NCBI GenBank assembly: GCA_947561395.2
Contig: OX387187.1
Span: 3,106,976-3,170,975 of the forward strand
Length of the DNA stretch: 64,000 nucleotides
Direction: 5' to 3'
Source: Buxus sempervirens
Taxonomy: Eukaryota; Streptophyta; Magnoliopsida; Buxales; Buxaceae
The notes below the pieces were generated by a model. That model was given only the letters and a program-made list of their open reading frames with translations, had not been told where the DNA came from and made no database searches. Positions 1-64,000 of this stretch are shown in pieces. Made by a program: the position numbers and the translations under genes. Each line of letters opens with the position of its first letter. Position 1 is the first letter of the stretch.

Positions 1-68
1 TTGTTACAGTAGCGAACCGGATTCAGGTCAGGTGCCGGTTTGCATTGACTCGGGTTTGGGGCGTTACA
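1..68 (+). mobile_element. 3' tail of an LTR (GTTACA-ending family)
   Basis: The first 68 bases end in GGGGCGTTACA. The same ending closes the LTRs at 21569 and (with small changes) 24923 and 56112. Only the tail is inside the window, so the rest of the element cannot be judged. The orientation is inferred from the terminal ACA. Confidence 0.6.
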
Positions 69-801
69 ACCCAGATGGCCGGAAGCACTATTAGTAGAGG
101 TGAAGATTACTTAAGAGTATGAATTTTGATGCTTATTGCCGAAATAGAGAGGAGTCGAAAGGGTAATTACGATGGAAGATGATGAGGTGACAGATGGAGA
201 ATGATAGGTAGAAGCCAGAGAATAAGAATGGTCGCTAGAACAGGTGAATGCTGCCGGAAAGGTTAGCGGTTGTCGAAGAATATGAGAGAAGTTGCAGTCG
301 CTATTGGAGAAGAAGACAAAGGACAAACAGTAAACCTAACGTCTCTCGTACACAAGTAATATCGGGTAAGAGGCAACCAGAATAACATTTCGGTTAAAAG
401 AAAAATCATTCATACCCGAAAATTATCCTCGATCACATAATTAAACTTAATAACCGAAATAATATTTCGATTACTTTATTTTGCCAAACTGACAAAACCT
501 AATTTCAGTCAAATCTTGAAAATTTCATTTCATTTAAAGATTTCACTTCGGTAAATCAATTTTAAGCATGATTTGCTAAGATCAAAATTTTCTCATTATT
601 TTTTGTATTTTGGTAGTGAATTTCACCTCATAGCCACGAGAGCTCCCTGAAATTCCAGACAATTGAAGAAATACCCCCTTAAAGTAGAGGGCCTTTTGGT
701 AAATATTCACAAAATTGTTTTTCAAAACTTTTTTCTACAAGCAAATCATGTTTGAGTAGATGTGCCGCAAGAGTGCAATTTGAGGTCTGTCTATTCTTTG
801 C
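69..801 (+). mobile_element. Internal 3' end of Tat-like element W (upstream of its 3' LTR)
   Basis: This stretch matches in layout the 600 bases before the 3' LTR of element Y: a GA-rich part with 'gccgg' motifs (69-345), a dyad cluster (376-471), then a 'tcatagccacgagagctc' block (about 627-648) that recurs at about 18225 and 49268 before Tat 3' LTRs. By analogy, 69-345 corresponds to the 5' leader of the antisense gene seen in Y. The antisense ORF at 111-326 has no recognisable domain. The left side is cut by the LTR tail at 1-68. Confidence 0.5.
376..471. promoter_or_regulatory. Dyad cluster, W family (7-N5-7), internal copy
   Basis: Two dyads are clear: ACCAGAA-N5-TTTCGGT at 376-394 and ACCGAAA-N5-TTTCGAT at 453-471. 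Both have a 5-base gap. The same 7-N5-7 pattern recurs inside the adjacent LTR (892-1119). The position, about 330-430 bases before the 3' LTR, matches the dyad cluster of element Y at 49038-49135. A regulatory role is inferred. Confidence 0.5.
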
Positions 802-891
802 CGTAGACACCTCAAATTACACAAGCTTGAAATTTAAAAGTGCAAAAGACTTTTCCATGTTTTGCTAAAATTAAATTTCGACTAAAAGACA

Positions 892-1119
892 ACCGAAATC
901 TTATTTCAGTTAAACAGTTTACATGAATAACCGAGGTCATATTTCGAGCATGAGTGAAATATCTATAACCGAAATTACAATTTGGTTCACTCTAAAAAGA
1001 TCTAGTGAATCTTTGTTTGTTAGGCCTCGTCATCATTTGCACATGGCCATAACAGAATTTGAACCAAAATATAATTTCGGTTAAATATAATTCGCTTATA
1101 ACTGAAATTATACTTCGGT
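892..1119. promoter_or_regulatory. Dyad cluster in W LTR U3 (7-N5-7)
   Basis: Five dyads share a 5-base gap: ACCGAAA/TTTCAGT (892-910), ACCGAGG/TTTCGAG (930-948), ACCGAAA/ATTTGGT (968-986), ACCAAAA/TTTCGGT (1063-1081) and ACTGAAA/CTTCGGT (1101-1119). The cluster lies about 240-470 bases upstream of the TATA box, the same relative zone as the clusters in the Y, Z and S LTRs. The arm sequence differs from those families. Confidence 0.55.
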
Positions 1120-1359
1120 TATAAATTTTTTTGTGTATAACTAAACTGTATTTTCAATTATAAGGGATTTGTTTCAATTTGAAAAACCCCGCAAGATCTC
1201 ACTTATTCACGTCTATACCTCTATCTGGGATGTCTGAATTCCACAATTTGGCCTCTGAAATTGGCCCAATTCCCCCAATTCATGCCTTATGTTTGAGTTG
1301 GAAGGTTCTAGACACATTTTTGTGTCTACCCTTGGGACTTTATTGCCCTTGCTCTTGCC

Positions 1360-1478
1360 TATAAATAGAGGAACTCTCCTCTTGTAAATGGCTGATAATC
1401 TGAAGATTTAGAGCTCTTGAAGAAGAAGGGAAACTCTGTCCAACTCTCCGCTCAAGCACTCAAGCAACCAAGGTAAGT
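1360..1478 (+). promoter_or_regulatory. W LTR core promoter and leader splice donor
   Basis: TATAAATA at 1360-1367 is followed about 105 bases later by AAG|GTAAGT at 1472/1473. The same TATA-to-donor spacing is seen in the Y, Z and S LTRs. This marks the probable transcription start region and a conserved 5' splice site of the genomic or subgenomic RNA. Confidence 0.6.
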
Positions 1479-4400
1479 TTCCAAGCTTTCTCTCCTATTT
1501 TATTTCAATTCAAGCACACTCTCTTCTTCTACCTTTCTGTAGATAAGGCCCTTTATGTGTTGTGTAACCCTAAACCATGCTTAAAGTACCTTAAGCACCC
1601 TCTCTAGCCGTAAAACGTGAAGAGAGAGCTAGGGGAAACAAGTGTTGGAATGGACCCTAGGTTTAGAACCATTTGTAATGAGGTAATTGCATAATTCATG
1701 TTGATTTGTGTGTGGTTACTGTTTGTATGTGATTTTGTTTTAAATCTGGGGATATTACATAAATCTATGCTCTCTATAGCATTAGATTTCAATTCTCTCC
1801 TAAAAATCTGATGTCCTACACAATTCCATACGCACATCACTTGATTTTGATCAAAATAGGTATAGATCTTAGATCTACTATGCTCAATATAGTAGATCTA
1901 AGATCAGAGGCCTTAGAGCAATCTCTCAGGACTTTTTGAGTTAATTTTAATTGGTTTTAATGTTCAAGAGAAGACTTCATAGTCTAATCTCTCTTATTAA
2001 GCAATTTGAATTAATTTGGGTAAATTTGGCTCTTCCTCTCCAATTAATGAGAGATTTGAGCCAAATCCATGCCCTAAATGTTTTTGGATATTTTTCAACT
2101 CATTTCAAGTGATTTAAATTCAGATCATATGGATCAATTGTAAAATCCCAGATTTTAGTTATAAATAAAATTAATAAGATTGTATAAGTCTGGATTAATT
2201 ATTTGGGTCATTTCCCTAACAAACCAGATTTGGGTTTATGTTTTTAAATAAACCTGGATCCGAGGCTTTACATCAATCACACACCCACACTGTTTTGGCT
2301 TGATTTTTACTAAAATTTTACAGATCTGGATAGAACCTGTACCATGTTTTGAATCATTCATAACTTCGTCATATGGATGCATTTTATGTATGATTCTAGA
2401 GACATATGAAAGATGAAGAAGTTTAGTTTAATCCTATAAAATTTGAGCAATTTATATGGAGCCAATTTTTCAAACCATTTGATTAAAGTTGATAAGTCAA
2501 AGCAGGTCAGATTGTTGAACTTGCCACTTTGATTGAGCAACAAAGGCTCATTTTAACTCTGATTTGAGTGATTTTACTTTCTGAGTTTTTCTTTATGAGT
2601 CTACTTTCAAATCTATTTAATTTCAAGAGTTTTCACTTTGATTTGATCTCTGTGTGCTTGATTGACCCTGTACTGCTCAGTAGCAGATTACAGAGTCAAT
2701 TTGTGATCCTCTAAGCATGTTTGAGAGAGCACACAAGTCACAAATGGATGAAGTTTTGAGTGAGGCCTATTTCATTCAAAAGATAGTACCTCATACTTCA
2801 TTCATGCTAATTTTCAAAGATTTATATGGAGCCAATCTCCACAAATAGGTTTTTAAAGTTGGCTACTCACCGCTTTTACTGTTTTACAACCACAACTTTG
2901 AATAAGTGTATTTTCTTTGATTTTAATTGGATTTGAATGAACATTTTACTGAATCTTCTACTTGATATAATCTTTCACTCAATTTGAATTTGAATTGAAT
3001 GACTTATGGTTGGTTGAATTTTCCAAGCTTAAATGGTTTGATTTTGAATTGATTTTTCTAGATTTAACTTAGTTTGCCTTATTTTCAAGTTTTACTTTGA
3101 TTTTTACTTGATCATGAAGTCCTAGAGGTGATATATCCATAGAGAGAGTGAAGAATCTATTGGACTACTCATATGGAGGAATCACACATTTATTTGTTTA
3201 CCTTACTTGCCTTTTAAGTGATCTTTGTATACAAGCAATTTTCAAGCATGAATAGCATATGGCAACCATCTTGTATGGATGAATAGGGGTGCCTAACACC
3301 TTCCCCTATTCATAACCTAACCCCCTTGTGCGCACTTGAAAAACGGTCGCACTGGTAGAAAACGGGAAATCGGAGTCGCCACCGCCTGATGGGGTGCAGG
3401 CGGACACCTGGGTGCCTAAGTTAGTCTAATTGGTTGGTCTACGGCTTGAGATTCTAAGTAAGGTCTCAGTTGCGGTTCGGGGAAGTCCGTAGACACCCCG
3501 ATCCGCCCCGTCGGTTGACGGGTCCCTTAGAGTTTCCTAGGATTGAGTCAACTTTCTATTTGGTTCTCACCCGATTCCTAATCCAGCATGCCATTTAGTT
3601 AGGTCTTGGCGGGACCACCTAAGTGGTGTGGGTCCCTTTAGTTGATTTTATCTTGCTTTACTTAGGTGATCTTGGTCTGATTGGGTGGGCCCCGTTGGAA
3701 GGTCCACGATGTCCTTGGTGTGCTTGGGTAAGCCCATGTACCCATGTGGGCCTCTGTCTAAGCCTAGGAGGCCCTGTGGGCTTAGGTGAAATGAATTGAT
3801 TTTATATTAAGGTTTAAGTTTGGAACTTAAGTAATTTTCATGTCAGAAGTGAGTCGGCATTGGTTTGCGGGCCCCTGGGTGGGCCCCCATGTGGGTTACC
3901 AAAAAAGGTTTAACTTATCTTGCTTATATTGGCCAAAATGAATTGGACATCGGGCTTGGGGCCTGTAGTCCAAATTTGGGCTTGAAAGCCCGGTTCCTTG
4001 AGGTTTAGGGTTTGCACCCTTCTTAGGTTTAGTTGATGGGCCTTGGCGGGCCCGATAGGCCCTTACCCGGAGTCTCGGCCAAACCATGCATTTCACACTT
4101 CATTCCACAAACAAGATTCGGGTGGGCCGCATTGGGTTTAGCCCGCCCGGTTCAACGGGTTGATTTCAATTAATCTTGCTTATTTGCATGCTTTCCGGTT
4201 TAGTGGGCTTGGTGGGCCTCGTTGGAAGGCCCACTGGTGTTCCAAGTTGGACCAGTGGTCCAGGTACCATGTTGGGTTTCCGGGTGACCCGAAAACCCTA
4301 TTGGTTCATTTGGTTTAGTTATGAGATTATTCAAATCAATGAAAATCAAAGATCACACATAAAAATGCATTTTAAGGGTTTTGCAATGGGGGTGGTTTCA

Positions 4401-4732
4401 TGGGCTTCCTAGGGGCTTTCAGTAGTTGTGTGGGCCCCTGCATGGGCCCACAATGGTTTAGGTAGTGGAGAAGCACCTCATTTGGTCTCTTTCGGGAGTT
4501 TCGCAATCATGGAAGGGGGAAGGAGGGAGGTATGGGGCTGCTGCCCCCACTCACTTTTCAACCACCTACAGCAGTGAGACAGAGGTTTTGGCACGCCTGT
4601 TTGGTCTCCTAATTCATACACATACAGCAAGCCTCGAATATCAACACACAACCTAAGGCCAAGGACCTAACAAATGCCAATAACCCCCAAACAATTACAC
4701 ATGCCCAGCAAACAATAAGAAAAATAAATGAC

Positions 4733-4804
4733 AATAACAATGGCCTTTAAAGGAAGCTAAGCAATGCTAATAACAATGGCCTTTAAAGGAAGCTAAGCAA
4801 TGCT
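4733..4804 (+). repeat. Perfect 36-bp tandem duplication in V
   Basis: Two adjacent 36-base copies (4733-4768 and 4769-4804) read identically, with 'ggcctttaaaggaagcta' inside. It is a local replication-type duplication. Confidence 0.85.
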
Positions 4805-6399
4805 AAGGATGGGCCAAAGATAACATAAAGGTTATAGAAGGGAAGGGGACCTTCATACATGCCACTCCGGCAATGACATATCTTGTGTGTGCACAAGCCA
4901 AAAGACAAGTGAAGGGCTGCTGTAGGATGGGGAGGCATGGTTACTAACCACCGAGCAGCAAGTAAAAAAAAACATGGGTACACAGAGATATATTGAGATT
5001 CAAAATAGTGGCCTCTTGGCTCGGTAAAAACAACAGCGGGGCATGCTACATATCCACAAAAAAAACAGTAGGTGAAGGAGGTAATGGATCATGTTCATGC
5101 AAACACATAGCAAGACATAGGCTGTCTCCAACAGCACCTCTCATGGATTTTCCCCGGGGGTCATTTGGGGTTAAGGAGCATACTTTTTAACGTAGGAACA
5201 GATACATGCTAAGGGATATGGCCACAGCAAAAACACACCAAAAGAAAATGAAAATGTAAACGAAAAGTGAGAGAAGAGATAATGTCAAGAAGGGTAATGG
5301 GGGGTTTACTTCGGGGTACATTGGACCAAAGAAGAGAGGAACATTCTCCTCTAATAATTACTGGAATAAAGCCAAAACAGTAACCTAATGAGCACCTAAA
5401 AATATGTAAAACCAAACTCCAATACTCCCAAGGACACCCTACATGAACCTCTTACCATTGTAGGGCCTCATGCCATGAAAAGAATAGCAAATGCATACTT
5501 AAAACCACATGGGAATGAGCCCATGCAAAAGAGGAAGGCAAGGGCAGAAAAATCAATAAATAAAAAAAAAACTCATTTTAATATATGTCAAAACAAATCT
5601 AACCAGGAACCTTACCTTGGTATCCTAAGCTTGTTGGTGGAGGTGTATGGCACTCCTTGAAGCAAAACAACAGTGGGGAACCTCCTTTTCCGCAGCAACA
5701 GCAATGGAGCCTCCTCTTCTTGGAGCACAAGTGGAGAAGAAGAAGAGGGAAGAAGCTTGGGATCACTTGTGTGTGGTGTGGGGTGGTGGTGGAAGCAAGG
5801 AAGGTGGAGAAGAGGGTTCGAATGGGAGAGATGGGTTTTCTTGGAGAGAGGTTGGAGAGATGGGAGAGATTTTCGAAAATTCCAAGTCCTTTTTTTTTCA
5901 ATCAAAATGCCAATCCCCAGAATGTAATGAGAGAGATGAGAGGTTTTGTTTAAAGAGTTAATGAAAAATCCTTGGGAGATGGAGAGTTTTCTCATGGGAA
6001 AGTGGATGGTTGCCATGTGGAGAGGAAAGGTTGGGGGAGGTCAAGGGTTTTTCTCTTGGGGAAGTGGAGGGTTGCCATGTGTAAGATGGAGAGAGGGTTG
6101 TTTGTGTTGGGGAGGTGAAGGGTTAATGGGAGGTGGAGGATTGGTTGGGAAGTGAAGAGACTCATGGGGGAATCAAGAGTCTCATGGGGAAATGAAGAAT
6201 CTTTATGGGGACATGAAGGGTTTTATGGGGAAGTGAAGGGTTGGGAGGTGAAGGGTTGGGAGGTGAAGGGTTAGGAGGTGCCACGTGTACAGCCCTCATT
6301 GTGTCCACGTGGCATCCTATGTGGAGCCCCCATGCGCACACGTGGCATCCTATGTGGCATTGCCAAAAATCCAGAAATGCCCCTAGCTTTGACTGTTCA

Positions 6400-6800
6400 T
6401 ATCTTTTTCATCCGGACTCCGATTTGAGCAAACTCAATTGCATTGGAATTGTATCGAAGTCCTCTATCCATTGGGACTGGGCTAAACACCTGGCTCGGGG
6501 TTCGGCAAAAAGTCAACTTTCGGCTCATTCTCAAGTTTGACCGGCCCACAGAACCTTCATCCGGACTCCGATTCCAGCAAACTTAGTTGCGTTGGACTCG
6601 TGTCAGGATTCTCTATCCAATGGTATAGAGCAAGGCACTTGGCATGGAAATCAAGGAAAAGTCAAATCTCGGCTCTTCCTCAAGTTTTACCGCCCGCAGA
6701 ATCCTCATCCGGCCTCCGATTCTTGCAAAATCAGTTGCGTTGGAACCGTGTCGGGATTCTCTATCCAATGGGATATAGCAAGGTAGCTAGATTTCATTTG
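6400..6800 (-). repeat. About 150-bp tandem repeats in V U3
   Basis: The motif 'catccggactccgatt' with its following roughly 70 bases recurs near 6410, 6560 and 6710, a period near 150 bases. The related LTR X has 'atcggagtccggata' type repeats at about 29065 and 29215 in the other orientation. Repeated U3 modules of this type often contain enhancer elements; that role is inferred. Confidence 0.6.
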
Positions 6801-7029
6801 ATCGAAAGGTCAACTTTCGACCCTTCAGGGTTTGACTTTTTAGCAGGGTTTTGCATTTCCGGCACTTCCGGGAGCGCAAAAATGAGGTGCTTACACCCCT
6901 TACCTGATCTCTGGATTAAACCATGAAGTAGAGCTACTTTTAGCTCTATTTTTACTTTTTAGGCTCACTTTGGTGTCTATTCACACCTTAACTTGAATGG
7001 TGGTGATTTTTCCATGTCTCATACTAAGG

Positions 7030-7260
7030 AAGACAAAATAAGAAATGAAGACATTCAAAAGTATTCAGGCATAGCATGCATTAGGGATAAAATGGAGGAT
7101 AATAGGTTAAGATAGTTTGATCATGTAGGGCAAAGGGCTAGAGATGCACCCATAAGATGGTGTGGAGTACGCATATTAAAGGGCCTAAACGAGTAAGAGG
7201 AGGACCTAAAAAGACATGGATGGAGTGTATAAAACAAGACGTACAAAAACATAGATTAAC
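7030..7260 (+). pseudogene. LINE reverse transcriptase C-terminal relic
   Basis: Translating from 7032 gives DKIRNEDIQ, then ...DNRLR*FDHVGQRARDAPIR. A one-frame shift then continues as RGGPKKTWMECIKQD. These match the C-terminus of plant LINE ORF2 proteins (KIRNEDIR ... RWFGHV-R-DAPVRR ... RGRPKKTW). At least one stop and one frameshift show it is dead. It sits between the end of LTR W and the start of element Z and may have been truncated by these insertions. It continues no further on either side that I can see. Confidence 0.7.
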
Positions 7261-7458
7261 TGTTACACAAAGATATATATATATATATATAGTAGATCTT
7301 CCATTTTAGCACTCTTTAATGCAGAAAGACTATGATTAAAGTGTAGACACCCCAAATTGTAATACAAAATCAGAAAATAATTGAAAATATTAATTGGGAT
7401 TTGAAACAGGTAAAAAAAGTGTAAAATCTGGCCAAATTGGTCATGCCCACAGTTGATA

Positions 7459-7527
7459 TACGGGCACGGCGTGCTCGTATTAATAATAAGGGCAGGGCGT
7501 GCCCGTAATGTGTATATGGGCACAGGG
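7459..7527. promoter_or_regulatory. Dyad cluster in Z 5' LTR U3 (7-N7-7)
   Basis: TACGGGC-N7-GCTCGTA occupies 7459-7479 (one G-T wobble), followed by a second degenerate dyad ending in GCCCGTA and a half-site near 7525. The equivalent 3' LTR dyads are better preserved (18925-18945 and 18953-18973). Confidence 0.6.
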
Positions 7528-7732
7528 GTTTTTGTGCGAATTTTATCTTTGCTCGATTTTTGAGCTTTATCTGCATCCAAATATATCTCTGGGATATGCG
7601 AATTATCTTATTTATTCGTTCGAATTATCTTATTTATCCTTGTTGGCCATGGATGGGCATTATCCTTATTTTCAATCCAATCTGGTGGATCATGGTATAT
7701 CCCTTTGGACCAGCCTTACCCCTGGGTTTGCC

Positions 7733-7842
7733 TATAAATAGAGGTGAGATCCTTAAGCAAAAGGCCACGAAATTTGAAGTCTAAGGAGCTCCAAGTGAAG
7801 AGAGGAATCCCTGCTGCTCTACTTGCTCAATCCAGGTAAGTC
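7733..7842 (+). promoter_or_regulatory. Z 5' LTR TATA box and leader splice donor
   Basis: TATAAATA lies at 7733-7740 and CAG|GTAAGT at 7835/7836. A matching acceptor precedes gag at 12416. A shorter local intron ending at one of the 'ctag' or 'gtag' sites around 7875-7907 is also possible. Confidence 0.6.
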
Positions 7843-9130
7843 CCTTTTCCCTTTTATTTTCTGTCTTCAATTCTAGAAGTAATAGGATCTTCTCCATTGC
7901 TGTAGAATAAGACCTGGTTTATACTTGTATTCCCAAACCTGCCTCTAAGTACCTCAAGAATACTCTCTAGCCGTAAAAGGTAAAGAGAGAGCTAGGGGAA
8001 AGGGGAACAGGTGGATCCCTAGAATAGAACCCCATAATCTGTTTTTCTCCTTTGTTCTAGAATAAGGCCTTTGATTGTGTTTGTATCACCAAAACTATCT
8101 CTAAGTACCTCAAGAATCCTCTCTAGCCGTAAAACGTGAAGAGAGAGCTAGGGGAAAAGAGAACAGGTGGATCCATAGGGTAGACCCCTATGTGCTCTAA
8201 TCTGTAAGATATTGCTGCGTTGAATATCCTGATCATGTTTTAATGGTTTTGTGGTGAATCTGAATGAATCATATGAATCCATGATGTTTATAGCATGAGA
8301 TCCCCACTTTTTTCTAAAATTTTGATTTTCACCACTTTTGCACCTACAGCACTGTTTTCTCGATTTTTGTGATATTAGGCTAAGATCCTGAATCTATCAT
8401 GATCTATATGATAGATCTGGATTCAGAAGCCTGAAAGTAATTTCTAGGGTTTCATTATGTGGTTTTTGAGTCATTTTTCATTTTTGAGAGAAGACCCTAC
8501 GGTCTAAGTTCTCCCCTTTTGATGTTCTTCATCAACGTGGATATTTTTGGTTTTTATTTCTTGATCTAATGTGAAATATGGGCTATATATATGTCCTGGA
8601 CTGTTCAAGTTCAATTCTGCAATATTTTATAAAAATCATATTTTTCTAGATTTCTAGAATTTAACTTGAACCCACATTTTTTAAGTTTTCACTTTAGATT
8701 TGTTTTATTTGATTTTATCTCAATTTTATTTTAATCATGAAACCCTAGGAATGGTATGATCATATTTGAAAATTTTGAATCAATCAGGCTATTTGTATGA
8801 AAAAACCATACACTTTTGTCTTTTTTGTGATTTTTCATGATTTTTGTAGCAAGCCCTTTTTGCTTTGAAAAACATGAACAATACCTGGCACCCATCTTGT
8901 GTGGATGAATAGGGGTGCCTAACACCTTCCCCTGTTCATAACCTAATCCCCTTATCCATCTCTAGTTGTTTTTTTAATAGGGTTATTTTTACCCTAAATA
9001 TTCCTTCTTGTGCTTATTTGATATTTTGGTGTCCATTCACACCTAAACAAAATGGTGGCGACTCTTTGCTTTTACCAATCCCGTGTGATGATTAGGAAGT
9101 CATTGAATTGATTTTTCCATGTCTCACAAC

Positions 9131-9148
9131 TGGCGACTCCACTGGGGA
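9131..9148 (+). other. Primer binding site of Z (tRNA-Arg)
   Basis: TGGCGACTCCACTGGGGA lies two bases after the LTR end. From memory of plant tRNA-Arg(ACG), whose 3' end reads CCCCAGCGGAGTCG plus CCA, this fits with one mismatch. tRNA-Arg priming is known for Ogre/Tat elements. Confidence 0.7.
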
Positions 9149-9689
9149 GTTGTGGATTTCAGCCTTTTGGTTTTTGTTCATGTTTTGGTATTTTTGCTTG
9201 CTTGCTATTTTTAGCATGTTTGATATGTTCTAGGGTTTTGCTTGCTATTTTGTGTTCTTAAGCATGTTGGGTATGTTTTAAATCTGATTTATTGCCTAAA
9301 AGCATGGGGGTAGAAACATGTTCAATTCTGATTTATAAGATTGTTTCTAGATGCATGCATAAGGGGGGTTCGTTTTGATAAACCATGCTTATTTCTTGCT
9401 GAATTTTTATAATAGTATGTTTTAAATTTCAGCATGATCTCCATGATGTATTTTGGTTGTATAACATGATCATATGTTTACATGTTTGGGTGATTTTTGT
9501 GAGCATGTTTTAGGTGTTATAGGGTTACTTTGTTTCCTTGTATTTGTTTACTTTGAATGTGCTTTCCTATTATGCCTTGGTTTGTATATGCATGGCTGCG
9601 AAAAGAGTAGCAAGGCGTTGGGACATTGTGTATGTACCTACTTTTTTAAATGCACTGTGTACATTTTATTTTCTACATAGCCTACCCAT

Positions 9690-9783
9690 AACCTATAGGA
9701 AGTTGAACCCGAATGTGTGTAGCTTGGCGCAACGAGGTCGATACTTCGGAAAGCGAAAGTGAAAACATTCACCTTAGAACTTT
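9690..9783 (+). other. 94-base leader block identical between Z and Y
   Basis: Every base from 'aacctatagg' to 'ttagaacttt' is the same at 32273-32366 in Y, while bases on both sides differ. Conservation of an untranslated leader block suggests a cis-acting RNA function such as packaging, dimerisation or reverse-transcription support. This is inference. Confidence 0.65.
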
Positions 9784-10393
9784 AGGCCAATGATGTGATG
9801 ACAATGTGGATCTGTGATTCGATTCTGGTTATCACTAGGCTTGAGTTCAAAGTTTCCATTAAGCCAAAACCCAAAACCCTTACGCTTGAAGGTGGAGATA
9901 CACATTTTTGGCTAAAATACACAATTATGTGGGGATATGGGTTTGTAATTGAGGGAAGGCTGTTTGCATGGTTCACAAGCCAAGGCATATATGGATGCCC
10001 TATTGAAGGTAAACAAGGTAATCCTAATTTTTGCATTATTTTCATGTCATAGGGGTGTCATAGTGTCCATCGGTTTGGGATAAAATTGGTCCCAAATAGG
10101 CATGTATCCTAAAATTGGTGTAGCCCATAGGAAGAGTTTTCAACTCTGTTCAGAATTAATCCTACCCAATGTTCATACAAGAGGCAACCAAAGGGTACCA
10201 AATTCTTGAGTATGGTGTCAATTTTTGAGGGAACATGTGCCCTCCTAAGCATGTATTTTTGCAAATAGTTCAAAGTCCGCTTTAGGGACAGTTTAGAAGC
10301 CTTGCAATGGGTGAACCGTATGTTTGGATGAGTAATCAAAGTGATCAAATCATGTAAAAACTGAAAAAATAGAAAGAGCTCCGTAAACCGCAT

Positions 10394-10512
10394 TTATTAT
10401 ACGGGCTGGGCTCACCTGTATTGGTTATACAGGCTAGGCTCGCCCGTGTTTGCTATATGGTCACGGCTCGCTCGCAATTTAAATGCGGGCAAGGCCGAAC
10501 CGTACTATATAT
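10394..10512. promoter_or_regulatory. Degenerate dyad cluster in Z leader
   Basis: Half-sites ACGGGC, GCCCGT and their decayed forms recur every 30-40 bases (for example 'tacaggctaggctcgcccgtg'). The cluster matches the position of the Y leader cluster (32984-33110), just before the hairpin minisatellite. Confidence 0.5.
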
Positions 10513-10655
10513 GCGGTTTTCTCGGAGAATTCAAATCTAAACAGTTTTTTCCACTAAATCTTGTTCCTTTAACCTTTAAATAATGATAAAGGGAAATGAT
10601 TTTGAATAGAAGGTTTCAAAAAAACCAAAAACAAAAAAAATTTAATAAAAATGTG

Positions 10656-10659
<4 letters not shown>

Positions 10660-10711
<52 letters not shown>
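10660..10711. repeat. (TA)n microsatellite
   Basis: An uninterrupted run of about 25 TA units lies directly before the hairpin minisatellite of Z. Confidence 0.95.
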
Positions 10712-10715
<4 letters not shown>

Positions 10716-10717
10716 CT

Positions 10718-12280
10718 TTGGGCCTCTGAAAGCTTTTGAATTTCAAACCTTTTTCAAAAATCTTTGGGCCTCTGAAAGCCTTTGAATTTCAAATCTTTTT
10801 CTTTGGGCCTTTGAAAGCCTTTGAATTTCAAATCTTTTCCTTTGGGCTTCTGAAAGCCTTTAAATTTCAGACTTTACCCCTCGGCCTCTGAAAGCCTTTG
10901 AATTTTAGATTTTTTTTCCTTGGGCCCCTGAAAGCTTTGAATTTCAGACTTTTTGCAACAATCTCCCTGGGCCTCTGAAAGCCTTTGAATTTCAGACATT
11001 TTTCAAAAATATCCCTGGGCCTCTGAAAGCCTTTGAATTTCAGACCTTTTTCAAAAATACCCCTGGGCCTCTGAAAGCCTTTGAATTTCAGATTTTCTTT
11101 TCTTTGGGCCTCTGAAAGCCTTTAAATTTCAGACTTTTTGCAAAAATCTCCTTGGGCCTCTGAAAGCCTTTGAATTTCAGACATTTTTCAAAAATATCCC
11201 TGGGCCTCTGAAAGCCTTTGAATTTCAGACCTTTTTCCAAAAATACCCCTGGGCCTCTGAAAGCCTTTGAATTTCAGTTTTTTTTCCTAGGGCCTCTGAA
11301 AGCCTTTGAATTTCAGACTTGTTGCAAAAATCTCCCTGCGCCTCTAAAAGCCTTTGAATTTCAGACATTTTTCAAAAATATCCCTGGGCCTCTGAAAGCC
11401 TTTAAATTTCAGTCCTTTTTCAAAAATATCCCTGGGCCTCTGAAAGCCTTTAAATTTCAGACTTTACCATTGGGCCTCTGAAAGCCTTTGAATTTTAGAC
11501 CTTTTTCAAAAATACCCTTGGGCCTTTGAAAGCCTTTGAATTTCAGACATTTTTCAAAAAAAAAAAATCCTTGGGCCTCTGAAAGCCTTTGAATTTCAGA
11601 CTTTTTCAAAAAAAATCCTTGGGCCGTCTAAAAGCCTCTGAATTTTAGACACAATCTTTTTGGGCCATTTGAAAGCCTATGAATTTCAAACATCCATCTC
11701 CTTGGGCCGTCTAAAAGCCTCTGAATTTTAGACACAATCTTTTTGGGCCATTTAAAAGCCTCTGAATTTCAAAAAAAAAATCCTTGGGCCTCTGAAAGCC
11801 TTTGAATTTCAGACATTTTTCAAAAAAATCCTTGGGCCATCTAAAAGCCTCTGAATTTTAGACGAATCATTTTTTTGGGCCGTCTATAAGCCTCTGAATT
11901 TTAGACACAATCTTTTTGGGCCATTTGAAAGCTTCTGAATTTCAAACATCCATCCCTTTGGGCCGTTTAAAAGCCTCTGAATTTTAGACACAATCTTTTT
12001 GGCCCATTTGAAAGCCTTTAAATTTCAAACATCAATCTTTTTGGGCCATTTGGAAGCCTCTGAATTTCAAACATCCATCTCTTTGGGCCGTCTAGAAGCC
12101 TCTGAATTATAGACACATATCCTTTTTGGGCCGTCTAAAAGCCTCTGAATTTTAGTCATTTCTCATTCTTTGTGGGACATGTGGGAAGCCCTAAAATAAT
12201 CCAACAACTCTTTGGTTGGTCTTTTTCGTACCAATAATTTCATACCTTGTGGGATATGTTGGAAGCCCTAGAATATTCCA
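10718..12280 (+). repeat. Hairpin minisatellite of Z leader (about 35 units)
   Basis: Units 33-52 bases apart share GGGCC, a 7-8 base arm, a 9-base loop (GCCTTTGAA or GCCTCTGAA) and the complementary arm. Three arm pairs occur: TCTGAAA/TTTCAGA, TCTAAAA/TTTTAGA and TTTGAAA/TTTCAAA. The last units (12176-12290) use GTTGGAA/TTCCAAC. The arms stay complementary across the variants, so each unit can form a hairpin. ORFs read from it (for example at 11218) are by-products of the repeat length. The same array is in Y at 33250-34350. Confidence 0.9.
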
Positions 12281-12370
12281 ACAACTCAAAAAAAAAATAA
12301 TAAGATAAAACAAAGGGGAAGAAATCCAAACTCATGTTTACCTAACCTGCCTACATGCATTTATAGGTGT

Positions 12371-13515
12371 ATGAATGAGATTAAATTGGTGCTGATATCT
12401 TTCTTTATTTTTCCAGATACCAGTATATTTGCAACCATTGCTCCTGTGACCAGATCAAGAGCTCGCACCATGAATCCCACTGAGAATCAAGCCGATGTTC
12501 CTATTCAAGACTTTGCCCAGCTACAAGAGCAAGTGGCAGGACTTGCCCGAATGTTAGAAAACTTACTGGCAGTGCAGGCCCAGCAAGTCCAAGCCCAGAA
12601 CCAAGCCTCTACTTCCAACCAAGCACCTCCACATCAAATCAATATTCCACCTCCGATTCAACCTATCCCTGAACCCATTTTTGAACCCACCCCGAAACCT
12701 ATACTGATCAGGGAGGAGACGGTTGAGTTAGAGAAAGAGAAGGAAAAAGACAGAATGAGGGATGAGATGAAAAAGAAGTTCATGAATAAGCTGGAGAGGA
12801 TACAAAACGAGATAAGGGAAGTGAAAGGAGTGAATGCATTCAGTGGCACAAATTTCGAAGACCTATGCCTATACCCCGATGTATGTCTACCGGCTAAATT
12901 TAAATGCCTAGATTTTGACAAATATGATGGCACTGGCTGCCCAATGAGCCATTTGAAGTTATACAATGGGGCTTTATGCCAATTTGGCCGGGATGACGGC
13001 ATACTAATCCAGCTCTTCCAGAGGAGCTTAACTGGAGCTGCTTTGAGGTGGTTTGCCACAATAGATCATGGAAGGATTAGAAAGTGGAAGGACCTAGTAG
13101 ATGCCTTCTTGGCCCAGTACAAGTTCAATTATGAGATCATGCCAGATAGGTACAATGTGATGACGATGAGCAAAAGTAAGGACGAATCTGTAAGGCAATA
13201 TGCCAAAAGATGGAGGGAGACTGCCTCTCAGGTCAAGCCACCTATGCTGGAGCCAGAAATGATCTCCACTTTCATCAGCACACTGGGGCAACCGTTCTAC
13301 AATCACCTTGTAGGTCAAACTACCACCAACTTTTTCTACCCTAGTGCAAGTGGCAGATAGAATTGAAGATGGGATCAAGTCTGGGAAAATAGCTGATTAC
13401 TCTGCAGTGCTGAACCAGGAAGCTTCCACCACTTTCTCTACACAAAAAAAGGAGAATGGTAATGGAAGAATAAAGAATGAAGAAAGGAGAGAAGCAGAAG
13501 TGAATATGGTGCAAC
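12371..13515 (+). pseudogene. gag: gag of Z, N-terminal and capsid part (frameshifted)
   Basis: The Ty3/gypsy gag protein forms the virus-like particle. The probable start is the ATG at 12470 (MNPTENQAD), but the preceding TIAPVTRSRART is conserved in Y, so translation may begin upstream. A Retrotrans_gag domain lies at about residues 120-300 and includes LYNGALCQFGRDDGILIQLFQ, ALRWFATIDHG and VRQYAKRWRETASQ. A one-base change in a T-rich run at about 13333 shifts the frame; the other frame then continues with VQVADRIEDGIKSGKI to the insertion at 13516. It is closely related to Y gag (34518-35795). Confidence 0.85.
12400..12416 (+). other. Probable splice acceptor before Z gag
   Basis: A pyrimidine tract ends in TTTTCCAG at 12416, 54 bases before the gag ATG (12470). 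Y has TGGCCAG at the matching place (34527). Joined to the LTR donor at 7835 this would remove the whole repeat-filled leader (about 4.6 kb). Inferred from sequence only. Confidence 0.5.
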
Positions 13516-14448
13516 TGTAAAACCCCGATTTTTGCTAAGAATTTTTTTTATTAAAATTAATTACGTGTACATATTAACTTAAGTAGCTGTGAGCATATGT
13601 AGGGATTTCGGTGGGCGAACATACACGGAATCAGTGAATTTCAAAGGTTGTCGAGCGGCAATCTACATATGGAAGGTATATATATTTAAGGGAAATTAGG
13701 TTTTTGTTTCGGAATACTCGTATACTCTTGTAACTGAAGACGATTGGCGATTTGCGGCTACCTGTGTGGCGATCTAGGGTTTCGCTGGGAAGAGAAGGGA
13801 ACAGTGAGAGATCCTATTGGTTTTGTTGTATTCGTGATCAAGGATTCAGAGGGTTTTCCTCTTGCGCCAGAGGATCATCTGGGAGGCGATAGCGAACAGA
13901 CGGATGGCTCGAGAGTTGGTGATCGGCCGGGGTTTCAAATAGTATTGTTGCTGGGATATAAGCGTGCATGTGAGTAGCATCGTTTTAAAACTGAGGTTTT
14001 GTGTTTATTCGTGAGTTTATTCTGATGCATGAGTGATTTGAGTGATTTCTGGAAGAACTTAGTCCGAGCATGAGTTTATTTAGAACTGAATGATGATAAA
14101 CAAAAATATGTTTAGATTAATTTCAAAACTAGTTTGAATGTGTTCTGGGGATATTAGGAGACTAAAGAAATTGTTACAGACCGAAAAAGTTCGGCCAGAG
14201 TTGTAGATCTGGAAATAACAGATAGTCAAAAAATACAGTCACTATCCGCCCAGTTGGCGCTCACCTGCGCCGACTTCAGGTAGTTGGCGCAAGGTACATT
14301 CTTCCCATCCGCCGAGCTTGCGCCTAGTTCGCGCTCAGCTTGTGCGAACTTAAATTTGATCTGCTCTTCTCGCGCTCACCTAGCACTCACCTCACGCTCA
14401 CCTCGCGCCTAGCTCGCGTTCACTCGATATTAAGTAGGCGCATACCCG
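13516..14448 (+). mobile_element. 5' piece of LTR E inserted in Z gag
   Basis: It starts TGTAAAACCCCG, as do the LTRs at 21752, 28373 and 58767. It contains a zone rich in 'ggcgctca'-type motifs (14250-14430) that corresponds to about 22720-22840 in LTR A. It ends abruptly near 14448 where gag-like sequence resumes. The missing 3' part resembles 19883-21569. The ORF at 13744-13977 has no recognisable domain. The right boundary is accurate to about 20 bases. Confidence 0.65.
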
Positions 14449-15500
14449 ATTTTCAACCATCGACCTATCCGCCCAGGGAACCCTTTCAAATCAATGCCCA
14501 TCCACTTCCTATCAAGCCAACCCATCAATTTCCTTTCCTGCCTATCCAAATTAATGTCCCTTCTGCACAGCTTGTGAAGGAGGAAACAGAAGTAAAGAAG
14601 AGAAGAGAATTTTCTAAACTGCCTATGAGACCATCTGAACTTTTGCCTACCTTACTTCAGAAGGGTTATGTGACTTTGAGGTTGCCAAATCCTCATGCAA
14701 GCAAAGGGAAGAATTATGATTCATCTGCAATCTGTGATTATCATATGAGCACTCCAGGGCATACCACAGATCATTGCTTGGCCCTAAAGCATGCAATCCA
14801 GGATTTGTTGGATAATAATTCCTTTTCATTCAATTCAGTCACACCCATCCCATCTACCAATAACAATGGGGCAAGTAGCTCAAATGTAGCAGGGGCAATT
14901 TTTCCAGGGAGAAAAGGATTTGACCCTTCTCAACTTATTTGTCCGGTTGGTACCACAATCCGAGTTTACTTTGAAAAAGAAGATGAATGTGGCCATGTGG
15001 AGAAAGAGACTCACACAGGGGCAGATTTTAATATCAAGGAAAGGAAGGAAGAGGAAAAAGAAAAGCTAAAATTGAAAGGAAATGAAATTATGGGTGAAAA
15101 GACAAAAAAGTGGCAAACAGAAGCATCAAAGCAGTGTAAGCTACAAGCCAATGAAAATGAGGCAAAGGTGAAAGAAGGATGTCAGAGAAAGAAGGAAAGG
15201 GCAATAAAAAAAGAGAATGAAGCCAAGGTTGAATCTCCCTTCATTGATTGGGCAGCTATCCAAATTCCCGATAATGTGATGATACCTCATCTAAGAGCAA
15301 AGGAGATCATCCCAACTCATGAAAAGAGAAACTTGCCTCACTCACCAGGAGAAAGAAGTTTTCTGAAAATGGAGAAAAGTCAACTTTTTCCTTTGAGAAC
15401 AGGGGCAATTTTCGAATTCCCACATTCTCTGAAAGGAAACCCCCATAAGAAGAATGCACATTTCCTGAGGACCCTAAGGAGCTTTGTTCTTAGGAAGTGA
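14449..15500 (+). pseudogene. gag: gag C-terminus of Z fused to a post-protease remnant
   Basis: The open frame runs through LTR E sequence from 14340, but gag homology starts near 14449. It has a CHHC zinc-knuckle-like motif (CDYHMSTPGHTTDHC, about 14730-14775), as in Y (35923-35967), then FDPSQLICPVGTTI (Y: FDPSQLIAPIGTTV). A K/E-rich linker follows, then SPFIDWAAIQIP (about 15235), which in Y lies after the protease and G-patch (LPFIDWAAVEVP, near 37980). The aspartic protease and G-patch have therefore been deleted in frame. Translation stops at 15498-15500. Confidence 0.75.
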
Positions 15501-18500
15501 TTTCAATAAAGGCTCTTTCAAAAAAAAAAGAGTTTTCCTATAAGATTTTTGTAGAAAAAAAAAAGATTTTCCCTTTAACATTTTTCTTAAAAAAAAAAAT
15601 GGTTTTCAGCAAGGTCCTTTTACTTATGAATCATATCTCTTATTGAATTTCATTGAGTTGAATATGACTTTGACATTGGGCTCAATTTTGAGACCAAAAT
15701 CGAAGAAAAAGACATTTTATATGAAAATTTAAATCTTTTAAGTGTCATGAGAAGAATATTTTGCAAAATTATGAAATGACCAATTTTATGGCCTTTGGAA
15801 CTAAAGATGACCCACAGTCTTCAACAAAAAAGATAGAAGAAGATTTGAAGTTCCTTCATTAGAATACAGAAAGGATCGCATCACTTGCTGATTCGTTCAA
15901 AGGGAAGTTTATAATATTGTTTAAAGAAATTTTGGGGCTTTGCATTTGAAAATATGGAAGAATCTGACCTTTTCGTTGGAAATAGAATTGGGCATCATTT
16001 GATGGAAAGAATCCAAATTCATAAGATTGATCAAAAGTTGAAGAACTTGTTCATAACAGAAGTTCTATTTGAAGAGACTTTCATGTTGACAGAAGGTGAT
16101 TAAGAAGAAAAAAAAAACAAAGAAGGAAAATTTCCTGAACTAGTCATGTAGTACAACTTTACCAAGTCTAAAAATTCAATTTTTTCTTAAAATGATAAGA
16201 GGCATTTCTTTCTTATATCTCTAAAATTTTTGAAATCCCTTATTAGACCCTTTGAGCTTGATACATTTTTCCAAGTAACCTAAACTGAGAATTGTAACCC
16301 CACACTGGGGCAAAATTTTTAAGGCATAAAAAAAAAAAAGGAATGACGGGACAATTGTTGAAGTTCAAAAAGGGATTTTGAAGATGTTTTCAGAAAAGGG
16401 GGCAAAGAAATGAAAAAAAAAAGGAAAAAGAAGAAGGAAGAAAGAAGGAAAAGAGATCATCAAATGCAATGGGATATTTAGAGTATGTCTTCAAAATTGT
16501 GAAGAGAAGAATGGAAAAAGAAGTTCAATACTAGAGAATAAGTTTCAAATGAAGAAATCAAAGTGGGGGAAGAACTTCATTACTGGGGGCAATTTTGTAT
16601 TCATTCCAAGGGAAGAAATGCCTTAAAAATTACAATTTCAGTTAACCCATTTAATCATAGGGTATTTGAGCCTTTTATTATTTTTCTTTCTAAACAAACA
16701 CCAAGCATTCGTTTCATCCCATTCATAAGTCCTCTTTGATTAAGAAATTTTGAATTAAGGTAGCTTTGACTACATAGTTGCTGGTGATGAAGGAGAAAAA
16801 AAAAAAGAAAAAAACAGAAAAAGGAAAAAATGAAGGAAATGTAGTGAAAACCCGGAAGGGCTTTACATGTCAAATAATCAGCTATCTACAAGAAGGAAAT
16901 CGTCAGAGAGGAAAGCCCAGAATTGGCATAGATCCAAGTGAAGTCTTCATGTTGATGGTTATTTTGAGATATAATCACTCTTCAATTGATTGAGAAAAGT
17001 CTTCTTTTCAAGACTAAAGCAACATAATCAAAACTATGGTATGAAGCATCTGTGAATAAGTTGATGGCCATCAAAATTGCCATTAGGAAATTATTGCTGA
17101 AGTTGAAGTCATAAATTCTCATATCATGGATATAATGGAGAAACAATTGTTCTTCAATTGGATGAAGGAAAATGTCTTTCTAGACTGGGCAAAATAGTCA
17201 AATTGAAAGAGTCGTCATATCTGGAGCATCAATTGACAAGCCGATGGTCATGGGAATGATTTTAAAAGTTCCGAAGGCTTATTTTGGTATTTCTTCATTT
17301 TATGAAATAATATTCTCATTATTCAACTTGATTTTAATTCTTTTGGACTATATGCTAATAAGTGATTGGATCATTTTTCAAAAAATATATATATAAAAAC
17401 ACAAAAAAAGCAAAAAAAATATATTTTTGGCCTATGATGAGCATCTATATCTTTTCATAAAACATTGGTTTTGCAAACATTAGAGAATTCTGAGGCCACT
17501 AGTATAAAACATATTTTCTTATGTTTGCATTTGCATTCTTCTATTAGGGTTTCTTTTTGGCAAAGGTTAAAAAAAGAGAGAGAGGGAGAAAAAGAAAGAG
17601 AAAAAAAGAGGATCATCTCTGCTGAGGGGCAAATATTTCTTCAAGCAACCAAAACCGGGGCATGCTCAGCGTCTTTCCCTCTGGGTTTTCATTGGAATGA
17701 ATTACAACATCTGGAAGAAGCAGTCAAGCCTTAGTCCTTGGACAAAAAAAAAAGGGAAGCTTCGAAGCAGTTGCATGTTTTCTCAGTTAAACAAGGGTTC
17801 CCAATTCTTCAATCATGAAGAAGGATTTTACCGAGACAGTAAGAAGGAATGAAGAAGAGATCATGGGTAGTAAGGGCATGAGATTAGATCAACAGATCAT
17901 GATCCATCAATCAAGATGAGGGCATTTATTGGGGCAGTTAAAAAGCATGAAAGCAAGTTATGGGCAGCAAAGGCACATACATCGTTATTGAGAGAGCAAG
18001 AAGATAAAGAAGCAAAAGCAAGTTGTAGAATATTCAAGCACAGGTTCGGGCATCAAATGGCACCCAGGTATATCAAATAAGAAAATCAATCAAGAAAATT
18101 CAATAAAATATTTCCTTCCTTATTGTTGAGTTAAAAAGTGAAAAACATCAAAAGCAATTGAGTTTGCAGAGGTCAATTTTAAATCCACCTTCTTTTCAAA
18201 ATTTGCTTGTCTCATATTTCTTTTCATAGCCACGAGAGCTCCAAGAAATCTGAGATAAGGAAGAGACGCCACCCCATCAGACTTCAAGCAGGGGTTTCAT
18301 TGGCTATCTTCGAATCCATATTTTTATCATTTCTTTGTTTGACCAAAGCAAGTTCAATTAATGAGATGTCTTTCAAATGTGCAATTTTGAGTTGTGTCTG
18401 TTCTTTGCTGTTCATTGTGCTACAACTACAGGCCACCCAGAAAAATTTATTTTTCATCATTTTTCTCCACACTTATCAGAAGATGAATGTCTATATTGAT

Positions 18501-18779
18501 TGTAAATTGCAAGGATTGCCACTTTATCCACTTTTGTTTTAAAATTTGTCTAAAATCTCACTTCATAGCCACGACTGCTTAGTGAGACTAGAGAGGAGGA
18601 TTTACCCCTTAAGGTTAGGGACTTTTCAGCAAATTCTCCGCACAAATTATTTTTCCAAAATCATCCTTTTAATCCTTGCAAATTGCAATTAGTTAGACAA
18701 AATCTCAAAAAGTGCAATTTGTGGGTCTTTTTACTCTCTGCTGGTAATTGGTTCCAATCACCAGCAAAGAGGGGGCAGT
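15501..18779 (+). mobile_element. Non-coding interior of Z (pol and antisense genes deleted)
   Basis: AT-rich sequence without supported genes. Parts match the region of Y after pol: 16640-16760 resembles 42025-42170, and 17340-17520 resembles 42430-42620 (including 'gagaattctgaggcca'). The Y antisense genes (42692-47765) and their dyad clusters have no counterpart. 'tcatagccacga' blocks at 18225 and 18562 and the purine-rich tract before 18780 mark the 3' end. Small ORFs at 16778, 17465 and 18207 show no family resemblance. Confidence 0.6.
18764..18779 (+). other. Polypurine tract of Z
   Basis: 'gcaaagagggggcagt' directly precedes the 3' LTR start. Y has a similar 'aaatagggggcagc' at 49474-49487. 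This is the expected plus-strand primer site for reverse transcription. Confidence 0.7.
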
Positions 18780-19882
18780 TGTAGACACCCCAAATTGCAC
18801 TACAAAATGAGAAAATAATTGAAAATATTAATTGGGATTTGAAACAGGTCAAAAAAGTGTAAAATCTGGCCAAACTGGTTATGCCCGAATTTTTTTTACG
18901 GTCTGGTCATGCCCGCAGTTGATATATGGGCACGGCGTGCCCATATTAATAATACGGGCAGGGCGCGCCCGTAATGTATATACGGGCACAGGGGTTTTTG
19001 TGCAAATTATATCTTTGATCGATTTCTGAGCCTTATCTGCATCCAAATATATCTCTAGGATATGCGAATTATCTTATTTATTCGTTCGAATTATCCTATT
19101 TATCCTTGTTGGCCATGGATGAGCATTATCCTTATTTTCAATCCAATCCGGTGGATCATGGTATATCCCTTTGGACCAGCCTTACCCCTGGGTTTGCCTA
19201 TAAATAGAGGTGAGATACTTAAGCAAAAGGCCATGAAATTTGAAGTCTAAGGAGCTCCAAGTGCAGAGAGAAATCCCTGCTGCTCTGCTTGCTCAATCCA
19301 GGTAAGTCCCTTTTCCTTTTTATTTTCTGTCTTCAATTCTAGAAGTAATAGGATCTTCTCCGTTGCTGTAGAATAAGTCCTGGTTTATACTTGTATTCCC
19401 AAACTTGCCTCTAAGTACCTCCAAAATACTCTCTAGCCGTAAAAGGTAAAGAGAGAGCTAGGGGAAAGGGGAACAGGTGGATCCCTAGAATAGAACCCCA
19501 TAATCTATTTTTCTCCTTTGTTCTATAATAAGGCCTTTGATTGTGTTTGTATCACCAAACCTATCTCTAAGTACCTCAAGAATCCTCTCTAGCCGTAAAA
19601 CATGAAGAAAGAGCTAGGGGAAAAGAGAACAGGTGGATCCGTAGGGTAGACCCCATGTGCTCTAATCTGTGAAATATGGCTGCTTTGAATATCCTGATCA
19701 TGTTTTAATGGTTTTGTGTTGAATCTGAATGAATCATATGAATCCATGATGTTTATAGCATGAGATCCCCACTTTTTTCTAAAATTTGGATTTTCACCAC
19801 TTTTGCACCTACAGCACTGTTTTCTCGATTTTTGTGATATTAGGCTAAGATCCTGAATCTATCATGATCTATATGATAGATC
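18780..19882 (+). repeat. 3' LTR of Z, truncated
   Basis: It aligns with 7342 to about 8415 of the 5' LTR and then stops at 'gatagatctg'. The remaining roughly 700 bases are missing and LTR E sequence follows. Dyads ATATGGGC-N7-GCCCATAT (18924-18946) and TACGGGC-N7-GCCCGTA (18953-18973), and TATAAATA (19199), are present. Confidence 0.85.
18924..18973. promoter_or_regulatory. Two clean 7-N7-7 dyads in Z 3' LTR U3
   Basis: The first dyad has TATGGGC/GCCCATA arms, the second TACGGGC/GCCCGTA; both gaps are 7 bases. The C-to-T change in one left arm is matched by G-to-A in its right arm, so symmetry is kept while the sequence changes. Confidence 0.65.
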
Positions 19883-20181
19883 TGCCCTAATTTCCCTTCA
19901 CTAAATAACAAGTACCATATTACTTTATGTGTCCACCTCTATAATTTAAATAACCTTTAAATTACCTTAATCGATCCCACCATTACCATTAACCACTTGA
20001 GTCTTCCACTACTATGATAATCCCATAACAAGACCTCGTCAATATTAGTACACACTAATGAACTGATTATGGAACAAGACTTTGGATTACCGATTGAACA
20101 TGAAAGACTTATGATTATAAACAATATTGGAATGTGAATGATTTGTACAATGACTTGGTGACCAGTTTTATTAATAAACTG

Positions 20182-20422
20182 CTTGGTGGTAGAGATGTAT
20201 TGTATATTACCTGCTTGGTGGCAGAGATTATTACCTGCTTGGTGGCAGAGATTATAACCCGCTTGGTGGCGGAGAGCTTAACCCACTTGGTGTCGGAGAC
20301 CCTAACCCGTTTGGTGGCGGAAACTCAACCTGCTTGGTGGCAGAGATTACCCGCTTGGTGGCGGAGACCCTAACCCGCTTGGTGGCGAAGACATTACCTG
20401 CTTGGTGGCAAAGACACTACCT
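20182..20422 (+). repeat. About 24-bp tandem repeats in LTR E
   Basis: About ten units of the type 'gcttggtggcggagacc(c)taaccc' with small changes. The unit's 'gcttggtggcrgaga' core is shared by nearly all copies. Other LTRs of this group have longer repeats at the same place (23640-24150, 54950-55330). Confidence 0.85.
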
Positions 20423-21175
20423 CCTGTAGGAGAGATTTATTACCTCCTGTGGGGCAGATGTATTTCCGATGGATTGCATCCTGCAGGAGAGGTACCTCAT
20501 GTGGAGGAGATGTGATTATGCATGATTGCATCCCACATGGAGGATGGGTGTGTGAGTTATCACTGGAAGGTCAGGAAGCTATCTCCTACGGTAGAGGTAG
20601 ATGTTATGTGTTCACATCCTGCGGTAGAGTTATGATGTCTCCTACAGGGGGTACCTGTAGTCTTAGAGATGTGCATTCTCTTGCGGAGCCTGTGTGGATA
20701 CTATGTGTTTACATCATGTGGTAGAGATAGGCTACTACCTGAAGGTTGGTTTTATTGCTGATAGAATGATTGATTCTCCGATTGATGGAATGTTTTAGAC
20801 AGATCTGACAAGATTGTTTATTTAAAAGGAAATATTGAAATGTCATAATTGAACAGAACTGCTATGATTAAATGTGAATTGTTAAAGTGGAATATTATCT
20901 GATCATGAATAAGATGTAGAATTGTTCATAGGAAGACACCAATTGAAATAAATTAGAAATCATGGGAATGTGGATTATAATACATGGTCCTTTAAATTGA
21001 AATGAAATGTACATGATTAACTTCCTTTAATTCGGGCACCGATTCAGTGTTTGTTTTGTATCGTGATTATTCGTTTATCTTATTGACCGTAATTACTCGT
21101 TTATTTTATTGAGCATGAAACCACTGTTATTTTCTAGATATATAAACGGTTTTTCCTCATGCATGTATTACCTAC

Positions 21176-21193
21176 TGAGATATTCGTATCTCA
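21176..21193 (+). other. Tetraloop hairpin near LTR E 3' end
   Basis: TGAGATA-TTCG-TATCTCA is a perfect 7-bp stem with a TTCG loop. It recurs at 24533-24550 (loop TCCG) and 55722-55739 (TTCG). It precedes CACCCCTAC and a T-rich tract, so it may sit near the RNA 3' end or R/U5 border. Confidence 0.6.
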
Positions 21194-21569
21194 CCCCTAC
21201 TTTATATTCTGTTTTTCAGGTCATCTTGGAGAGGGCGCCACGGGTTAGACTAGTAGTGTGTTGAAGTATAGAAAATCCAGATGAAAAGAGTAGGACAATC
21301 TTATATAGTTGTATTTATTTTATTGGAATCATAATAGATGATTTGGTAGGATATTAAGAGTTAGTTAGTTTGTAGTTGCCTCTCATTTGATTAATCGATG
21401 TAATAGGATGATCCATGTTCAAATGAATAATTTAAGCTTCCTAGCACTCTGATAAATCTTAGTTCTTTATTTTATTTATCCTTTGAGCTGATTGTATTGT
21501 ACCACAATTTAATACCTTGATCCGAGTCAAAAAGAAAAGAAAAAAATGACCCGGATTTGGGGCGTTACA

Positions 21570-21705
21570 ATATGTTTTATCTCTTACCTCATCAATACAT
21601 ACCATAAAAATTTTAATGGTCAAACCTACAGAAGGGGAAAGTAGGACTGTCTAAAACCTCAAGGGGAAAAGTTGTAAATATCTCTTTAAATTTTTTAAGG
21701 GCATT
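21570..21705. other. Unassigned spacer
   Basis: 136 bases between the end of LTR E and the start of inverted LTR D. I see no gene, repeat or clear relation to the neighbours. It may be a small remnant of older DNA. Confidence 0.4.
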
Positions 21706-21751
21706 TGTAACGCCTCGAATCCACAAAAAAAAAATTTTTTTGGATCAAGGC

Positions 21752-24700
21752 TGTAAAACCACGAATTTTCAGTAAATAAATAAATAATAATTAAATATGA
21801 ATATCTTGCATGTCCATATATTTGTCAAAATAAACTAGAGCATAAACTTAGAAATCTCGAAAGAAATCGAGTGAGTAGATGTAAATTATCAAGGGAAGGG
21901 TATTTTGGACAATTCATATTAATTATTGGTAAATAAATAAATATATTAATTAAGTTATTATTAGACTTGAGAAATAATGATAGATCTAAGTTGTGTTTAG
22001 TTTGCAAATTAATAATGATATTTATAGCTTGATAAGTGGGATAAGGGCATAATGATAAATATAGTCGATTTGGAGTCTTAAGTCAAGGAGATGAGAATTT
22101 TATAGAAGGATATTAATTATAATCACATTGATAGAAGAGATCCGGAGTTTGACGCAGATCTGGCCATTGGATCGTGATAGATCGAGGTGAGAATTCAATA
22201 ATTACGAAATTGTGTTCTAATTGGATGGTTGTCTAATAGGTGATGCATGTGCGTTGTGTGGGATCATGGGATATAAAAGAATATGGTTTATACCCTAGAA
22301 AAATACGTTTTAGTATTTGTAATGGCATTCGTCTGTTCGGGGTATTCGACAACTGAAAAGGAAAAATGAAAGGGAGAGAAAGACTGAAGAAGAAGAAGAG
22401 AAGAAGGAGAAGAACGAAGATCTGTCTTGGGTTCTTCATCGCCTTAAGAGTGTTATTCTGTGTTTGAGAAGAGAAGAAGGCTTTATATTCAGAGGAAGAA
22501 GCAGAACTCGCACAATTAGGTAGGGAGCACTGTTTTATCGAGTGTTTTGCGTTCTCGTACATGTTTAATCTCTATTTCATGTTTTAGTGTTGTATATACA
22601 TGTATTTAGCTTGATATCAATCTTATAATTATGTTATAATCATCTTGGACATGAAAAATCGGATTTTTAAACATTTTATGTTCGTTTTTGGGAAACCGCC
22701 GAGCTTACTATGCTCAGCGATCCTCGGCACTCCCAGGCGCTCGTTGAAAAATTGAGACCGCTCGAGACCGCAACCTGGCTTATCGTCGGCGATCGATTTT
22801 GAACTACCTCTGACCCTAGACCGCCCAGGCGATCCTGAGAGCTCTAACATGAAAATTCAATTTTTTGTATATTAAATCCCTGATTCAATTCTGAGCTATT
22901 TTTAATCAATTATAATCAATAATTAAAAAGTTTTAAGACAAAAATAAATTATCAAATACCCTGTTTTGGCAGAAAAATAAATAGGAAATTATTTTAGGTA
23001 ATTAGTCGCCTAAACTTGATCTTAAATAAGAAATTCTAAATAAGGCAGATAAACCTCTATAAATATGAGTAATTAATTAAGAGACATTGAATTATATATC
23101 AGTAACCAGATTTCTACAAATAGGGACTTTATATCCGAAACTCAACCCAATTGAACTACCTTAAAGACATTGGAGAAAGAACCCTATTTACCTTTAGGCC
23201 TCATTAGTTAATTGAATTGTTCTACTCTAAGTTTCTCTACAAAAATAACACATACTTTATTATATTATGTCCCAACCCCTAAATTTTACCTAAACTACTT
23301 TATAAATAGCAAGAACCATATTATCCCTAAACGTAAGTAAATAGCAAATATCTTATTACCCCTAAACTTCACCTCTAAATTACTTTATAACTTTACATAA
23401 CCTCGAAGATACTTCAATTAACCCCACCAGTACCTCTAATCACTCGAGTCATCTAATACATTGATTATCCCATAATTAGACCCAATTATTGTGACTACAG
23501 ACTAATGAACTAATCGTTGAATAAGGTTTGAATTATAAACTAATTGGGTTCAAGTTGTTATGAATACTCAAAATATAATTTGGACTGTGGATTGGATGGC
23601 ATGATGGCTATAAGAGATTCGTACCATCTGCGGATGAGATTTGATACCTCCTGCGGGAGAGATGAGACCTCCAGTTGGGGGAGATGTAATCCGGGATGGA
23701 TTGCATCCCACAGGGGAGATATGTGACCACCTGCGGGTGAGATGAGACCTCCTGTTGGAAGAGATGTAATCCAGTATGGATTGTATCCCACAGGGGAGAT
23801 ATGTAACCACCTGTGGGTAAGATGAGACCTCCTGTTGGAGGAGATGTAATCCGGGATGGATTGCATTCCACAGGGGAGATATATGACCACCTGCGGGTGA
23901 GATGAGACCTCCTGTTGGGGAAGATGTAATCCGGTTGGGATTGCATCCCACAGAGGAGATATGTGACCATCTGCGGGTGAGATGAGACCTCTTGTGGGGG
24001 AGATGTAATCGCAATGTGATTACATCCCACAAGGGAGATATATGTAATTACCACCTGCGGGTGAGATGTGACCACCTGCGGGTGAGATGTGATGACTCCT
24101 GTGAGAGAGACCTCATGTAGGGTGGATGTGATTACTACGTGATTGCATCCTACATGGGAAAATGTTGATATCAGATTGTGAGGTTCACTATTAATTATGA
24201 TTGATATAATTTACATTTAAATAAGAAGAGTTTAATTAAACGGTTTAACTGTGACTGGATTTGAATGACTCTAAATTAGAATATAAATGAGCCCTAAATA
24301 AAATATAGAATTATTTTTTGGAAACCCTTTTTGATGTGGTTTTATTACATTGCCCTGGTAATTGAAAGGAAGTTTACATAATAAACTCTCTTTATTTCAA
24401 GCACTAAAGAAATGTTGGTTTCGTATGGTGCTTACTCGTTCTTATTATCAACCGTGACTACCCGATTGTTTTATCGTGCATAAATGATTACTTTTATATA
24501 TAAACTGTTTCTAGCATACATGTGTTACCTACTGAGATATCCGTATCTCACCCCTACTTTATATTCTATTTTTCAGGTCATTTCGGAGAGGACGCCACAG
24601 GCTAGATTGTAATGGGTTGAAGTCTAGAAAATCTTGAAGACAAGTGTAGGACCTTTTATATAGTTGTATTTGTTTTATTGGGATCCTAATAGTAGATGAT

Positions 24701-24923
24701 CTAGAAGGATTTATGAGTTAGTCAAATTTGTAGCTGCCTTTCATTTGATTAATTGATGTAATAGGGAGGTTCAGTTTCTAATAAATGATTTAAGCTTCCT
24801 AGCACTCTGATAAATATTAGTTCTTTATTTCCTTATATTTGAACTAATCGTAATGTACCACAAGTTAATGCCTTGATTCGAGTCAAAATGAGAAAAAAAA
24901 TGACTCGGATTCGAGGCGTTACA
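21752..24923 (+). repeat. LTR A of element C
   Basis: 3172 bp, TGTAAAACC...GGCGTTACA. It contains an A/G-rich leader zone near 22360-22500, about 82-bp tandem repeats (23640-24150) and a tetraloop hairpin (24533-24550). Short ORFs in the repeat zone exist only because the repeat length keeps frames open. Confidence 0.85.
23640..24150 (+). repeat. About 82-bp tandem repeats in LTR A
   Basis: About five units with 'gatgagacctcctgttgg', 'gagatgtaatccgg' and 'attgcatcccacaggggagat'. The corresponding array in LTR B (54950-55330) has one unit fewer. Unit number therefore differs between the two LTRs of one element. Confidence 0.85.
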
Positions 24924-24924
24924 A

Positions 24925-24938
24925 GGTGATATCAGAGC
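24925..24938 (+). other. Primer binding site of C (initiator tRNA-Met type)
   Basis: GGTGATATCAGAGC follows the LTR end by one base. The standard plant PBS is TGGTATCAGAGC; this copy has extra bases in the middle. Confidence 0.6.
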
Positions 24939-25477
24939 ATTTGGTTCATGCGCCCTAGGTTTTTAAGAACCTTAGGCGGGTCTTGGGGAGTGATACGTTA
25001 GATAGAGCCATTGAGTAGGAATATCTAGGATGAGAGTACTCTAACTCTATTTCTTTGTTGCAGCTACTAGCAAATTTCAAAGGTATGTCCTATTTATTGT
25101 TAGTTATCATAGTGTGATTCTCTAGAAACTCTTCTTGATATTTGTGATATGGTTGTGATCCTAGGTTATGATAAATGATGATTTTTGTAAAGAGCAGAAT
25201 TTGAAATAAAATAGTAAGAGGAATTGTTTGAGGAATTTTATGTAATCTGTTAGGCAAAGATTTAATTGTAAGATTTGAGAGGTTGGAAATATTATTGGTA
25301 TGCATGACTTGAATGTGATGACAGGAAGAGTATTGAAATGACTATTGGAAGTATTTAATGGGATCTCATTTATTTTAATTGCATGTCTGTAAACACCCCA
25401 AATTGCACAAACAATCATCAAAAATCATTATCTCCTGGAAAGCCAGCACAGAATTTGAAGAAAATAGACTTTTACCT

Positions 25478-25618
25478 GTATCCGGATACTCAGTCCGGAT
25501 ACAAGTACTCCTTCCTGTATCCGGATACTCATACCGGATACATGTGAGCCTTAGTATATCCGGTACCATGTACCGGATACCTTAAAGCCCTTTGTTATCC
25601 GGCCTGATATACCGGATA
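25478..25618. promoter_or_regulatory. Four 7-N9-7 dyads in LTR S U3
   Basis: TATCCGG-N9-CCGGATA occurs at 25479-25501, 25518-25540, 25557-25579 and 25596-25618. All four gaps are exactly 9 bases although gap sequences differ, and start-to-start spacing is exactly 39 bases throughout. The third extends to a 10-bp perfect stem. The cluster lies about 160-300 bases upstream of the TATA box. Confidence 0.8.
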
Positions 25619-25775
25619 CCTTAAGTTTGCTCAAAATTAGGGTTTTCCGAGAGCTTTTCACTTTTACCATTATGTCCCTCATTAAATGAGGGGAAATCGC
25701 GGAAATAACCTTAGGGTTTAGGTTGGAGGGGTTCTAGACATTAAGTTGTGTCTACCAATGACCTTAGCCTTTGCC

Positions 25776-25895
25776 TATAAATAGGAGCCTCCTCCTTGAG
25801 CAAATGGCACACAACTCTTGTTTTGAATTCTCGCAAAGAAGAACTCCAAGAGAAGAAGAAAACCGCTGCGGAATCGCCTCCAGAATTCAGGTAAG
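25776..25895 (+). promoter_or_regulatory. LTR S TATA box and splice donor
   Basis: TATAAATA (25776-25783) and CAG|GTAAGC (25890/25891), with the spacing seen in all Tat LTRs here. Confidence 0.6.
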
Positions 25896-28800
25896 CCTCA
25901 ACTTTTCTTTTTATTTTCTGTCTTTACATTCCTAGATCTAGATCTCTTCTTCTACCTTTCTGTAGTGTAAAGCCTTGTTTGTATGTGTGGAAATCCTTCC
26001 CCGGCTCAAAGTATCTCAAGACTCCCCTAGCCGTAAAACGTGAAGGCGGATCTAGGAGAAACGAGACTGGGGATTGACCCTAGTGCTAGAACCTATGTAG
26101 CATAAGGCCTTTCTGATTGATTGTAAACCGTTCCATATTCAAAGTACCCTTGATTATTTCGAAGATCCGTGTTTAACGAGGAGAGAGAACAGAGGGAAAC
26201 GATAATGGAACGGAACCCTAGGCTATGCTAGAACCTATTTTGTTGAATCTATATGCATGTTGTATTGATCTTGCTTGGTTTTTCACTTTTGCACACATAT
26301 TACACTTTTTTGGTGAATAGGCTCACATTTGGGGATTTATTACATTCATTGTGATAAATCTCCAATAAATGGCCTTAATCAAATTCTGGAGTGTTTTTAA
26401 ATGTTTTTCAAAGGTTTTGGATTCATCTCACACGAATCACACACTTTTTGTCAATTTTCGGATTTGGATTTCTTCAAAAGTGGCTTAGCTTGACAGCACC
26501 TGTACCCTTACTTCGGACGCCCATAACTTCATTATCCGGATGAATTTTGGGGTGATTCCAGAACCATGGGAAAGGTGAGGCTGTCTAGTTTATTTCCACC
26601 AAATTTCATGAATTTCCATCGAGCGGATTTTTGACACCTCTCTGTCGAAGTTAAGTGGACAGTTCAGGTTCAAATACAGAACTTGTCACTTCGACGGACC
26701 GCCATGTGTTCGTTTTAAGTCCGATTCGAGTGATTTTTATTTCTGAGTACTCCTTTATGAGTCTATTTTCAAATTCAGTTGGTTTCATAATTTTTGGATT
26801 CCATTTGAATTATTGGTAGCCGATTTACTCAGAACTGTTCATTTGTACTTTTCTGGGTAAATCTGTGATCTTCGGGGCCTGTTCGGGAGACCACCCAAGG
26901 CACATCCGAAGGGATTTTTGTATGAGGCTAGTTTCTTTTGAAAGATGGCCATACAAACTTCAGTCACACCAAATTTCGTGGACTTTTATGTAGTGGATTT
27001 GTCTAGACAATTTTCCAAAGTTGCCCACTTACCACTTTTAAAAATCCCCAGCAGCAACTTCAAAGGAGCATAACTCCTAGATTTTTCATCGGAATGAAGT
27101 GAACTTTTGCATGAGACTCTTATTTACCCTAATCTTTCAAATGGATTTGGTTTGGTTCAATTTAGAATTGGATTTGAATGATTACAAGGCAAATGGCATA
27201 CTTTTTACCGAATTTTCCGGATTTGATTTAACTTGGTTTTGAGTAACTTGAGCTTTGATTTCCATCTTTTGAGATATTCCAGAAGTGATATTGACATAAG
27301 AGAAGATCTAAAATCCATTTGGATCTTCATGTGAAAATATCATACATTGTTCCTTTTTCAAGGCTTTTTCATGATTTTTAGCAAGCTTCTTATTTTCTTT
27401 TTAGCATGAACATACACTTGGCAACCACTTCGTGTGGATGAATGGGGGTGCCTAACACCTTCCCCCGTTCATAATCTAATCCCCTTACCCATATCTGGAT
27501 TTGATTTTCAAGTAGGGTTATTTTTACCCTAGAATTTGTCTTTTGGCTATTTTTGCTCATTTTTGAACTCTTTGGTGTCCATTCTCACCCCAAAATCATG
27601 AATGGTGGCGACTCTCCCACTTTTGCATTGAGCCCGTGTGTTGACGGAGGGATGATCACTCCGGTGATTTTTTCCCATGTCTCACAATGTCTATGATGGA
27701 TTATAATGATGAATGACTATAGGCAGATAACGGAATAATTTCTAGAGTTATGTTTTCTTCCCCTTTTAATTAAGGTATATTTGAGCCCTGTTTGAATTAA
27801 GTTAATTTGATAAGAGATCGATGTATAGATCTTAGGATATGGAATAGGATATACATATTATTCATTGATTATATTATAGTACGTAATTTGGGATGGATGC
27901 TTAATTATATATCATGTTATTGCTTGTTTCATGATGAGCCAGTTGTATTTAGACATGCTTGAGTGGTGTAAAGCATCAGCCAATGCTGAACACTTACTTG
28001 GGTGTTGTACTTTATACAAACATGGGATATTGTAGAAAATATACATTTGTATGTTATATGTGTAGTATGGTATTTTGGCATAAGTTAAATTAGAAGGGAG
28101 ATAAGTGATTTTCTCCTCAACCTTCATATAGTCACGAATGTATGCAAAGGATTGAGGGTAGAAAGTTGTGGAACTCTCTTCTAAGTTACTTTAAATATTT
28201 ATATATGATTGAGTTTTGAAAGATGGGATAAGAGAGGGTAAGTGTTAAACGAAAATATTAAATGGAGTAATTAATAAGATGGACATTTATAGCGCAGTGA
28301 AAGCATGGTGGCATTGAAGGAATATGGATATTGAAATTTCGAGGACGAAATTTATTTGTTAGGTGGGTAGGATGTAAAACCCTGAATTTTCAGTAAATAA
28401 ATAAATAATAATTAAATATGAATATCTTGAATGTCCATATATTTGTCAAAATAAACTAGAGCATAAACTTAGAAATCTCGAAAGAAATCGAGTGAGTAGA
28501 TGTAAATTATCAAGGGAAGGGTATTTTGGACAATTCATATTAATTATTGGTAAATAAATAAATAAATAAATTAAGTTATTATTAGACTTGAGAAATAATG
28601 ATAGATTTAAGTTGGGTTTAGATTGCCAATTAATAATGATATTTATAGCTTGATAAGTGGGATAAGGTCATAATGATAAATATAGTCGATTTGGAGTCTT
28701 AAGTCAAGGAGATGAGAATTTTATAGAAGGATATTAATTATAATCACACTGATAGAAGAGATCCGGAGTTTGACGCAGATCTGGCCATTGGATCGTGATA

Positions 28801-30039
28801 GATCGAGGTGAGAATTCAATAATTACGAAACTGTGTTCTAATTGGATGGTTGTCTAATGGGTGATGCATGTGCGTTGCGTGGGATCATGGTGTAGACACC
28901 TCATTTTTGCACCCCTGAAATGAAGAAAATAAAAAGTCAAATTAAAAGTCAAACCTGAAAGGGTCAAAATTTTGACTTTTTGATCAGGTACAAATTGACC
29001 ACCAAACTTTATATCATTGGAAAGAGGACTTCGATACGATTCTAACACAACTGAGTTTGCTCAAATCGGAGTCCGGATAAAGAAGTTATGGGCTAGTCAA
29101 ATCTGGAAATAGCAGAAATCGACTTTCTGCAAAACTCCAAATTAGCTGCTCAATTGGATATCAGCAGAAAGGGTGTATTGACACGACTCCAACGCGACTA
29201 AGTTTGTTGGAATCGGAGTCCCGGATAAGGAGATATGAGCAAAACTGGCTCCAGGACGCGACTTTGCATTTCTGCTAAAAAACCCGAATTTGCTGCCAAG
29301 CCCTAGCTCAATAGATAGAAGATTTCAATCTGATTCCAACGCCACTAAGTTTGTTGAAATCAGATATCAAATGAGAAAATTATGAGCAGTCAAAAATCTT
29401 GGAAAATCTGCACATGTGGCAAGATTGAAGAAAGGACAAAAAAAATAAAAATCTAAGAATAAAATAATAATATTTTGTAAATATCTAACAATTAAATTAA
29501 ATCAAAAATAAAATGGAAAATGCACATGTGTTTTTGAAAAAAAAAATCTTAAGAATAAAATAATAATAAAACTTAAAGAATCTAAAAATTAAAATAAATA
29601 AAAAATAAACAAAAAATATCAACCACATTTGAATGATAAGCATGAGGTGGAAAGATAAGAATAAAAAATATTTAAATTTTAGTTACGCTAAACAAAAAAT
29701 TAAAATTCAGTCGAAAAAATGATTAAAATTCTTTTTTAGGTCATTTTTTCAACTATAAAAGGCCCCTCCCCCAATATTCCAAAGAAGAAAAAAAACCCCC
29801 CCTCTTCTCCCCCTTTTGCACCTCTCCCAATCCCTCCATCTCTCTTGGCTGGCCTCCTCCCTTCTCTCCCTCAATACCCTTGCACGACCCCTTCTTACCC
29901 TTTCTTCCATCTTCACCAAACTTTGAAAGAAGGTTTGTAGACACCCCAAATTGCACTACAGAATGAGAAAGTAATAAAAACATGTAATTAGAGCTTAAAA
30001 CAGGTCAAAAATGCATAAAAAATTGAATAAGCAGACTTT

Positions 30040-30145
30040 GCCCGTATTTCCTTCACGGGCCGGTCACGCCCGAGATCACTCTATGGTCAGGCGCGCCCGT
30101 AGTGAAAATACGGTCACCATTGGACCGTAATGCATTTACGGTCAC
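30040..30145. promoter_or_regulatory. Dyad cluster in Y 5' LTR U3
   Basis: GCCCGT-N9-ACGGGC (30040-30060) and TACGGTC-N7-GACCGTA (30109-30129) are clear, with half-sites between (GCGCCCGTA near 30093, TACGGTC near 30137). The arms of the second dyad show matching changes relative to TACGGGC/GCCCGTA. The cluster ends about 200 bases upstream of the TATA box. Confidence 0.6.
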
Positions 30146-30343
30146 TAAAGACTCGTGCGAGTTTTATCCTTCTCTCGATTTCCGAGCTTTATCTTTAGTC
30201 CAATATATCTCTAAATGAGCGAATTAAGTATTTTATTCGCTGAAGTCACCTTGGTTGGTTATGGATGGGCATTATCTTGTATTTAACTCAAACTGAAACT
30301 CTATCTTGCCAAACCCTGGACCAACCATGCCCCTGTGCTTGCC

Positions 30344-30453
30344 TATAAATAGAGGTGAGATTCTCAAGCTGAGGGCCACGAAAATTTGAAGACTCAAGAG
30401 CTCCAAGAGAAGAAAGGAATCCCTGTTGCTCTGCCTGCTCAATCCAGGTAAGT
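30344..30453 (+). promoter_or_regulatory. Y LTR TATA box and leader splice donor
   Basis: TATAAATA (30344-30351) and CAG|GTAAGT (30447/30448). A matching acceptor lies before gag (34527). No ATG lies between the probable start site and the donor, so this exon would be untranslated. Confidence 0.6.
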
Positions 30454-31752
30454 CCCTTTTCCCTTTTATTTTCTGTCTTCAATTCTAGATGTAATAGGAT
30501 CATCTCTATTGCTGTAAAATAAGGCCATATTTTGTATCTAGTATTCCTAAACTTGTCTCCAAGTACCTCAAGAGTCTCTCTAGCCGTAAAACGTGAAGAG
30601 AGAGCTAGGGGAAAAGAGAATAGGTGGATCCCTAGAATAGAACCCCATATTTGTTTTTCTCCTTTTTTCTAGAATAAAGCCTGTGATTGTGTTTGTGTAA
30701 CCAAACCTATCTCCAAGTACCTCAAGAATCATCTTTAGCCGTAAAACGTGAAGCGAGAGCTAGGGGAAAAGAGAACAGGTGGATCCGTAGGGTAGACCCC
30801 CATGTGCTCTAATCTGTGAGATGTGGCTGCTTTAAATATCTTGATCATGTTTTAATGCTTTTTATGATATATCTGAATGAATAACATGAATCCATGATGT
30901 TTATAGCGTGAGATCCCCACTTTTTTATAAAATTTGGATTTTTGCCACTTTTGCACCTACAGCACTGTTTTCGTGATTTTTGTGATTTTAGGCTAAGATC
31001 TTGGATTTATCATGATCAATATGGTAGATCTGAATCCAGAAGCCTGAAAGTAAATTCTAGGGTTTCATGATGTGGTTTTTGAGTCGTTTTTCATTATTGA
31101 GAGAAGACCCTACGGTCTAAATCCTCCCCTTTTGATGTTCTTCATCAACGTGGGTATTTTTGGTTTTGATTTTCAGATTTAATGTGAAATATGGGCTATA
31201 TATATGTCCTGGACTATTCAAGTTCAATTTTGAAATATTTTATAAAAATCATATTTTTCTAGATTTCTAGAATTTGACTTGAAGCCAGATTTTTGGATTT
31301 TTCACTTTAAATTGATTTTACTTGATTTTATCTCAATTTTATTTTTGATCATGAAACCCTAGGAATGGTATGATCATATTTGAAAGTTCTGGATCAATCA
31401 GACTATTCATATGAAAAAACCATACAATTTTGTCTTTTTTGTGATTTTTCTTGATTTTTATAGCAAGCTTTTTCCTTTAATTTAACATGAACAATGCCTG
31501 GGAACCACCTTGTGTGGATGAATAGGAGTGCCTAACACCTTCCCCTATTCATAACCTAATCCCCTTACCCATCTCTGGTTGTTTTTTTAGGAGAGTTATT
31601 TTTACCCTAAAAGTGCCTTTTGCGCTTATTTAATATTTTGGTGTCCATTCACACCTAAATTGAATGGTGGCGACTCTTTGTTTTATTTAATCCCGTGTGA
31701 TGATTGAGAGGAAGTCAATTGAAAAATTGATTTTTTTCCCATGTCTCACAAC

Positions 31753-31770
31753 TGGCGACTCTGCTGGGGA
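31753..31770 (+). other. Primer binding site of Y (tRNA-Arg)
   Basis: TGGCGACTCTGCTGGGGA starts two bases after the LTR. It is complementary to the 3' end of plant tRNA-Arg(ACG) as I recall it, with one mismatch, and shares its first 9 bases with the Z PBS. Confidence 0.75.
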
Positions 31771-33240
31771 CTTGAGGATTTGAGCCTTTTTGGTGTTTTA
31801 GTTCATGTTTTTTGATTCTTTGGATTTACTTGCTATTTTGTGTTCTTAAGCATGTTGGGTATGTTTTAAATCTGAATTATTGCTTAAGAATTCACGGGGG
31901 TAGAAACATGCTTAATTTTGATTTATAGGATTGTTTCTACAAACATGCGTAGGGGAGGTTCGTTTTGCTGAACCATGTTTATTTCTTGCTATATTTTTAT
32001 AATAGCATGTTTTAATTTTCAGCATGATCTTCATGATGCGTTTTTGGGTGTATAACATGATCATATGTTTGCATGATTAGATGATTTTTTATGAGCATGT
32101 TTTAGGTGCTATAGGATTGCTTTTTCCTTGTTTATTTTAAATATGCTTTCCTATTATGCCTTGGTTTGTTTATGCATGGCTGCGAAAAGAGTGGCAAGGG
32201 TTTGGGACGTTGTGAATGCACCCAATTTTTACAATGCACTGTGCACATTTATTTTTTTCACAGCCTACCCTTAACCTATAGGAAGTTGAACCCGAATGTG
32301 TGTAGCTTGGCGCAACGAGGTCGATACTTCGGAAAGCGAAAGTGAAAACATTCACCTTAGAACTTTGAGCTAATGATGTGATGATAACGTGGATCTGGGA
32401 TTCTGGTCATCACTAGGCTTGAGTGCTAAGTTGTCATTAAGCCAAAACCCAAAACCCCTACGCTTGAAGGTGGAGTTACACGTTTTTGGCTAAAGTACAC
32501 AATTACGTGGGGATATGGGTTTGTATGATTGTGGAAAGGCCGTGTGCATGGCTTACAAACCAGGGCATAATGCGGATGCCATATTGAAGGTAAACAAGGT
32601 AACAAGGTAATCCTATTGTTTTGCATTATTATCATGTCATAGGGGTGTTATGGTGCCCATTGGTTCGGGATAAAATTGGTCCCAAAATATGCATGTTTTT
32701 AAAATTGGTGTAGCCCATAGGAATAGTCCCTAACTCTGTTTAGAATCAATCCTACCCAATGTTCATGCAAGAGTCAACAAAAGGGTACCAAATTCTTGAG
32801 TATGGTGTCAATTTGGAGGGTACATGTACCCTCCCAAGCATGTGTTTTTACAAATAGGCCAAGGTCCACTTTGGGACAGTTTAGAAACCCTGCACTGGGT
32901 GAAACGTACGTTTGGATAAGCAATAAAAGTGATCAAACCATGTAAAGACTGAGAAAACATAAAAGAGTTCCGTAGAACCGTATTTAATACACGGGCTGGG
33001 CTCGTCCGTATTCGTTATACGGGCGGAGCTCGCCCGTGAATGTCATACGGTCACGGCTCGCTCGTAATTTGAATACGGGCAGGGCTGGACTGTACTGTGT
33101 ATACGGTTTTCGCGGAAAATCCAATTTTAATCAGCTTTTTCCCACTAAATCTTATTCTTTTAACCTTTAAATAATGATAAAGGGAAATAGGTTTAAATAA
33201 AATGCTTCAAAAAAAATGAATAGTAAATAAAAAAAAGTGT
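31771..33240 (+). mobile_element. Leader of Y, first part
   Basis: Non-coding; about 1.5 kb homologous to Z 9149-10650. It contains the invariant 94-base block (32273-32366) and the leader dyad cluster (32984-33110). ORFs here have no supported product. Confidence 0.75.
32984..33110. promoter_or_regulatory. Dyad cluster in Y leader
   Basis: ACGGGCG-N5-CGCCCGT at 33019-33037 (equivalent to ACGGGC-N7-GCCCGT) is the cleanest. Flanking dyads are degenerate ('acgggctgggctcgtccgt', 'tacggtcacggctcgctcgta', 'tacgggcagggctggactgta'). Spacing between units is about 30 bases. It lies just before the hairpin minisatellite. Confidence 0.6.
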
Positions 33241-33249
33241 GAAGAGAAA

Positions 33250-34350
33250 ATCCTTTGGGCGTTTGAAAGCCTTTGAATTTCAGACTTTTTCTCAAAAAAC
33301 TCCTTGGGCGTCTGAAAGCCTTTGAATTTCAGACTTTTTCTCAAAAACTCCTTGGGCCTCTGAAAGCCTTTGAATTTCAGACTTTTTCTCAAAAAACTCC
33401 TTGGGCCTCTGAAAGCCTTTGAATTTCAAACTTTTTCTCAAAAACTCCTTGGGCCTCTGAAAGCCTTTGAATTTCAGACTTTTTCTCAAAAAACTCCTTG
33501 GGCCTCTGAAAGCCTTTGAATTTCAGACTTTTTCTCAAAAACTCCTTGGGCCTCTGAAAGCCTTTGAATTTCAGACTTTTTCTCAAAAAACCCCGGGCCT
33601 CTGAAAGCCTTTGAATTTCTGACCTTTTCTCAAAATGTCCTTGGGCCTCTGAAAGCCTTTGAATTTCAGATATTTTGGGCCTCTGAAAGCCTTTGAATTT
33701 CAGAACCTTTTCTTTTGGGCCTCTGAAAGCCTTTGAATTTCAGATATTTTGGGCCTCTGAAAGCCTTTGAATTTCAGACCTTTTTCTTTTGGGCCTCTGA
33801 AAGCCTTTGAATTTCAGATATTTTGGGCCTCTGAAAGCCTTTGAATTTCAGACCTTTTTCTTTTGGGCCTCTGAAAGCCTTTGAATTTCAGATCTTTTGG
33901 GCCTCTGAAAGCCTTTAATTTCAGGCCTTTTTCTTTTGGGCCTCTGAAAGCCTTTGAATTTCAGATCTTTTGGGCCTCTGAAAGCCTTTGAATTTCAGAT
34001 CTTTTGGGCCTCTGAAAGCCTTTGAATTTCAGACCTTTTTCTTTTGGGCCTCTAAAAGCCTTTGAATTTCAGATCTTTGGGCCTCTGAAAGCCTTTGAAT
34101 TTCAGATTCTTTTCTCAAAAACTCTTTGGGCCTCTGAAAGCCTTTGAATTTCAGACTTTTTCTCAAAATATCCCTGGGCCTCTGAAAGCCTTTGAATTTC
34201 AGACCTTTTCCAAAAAAATCCCTGGGCCTCTGAAAGCCTTTGAATTTCAGACCTTTTCTCAAAACCCCTCGGGCCTCTGAAAGCCTTTGAATTTCAGATC
34301 TATCTCTCTTTTTGTGGGACCTGTTGGAAGCCCTAGAATATTCCAACAAT
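33250..34350 (+). repeat. Hairpin minisatellite of Y leader (about 26 units)
   Basis: Units of 33-49 bases with GGGCC, TCTGAAA, loop GCCTTTGAA and TTTCAGA. The last unit (about 34313-34345) instead has GTTGGAA/TTCCAAC around an 11-base loop and the same GGG...GAAGCC...GAA frame. Sense and antisense ORFs exist through the array because of its base composition. It ends about 180 bases before the gag splice acceptor. Confidence 0.9.
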
Positions 34351-34504
34351 TCAATTCAAAAAAACAAAAAAAACCAAAAAACAAAAAAACCAAAAAACAA
34401 AAAAGGAAGCAAATAAAGAAAAAAATCCAAACTCGCGTTCACCCAACCTGCACATAGGCATTCCTAGGCATGTGAATGAGATTAATTGGGCACTGATATT
34501 TTTT

Positions 34505-34527
34505 TTTCTCTTTTATTTTGTGGCCAG
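34505..34527 (+). other. Probable splice acceptor before Y gag
   Basis: A T-rich tract ends in TGGCCAG at 34527, 53 bases before the gag ATG (34581), at the same place as the acceptor in Z (12416). With the LTR donor it would remove about 4.08 kb including the dyads and the minisatellite. Confidence 0.5.
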
Positions 34528-35795
34528 GTACTAATACACTTGCAATCATAGCTCCTGTAACCAGATCAAGAGCTCGCGCCATGAATCCCATTGAAGACGA
34601 AGCTGATGCTCCTCATCCAGATGTTGTCCTGCTCCAAGAACAAGTAGCAGGATTAGCCCGAATGTTAGAGAACATATTGTCCGTGCAAGCCCAACAAGTG
34701 CAGGCCCAACAAATGCAGGCCCAGAACCAAGCATCCACTTCCAACCCTGCACCTCCACCCCAAATCAATATTCCACCTCCAATGCAACCAACTCCTGAAC
34801 CCATCTATGAACCCACCCCTGAACCTATACTGACTAGGGATGAGACAGCTGAGTCAAACAAGGCTAAGGAAAAGGAAAGGATAAGGGAAGAGGTTGAAAG
34901 AAAGTTCTTGCATAAGCTAGAAATGATTCAAGATGAAATTAGAGAAGTAAAAGGGGTGAGCAACTTCGGGGGCACCAACTTTGAAGACTTATGCTTATAC
35001 CCTAATGTTAACTTGCCGGCTAAGTTTAAGTGCCCAGATCTAGACAAGTATGATGGCACAGGATGCCCCATGAGCCACCTGAAGTTATACTGTGGTGCCT
35101 TATGCCAGTTTGGGTGGGATGAAGGTGTTCTGATTCAGCTCTTCCAAAGGAGCCTGACTGGAACCGCATTAAGGTGGTTCGCTACTCTAGACCATGGGAA
35201 GATTAGAAGATGGAAGGACCTAGCAGATGCCTTCCTAGCTCAGTACCGGTTCAATTCAGAGATCGTGCTAGACAGGTACGACGTAATGAGAATGAGCAAA
35301 GGAAGGGATGAGACTGTAAGGCAGTACGCCAAGAGGTGGAGGGAAACAGCCTCTCAAGTCAGGCCACCTATGCTAGAGCAGGAAATGATTTCCACCTTCA
35401 TCAGCACATTGGGCCAACCCTTCTACAGCCATTTGGTGGGTCAGACTACCACTAATTTTGCTGCCTTGGTTCAAGTGGCTGACCGAATAGAAGAAGGGAT
35501 AAGATCAGGCAAGATAATTGATCACTCTGCCATGGTTAGTCAACAAGACCCCAATGTGAAGAAAGGAAGCGGGACGAAGAAGAATGGAAACAAGAAAGAA
35601 GGAGAGGTGAACATGGTACAGCCACCATCAGGCCCTAACAAACCCATAAAAATCAACATACCCGCTCATTTTCCTACTCCATCTCCATCTACCCAGGCCC
35701 CTATGAGGGTTAATGTTCCAGCAGCACCTTCAGACCAAAAAAAGGGTTTTTACCAAGGAGGAAAAGGATGCTTATTTTGCAGCAAGGAGAAATAG
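34518..35795 (+). CDS. gag: gag of Y
   Basis: Structural protein of the virus-like particle. The frame is open for 425 codons; the likely start is ATG 34581 (MNPIEDEADAPHPD), although IAPVTRSRARA upstream is conserved with Z. Glutamine- and proline-rich N-terminus, then a Retrotrans_gag domain (about residues 130-300): LYCGALCQFGWDEGVLIQLF, ALRWFATLDHGKIRRWKDL, AKRWRETASQ, LVGQTTTNFAALVQVADRI. The frame ends at 35793-35795 after an A7 run at about 35739-35745. The protein continues in the +1 frame, probably because of a one-base change. Confidence 0.9.
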   Translation: MWPGTNTLAIIAPVTRSRARAMNPIEDEADAPHPDVVLLQEQVAGLARMLENILSVQAQQVQAQQMQAQNQASTSNPAPPPQINIPPPMQPTPEPIYEPTPEPILTRDETAESNKAKEKERIREEVERKFLHKLEMIQDEIREVKGVSNFGGTNFEDLCLYPNVNLPAKFKCPDLDKYDGTGCPMSHLKLYCGALCQFGWDEGVLIQLFQRSLTGTALRWFATLDHGKIRRWKDLADAFLAQYRFNSEIVLDRYDVMRMSKGRDETVRQYAKRWRETASQVRPPMLEQEMISTFISTLGQPFYSHLVGQTTTNFAALVQVADRIEEGIRSGKIIDHSAMVSQQDPNVKKGSGTKKNGNKKEGEVNMVQPPSGPNKPIKINIPAHFPTPSPSTQAPMRVNVPAAPSDQKKGFYQGGKGCLFCSKEK

Positions 35796-38232
35796 GGTTT
35801 TCACCCCTATTCCAATGACTCCTTCTCAGTTGCTGCCCACCTTATTGCAAGCAGGGTATATCACCTTAAGAGAACCCAATCCAAATGCACCCAAGGGGAG
35901 AAATTTTGACCCCTCCACCACTTGTGATAACCACATGGGTGCACCTGGGCACCCTACTGACAAGTGCTGGCCTTTGAAACATGCCATTCAGGATTTACTG
36001 GACCAGAATACCCTATCCTTCAATACAGGGGCTCCCAATCCTCCTAGAACAGATATTGGATAGAACCCTCTGCCCCAGCATCATGGGGCAGGCCCATCTA
36101 ATGTTATAGGTGTCGTCTCTTCTGATAAAATAACCTTTGACCCATCCCAGTTAATTGCTCCAATAGGAACAACGGTCAAGGTTTATTTTAACAGAATAAA
36201 CAGGGAAAAAGAAATAAATGTAATTTCAAAGGGGAATGATAGTGCTGCAAAGAACATTAGCTCATCTCTGGACCGGGTCTCGTCCCTCATGGCCCAAATG
36301 AACATTGCAAAACCACCATTGATCATCAATTGCAGTCCATCCACCTTTACTTCACCCATTCAGTCAAAACCACCATTGGTCATAAATTGTGACCACTTTA
36401 ATGCATCAGTCACTTCTGTGACCCCTCAACCAAATCAACTCCCACCATTGGTTGTTGATATCCCTCTCACTCAAATTTCATCATCCAAGTCTAAACTTCC
36501 TCCCTTGGTGATAAATGTCCCCAAGCCTTCCTACTCTGAATCGGCCGTACCATGGAACTACAGTGAAGCTTTTACCACTATATGCCCTGCAGCTGAAAGC
36601 AAGGAAGAAGTGAACCTCATGATGAGGTCAGGAAAATGTGTAGAGGTGGAAGAAAAACAAAAGGAAACAGAGAAGGAGAAGGAAGAAGAAAAAAATAAAG
36701 GAAAGGCCAAGATAGGGGAAGATGCCCCTCAGGTAACTAATAGTAAGGCTGCTGACCTCATTAAAATAATGAAAAAGAGTGAGTTCAATGTTGTCGAACA
36801 GTTGAACAAAGTCCCTGCCCAGATCTCAATACTGGGCTTATTGTTAAATTCTGAAAAACATAGGGACTCCTTGTTAAGGATACTCCAGGGGGCCCATGTG
36901 CCTAAAAATATTGAACCAGACCAACTAGGCCGGATGGTTGGGCAAATATTATCCCATAATGTCATAACGTTTTCAGAGACCGAGATCAGCCCAGCAGGGT
37001 ACCATCATGTTGACCCATTGCACATAGCTGTACTCAGTAAGGGTTGCATGATAGCCCGGGTCTTGATTGATAATGGGTCGGCTCTGAATGTCTGCCCATT
37101 AATAACCTTTGTTAAGCTCGGTCTGGAGCAAAACAAAATCAAACAGAATGGAAGATTCATAAGAGCATTTGACAGCTCTAAAACACACTCCCTAGGGGAG
37201 GTTGAACTGCCGGTCACAATTGGACCGTATATTTTCAACATCACATTTGAAGTGATGGATATACCTGCAGCCTTCAACCTCCTCCTAGGAAGGCCGTGGA
37301 TTCATACGGCTAGGGCTATACCATCTACCCTCCACCAAAGAGTCAAATATATCAGAGGGCAAAAGGTGATTACTGTCCTAGCCGAAAATTTGGTTCCTCC
37401 CATGTGGTCCCCTGATGTACCCTGTATAAACATGGAAATGACTGCTGATAAGATGGCATTTCACTCTTTCCAATTTGAAACTGTTAATTTCATACCTGGG
37501 GGATATCAAGAAAAAGAAGGAAAATTGACCTGTGCTGAGAAAATGGTCAAGAATGTGCTGGAAAAATATAACTTTCACCCTGGAAAAGGTCTGGGGGTTA
37601 ACCTGCAAGGAAGAATAGAACCGATAAAGGTTAAGAAGATGGCCCATAGAGCAGGATTGGGGTCCAAGCCAAGGAAGTGGAGAAGTCAGAAGGAAATAGA
37701 AGACATGAAATTCCCGCACATCAGGGAAACTTTTCCTAAGCTTTCTCACATGATTCAGCTGTCTCCTCCTGAAGATCAGTCCAAACCCCCATACTATAAC
37801 ATCAATCCATTCCAAAAACCCAAATCCTCAACCGTGCAACCATATGTTCCACCTCCACCTCCACAAGCATTGGGTGGGCCTGGGCCACATACAGAACAGA
37901 AGCATGACTTTTCTGAGGACGTAGGAGCATTCTTTGCCATGACAGAAGGCAACCAAGAAAAAGTAGCAGAGGAGCTACCTTTTATCGATTGGGCTGCAGT
38001 AGAAGTTCCATCTGGAACTAGCCCTACGGAAGAAACAGGCGATGCAACTCACCCAGTATTGGTGATTTCAGATGCAGACCCTGAGCTTGAGGAGCAGGCT
38101 TGTATCCCTGCCCCAGATTCTTTTATTCTAAACAATTGGGAGGAAACTCCCCTTACTTTTGAAGCCGCGTTTGTTTGGCAAACAGACATGGCTTCCAAAA
38201 AAAACTCCATTAGTGGAATGCCCTTCCCCTGA
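35713..38232 (+). pseudogene. pro: gag C-terminus, aspartic protease and G-patch of Y (one stop)
   Basis: Frame +1 relative to gag. It begins with a CHHC zinc-knuckle-like motif (CDNHMGAPGHPTDKC, 35923-35967). A TAG at 36061-36063 interrupts it, and the frame then continues open through FDPSQLIAPIGTTV. The retropepsin-type site VLIDNGSALNV (Asp codon 37069) has DNG where DSG or DTG is usual; DNG is common in Tat elements. LLLGRPWIH (about 37290) is the flap-distal motif. A G-patch (HPGKGLGVNLQGR, about 37575-37615) follows, typical of Tat/Ogre. The frame ends at 38232, after an A8 run near 38199. Confidence 0.85.
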
Positions 38233-39838
38233 AGGTTTTAATGAGCCTTCGTCTTCAGGGAAAGATTTTATAGAAGGCTCTCAAAAAACACAAAAAGATT
38301 TTTCAATTTTTTCTAGAAAAGATAAAGTTTTCAAAAAGGTCCAAACCATTTATGAAACATATAAGCAAACGGAATTGGATCAGGATGAGTACGACTTCGA
38401 CCTTGAGCTCGACTTTGACCTAATGGGGGTTTAAGAAGAGACCGAGGATGAAAAAGACGATCCTCCAAAGGAAATCACATATCAATTAGAGCGTCATGAA
38501 AAGGGGGTCCAACCCAATATTGAAGAGACCATATCAGTAAACCTAGGGACCGAAGATGATCCAAAAATAGTAAAGATTGGGGTATGCCTATCTGAGGTAC
38601 AGCGAGATGAAATGATACGATTTTTGGCTGATTATGAAGATGTATTTGCATGGTCGTATCGGGATATGCTAGGTTTAGACACGGACATGGTTGTGCACAG
38701 GCTACCCATTCTACCAGATGCCAAGCCAGTTAAGCAGAAACTGAGAAGGTTAAAACCTGAATGGACATTGAAGGTTAAAGATGAAGTGGTTAAGCAATTT
38801 CAAGCTGGGTTCTTAGCGGTCTCCACTTACCCTGAATGGCTTGCAAATATAGTGCCAGTACCAAAGAAGGATGGAAAGGTCCGAATGTGTGTAGACTACA
38901 GAGACTTGAATAAGGCAAGCCCAAAGGATGATTTTCCACTTCCACACATAGACATATTGGTGGACAACACTGCTGTACATAGCCTGTTCTCATTCATGGA
39001 CGGGTTTTCTGGGTATAATCAAATTAAGATGGTTAAGGAGGATCAAGAAAAAACAGCCTTCATTACACCTTGGGGTACATTCCACTACACTGTCATGCCA
39101 TTTGGGCTTAAGAACGCTGGGGCAACCTACCAACGGGCCATGATAGCCTTATTCCATGATATGATCCATAAGGAGATGGAGGTCTATGTGGATGATATGA
39201 TAGCCAAATCATGTGAAGAAGAAGACCACTTGATCAATTTGAAGAAGGTGTTTGACCGGCTCAGGAAATATAGTCTAAGGCTTAACCCTGCGAAATGTGT
39301 CTTTGGGGCTACATCAGGAAAATTATTGGGCTTTATAGTAAGTAGAAGGGGAATTGAGATAGACCCAGCTAAAGCTAAAGCAATCATTGAAATGCCATCA
39401 CCTAGAACCAAGAGGGAAGTTCGGGGTTTTCTTGAAAGGATTCAGTACATAAGCCGGTTCATAGCACAACTCACCGCTATCTATGAACCAATTTTCAAGC
39501 TTCTAAGAAAGAATAACCCGACAGTCTGGAATGACGATTGCCAAGAAGCCTTTGACACAATAAAGGAATATTTGTTGAACCCACCTGTATTAGTACCACC
39601 AACTCCAGGAAGACCATTGATTTTATACTTGTCTGTTTTGGAGACATCAATGGGGTGTGTCTTGGGACAGCATGACGATACAGGCAGAAAGGAAAGGGCG
39701 ATTTACTACTTAAGCAAGAAATTTACAGAATATGAAGCAAAGTATTCTCCTTTAGAAAAGACTTGTTGTGCTTTAGTATGGGCAACTCAGAGGCTGAGGC
39801 ATTATTTCCTTAGTCATTCCACCTTATTGATATCCTGA
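38159..39838 (+). pseudogene. pol: Reverse transcriptase and RNase H of Y (stops)
   Basis: RNA-dependent DNA polymerase. A third frame opens at 38159, with a TAA at 38432-38434 and a TGA at 39836-39838. The RT (about 38720-39420) shows PVKQKLRRLKPEW, VPKKDGKVRMCVDYRDLNK, FSGYNQI, MPFGLKNAGATYQRAM, and the catalytic box YVDD (39185-39196), all intact. The native RNase H follows (about 39550-39830: DDTGRKERAIYYLSKKFTEYE, SPLEKTCCALVWATQRLRHY). Both stops fit C-to-T changes (CAA to TAA, CGA to TGA). Confidence 0.9.
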
Positions 39839-40640
39839 ATGGACCCTTTGAAGTATCTATTTGAAAAGCCAGCTTTAACTGGCAGAACAGCAAAGTGGCA
39901 GTTGTTACTCTCTGAATTTGACCTCACCTATATCACACAGAAAGCCATTAAGGGTCAAGCCATAGCTGATCACTTAGCTGCACACCCTTTACCGGAATAC
40001 CAACCCTTGAAGACCAACTTCCCTGATGAGGCAATCCTGTTTGCTGAAGAAGAAGAAGGTGAAAGCTCTTGGCAAATGTTTTTTGATGAGGCCGCCAACA
40101 TGAATGGAAATGGAATAGGGGCTGTTTTGATCAAGCCAGATGGGGCACACATCCCAATCGCAGTGAAGCTAAGGTTCCAATGCACAAATAATATAGCAGA
40201 GTATGAAGCATGCATAATTGGGTTGCAAGCTGCCATAGACCATGAAGTAGAGAAACTTGACGTATATGGGGATTCGAGTCTTATCATCTTCCAAACAACT
40301 GGTGAATGGAAAACCAAGGATCACAAATTGATCCCCTATCACCAGTATTTGGAAGAAATAAGCACCAAATTTACTCGGATTTCCTTCAATTATATGCCAA
40401 GGGCCAAAAATCAGTTTGCAGATGCTCTAGCAACATTGGCTTCAATGGTCAGTATGCCAGAAGGTGTTGATATTAGACCACTGGAAATTGAAGTCAGAGA
40501 TGAACCAGCTTATTGTCTTGTTCTAGAAGAAACCCCAGAAGAAGAACTACCATGGTTTCAAGATATTAAGAACTTCCTAAATGATCGGAGTTTGCCAGAA
40601 AATATCACTTCTACAGAGAAAAGAACAATACAGAGGTTGG
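39839..40640 (+). pseudogene. pol: Second, archaeal-type RNase H of Y
   Basis: In frame with RT across the TGA. MFFDEAANMNGNGIGAVL (about 40075), CTNNIAEYEACIIGLQAA, VYGDSSLII and FADALATLASM give the D-E-D-D set of an extra RNase H domain. A second RNase H after the native one is a known Tat-lineage trait. The usual DGA near the first aspartate reads DEA here (GGN to GAN), a change next to the active site. Confidence 0.8.
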
Positions 40641-41800
40641 CAGGACAGTTCTTACAAAGTGGTGGGCAGTTATACAAAAGATCACACAATGATATACTAC
40701 TTAGATGTGTCGCCAAGACCGAGTCAGAAAGGTTAGTTGAAACGGTACATGGGGGAGTGTGTGGACCCCATATGAACGGGCACATGCTTGCCAAGAAAAT
40801 TCTGCAATTGGGATATTACTGGTCGACTATGGAGCATGATTGCTATATACATGTCAAAAGGTGTCATTTATGCCAAGTGTATGCGGATAATAAAAATGCA
40901 CCCCCAAGTGAATTACACAACATGACATCTCCATGGCCCTTCTCCATGTGGGGTATAGACGTCATTGGAATGATCTCTCCAAAGGCATCAAATGGACACA
41001 GGTTTATACTTGTAGCAATTGATTACTTCACCAAGTGGGTAGAGGCAGCTTCGTATGCAAACATTACAAGTAGCCATGTTTTGAAATTCTTAAAGCACAA
41101 TATCATTTGTCGCTACGGTTTGCCAAGTGCCATAGTATCAAACAATGCTTCAAACCTTAAGAACAAGGATATGAGAAAGATGTGTGAATAGTTTCAGATT
41201 ACCCACCATAAGTCAGCTCCGTATAGACCAAAGATGAATGGGGCAGTGGAAGCAGCAAATAAGAATATAAAGAAGATCATTCAGAAGATGGTAGTGAGTT
41301 TTAAAGATTGGCATGAAATGCTGCCACTTGCTCTACATGCTTACAGAACCTCAATTAGAACTTCTATAGGGGCAACCCCGTACTCTTTAGTATATGGAAT
41401 GGAAGCAGTTTTACCAGTGGAAGTGGAAATACCTTCACTAAGAGTGCTAATGGAAGCTGAATTAGAAGAAGCTGAATGGATACAATCAAGACATGATCAA
41501 CTCAATCTAATAGAGGAAAAGCGATTAAAAGCGCTTTGTCATGGTCAATTGTATCAGAAGAGAATGGCCAGGGCTTACAATAAGAAAGTGAAGCCCAGAA
41601 CTTTCCAAGAAGGAAATTTAGTATTGAAGAAAATTTTACCCTTTTTGGAAGATCCTCGTGGAAAGTTCAAACCAAATTGGGAAGGACCTTATGTGGTCAA
41701 GAAGATCCTATCAGGGGGTGCTCTCATCTTAGCAGAAATGGATGGGAAGGATTTTCCTGAGCCAATTAACTCTGATGCAGTAAAGAGATATTTTCCTTGA
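40641..41800 (+). pseudogene. pol: Integrase of Y (stop and mutated catalytic Asp)
   Basis: Inserts the cDNA into the genome. HHCC zinc-binding region at about 40750-40875 (HVKRCHLCQVY), then the core: D at 40958 (MWGIDVIGM), N at 41141 where the second catalytic D is expected (IVSNNASNL), E at 41249 (NGAVEAANK), 35 residues between the last two. A TAG at 41189-41191 also interrupts it. The C-terminal part (41234-41800) has the GPY-type motif WEGPYVVKKIL and no chromodomain. The Asp-to-Asn change and the stop fit G-to-A and C-to-T transitions. Confidence 0.9.
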
Positions 41801-42691
41801 ATGAATATTACTAGGAAATGATCCGAGGCCATTTTTCTATACCTCTCAAAAATTCAATCCCTAGTCAAGCCAATTTGAGCCTGTTCGTCTTCTTTGTTAA
41901 ACCTAAATTGGACTTACAGTCTTATACTGGGGCAAAGCCAATAGGGGCAGAAAGGAAAAGAGAAAAAATAGGGGCAAATGAAAGCCACATACAAAAGAAG
42001 GGGAATGGGATTGAATTCATCATGAATGTAAGTCCGGTTGACCCATTTTCACACTTAGAAAATTTTGAGCCTTTAATACCTTTTCTTTCATAAACCAAGC
42101 TTAGCCTTTGTTTCGTCCTATTATTAAGCCCTCGGTTATTTTAGTATATTCATTCAATTTTCAGAGTAAGATTGGTGATGACGGAATGCAGAAGCCGACC
42201 CTAGTGAAAACCGTAATTGGCACTAGGGGCAATAAGGGCAAAAAGAAAAAATAGAAAAAAAAAAGAAAAAAAAAATCAAAGGTTGAGTTGATCATGTGGT
42301 CCAAATGTAATCAGTATAAGCACTGGAAACTGAGTAGATTAGCGGGGTCAATCATGAAGGTAAAGCCATTAGGGGATGATTCTAAAGGCCACGGGGTAGA
42401 CAGATTTGGTCTCTCCCTATTGCTTGGACTACCCTTTTCATTATTCACCTGATTTTAATTCCTTTAATTATATGTGATTAAGTGTTTTGGATCAGCTTTC
42501 AAAAAAAAAAAAACTATACTTTGGCCAGTGATGAGAAATCAAATACTTTTTCATAAAACTTCTGTTTTTACAAGCATCTGAGAATTCTGAGGCCAATAAT
42601 AGAAAAACTATTTTTGAATTAAATCTATTATCTTTCCACTAATAGAGTTTGCTTTTGTATAAAAGTATGAAGAAAACAAAGATAAAAGAAT
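41801..42691 (+). mobile_element. Non-coding spacer after pol of Y
   Basis: No supported gene. It includes a purine-rich tract (about 42233-42284) that has a counterpart in Z (about 16787-16850), and sequence shared with Z at 42430-42620. On the minus strand it is the 3' side of antisense gene 1. The 91-codon ORF at 41818 has no recognisable domain. Confidence 0.6.
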
Positions 42692-44426
42692 CTAATCCCT
42701 ACTCCCTAACTGCTCCTCAAGTTCCCTAATCCTAGCTGCCTGAGTTGCAATGATTCCAGAAGCTCCCCCTGCATCAGGATCACTCAAAAAGGAGATGACC
42801 TCATCTGAAAAAGAATGCTTGATCTTCAATGCCCTAAGGTCGGCCAAGGAATCCTGATATTTCTTCCGCATCACTCGGACTTCAAAGCGATGAGCCTGCC
42901 TTTGTTCTTCAAGTTTCTTCTCCATGGCAAGGCGGCCAGACTTCTGCTCTTCAAGCTTTCTCTCCAAAACAAGGACTTTTATCCTAAGTTCTTGAGCCTC
43001 CCGTATCCATATTTGTTGAAGCCGCTTATGGGTTGCCCTTTCTGACTCCAGAATATCCTCATAGGTAGGAGGAAGAACTGCAGGAGGGTCTTCTGGTACT
43101 GGGGCATGACTCTGCACCTGCTCTTTGATCCAAAAGTGATAGTCCTTCACATGGGACTCAGAAAAGACAGGACCCCGTAGAAAGCGAACATAGGACCACT
43201 CATTCATTAATTGAGCATTTAGCCCCATGGTGGCTGATGTAAGTGGTCCTACAAGGCTCTCATAGCCAGTTGGGATCATAATTCCTTGGGTCGCTCCAAA
43301 CTGCCGAAGAACCCTCAAAGGAAGATAGAGAACAGCAGATTTCAAGCCTACTAGGACCAAAAAGTGCCTATCTTTGAAGCTGATCACTGTCTCTGGATTG
43401 GGTTGATAAGTGCCAGGCCATCTCACTTGATCATCCTGGAGAGTACCCAAGAAAGTGAACCATCCCTGCTTGCCGCCTTGGATATTAGGACAACCCCTGT
43501 GGCTCATCAGAACAGGAACTTTCAACCTTGGAAAGAAGTGGCGAGTTATCTCTTCAACTTGGCTTAGGTGGTCAAGCAACCAAAGTTGCAGAAAAGGGGA
43601 GTATTTCAATTTATTTCCAAAAAGAAAAAAAAGAAAAAGAAAAAAAAAAGAAGAAAAAAAAAGAAAAAAAAAGAGAAGAGAAAAAAAAAAAAAAAAAGAA
43701 GGAAAAAATATTTATTTATTTTCTTACCTGTAGGATAGGGGCGCAGGCAAGGAAGCGTTTCTTCTTTCTGAAATAACAGTCAGTAAGGGCATGGTATATC
43801 TCTGCTAAGATCATAGGGGCCAACCTCTCACGTTCCCTAACCTGGCAGATAACTGAGATGAGAGCCAAGTCAACCTGGTCATCACCCCGTGGAAAAAGCA
43901 ACTGATTGACCACTATCAGAGTCAATGCATTAAACCTGGCATCCTTGTCCCCACTCCTTAGAAGTTTTTCAGTCAAAAAGGTCTTGGACAAGGTCAATAG
44001 GGTATCAGAATTCCCTAAGTCTTTCTTCCCTATACCCAAGAATGTAGAGGCCTCCTTTTTGTAACTAGGCTTTAGGGGTGGGTTCACAACTTTTTCAGAA
44101 AATCTTAGGCCAAGGATGGTTTCAATTTCTTCTATAGTAGGAGTCATCTCTTTATCATCAAAACGGAAGAGATTCAGTTCGGGAACCCAGTGCCCTATCA
44201 AAGCTTCAATGATTTCCCACTTGAAAGGAATTTTAGGGAGGTGTAGGATATGCCCTAAGTGGATGGAATCCCAACGAATCTCCTCGTCAAGGGTCATGGA
44301 GTTAACCCATCTGTCGTATAAGGAGTCCACAATGTTGTACCTGGTAAGATTAGGAGGTTTTGATCTAACAGGGTGTCTTGCAGGAGAAGATTCAACGGCA
44401 GGAGAAAGCGGCGTAGGGGAAGCCAT
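42692..44426 (-). CDS. Antisense gene 1 of Y: PMD-like protein with coiled coil
   Basis: Exon 1 is 44426-43728 (233 codons from ATG, CAG|GTAAGA donor). Exon 2 runs to the stop at 42692 and is open from about 43630. The intron (about 100 bases) is nearly pure pyrimidine and lacks an in-phase AG acceptor, so the acceptor seems lost. The N-terminus has a core similar to plant mobile domains and to plant retrotransposon domains of unknown function (I think of DUF7745): LIGHWVPELNLFRFDDKEM then ILGLRF. Exon 2 begins KYSPFLQLWLLDHL and ends with about 100 residues of heptad-rich coiled coil (LERKLEEQ, MEKKLEEQ). A TATA box (44518-44525, minus) lies 92 bases upstream of the ATG and a dyad cluster just beyond. 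The function is unknown; nuclear regulation or anti-silencing is a guess. Confidence 0.75.
43625..43727 (-). other. Pyrimidine-tract intron of antisense gene 1, acceptor not visible
   Basis: On the minus strand GTAAGAAAATAA is followed by about 85 bases of T with few C. The expected phase-0 junction lies before codons for NKLKYSPF, but no AG is found before 'cctaag' near 43568, which is out of phase. Slippage in the T run may have removed the acceptor. Confidence 0.55.
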
Positions 44427-44517
44427 GGAAGCGCCAAAGAAGCCAAGGAAAGCGAGAAAATACGTGCTCAGGAAGTTTCCAAACTATTAAAAGTGTCACA
44501 ATGACGCTCCCCATGAG

Positions 44518-44525
44518 TTTATATA
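44518..44525 (-). promoter_or_regulatory. TATA box of antisense gene 1
   Basis: TATATAAA on the minus strand, 92 bases before the ATG at 44426 and directly downstream (in transcription direction) of the dyad cluster 44546-44685. Confidence 0.6.
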
Positions 44526-44545
44526 GAAGAAATCGTTAAGGCAGT

Positions 44546-44685
44546 AAAATCCGTAAATAGAATACGGGCATATCGCGCCCGTATAAAAAATACGGACAGA
44601 TGTGACCGTGAAAACTTTACGGGCACAGTGCGCCCGTGTTCGTATTACGGGCACAGCTTGCTCGTAGTCTAAGTACGGTTACCTC
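44546..44685. promoter_or_regulatory. Dyad cluster upstream of antisense gene 1
   Basis: ATACGGGC-N7-GCCCGTAT (44562-44584) is a perfect 8-bp dyad. TACGGAC-N6-GACCGTG, TACGGGC-N7-GCCCGTG (about 44618) and TACGGGC-N7-GCTCGTA (about 44645) follow at about 28-32 base intervals. It is the same motif as in the LTR U3 of this element, placed 20-160 bases upstream of the antisense TATA box. Confidence 0.75.
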
Positions 44686-44896
44686 CGAAAAATGCAAAAA
44701 ATTGGGCAGTTTCAATTTCCTTGTTTCCCTAAGCTTCACCTGTCCCTGTTTTAACATTCATCATGTAATAAAAACTGAAAAGAAAGAAGGAAAGAACACA
44801 AATGAATGAAAATTAAACTCCTTTTATATATATGAGAATGTTTACATCACTTTTGTCAAAAAATACAAATGTATATGAAAAATCCTAATCTACTGT

Positions 44897-47765
44897 CTAT
44901 GCAGGTCCGCCCCTACGGCCACGGCCTCGTCCTCTACCCCGACCACGGCCTGAAGATCGCCTGTGCTCAAAGACATGCCGCACAATATTGCGGGCAGTGC
45001 TACGAGTCATCCTGCTCAAAACAGACTGAATATCATACCACATATATAAAGGCACAAGGCCAACAGTGGGATGATCAGGAGGGACGTACCCTGAAGTATC
45101 TACATATCCCGTAGACTCGGGATCAGAATCAGTACGGGAAGAATCCGCAGAAGGATCAGCAGCAGCAGGCATCTCCTCTACAGCCTCCATAGCAGGACCA
45201 GCAGGAGCAGATGTCCCAGGAACATCAGCATCAGGACCAGGCACTACAGCATCAGCTGTAGCCTCCCCCATCACCACGGCCTCCACAGCAGGCTCTACCA
45301 CAGCGGCGTCCATAGCCGAATCCATATCTACATCAACAGATGCATTAGGAGCAGTCTCAGCGACTGGGGCAGACTCTGGCACATCCTCAGCAGCAGGTGC
45401 AATATCAGCCTCGATCTCAGGCTCTGCTGCAGGTGCCTCTACCGGACTGGGAGAAGTCACGAACTCCACCCGTGCCACAGAAAATACCTCATCCCGAAGA
45501 TGCATGGGCATAGGTGAAGCCGGTGAAGAAGGGCCAGCTGTGTCCTCCTGAAACTAAGAGAAGAAATTTCAGTCAGAACCAGATAAACAATTATAATAGC
45601 AGGAATGGAAATAAAGGAAGAAAATAACCTGAGTGTAAGATGGACCCGCCTGGTCCTGTGCATCAGATGGACCCTCCTGGCCCTGTGCTTTGGCTAGCTG
45701 CCCCCGGAGGTCTGAAATGGTAATATAGAGGGCATCCCGCTCGGCGATCGCAGCATCTCGCTGGCGCTCTATATCAGCATATCGAGACCGGATCTCTGCC
45801 AACTGAGCCTCCTGAAATAGAAAAGAAAGGGTCAGAAAATGTCAAGAACAAATGAAAATAGAAAGGTGAAAAGGAAGAAGGCATACCGTAGTGTCATAAG
45901 CCCTAATCACTACCCCTCCAATCTCAGTGACTCCGCCACGGACAGGCATAGGTGGCATGAGACACCCAACTGAAGCTCGCCTGAACCAGGCATCATAGTC
46001 ACCCTCCTCCAATAATGTCTCTGCCTCAGTCCAATCCAGGAACTGGGCAGGATCAATAGGCATAGGAGGATAGGAAGGAGTAGTATCTGGCGGGATGACA
46101 GGAATCCGCGGCTCTTCTACATGCTGAAAGAAGAAGCACTCGCCGCAGTACCAGATGCTGCCCATCTGACCAATAAAGAACTGGTATCTCTGTCGTCTCT
46201 GGTCAGGGACAAATGCATCATCTCTGGCTGCATGCAGGGCCAGCACCTCATGAATGTCCTCCATCCTGGGGACAAATAGCTGAAAAACAAAGTGGGATAT
46301 TAGATATATGATTCAGAAAGAAAAGAAAAGAAGAAAGAAGAGGAATTAAAGTAGATTACCTCAGACCGATACAGCCTGGCCAAGTGGGCCCAGGCGGACC
46401 TAGGACGACTCTTTTCAGAGTCGTGCTCTACATGACACCATCTACGTGCCATGGGATACGTCTCCTCAGACACCGTAGGGGTAGGGCGGAAATAGGGTAT
46501 ATAAACCCTAGCAAAAAACTGCAGAAAGAAGAAAGAAAGTTAGAAGAATAAAAAAAAAAAAAGAGAGAGAAAGAAAGAGAAGAAAAAGAAAATGGTTCAC
46601 CTGCAGGAAGGGCCAGAAGAATCTGCACCCAACTCCAGCTCCTCTAGAAGTAGAGAGACCGCTCACCGATTGGCGCAGACCAGCCAAAATAGTACCAAAA
46701 ATGAGCGGGCCCCAGGCGTACCTCCTCGCTCGATGCAGATCTCCCAATAAGCTCAGAAAATAAGGACTAACCGAAGTCGTGTCCTCTGGGAAGAAGCAAG
46801 ATCCTATCATGTACAGAAAAAGGAATCGAAAGGCAAATGGGAAAACATGATCACCGGAGGCAAGCTGGCCAAACTGCCTCACCCTGAAGGTCTCTCTCAA
46901 CCATGTCAGAGACAATCTCGCCCTCCCTCTATCCCATGCCTCAGGAGGTAGCACGATGTATCCAAGATAAGCAGCGACCTCATCAGTCTCCGGCATCACC
47001 ATTTCAAGAATAATGTCACCGGTCATCCTAATCCTGGTGATAAGGGTGAAGTCAGAAGGCCGGATCCCGATCTCAATATCTGGGAAATGGAAGCTCAATG
47101 TCTCAGGGAAAAACCTCTCCAGCAGTGCAGCAATGAGGGCCCGATCCATGCGCACGTCCGGAATGGTAATAAACCTGCCAAATCCATATAAGCCTAACTC
47201 CCGACGGTAGGCCGAACTGCAGGCTCCCAAGAATCTAATAAAACTGGCCCAGCTCCCTTTATAGTGGGACATAGGATACTCCAAAGGGATGTCCGCCCTA
47301 ATACACACTGAGGGATGAGTCCTCAAGCCATGCAAAAGATCGGTATCCCTAATCTGGGCAGCCACCTCCTCAGGAATCTCAACCCTGGTCCTGGCCTCAT
47401 CTCTGCCACGGCCCCCTCTGCGGCCTCCTCTACGGCCCTCATCATGGCCTCCATCTCTGCCTCCAGCTCGACGCCTACTACAGCTCCTATCTCTGCCCGA
47501 AGCCTCAACAACCGGCTAAGGAAACAAATTGAAAGAAGGAAAGAATCAGGAGGATGTATTTTGGGAAAGGATATGAAATTTCATAAAGGTTAGAGTATAC
47601 CTCTGGGGTCGCCTCACGCGAATCCCCAGAAGGGAGATCAGGGACATCAGAATCCGAATCCCTCTCGGCCCTCGAAGATGAGGCCACATCAGCAGGATCT
47701 CGCCTAACCCTCGAGGAGGAAGGCTCATCTGCAGGATCCCTGGAAGCTGATCGAAGACGGGCCAT
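44897..47765 (-). CDS. Antisense gene 2 of Y: six-exon plant-mobile-domain-like protein
   Basis: Exons (minus): 47765-47601, 47515-46601, 46518-46360, 46279-45887, 45811-45629, 45553-44897. Every intron is GT...AG with a T-rich acceptor, every coding exon is a multiple of three, and the join is one open frame of 823 codons. The acceptor of the last exon could instead be at 45547. Domains: Arg/Ser-rich N-terminus; RG-rich box (exon 2 start, about residues 68-95); PMD-like core (about 100-330) with ALLERFFPETLSFHFPD and FGTILAGLRQS; coiled coil (exon 5); Glu/Ala/Pro-rich acidic tail; C-terminal RG repeats (GRGRGRGRGRGRRGG). Plant PMD proteins such as MAIL1/MAIN act in silencing and genome stability; a role for this protein is inferred. 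It is better preserved than the sense gag-pol. Confidence 0.85.
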
Positions 47766-48727
47766 CTACGGAAAAAGGAAAAAATGGAGAATGGAAGAAA
47801 ATGCTTCAGAAACTCCCAATCAAATCAGAAGTCAACTAAAAGAGTTTAAAAAAAAAATTTCGGAGAAATTTTATTGTGATACTTACTTGTCTCAACCAAG
47901 AAAATATATGAACATTATATATAGGAAGCTTAGGCTTCTTGTATATACATGAATATGTTAAGAATTGATTCTAATTTTCTCTTTTGCATTTTTGTCTCAG
48001 GACGGAAATTCAAGCCTATTTGTGTAGTGGTTGTGGTAACAGAAGTACTCATCAAGTTTAGGCTTATTGGAAGGAAGATCGGTTTAATTGGGAGTGAAAA
48101 TCATTAGCCTAACAGCCCCTACAGTGTAAATCCAAGCAAGTCAAAATCAACTTTTTAAGTTGCATAGATAGACAATCACCTAGCATCCCATGATCAAAGC
48201 AAAGTTTCAAGAAGACCTAAAGCAACAGTCCGGAAGCAGGAAGTGAACATACAAAAGTCTGCTATGAAAATATGCATTGGCAGTAAATCAGGATCATGAA
48301 AGTATCAAAACATGCCGAGCATGATTACTCTAGATCAGCAAGGCAGCACAGCAGTTCAATAACTGAGAAAATTGAGCATGGGTCAAACATGAATCCAGAA
48401 GCATTACATTCTCAAAGGTGTCATTGGCAAGGAAAATTGGCAGCCTATAATCATGAACAAGCCAACATTTGAGGGATTTTTAACCATTCAAGTACTAACA
48501 ATCTAGTGAATTCATTCAGAAAATTGCAATCACATTCAGACAGGAATTGACAGCACAAGAGATTGGTTCATGAGGCACAAATCATCCAATTTCAGATTTT
48601 TGGATAAGATGTTAATGGGGGAACTCTGTAAACCGAGCAAAACAATCAAAATCATATAGTTGCATTCGTTCAATCATGGATTTGGGACATGGTTAATATG
48701 AAAACTGAAAACAAAGGGCGAGCATAC
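47766..48727 (-). other. 5' leader intron of antisense gene 2
   Basis: Donor CAG|GTATGC at 48728/48727 and acceptor TTTTCCGTAG at 47766, which touches the ATG (47765). It would be 962 bases. The upstream exon (from about 49030 to 48728, minus) is untranslated and rich in CT on the coding strand. ORFs on the plus strand at 48753-49072 lie in this leader and look spurious. The gag gene has a similar leader-intron layout. Confidence 0.55.
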
Positions 48728-49037
48728 CTGTTTCAGTCGAAGGAGGAAAAGCTTGCAAAAGAAATCAGAAGTTGGACTTACAAAGAACAAAGAAGATTCT
48801 CAATCGCAACAGGAAACAGGTCTTCGCCAGAAAACAGAAGACGCCGGAGAAAATGAAGGTCACCGGAATGAACAGTGGTCGTCGGAAGGAGAGAGTCGCC
48901 GGAGAGCAACAGGAGTCGTCGGAGATTGGAAGAAGAAGAAGAAGACCGCAGAGAAGACTACGGTCGCATGAAGTTAGGGCTTGAATGCGAGCAGAAGAGA
49001 AAAGGTCGCGGTCACGGTCTTAAGAAGGAGAGTAAAA

Positions 49038-49135
49038 TCCGTAAAATCAGTACGGGCATCAGACGCCCGTAAAATCCATACGGTCCCGTTCGCCCGTGAA
49101 CTATCTACGGGTAGCATCTGTCCGTAAGGCAAATA
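49038..49135. promoter_or_regulatory. Dyad cluster upstream of antisense gene 2
   Basis: TACGGGC-N7-GCCCGTA (49051-49071) is perfect; TACGGTC-N6-GCCCGTG (about 49080) and TACGGGT-N7-GTCCGTA (about 49107) follow. They lie upstream of the untranslated leader exon of antisense gene 2. I found no clear TATA box downstream on the minus strand. Confidence 0.65.
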
Positions 49136-49473
49136 CAGGCGAAGCCAAAAATTGCATATTTATTATTTTCTCCACTTTTTTAGGAGATTAATGTCCATAC
49201 CAAGTGTAAGTTTTAAGGATTGCCACCATACTCACTTTTGTTTAAAAATTTTGTCTCAAATCTCATTTCATAGCCACGAGAGCTCAGTGAGAGGAGAGAG
49301 GAGGATTTGGCCCTTAAGCTGAGGGGCTTCTTAACAAATCTTCCACAATCAATTCTTTTTCCAAAAATCATCCATTTAATCCTTGCAAAGTGCAATTGAT
49401 TAGACAAAAATCTTAGAAAGTGCAATTGGTGGATCTTTTTGCTCTCTGCTTGTAATTGGTTCCAATTACCAAC

Positions 49474-49487
49474 AAATAGGGGGCAGC
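49474..49487 (+). other. Polypurine tract of Y
   Basis: 'aaatagggggcagc' directly precedes TGTAGACACC of the 3' LTR. It has the same position and core as in Z (18764-18779). Confidence 0.75.
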
Positions 49488-51299
49488 TGTAGACACCCCA
49501 AATTGCATTACAGAATGAGAAAGTAATAAAAACATGTAATTAGAGCTTAAAACAGGTCAAAAATGCATAAAAATTGAATAAGCAGACTTTGCTCGTATTT
49601 CCTTCACGGGCCGGTCACGCCAGAGATCACTCTATGGTCAAGCACGCCCGTAGTGAAAATACGGTCACCATTGGACCGTAATGCATTTACGGTCACTAAA
49701 GACTCGTGCGAGTTTTATCCTTCTCTCGATTTCCGAGCTTTATCTTTAGTCCAATATATCTCTAAATGAGCGAATTAAGTATTTTATTCGCTGAAGTCAC
49801 CTTGGTTGGTTATGGATGGGCATTATCTTGTATTTAACTCAAACTGAAACTCTATCTTGCCAAACCCTGGACCAACCATGCCCCTGTGCTTGCCTATAAA
49901 TAGAGGTGAGATTCTCAAGCTGAGGGCCACGAAAATTTGAAGACTCAAGAGCTCCAAGAGAAGAAAGGAATCCCTGTTGCTCTGCCTGCTCAATCCAGGT
50001 AAGTCCCTTTTCCCTTTTATTTTCTGTCTTCAATTCTAGATGTAATAGGATCATCTCTATTGTTGTAGAATAAGGCCATATTTTGTATCTAGTATTCCTA
50101 AACTTGTCTCCAAGTACCTCAAGAGTCTCTCTAGCCGTAAAACGTGAAGAGAGAGCTAGGGGAAAAGAGAATAGGTGGATCCCTAGAATAGAACCCCATA
50201 TCTGTTTTTCTCCTTTTTTCTAGAATAAAGCCTGTGATTGTGTTTGTGTAACCAAACCTATCTCCAAGTACCTCAAGAATCATCTCTAGCCGTAAAACGT
50301 GAAGAGAGAGCTAGGGGAAAAGAGAACAGGTGGATCCGTAGGGTAGACCCCCATGTGCTCTAATCTGTGAGATGTGGCTGCTTTAAATATCTTGATCATG
50401 TTTTAATGCTTTTTATGATATATCTGAATGAATAACATGAATCCATGATGTTTATAGCGTGAGATCCCCACTTTTTTATAAAATTTGGATTTTTGCCACT
50501 TTTGCACCTACAGCACTGTTTTCGTGATTTTTGTGATTTTAGGCTAAGATCTTGGATTTATCATGATCAATATGGTAGATCTGAATCCAGAAGCCTGAAA
50601 GTAAATTCTAGGGTTTCATGATGTGGTTTTTGAGTCGTTTTTCATTATTGAGAGAAGACCCTACGGTCTAAATCCTCCCCTTTTGATGTTCTTCATCAAC
50701 GTGGGTATTTTTGGTTTTGATTTTCAGATTTAATGTGAAATATGGGCTATATCTATGTCCTGGACTATTCAAGTTCAATTTTGAAATATTTTATAAAAAT
50801 CATATTTTTCTAGATTTCTAGAATTTGACTTGAAGCCAGATTTTTGGATTTTTCACTTTAAATTGATTTTACTTGATTTTATCTCAATTTTATTTTTGAT
50901 CATGAAACCCTAGGAATGGTATGATCATATTTGAAAGTTCTGGATCAATCAGACTATTTATATGAAAAAACCATACAATTTTGTCTTTTTTGTGATTTTT
51001 CTTGATTTTTATAGCAAGCTTTTTCCTTTAATTTAACATGAACAATGCCTGGGAACCACCTTGTGTGGATGAATAGGGGTGCCTAACACCTTCCCCTATT
51101 CATAACCTAATCCCCTTACCCATCTCTGGTTGTTTTTTTAGGAGGGTTATTTTTACCCTAAAATTGCCTTTTGCGCTTATTTAATATTTTGGTGTCCATT
51201 CACACTTAATTGAATGGTGGCGACTCTTTGTTTTATTTAATCCCGTGTGATGATTGAGAGGAAGTCAATTGAAAAATTGATTTTTTACCATGTCTCACA
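49488..51299 (+). repeat. 3' LTR of Y
   Basis: 1812 bp, almost identical to 29936-31750. Most differences are C/T or G/A transitions. It has the dyad cluster (49591-49697), TATA box (49895-49902) and splice donor (about 50000) of the 5' copy. Confidence 0.95.
49591..49697. promoter_or_regulatory. Dyad cluster in Y 3' LTR U3
   Basis: Copy of the 5' LTR cluster. TACGGTC-N7-GACCGTA is kept (about 49661-49681), while other half-sites have changed (GCCCGT to GCTCGT, GCGCCCGT to ACGCCCGT). Confidence 0.6.
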
Positions 51300-53373
51300 A
51301 GGTTAAGGATAGTTCTTGGTGGAGTGACAAAGTGCTGTCCATCATCATCCAAGGATCATTACTTGTTTAAAGAAAAGAATATAATATAAGGGTAAGCTCA
51401 TTTGTTGTATTTTATCTTATATAAGTCAAAATAACATCTTTTTAATGATATAGAGTTTCCTTTCTTTGAGATTTATCTCGTCTTGTATTTTCTAACTACC
51501 TTGTTGTTCTTTGGCATGCCATGGGAGTCCCCATGGTAAGGGGGACTCCCTAGGCGAAGGATGGAAGGAGGAGAGTCCCTTTCATTATGTAAAGTGTCTA
51601 GTTCAAATGTGATCTTCACACTTTTCCTCATGAGACCATTTTAAGAGGGGTTTGTCCTCTTTAAAACTCCTTTGTACCCCTAACATTCTCTAACCCCCTT
51701 TCCTTTCAAGTAGGATAAGTTACTTATTGTTCTTGTTCGTTTTTCTTGCATATTTCTTTTTCATATCTATCACTATATGTAGAAACATGCCATTTTAGTC
51801 TAATCATGCATTTACATTGTTTAGCATGACATAGCTTCTTCTTTTTTATGAGAACAACATTATATACACACACATAAATGATATTTTCAAAATGGGAATG
51901 AGTCTTCCTTTGATTATTCATCTTTTGTCTTAAGGAAATAGTAATAGGTATCATCTCACCTAGAATGTCTTTATTAGTGGTTTGTCCACATGATCATTTC
52001 ATTCATACACTATTTTCACATACTTCTTCAAGCCATTCTTATACATGCATCATTATTAGCATCTCCATGTGTTGATCTATAGATAATATGAATGGGTGCT
52101 TGGTAAGGTGGTCGAATGGTGTGGTATGAAAAGCCTAAAGTCCTTGTTCCAAGACCCAAGAAGGTGATTAAAAATAAGAATCCCTTTATTTTTGAAAAGC
52201 CCCATGAAAAGAAGCTTGTTTCAACCAAAAAATGTCATCTACATCATTGTGAGTTTACTCTGGAACTCACAGTAAGTCACGGACGACCCAAGGAAACCGG
52301 CGAATGCATCCCCATCGGAATTTTGACCCATAAATCCCATATTTCAACCCGGATTAACTTGGTTTAACCTGTTTTGATTAATTTAAACCGATTGGGCTTT
52401 TGGGTCAACCCAAGCCCTGATTTGGGGATCTGGGTCCTATTACACCCAATCTGACCCACTTCATTTAAGGATAGAGAAGATAAAATCAATTAAAATAAAT
52501 GGGACTTATACTTTTGATGGTCCCCACCAGACCAAATGAGATACATGCTGGATTAGGAATAAGGGTGAAACTAAGTTGACTTGAACCAAGGAGACCCATG
52601 GGACCCGTCAAATTGACGGGGCGGGCTAGGGTGTCTTCAGACTTCCCTAGACATAACCAAGAACTTGCCCAGATCTCTAATAAGCCGCAGACCAGAATAA
52701 TTAGGCCTGGATAGGTGTCCCTTTGTGTTTGCCTGCACCTCTCAGGCAGTGGCGACTCCAAATAATCCCGAGGCACGCATCATTTTGTATGCACCTTGCG
52801 TCTGGCCGAAATAGGGTGCGCACACATGGGATATAAAATAATATGGTTTATACCCTAGAAAAATACGTTTTAGTATTTGTGATGGTATTCGTCTGTTTGG
52901 GGTATTCGACGGCTGAAAGGGAAAAACAAAAGGGAGAGAAAGACCGAATAAGAAGAAAAGAAGAAGGAACATCTGTCTTGGGTTCTTCATTGCCTTAAGA
53001 GTGTTATTCTGTGTTTGAGAAGAGAAAAAGGCTTTCTATTCAGAGGAAGAAGCATAACTCGCACAAGCAGGTAGGGAGCACTGTTTTATCGAGCGTTTTA
53101 TGTTCTCGTACATGTTTAATCTCTATTGCATGTCTTAGTGTTGTATATACATGTATTTATCTTGATATCAATCTTATAATTATGTTAGAATCATCTTGAA
53201 CATGAAAAATCGGATTTTTAAACATTGTATGTTCGTTTTTGGGAGACCACCAAGCTTACTGTGCTCAGCAATCCTCGGCACTCCCAGGCGCTCGTTGAAA
53301 AATTGAGACCGCCCGAGACCACTACCATGCTTATCGTCGATGATCGATTTTGAACTACCGTTGACCCTAAACC

Positions 53374-54114
53374 TGTAACGCCCCAGACCCATAACCAGTA
53401 AGATATTGTCCGCTCTGGGCCCACGGGCCCTCACGGATTTGTTCTCAAGGATAACACGAGAAAACTTCCCATGGGTCACCCATTCTAGCAGTGCTCCCAC
53501 CTGAGCACGCTTAACTTTAGGGTTCCCAGGGGATTTAGTCCTGTGTTGCTCCTTAAAAGGCCTCTTGCTAATTTGGGGGTCTTAAGACTACGTATAGCAT
53601 CCCCGAGCGTTGTGGGATCCCAATCATATGCACATCCTCGTCTGGTAGCTCGCCCAATGAGATTACCCATTCACCCGCCCACTCAGACAGGCAGAATGTC
53701 ACATACTCCCCTCCATGGGACAACGCGTCCTCGCGTTGGACCGAACCCCCACACCTTCCGGTCGGGGCAGTCTCTGATACCATTTGTAATGCCCCAGACC
53801 CATAACCAGCAAGATATTATCCGCTCTGGGCCCACAAGGCCTCACGGATTTGTTCTCAAGGATAACACGATAAAACTTCCCAGGGGTCACCCATCCTAGC
53901 AGTGCTCCCACCCGAGCACACTTAATTTTAGGGTTCCCAGGGGATTTAGTCCCGTGTTGCTCCTTAAAAGACATCTTGCTAATTCGGGGGTATTAAGACT
54001 ACTTATAGCATCCCCGAGCGTTGTGGGATCCCAACCATATGCACATCGTCGCCTGGTAGCTCGCCCAGTGAGATTACCCAATCACCCGCCCACTCAGACA
54101 GCCAGGATGTCACA
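53374..54114 (-). mobile_element. Cassandra-type TRIM with 5S-rRNA-like LTRs
   Basis: 741 bp: LTRs 53374-53703 and 53785-54114 (330 bp each) around an 81-base interior. On the minus strand the interior starts with TGGTATCAGAGAC (initiator-tRNA-Met PBS) and ends GGAGGGGAGTA (polypurine tract). No coding capacity. The LTRs carry a 5S-rRNA-like segment. TSDs AAACC (53369) and AGACC (54115) differ at one base. It interrupts LTR B of element C. Cassandra is a known non-autonomous plant family mobilised in trans. Overlapping ORFs on both strands are not genes. Confidence 0.9.
53455..53530 (-). other. 5S-rRNA-like segment in Cassandra LTR (left copy)
   Basis: On the minus strand 'gttaagcgtgctcagg' (53500-53515) followed by 'gggtgacccatgggaag' (53465-53481) matches the 5S rRNA internal promoter region (GTTAAGCGTGCTTGGG ... 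GGGTGACCTCCTGGGAAG). The right LTR has the same segment at about 53875-53940. It is a derived copy, not a functional rRNA gene. Confidence 0.85.
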
Positions 54115-54949
54115 AGACCACCCAGGCGATCCTGAGCGATCCTGAGCGCTCTAACCAGAAAATGCAATTTTTCATATATTAAATCCCTGATTCAATTCTG
54201 AGCTATTTTTAATCAATTATAATCAATAATTAAGAAGTTTTAAGACAAAAATAAATTATCAAATACCCTGTTTTGGCAGAAATATAAATAGGAAATTATT
54301 TTAGGTAATTAGTCGCCTAAACTTGATCTTAAATAAGAAATTCTAAGTAATGCAGATAAACCTCTATAAATATGAGTAATTAATTAAGAGACATTGAATT
54401 ATATATCAGTAACCAGATTTCTACAAATAGGGACTTTATATCCAAAACTCAACCCAATTGAACTACCTTAAAGACATTGGAGAAAGAACCCTATTTACCT
54501 TTAGGCCTCATTAGTTAATTGAATTGTTCTACTCTAAGTTTCTCTACAAAAATAACACATACTTTATTATATTATGTCCCAACCCCTAAATTTTACCTGA
54601 ATTACTTTATAAATAGCAAGAACCATATTATCCCTAAACGTAAGTAAATAGCAAATATCTTATTACCCCTAAACTTCACCTCTAAATTACTTTATAACTT
54701 TACATAACCTCGAAGATACTTCAATTAACCCCGCTAGTACCTCTAATCACTCGAGTCATCTAATACATTGATTATCCCATAATTAGACCCAATTATTGTG
54801 ACTACAGACTAATGAACTAATCGTTGAATAAGGTTTGAATTATAAACTGATTGGGTTCAAGTTGTTATGAATACTCAAAATATAATTTGGACTATGTATT
54901 AGATGCCATGATAGCTATAAGAGATTCGTACCATCTACGGATGAGATTT

Positions 54950-55330
54950 GATACCTCTTGCGGGAGAAATGAGACCTCCTGTTGGGGGAGATGTAATCCG
55001 GTATGGATTGCATCCCACAGGAGAGATATGTGACCTCTTGCGGGAGAGATGAGACCTCCTGTTGGGGGAGATGTAATCCGGGATGGATTGAATCCCACAG
55101 GGGAGATATGTGACTACCTGCGGGTGAGATGAGACTTCCTGTTGGGGGAGATGTAATCCGGTTGGGATTGCATCCCACAGAAGAGATATATGACCACCTG
55201 CGGGTGAGATGAGACCTTTTGTGGGGGAGATGTAATCGCGATGTGATTGCATCCCACAAGGGAGATATATGTGATTACCACCTGTGGGTGAGATGTGATG
55301 ACTCCTGCGGGAGAGACCTCATGTAAGGTG
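54950..55330 (+). repeat. About 82-bp tandem repeats in LTR B
   Basis: Four units equivalent to those in LTR A. Sense and antisense ORFs here only reflect the repeat. Confidence 0.8.
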
Positions 55331-56112
55331 GATGTGATTACTACATGATTGCATCCTATATGGGAGAATGTTGATATTAGATTGTGAGGTTCACTATTAA
55401 TTATGATTGACATGATTTACATTTAAATAAGAAGAGTTTAATTAAACGGTTTAACTGTGACTGGATTTGAATGACTCTAAATTAGAATATAAATCAGCCC
55501 TAAATAAAATATAGAATTATTTTTTGGAAACCCTTTTTGATGTGGTTTATATTACATTGCCCTGCTAATTGAAAAGAAGTTTACATAATAAACTCTCTTT
55601 ATTTCAAGCACTAAAGAAATGTTAGTTTCGTATGGTGCATGAATGATTACCCGATTGTTTTATCGTGCATGAATGATTACTTTTATATATAAATTGTTTC
55701 TAGCATGCATGTGTTACCTATTGAGATATTCGTATCTCACCCCTACTTTATATTCTATTTTTCAGGTCATTTCGGAGAGGACGCCACGGGTTAGACTATA
55801 ATGGGTTGAAGTCTAGAAAATCCTGAAGACAAGTGTAGGACCTTTTATATAGTTGTATTTGTTTTATTGGGATCTTAATAGTAGATGATCTAGAAGGATT
55901 TATGAGTTAGTCAAATTTGTAGCTGCTTTTCATTTGATTAATTGATGTAATAGGGAGGTTCAGTTTCTAATAAATGATTTAAGCTTCCTAGCACTCTGAT
56001 AAATATTAGTTCTTTATTTCCTTATATTTGAACTAATTGTAATGTACAACAAGTTAATGCCTTGATCCGAGTCAAAATGAGAAAAAAAATGACTCGAATT
56101 CGGGACGTTACA

Positions 56113-58766
56113 GAGTCATTATTTAGTGTTACATACCAAATCAGCTCAAAGGATAAAGAATAAAAGAACTAAAAGAATATCAGAGTGCATTAATAAATTA
56201 TTCTACTCATTAACATCTGTGTTTGCATTACATCAATACTCAAGTAAAAAAGGGCAACTAGAACTCTACTAAATGAAAGAATCACAAATAAATATCATTA
56301 TTTCAATCCTATAATAACCCTAGTTCTTCAACCCTCTATTAGTCTAGCCCATAGCGTCCTCCCTAAGAATACCTGAAAAAGAAATCTTTTAAAAGTAAGA
56401 GTGAAATATAAAATCTCAGCAAGTAACAACATGTATAAAAGAAAATAGTTTATACATATATATATATATAGATATCCTCTACAAACCTTTCGCAAAACAA
56501 AATCACAAGTATCGCTAAAACAAGAAGACAAAGCCGTATAAATTAAATCTATAATTTTCCCCAAATTAAAACAAATTATTTTTCCCAAAACAATTCATCA
56601 TGTTAATCATGTCATTTTAATATTTCTTTTCAAAACAGATCTTGTCGAAACATGGCTAAACCGATCAATCAATCTCTTTCTTTTTAAAAGAAATCAAATC
56701 ATTTATAATTAGTAATTAAATCTTACCGTCAGGTAGTAGCCTACCTCTATTGCAGGATGTAAACACATAGTATCCACACCTCCTTCGCAAAAGAATGCAC
56801 ATCTCTAGACCGTAGGCCCCCTCGTAGGAGATAGCATAACTCTACTGCAAAATGTGAACACATACCACCTACATCTCCCCCGTAAGAGATAGCTCTCTCA
56901 CCCTCAAGTGGTAACTCATACACCCATCTCCCATGTAGGATGCAATCACGTAGTAATCACATCTCTCTCACATGAAGTATCTCCCCCATAGGATGCAATC
57001 ACATCGAAACTACATCTCCTCTGTAGGAGGTAACGCGTCTCTCCCTCAGGAGGTAACTCACGCATCTCCCCTATGGGATGTAATCTCATTATGATTACAT
57101 CTCCCCCACAAGAGGTCTCTCCTGTGCAGGATGCAATCCAATATTGACTACATCTCCCCCACAAGAGATAACACATCTCATCCACAAGTAGTAACACACA
57201 CATTTCCCCTATAGGATGCAATCACATTATTATTACAACTCCCTCACATGAGGTAACCCATCTGTCTCGCAGGAGGTAATCAAATCTCATCGGCAGATGG
57301 TAAACAAATCTCACATTGCCACCATGGCATATAGGTCATTCCATGATACATGGAAGAACATAAATCCACAATTCAAATCTCATATATAAAGTAGTTTGTC
57401 TATGTTCAATCAATAATCCAAAACCTCTTAGCAATACTCATTATATTTCAAAACATAGGCTCAATGTTCCTAAAACTGTTATAAAAATATTTTAATCAAT
57501 TCCAGGACTTGAATCACGTTTAAAACAATGTTTTACAGGTGTACAAATCAATCAAATTGATTTTAAACAAATTCTGGAACCAAAAATTTCTTTCAAGTCA
57601 AAACAATAAATATTTTAGTAGAACATACCCAAAACTTTGTATAATTTTTATAAAATTATTCGGCTACTAAAAACAACTCTTAAACACCCAAATCTTATTT
57701 GTACATGTGTTGGATTTGTCTAAAAATCATTTCATAATAAAAATCTAGGTATATTTCCTAAAATCAGAAAATCTGGGTTGGGTGCTCAACCCCTTGTGTC
57801 TAGCGGTCTCATAAAACAGTTTTTCTAACAGGCGCTCAACAGATCGCTCAAGCGATCTGTCTAGCGGTCTCTAAAACAACTCTAAAACAAAATGGGCGCT
57901 CAACAGATCACTCAAGTGATCTGTCAGGCGCTACCTTTGATTAATATGGGCACTCAACAGATTGCTCAAGGGACCTATCAGGCGCCCATACAAAATCTCA
58001 AATTCTTGGTTTTTCTTTAATTCGAGAAACTTCATTCTAAATCCAAATAACATCAAACCAACTTCTCAAATCACTTGTAAATTATATATTTTCAACTTCT
58101 AAACATGTTAGACCATTCCAAACACATCTAAACATAGATTTACAATAAATCTAAATCAAAACCTAAAGAAATTCAATACTTTGAGGCATGCTTAACAACT
58201 TTTCATAGACTTCTTCCATGATCAATCAAACCCACGAATATTATTGTATAAAATACATAGTTTTGCATTTTAATTCATCATACAATAATTCTAAATTAAA
58301 CCCAAACGATTAAACCTAAAATCATGCGACGATTAAATAAAACGGGGTGTTACTACTTGCCTTTTGGAAGAATTTCTGAGCCTCCAATCCTTGATCTCTC
58401 CTTCTTCTTCAATTGAGCTCTCCCTCTCTAACCCTCTATTCCAGCCGTAGGGATCACCAAAGAGAATGAGAAAACCCTAATTTCTCTCCATCTTCCTCTT
58501 TTATACACGCCCAATAGGAGTCCTTTCTTATTTAGAACTTTCCTATATATTCTCCTTTAAATTCCTTTCTCTTAAATCCAATACATTAGAAACTCCTATT
58601 TCTCTAATTTTCGTGTTAATTAATTCCCCTATTTTTAAATATTTCTAAAGCTCCCCAAAACTCATCTTTTTCATCAACTTAAGGCTCCTAATTAATTACA
58701 ATTACCAATATACCCTTTTCTCACCTTTTATACCATAAATCAAGCTTTTTAAACCTAAATTAAACC
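56113..58766 (-). mobile_element. Main part of inverted LTR D
   Basis: AT-rich LTR sequence read on the minus strand, with 'ctcctgcgrgrgagat'-type repeats at 56740-57310, 'gcgctcaacagatcgctcaa' repeats at 57780-57990 and a purine-rich leader (minus) at 58370-58480. No gene is supported. Confidence 0.65.
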
Positions 58767-60523
58767 TGTAAAACCCTGGATTTTCCTAAGAATAAAATAA
58801 ATAATTAAAGATAAATTATAGAGGAAAATACTAAGGAATATAATAGTAGGGGAATTAAAGAGAGATATAAAGGTTAAAATAGGAATTTAAAGAGGAAGGG
58901 TAATTTGGTCATTTTAATTGGTTAAATTCATGAAAGAAAATAAGATAATTGGTTATTAAGTCAATAAATTCAACTAGACAAAATCTTAGCTTAGTTGGAT
59001 GCAAATAATGAAATTAAGGCTTTAAGGGTGGAAAAAAGGGCCTAATGGTAATTATACTATTTAGGGTCCAAGATATAAATAATTTGAGTGAATAATAAAA
59101 GCCTAAGTTCAATTTAAAATTAGAAATATACTCTCGTACTTATCTTATTGAATGACATGGAACTCTGTTTAAGAACTGTTCAATGGTTATTTTGAATATA
59201 TTTTTGGTTGAACACCATGGTCTTTGGATTATTTTGCCGTTGAAACCTGGTGTTTGGACATAGGACTTCTAGTATTGGTTCTTGGGTCACATGGTGTGAC
59301 AAGGCATGGTGCCTGTTTTATCCCGCATGGGTGGATTTGGTATACATATATGGTTCTGTATTTTTGGTGGATGTTATTGAGAAGTATGTCCATTCCCTGG
59401 TTTGGTTTTCCACTGTCGTGTGGGTTTTGAAATTACATTGATATGTTATCGAGTTATTCAAGGTTTCTGATTGTGAGTTGTGTCTAGTGGGCAATGCTTA
59501 GTATGGATCCATAGCTTAGCTAGGAAGTGAAAGGGAATTGGCTAGTAAGTTATTCTTGTTCGGAACTCCCCAATATGCGGTCCGTCGTACTAGCAGGTGT
59601 GGGCGACGTAGGCAGCAATCCGAGACCGCTACAGGTGCGGCCTGGTCATAAGCCGAGATTGCTATAGGTAAATGGTTTTGTTTTATTTTCAGGTTACCAT
59701 CTGTATGCTTTAATGAGTATGAGACCGACTTTCACGAGCTTTATATTTGTCATGATGGTAGGTTACTTGTGACTCGCACATGAGAGCTATGATTTGACCG
59801 TGCTTGAGGATCACTTGTGACTTGCACTTGCACTGGTATTAAACGTGTTTGTTGTGAGTCCATTAATCTTTGATCGGATTGATATGGCCTCCGTGGAAGT
59901 GGTACCCATGATAGGATTTTATTTGGACTGGATTGTACTCGCCAACCCATGCGTGGGTGGTCCGCGTTGATGGTTGACGGAGGAGATGGTAGTGACTGCA
60001 AGTGTGGGCTCCATCTATCATGTAAGTCGTGATGTGGCGAACTATGGGGACAAGAATATTCTTATTAAGTGGTTTCAATTCACGAGTCTTATTGGTCACA
60101 TGTGTTTGTTTTGGATTGGTGATTTGTTATTTTTGTATTATTGTATTATTGTGGTTTTGGTTTTATCGTTCACCTCATGACTAGCATTGTAAAATTATGA
60201 ACTATTTTACATCATGCACCTTGCTACTTGTTGAGATTTATTCTCACTCCGGTTTCACCTCATTTTTCAGGTACTCTTGGCAAGGACGTCAAAGCTTGGG
60301 CTAATTGTAGATGAGTAGTTTATATAGTTGTAGGTGGTTCATGGAATTGAAAGCATTGTATATCATGGTTGTTAATAAATAAAGAGAATTTAAATTTAAG
60401 TTTCCGCATTTACTCTGATTATAAAGTTAGAAAAAGTTTTAAATCATCCAGTTTCTTTAGTTGCTTTGTTTGATTACCATAACACCTCGGGTTTGGGAAT
60501 GGACCTGGAACCGGGGAGTTACA
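58767..60523 (+). mobile_element. Solo LTR F, TSD AAACC
   Basis: 1757 bp from TGTAAAACCCTGG to GGGGAGTTACA, flanked by AAACC (58762-58766 and 60524-60528). It belongs to the TGTAAAACCC/GTTACA group but is clearly divergent from LTRs A and B. No internal region is present. ORFs at 59224 and 59974 have no family resemblance. Confidence 0.85.
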
Positions 60524-61013
60524 AAACCTAACTTAGATCTACCTAATTTCTCAAGTCTATTAATTATTTAGCTAATTAGGAATTGACCAAAATACCTTTC
60601 TTTTGATAATTTCATATCTAACCGTTGGATTTCTTCCAAAATTTTCAGATTTATTCTCCTTACTATTCTTAATCAATTATACATCTCGGATGGATGAAAA
60701 ATACCCCAAATCATTACACTGTCTTAAATCTCCAATTTATTTCAATAAATCCATTAATTTCCAAATATCCATATTTAATTCTTTTTATTTATTTACTGAA
60801 AATTCGGGGTTTCACAAAATTCTCGAAATAAGTGTTTTTGGTAATTAAGGAAATTGAAGTCTTTTAAACATTCAAAGGATATAATAGGAAGCAAAATATT
60901 CCCCAACAATATTTTAATTTTCCCTTTTACCAATCTATACTATATATTAAAGTAAATTGCTTCGGGCTGACATGGCAGCCTTGGGCAGCCTCGGGTGTTC
61001 GAACCTCTAATCA

Positions 61014-61015
<2 letters not shown>

Positions 61016-61079
<64 letters not shown>
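61016..61079. repeat. (CT)n microsatellite
   Basis: About 30 CT units with two small interruptions. Confidence 0.95.
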
Positions 61080-61840
61080 GCTCCATCTCACCAAAGAAAA
61101 TTTTTAAAAGCCCAAAAATGATTAGAAAGTCGAATTTTTAGGTATTTTATCCTAAAACGGGGAAGGAATCATCAAAATATTAAAATCCCTAAAACGTTAT
61201 CTCGCAAAAATTTTTAAGGAAACTCTAATTGTTTTTTTTTTCCTAAAGTGATTAGAAAGTCGATTCATCGGATATATATATATACAGAGCAAATCAATTC
61301 CTAAAATGGAAAGTGGAATCATCGAAGATAATACAAATTAGATTAGAGCTTGCAGCAAGCTGCAATGGAAGTTAATTTAATTAAAATGTAAATTAAGATA
61401 CTAATTAAATTTTAAATAAAACTTTATTATATTATCAGTATAATGAAGTAATATTTAAAATTTAATATAATTAATTGTAATATAATATTCTTAATTGATT
61501 ATAATGAATTTATATCTTAATTAATTCAGTTATTAAATTTAAATATTATAATATAATATAATTATAATTATAATAATTATTTTATTATAATGAATTATAT
61601 TATATAATTAAATTTCTAATCTATCTTTTCCCTATTAATTTATAATTATCTTACTCTAACTAATAGGTCCACTTTCCTATTCAAAAGACGGGAGATGCAT
61701 GGCATATTGAATTCTATATGCGATACCCATACATCACACAGGCTGTTTGCTAGGAATCAAATTAAACTGAAACGAGTTTACTTAATAAAATGAAATCTTC
61801 ACAATTAGGTTCAACCTCTTCTATACAAGCCAAGCCAGTT

Positions 61841-61874
61841 GTTATTTATCTATCTATCAAGATAGATAAATAAC
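61841..61874. repeat. Perfect 15-bp inverted repeat with 4-base spacer
   Basis: GTTATTTATCTATCT, spacer ATCA, then the exact reverse complement. It is AT-rich and isolated. Confidence 0.9.
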
Positions 61875-62202
61875 ACGGGTCGTACACGGCAGCAAGAACT
61901 AAATCTTCAAAAGTAGAAAACAAAAAGTAAACGATGTGGACTCACGAGCATAACTGGTTGGAAGATTGGATCTCTTGAACTTTTAGGACCACCCAAAGGC
62001 TAATCGTTCATTCCTCTCCATCACATCGTCCAAGAGACTAAAGTATGCGCACTCACTAGATTCCAAGGCTTCCAACTCATAGCGCTCCATTTCGACGAAT
62101 GTCATTGGCATCTAGTTTACATTCATGTGAATCATGAATATATAATGATTATATGATGATGATGTGATTGTACCAACCAACCACAGCTGGTTCTTTATCG
62201 CG

Positions 62203-62224
62203 GCATGCATGCATGCATGCATGT
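62203..62224. repeat. (GCAT)n microsatellite
   Basis: Five to six repeats of the self-complementary unit GCAT. Confidence 0.9.
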
Positions 62225-64000
62225 ATGTGATTGAATGAATGTCAGATGGAAACAATGTGCGCAGTCCTGGAATGAGAAAAACCAGCCACAAATACCACCA
62301 AGGGCATTTGCTTCTGTCACCATTAATCCTTTCCCACTTACAACAACAAATTAGTATTCTATCTTTTCATATATTTTATTCACTCCTTTTCAATCCCCAA
62401 AAGAGATTCTCTTATATCATGTGATCACTAGAGTGCCAAGTAAGAGACAAAACAAACCTACATTTTGATATTTTCTTTTGCGACTGCTGTGATGGAAGCC
62501 ACTCCAAACTACATTATCTGTACTCCTACTGGTAGGACCCACCATGGCCTCGGATATTGGGAATAGGACGTAGGCAACTTGGAGCAAGCTGTCACGCAGT
62601 CTGGATTTAATTTGGATGATTATAATATGCTAATGATGGTTTAATTTGTATCTGTCAGGTCATTTAAGTGATAGGTCATTGATGTTATTATCTTTAATTT
62701 AGGAGGTATTATATAATTAGGTTGAAACTTTGAAATGTCATTCTCAACATCTGGATTCCTACAAATTAATGAGAAAAGGTTCGCACAACACATAATAAGA
62801 ACAAAAATTTTATTTTGCAATTAAAGAAAATACTTTTGATATTCAAATGCACTTCTAAAACCTATAATCACTCTTGTAAGATCTAAGTTTTTTAAAGCAA
62901 AATGTAGGATCTTTTATCTATAAGTCAATAACATAAACATATAATCCAATATTTTGATGTGACTATAGTTAGGGTATAAAATCAAATGAATGGTCAAGAA
63001 TTTTTCTACCCATAAAATTAACTAGTCCTTAATTATGGGGTTGTTTATGTTTATCAATTTGCAACTCACCAGACAAATCAATAATTCATTGCAATAAAGT
63101 TCGAGAAGGCTATCTTTCCAATACTTGTGTATCAACACATCTTAGTTCTCCATTATACGAAGATCGCCAAATGAGATAGTACTTTTACCCCATCGCTAAT
63201 GGGAGCATTATAGGATGGTACTTTTTTCTTGCATACTTCAAATGAGGTGCTATGTATAGCACCCTCATGCTACCCAGGACAATATTTTTTGTTTTGGTCC
63301 ACTGGATCGCATGATTTTGCTTTTGAGTTTTATTCCAAAAGGTCATGTTGCTTGAAGGATTCATAAGCCTATAAATATATGGACCTTCACTTTCTCTTCC
63401 TCAAGTAATATGGGATTTTGGGATGTCATCATTTATGTACGTAAATATGTATATATATACATAAAAGAGAATATCTATATTTCATGAAAATTTTCATGAA
63501 ATAAGATAAATACCAATATTTTATACTAAGTACGAATCAATATTAGTACACTTATATATATATATACTGGCCAAGTACAACCGATACTGATTAAAGCCTG
63601 TATTGTATCAGATAATGAGGTTTTAAACCTTGCAACTTATAGCGGACCACTTATGTAGCAAAAAGCTACTCTGTGGACTATCCAAATAACAATCTATCAA
63701 ATGGAGACCAATATCAGCTGGATTCGCAGAATCTTCGCTCCATAAAACAGAAGAAAAGAGTAAAATATATGTATTGACACTGTGAATACAGTTGAATCAA
63801 CTATCCAAGCATATATTGACAATCCCCACCAACCTTGAGCAAAAAGATTTATTTATTTATTTAATCATGCATATCCACAGAAACATGAACCTTCCCAGAA
63901 GGGAAGAGTCATTTTCTAACTTTACAGTTGAGGCATGGCTGTTTGGAATTGTTGGAGGGCACCCCCCCAACTTTTGCAGATACATAGTATAATTTTTCTT

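Follow-up and report, generated by a model that had tools for sequence, protein, structure and literature searches.

The antisense genes and their host element

The window, by which we mean the whole 64,000-nt stretch of Buxus sempervirens DNA analysed here, carries on its minus strand at 44897..47765 a six-exon model (antisense gene 1) for an 823 aa plant mobile domain (PMD) protein. Adjoining it on its downstream side, and on the same antisense strand, is a two-exon model of the DUF7745/PMD type at 44426-42692 (antisense gene 2). Both lie within an LTR retrotransposon of the Tat clade at 29936-51299 of the plus strand, whose LTRs (29936-31750 at the 5' end and 49488-51299 at the 3' end) are 98.9% identical to each other and which is bordered by the 5-bp target duplication AGGTT. 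Together with plus-strand matches to gag, RT, RNase H, a second RNase H and integrase, these features uphold the placement in a Ty3/gypsy element that had been made in an earlier note on this DNA. In the polyprotein an RT_RNaseH/RT_RNaseH_2 match is accompanied by a separate RVT_3/RNase_H match, and such a second RNase H (aRH) is the criterion for the Tat clade (PMC6317226).

The pol frame extends upstream beyond the gag-pro stop, and inspection of this upstream part identified no clear gag-pro/RT intron of the Ogre type. Since the sense polyprotein is interrupted by in-frame stops (at 38432 and at the ORF ends 39838 and 41191), the window copy of the element is probably not autonomous. A candidate primer binding site at 31753 may be of the tRNA-Arg type of Ogre, and it is on account of this candidate site that we call the element Ogre-like.

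The exons of antisense gene 1 are found on the minus strand at 47765-47601 (exon 1, 165 bp), 47515-46601 (exon 2, 915 bp, with the first RG box and most of the PMD), 46518-46360 (exon 3, 159 bp, with the remainder of the PMD match), 46279-45887 (exon 4, 393 bp), 45811-45629 (exon 5, 183 bp) and 45553-44897 (exon 6, 657 bp, with an acidic tail and the second RG box). They join into 823 codons and a stop with all introns in phase 0, so that the six-exon gene of the earlier note is exact to the base in coordinates, lengths, intron phase, codon number and strand. The introns are short (75-85 bp), T-rich and of low GC content (0.28-0.33) compared with the exons (0.53-0.59), and the six-exon model is far beyond what chance would produce.

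The spliced protein matches the plant mobile domain profile PF10536 (E = 7.2e-20) over residues 166-408 and profile positions 1-233 of 347, with a score of 71.9 bits against a Pfam gathering cut-off of 34.9, and the proposed PMD-like core is thereby confirmed. The DUF7745 profile (PF24924), named beforehand for the same check, gave no match to the gene 1 protein and was matched instead by exon 1 of antisense gene 2. As to the rest of the suggested architecture, the acidic tail is present (33 D+E versus 5 K+R in residues 620-790) and RG boxes occur at both ends of the protein in the 22 intact proteins, shortened in some, whereas the coiled coil proposed for exon 5 is weak and was not singled out by a crude heptad score.

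The two exons of antisense gene 2 (44426-43728 and 43585-42692, minus strand) correspond to the ORFs 44426-43716 and 43609-42692. Their joining into one spliced gene goes beyond the earlier note, as do the shared intron position and the palindrome arrays described below. Exon 1 matches DUF7745 (3.8e-22, 79.2 bits, cut-off 26) as well as PF10536 (1e-12, 48.3 bits, again above the gathering cut-off), and exon 2 continues both profile matches, but with scores below the cut-offs (20.1 bits for PF10536 and 23.0 for DUF7745). Upstream of the gene a TATA box at 44525 lies within a conserved stretch with a mean pairwise identity of 0.94.

Conservation and selection in genomic copies

Copies of the element were sought in the 676.5 Mb genome to which the window belongs. 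A search with exon 2 of antisense gene 1 gave 3,523 first-look candidates, of which the best 129 were scored; these are 91-100% identical to the window, and exon 2 is without a stop in 114 of them (counted by hand). From the 128 non-window places, ranked by exon 2 similarity, 40 copies were chosen by hand down the list, giving with the window an alignment of 41 rows. The intactness of exon 2 is biased upward by this choice (39 of the 40 chosen copies have no stop in it), while exons 1 and 3-6 were not selected on. Exon 4 searched alone was open in 125 of the 150 best places among 2,662 candidates (hand count).

It is clear from the alignment that the gene structure is conserved. The start ATG is kept in all 41 rows, the donor GT of introns 1-5 in 41, 40, 41, 39 and 38 of them, and the acceptor AG in 40, 41, 40, 40 and 31. 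For intron 5 a second acceptor 6 bp downstream, which would start exon 6 that much later, is kept in 39 of 41 rows, and with either acceptor counted all five introns have both GT and AG in 34 rows. Of 48 length differences in the exons (for exon 6 in the 39 of 41 rows where it is not badly truncated) 43 are multiples of three, versus 24 of 138 in the introns. None of the 205 introns is cleanly lost, one being shortened to less than 60 bp, and the reading frame is wholly open in 22 of the 41 rows. Conservation of the exon borders in related copies had been named beforehand as a test, and the borders are kept.

The ratio dN/dS was estimated by the method of Nei-Gojobori from open rows alone, which lowers it somewhat, and was 0.094 for exons 1-4 (30 of 41 rows are open and full length there) and 0.059 for the PMD part of exon 2. 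Singly, exons 1, 2, 3 and 4 gave 0.116, 0.076, 0.169 and 0.124, and exons 1, 3 and 4 had played no part in finding the copies. In the 22 intact rows the values were 0.091 for exon 5, 0.387 for exon 6 and 0.147 for the whole coding sequence. The five wrong frames of the same sequences gave 0.244, 1.14, 1.22, 2.32 and 3.51, the lowest being that of the antisense frame sharing third positions, and the variable sites number 133, 97 and 299 at the three codon positions. Base composition was rejected as the cause of the low ratio, as the other frames have no such low values. Judged from the sequences of its copies, antisense gene 1 is thus a selected gene with introns, under purifying selection, which answers the check on dN/dS that had been proposed.

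The region of antisense gene 2 was fetched for 20 of the 40 copies, two of which (L058 and L066) had no usable match, so that the comparison comprises the window and 18 copies. All 19 rows keep the donor and 18 keep the acceptor, the window being the row without it, and since the acceptor is otherwise conserved the gene 2 of the window is probably damaged by a lost 3' splice site; intact copies exist in the genome. The intron varies from 127 to 268 in length. Both exons are open in 8 of 19 rows, with dN/dS values of 0.132 for exon 1 (19 rows) and 0.165 for exon 2 (17 rows), and of the 150 best places among 6,034 candidates 146 have an open exon 1 (hand count). Some scored places have an open frame of more than 570 aa, suggesting that in them the T-rich intron can by chance be read through, and ORF-based annotation could for this reason miss the intron.

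Searched for relatives outside this genome, the gene 1 protein had no match among 8,000 scored candidates of the database used, a result with no bearing on other species, and PF10536 was found in none of 14 control genomes.

A shared intron and a variable leader

Intron 2 of antisense gene 1 (46519..46600, minus strand) has its position in common with the intron of antisense gene 2 and with an intron of L069, the top-scoring PF10536 place of the genome (2.3e-51), a canonical-type PMD locus that we do not equate with MAIN/MAIL. The junctions read FLQ|FF in gene 1 (...PFLQ), ILQ|LW in gene 2 (...PILQ) and LLQ|CW in L069 (...TLLQ), each in phase 0; MAFFT placed the junction of gene 1 three columns off because of an adjacent gap, and when the gap is ignored all three coincide. 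Intron 3 of gene 1 and the next intron of L069 differ in position. Among the 117 scored PF10536 places, 24 stop at profile position 177-191, near the shared intron (hand count), and the other 93 extend to at least position 289. Because codon and phase are the same in all three genes, the shared intron is probably ancestral and predates the split of gene 1, gene 2 and the canonical PMD locus.

The earlier note had raised the question of how a retroelement keeps introns, with the proposal that antisense introns are not removed from the genomic RNA. We infer that the introns persist since the genomic RNA is the other strand and presents no splice sites for them, and this fits the absence of clean losses reported above.

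Directly before the ATG of antisense gene 1 the leader ends in TAG|ATG (47766) in 41 of 41 rows, and a probable leader intron of about 1 kb can be placed at 47766..48781 of the minus strand, its donor end being approximate. This region is highly variable between copies: from about 48860 to 47771 most copies cannot be aligned with the window, while both sides are about 84-97% identical. Among the 8 row pairs with a gene identity of at least 0.97 some leaders are nearly identical, but L037 and L044, with a gene identity of 98.5%, have only 35% of the leader in alignment, at 73% identity; the 39 row pairs at gene identity 0.95-0.97 have a median aligned leader part of 0.10. For the window's own leader the genome gave 44 matches, with 40 of 589 candidates scored, and several of these matches are partial with similar break points (1-383 and 367-971). 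The variable region looks like a leader intron that is swapped between copies as a unit, perhaps through template switching.

Palindrome arrays in non-coding parts of the element

The element contains a palindrome, TACGGGC-N6/7-GCCCGTA, somewhat decayed, that repeats every 27-28 bp (seen at 28-bp width). Arrays of it are found close to the start of both LTRs, in the leader preceding gag, and upstream of each of the two antisense genes. The array upstream of gene 1 (48959..49122) has 7 half-sites, as do the array upstream of gene 2 (44551..44674), which lies next to the TATA box at 44525, and the array in the 5' leader before gag (32970..33102). The 5' LTR array (30042..30137, with a TATA-like box at 30344) has 5, and the 3' LTR array (49648..49688) has 4. 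For the half-sites TACGG/CCGTA the window shows 7 clusters of at least 4, compared with 0.007 on average and never more than 1 in 300 resamplings from a first-order Markov model, a figure that is descriptive because the palindrome was found by eye, the copies and the genome count being the better test. The two related elements of the window hold 71 of its 84 half-sites, and it is from these two elements alone that the leader array is known.

In the copies, the promoter array of gene 1 has 3-7 half-sites in 39 of 39 rows (the window and the 38 of 40 copies with that part), most commonly spaced by 28 and 27. Its density is 27.2 half-sites per kb; the flank towards the LTR has 0 per kb, the leader 1.3 and the gene body 1.88. 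The promoter array of gene 2 has 5-8 half-sites in 19 of 19 rows and the 3' LTR array 4-6 in every one of the 36 copies that have 400 bp of LTR. Genome-wide, the exact N7 palindrome has 7,417 matches, and its reversed control 0, these places not being tied singly to elements.

Discussion

We consider it very probable that both antisense genes are real and have the introns modelled, and this holds independently of any mechanism. Taken together, the 41 rows show that the introns of a gene borne by a retroelement can survive reverse transcription if that gene sits on the other strand. Copies without a wholly open gene 1 (19 of 41) or without both gene 2 exons open (11 of 19) are expected of old copies, and would also be expected of a gene that is dispensable to a copy.

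The reading that we prefer, and to which we give just short of an even chance, is by analogy that the element encodes a VANC-like regulator which targets the element itself, acting on the palindrome arrays and favouring transcription. On this view a Tat-clade element carries two accessory genes antisense to gag-pol, both of them interrupted by introns and preceded by an upstream region of their own. The product of gene 1 would be a PMD protein that bears an RG box at either end and has an acidic tail which evolves faster, and that of gene 2 a second PMD-superfamily (DUF7745) protein. The two antisense promoters would yield transcripts that are spliced and translated, while the genomic RNA, transcribed from the opposite strand, would offer no splice sites and would let the introns pass reverse transcription intact. 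Less surely, one or both proteins may work in trans, either dimerised or as part of a complex, at the arrays in the LTR, the leader and their own promoters, and may in this way keep the element transcribed against host silencing and set their own level. The sole tie between the PMD proteins and the palindrome is that both belong to the element.

The arrays in the LTR and in both antisense promoters would fit negative autoregulation just as well, and the antisense proteins might be self-limiting repressors that bind the arrays and lower LTR transcription, as in retroelement copy-number control. The host PMD proteins MAIN and MAIL1 act in the silencing of transposable elements (PMC5418596, PMC7156037, PMC8616336), and a related protein borne by an element could equally repress. 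We nevertheless find such restraint unlikely, as selection among thousands of competing copies presumably favours amplification. We also regard as somewhat improbable, though less so, that a host transcription factor uses the arrays as ordinary promoter elements and that the PMD proteins have another task, such as binding genomic RNA through their RG boxes, aiding import of the pre-integration complex or steering integration. The position of the arrays upstream of the TATA-like boxes at 44525 and 30344 speaks for this, as does the conservation of the RG boxes at both ends of gene 1; on the other hand the 7,417 exact matches would be a large sink for a host factor, and repeats in non-coding parts resemble those of self-targeting systems (PMC5735166), neither point being decisive.

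The antisense transcription could instead matter as RNA, through double-stranded RNA or interference with the sense RNA, the protein being incidental, and a role of this kind has been proposed for antisense aORFs generally (PMC7264820). The dN/dS of 0.094 with its frame controls and the triplet indels in the exons show selection on the protein, and a purely RNA-level role is strongly disfavoured and very improbable. Nothing was found in favour of chance open frames, or of a recently captured host gene without function in the element, and this explanation we take as refuted, its probability being close to nil. A chance joining of ORFs is rejected by the conserved borders, the frame and the dN/dS with its frame controls, and a recent capture by the many diverged copies among the first-look candidates, by the borders that all 40 fetched copies share and by purifying selection.

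Returning to the self-targeting regulator, its full form would be a circuit in which two spliced antisense PMD-superfamily proteins bind the palindrome wherever it is repeated (LTR, leader and the promoters of the two antisense genes) and release all copies bearing it from host silencing, the antisense placement having let an ancestral intron stay. As a whole this circuit is rather doubtful; if true, it would amount to sequence-specific anti-silencing by a retrotransposon, and the PMD silencing factors of the host would be its counterpart. The biochemical function of plant mobile domain proteins has been described as unknown (PMC8616336), and the palindrome is a candidate target, with exact coordinates, for proteins of a family whose host members take part in transposon silencing. 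With such a target it becomes possible to test directly why antisense genes are retained in Tat elements.

Comparison with known systems

The earlier note took antisense ORFs of Tat elements as known, and PMDs too are in print for such elements, which makes a PMD gene there less novel than the note supposed. In the literature searched, which covered few subscription papers, neither an antisense PMD gene spliced from several exons nor the shared intron nor the arrays were found described, and the key survey of such ORFs (Steinbauerova et al. 2011) may hold a description. The closest known parallel is the PMD ORFs of Ogre/Tat elements, with the same domain and in the same element class as gene 1. 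A PMD has been reported in 57% of Ogre elements (PMC6317226), and two PMD clades are borne exclusively by Gypsy elements (PMC5418596). In the accessible text of these two reports they are described as ORFs or domains, whereas we have here a multi-exon antisense model with conserved borders, a shared intron and arrays.

The antisense aORFs of Retand-type elements (gene23 of Grande, RIRE2 and the TRP28/PF04195 ORFs) likewise lie antisense between pol and the 3' LTR, and for gene23 an own promoter has been reported (PMC7264820, PMC11963269). The Retand TRP28 ORFs carry PF04195; gene 1 and gene 2 carry PMD/DUF7745 instead, and PF04195 (the TRP28 domain) had no match to the exons of either gene at E up to 1. 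As far as the accessible text of the Retand aORF survey goes, ORFs of at least 600 bp were collected with ORF Finder and introns were not modelled (PMC11963269).

MAIN and MAIL1 (PMD-C) have the same Pfam domain as gene 1, but they are host genes and not borne by an element. Closer at hand is the canonical-type locus L069 of this genome, with its one intron position in common with both antisense genes. PMDs borne by transposable elements have been proposed as counter-silencing factors (PMC8616336).

The host element shows, in its palindrome arrays, the tandem short motifs in non-coding element parts that characterise VANC-like systems. VANDAL is a DNA transposon. Its protein VANC binds short, tandemly repeated motifs in the non-coding regions of the element that encodes it, and causes methylation to be lost (PMC5735166, PMC10398659). 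The system described here resembles VANC/VANDAL21 of Arabidopsis in that an element-encoded protein has conserved and variable parts (PMC10398659), and differs from it in that the motif is a palindrome. A further parallel is HBZ of HTLV-1, which is spliced. It is an antisense regulatory gene of a retroelement (PMC11963269), in this case an animal virus, where similarity to the PMD is not expected.

Variation in gene 1

In the six-exon antisense PMD gene (gene 1; 44897..47765, minus strand) the synonymous divergence of exon 2 (46601-47515, and its copies) was 0.34, whereas in the same 30 open, full-length rows exons 3 and 4 gave 0.17-0.18. This approximately 2-fold excess suggests that the alleles of exon 2 are old or that recombination has occurred. 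The gene 1 leader (47771-48860, and copies L009-L048 from the same genome) is sometimes unalignable between two copies whose coding parts are more than 95% identical. It has a sharp boundary, which is the splice site preceding the ATG, and it looks as if the leader is swapped like a module from copy to copy.

The PMD element and related sequences

In the PMD element (29936-51299) the reading frame separating gag from RT (36289-38232) contains a G-patch domain match (4.7e-7). The element is flanked by direct repeats, one on each side (22265-24924 and 52825-56112), with an identity of about 91-94%; the PMD element may be nested inside an outer element, with these repeats as its LTRs.

A second, related element is found at 7342-19884 and carries the same palindrome motif, TACGGGC-N6/7-GCCCGTA, at 7459-7503, 10316-10500, and 18897-18981. 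Both elements contain long tandem arrays with units of 34-48 bp around TTGGGCCTCTGAAAGCCTTTGAATTTCAGA, located shortly after the leader palindrome array in the PMD element (33247-34298) and at 10717-12165 in the second element. A tblastn search for exon 2 of gene 1 and exon 1 of the two-exon antisense gene 2 found no relative of either exon in the second element.

Elsewhere in the genome, the places matching PF10536 include many PMD ORFs of a similar kind, about 575-590 aa long, which are unbroken at the intron position shared by gene 1 (intron 2), gene 2, and PMD locus L069. Several are paired on the same strand with about 3.4 kb between them (for example C3:45640023 and C3:45643445), and these unbroken ORFs perhaps represent another mobile family carrying two PMD genes.
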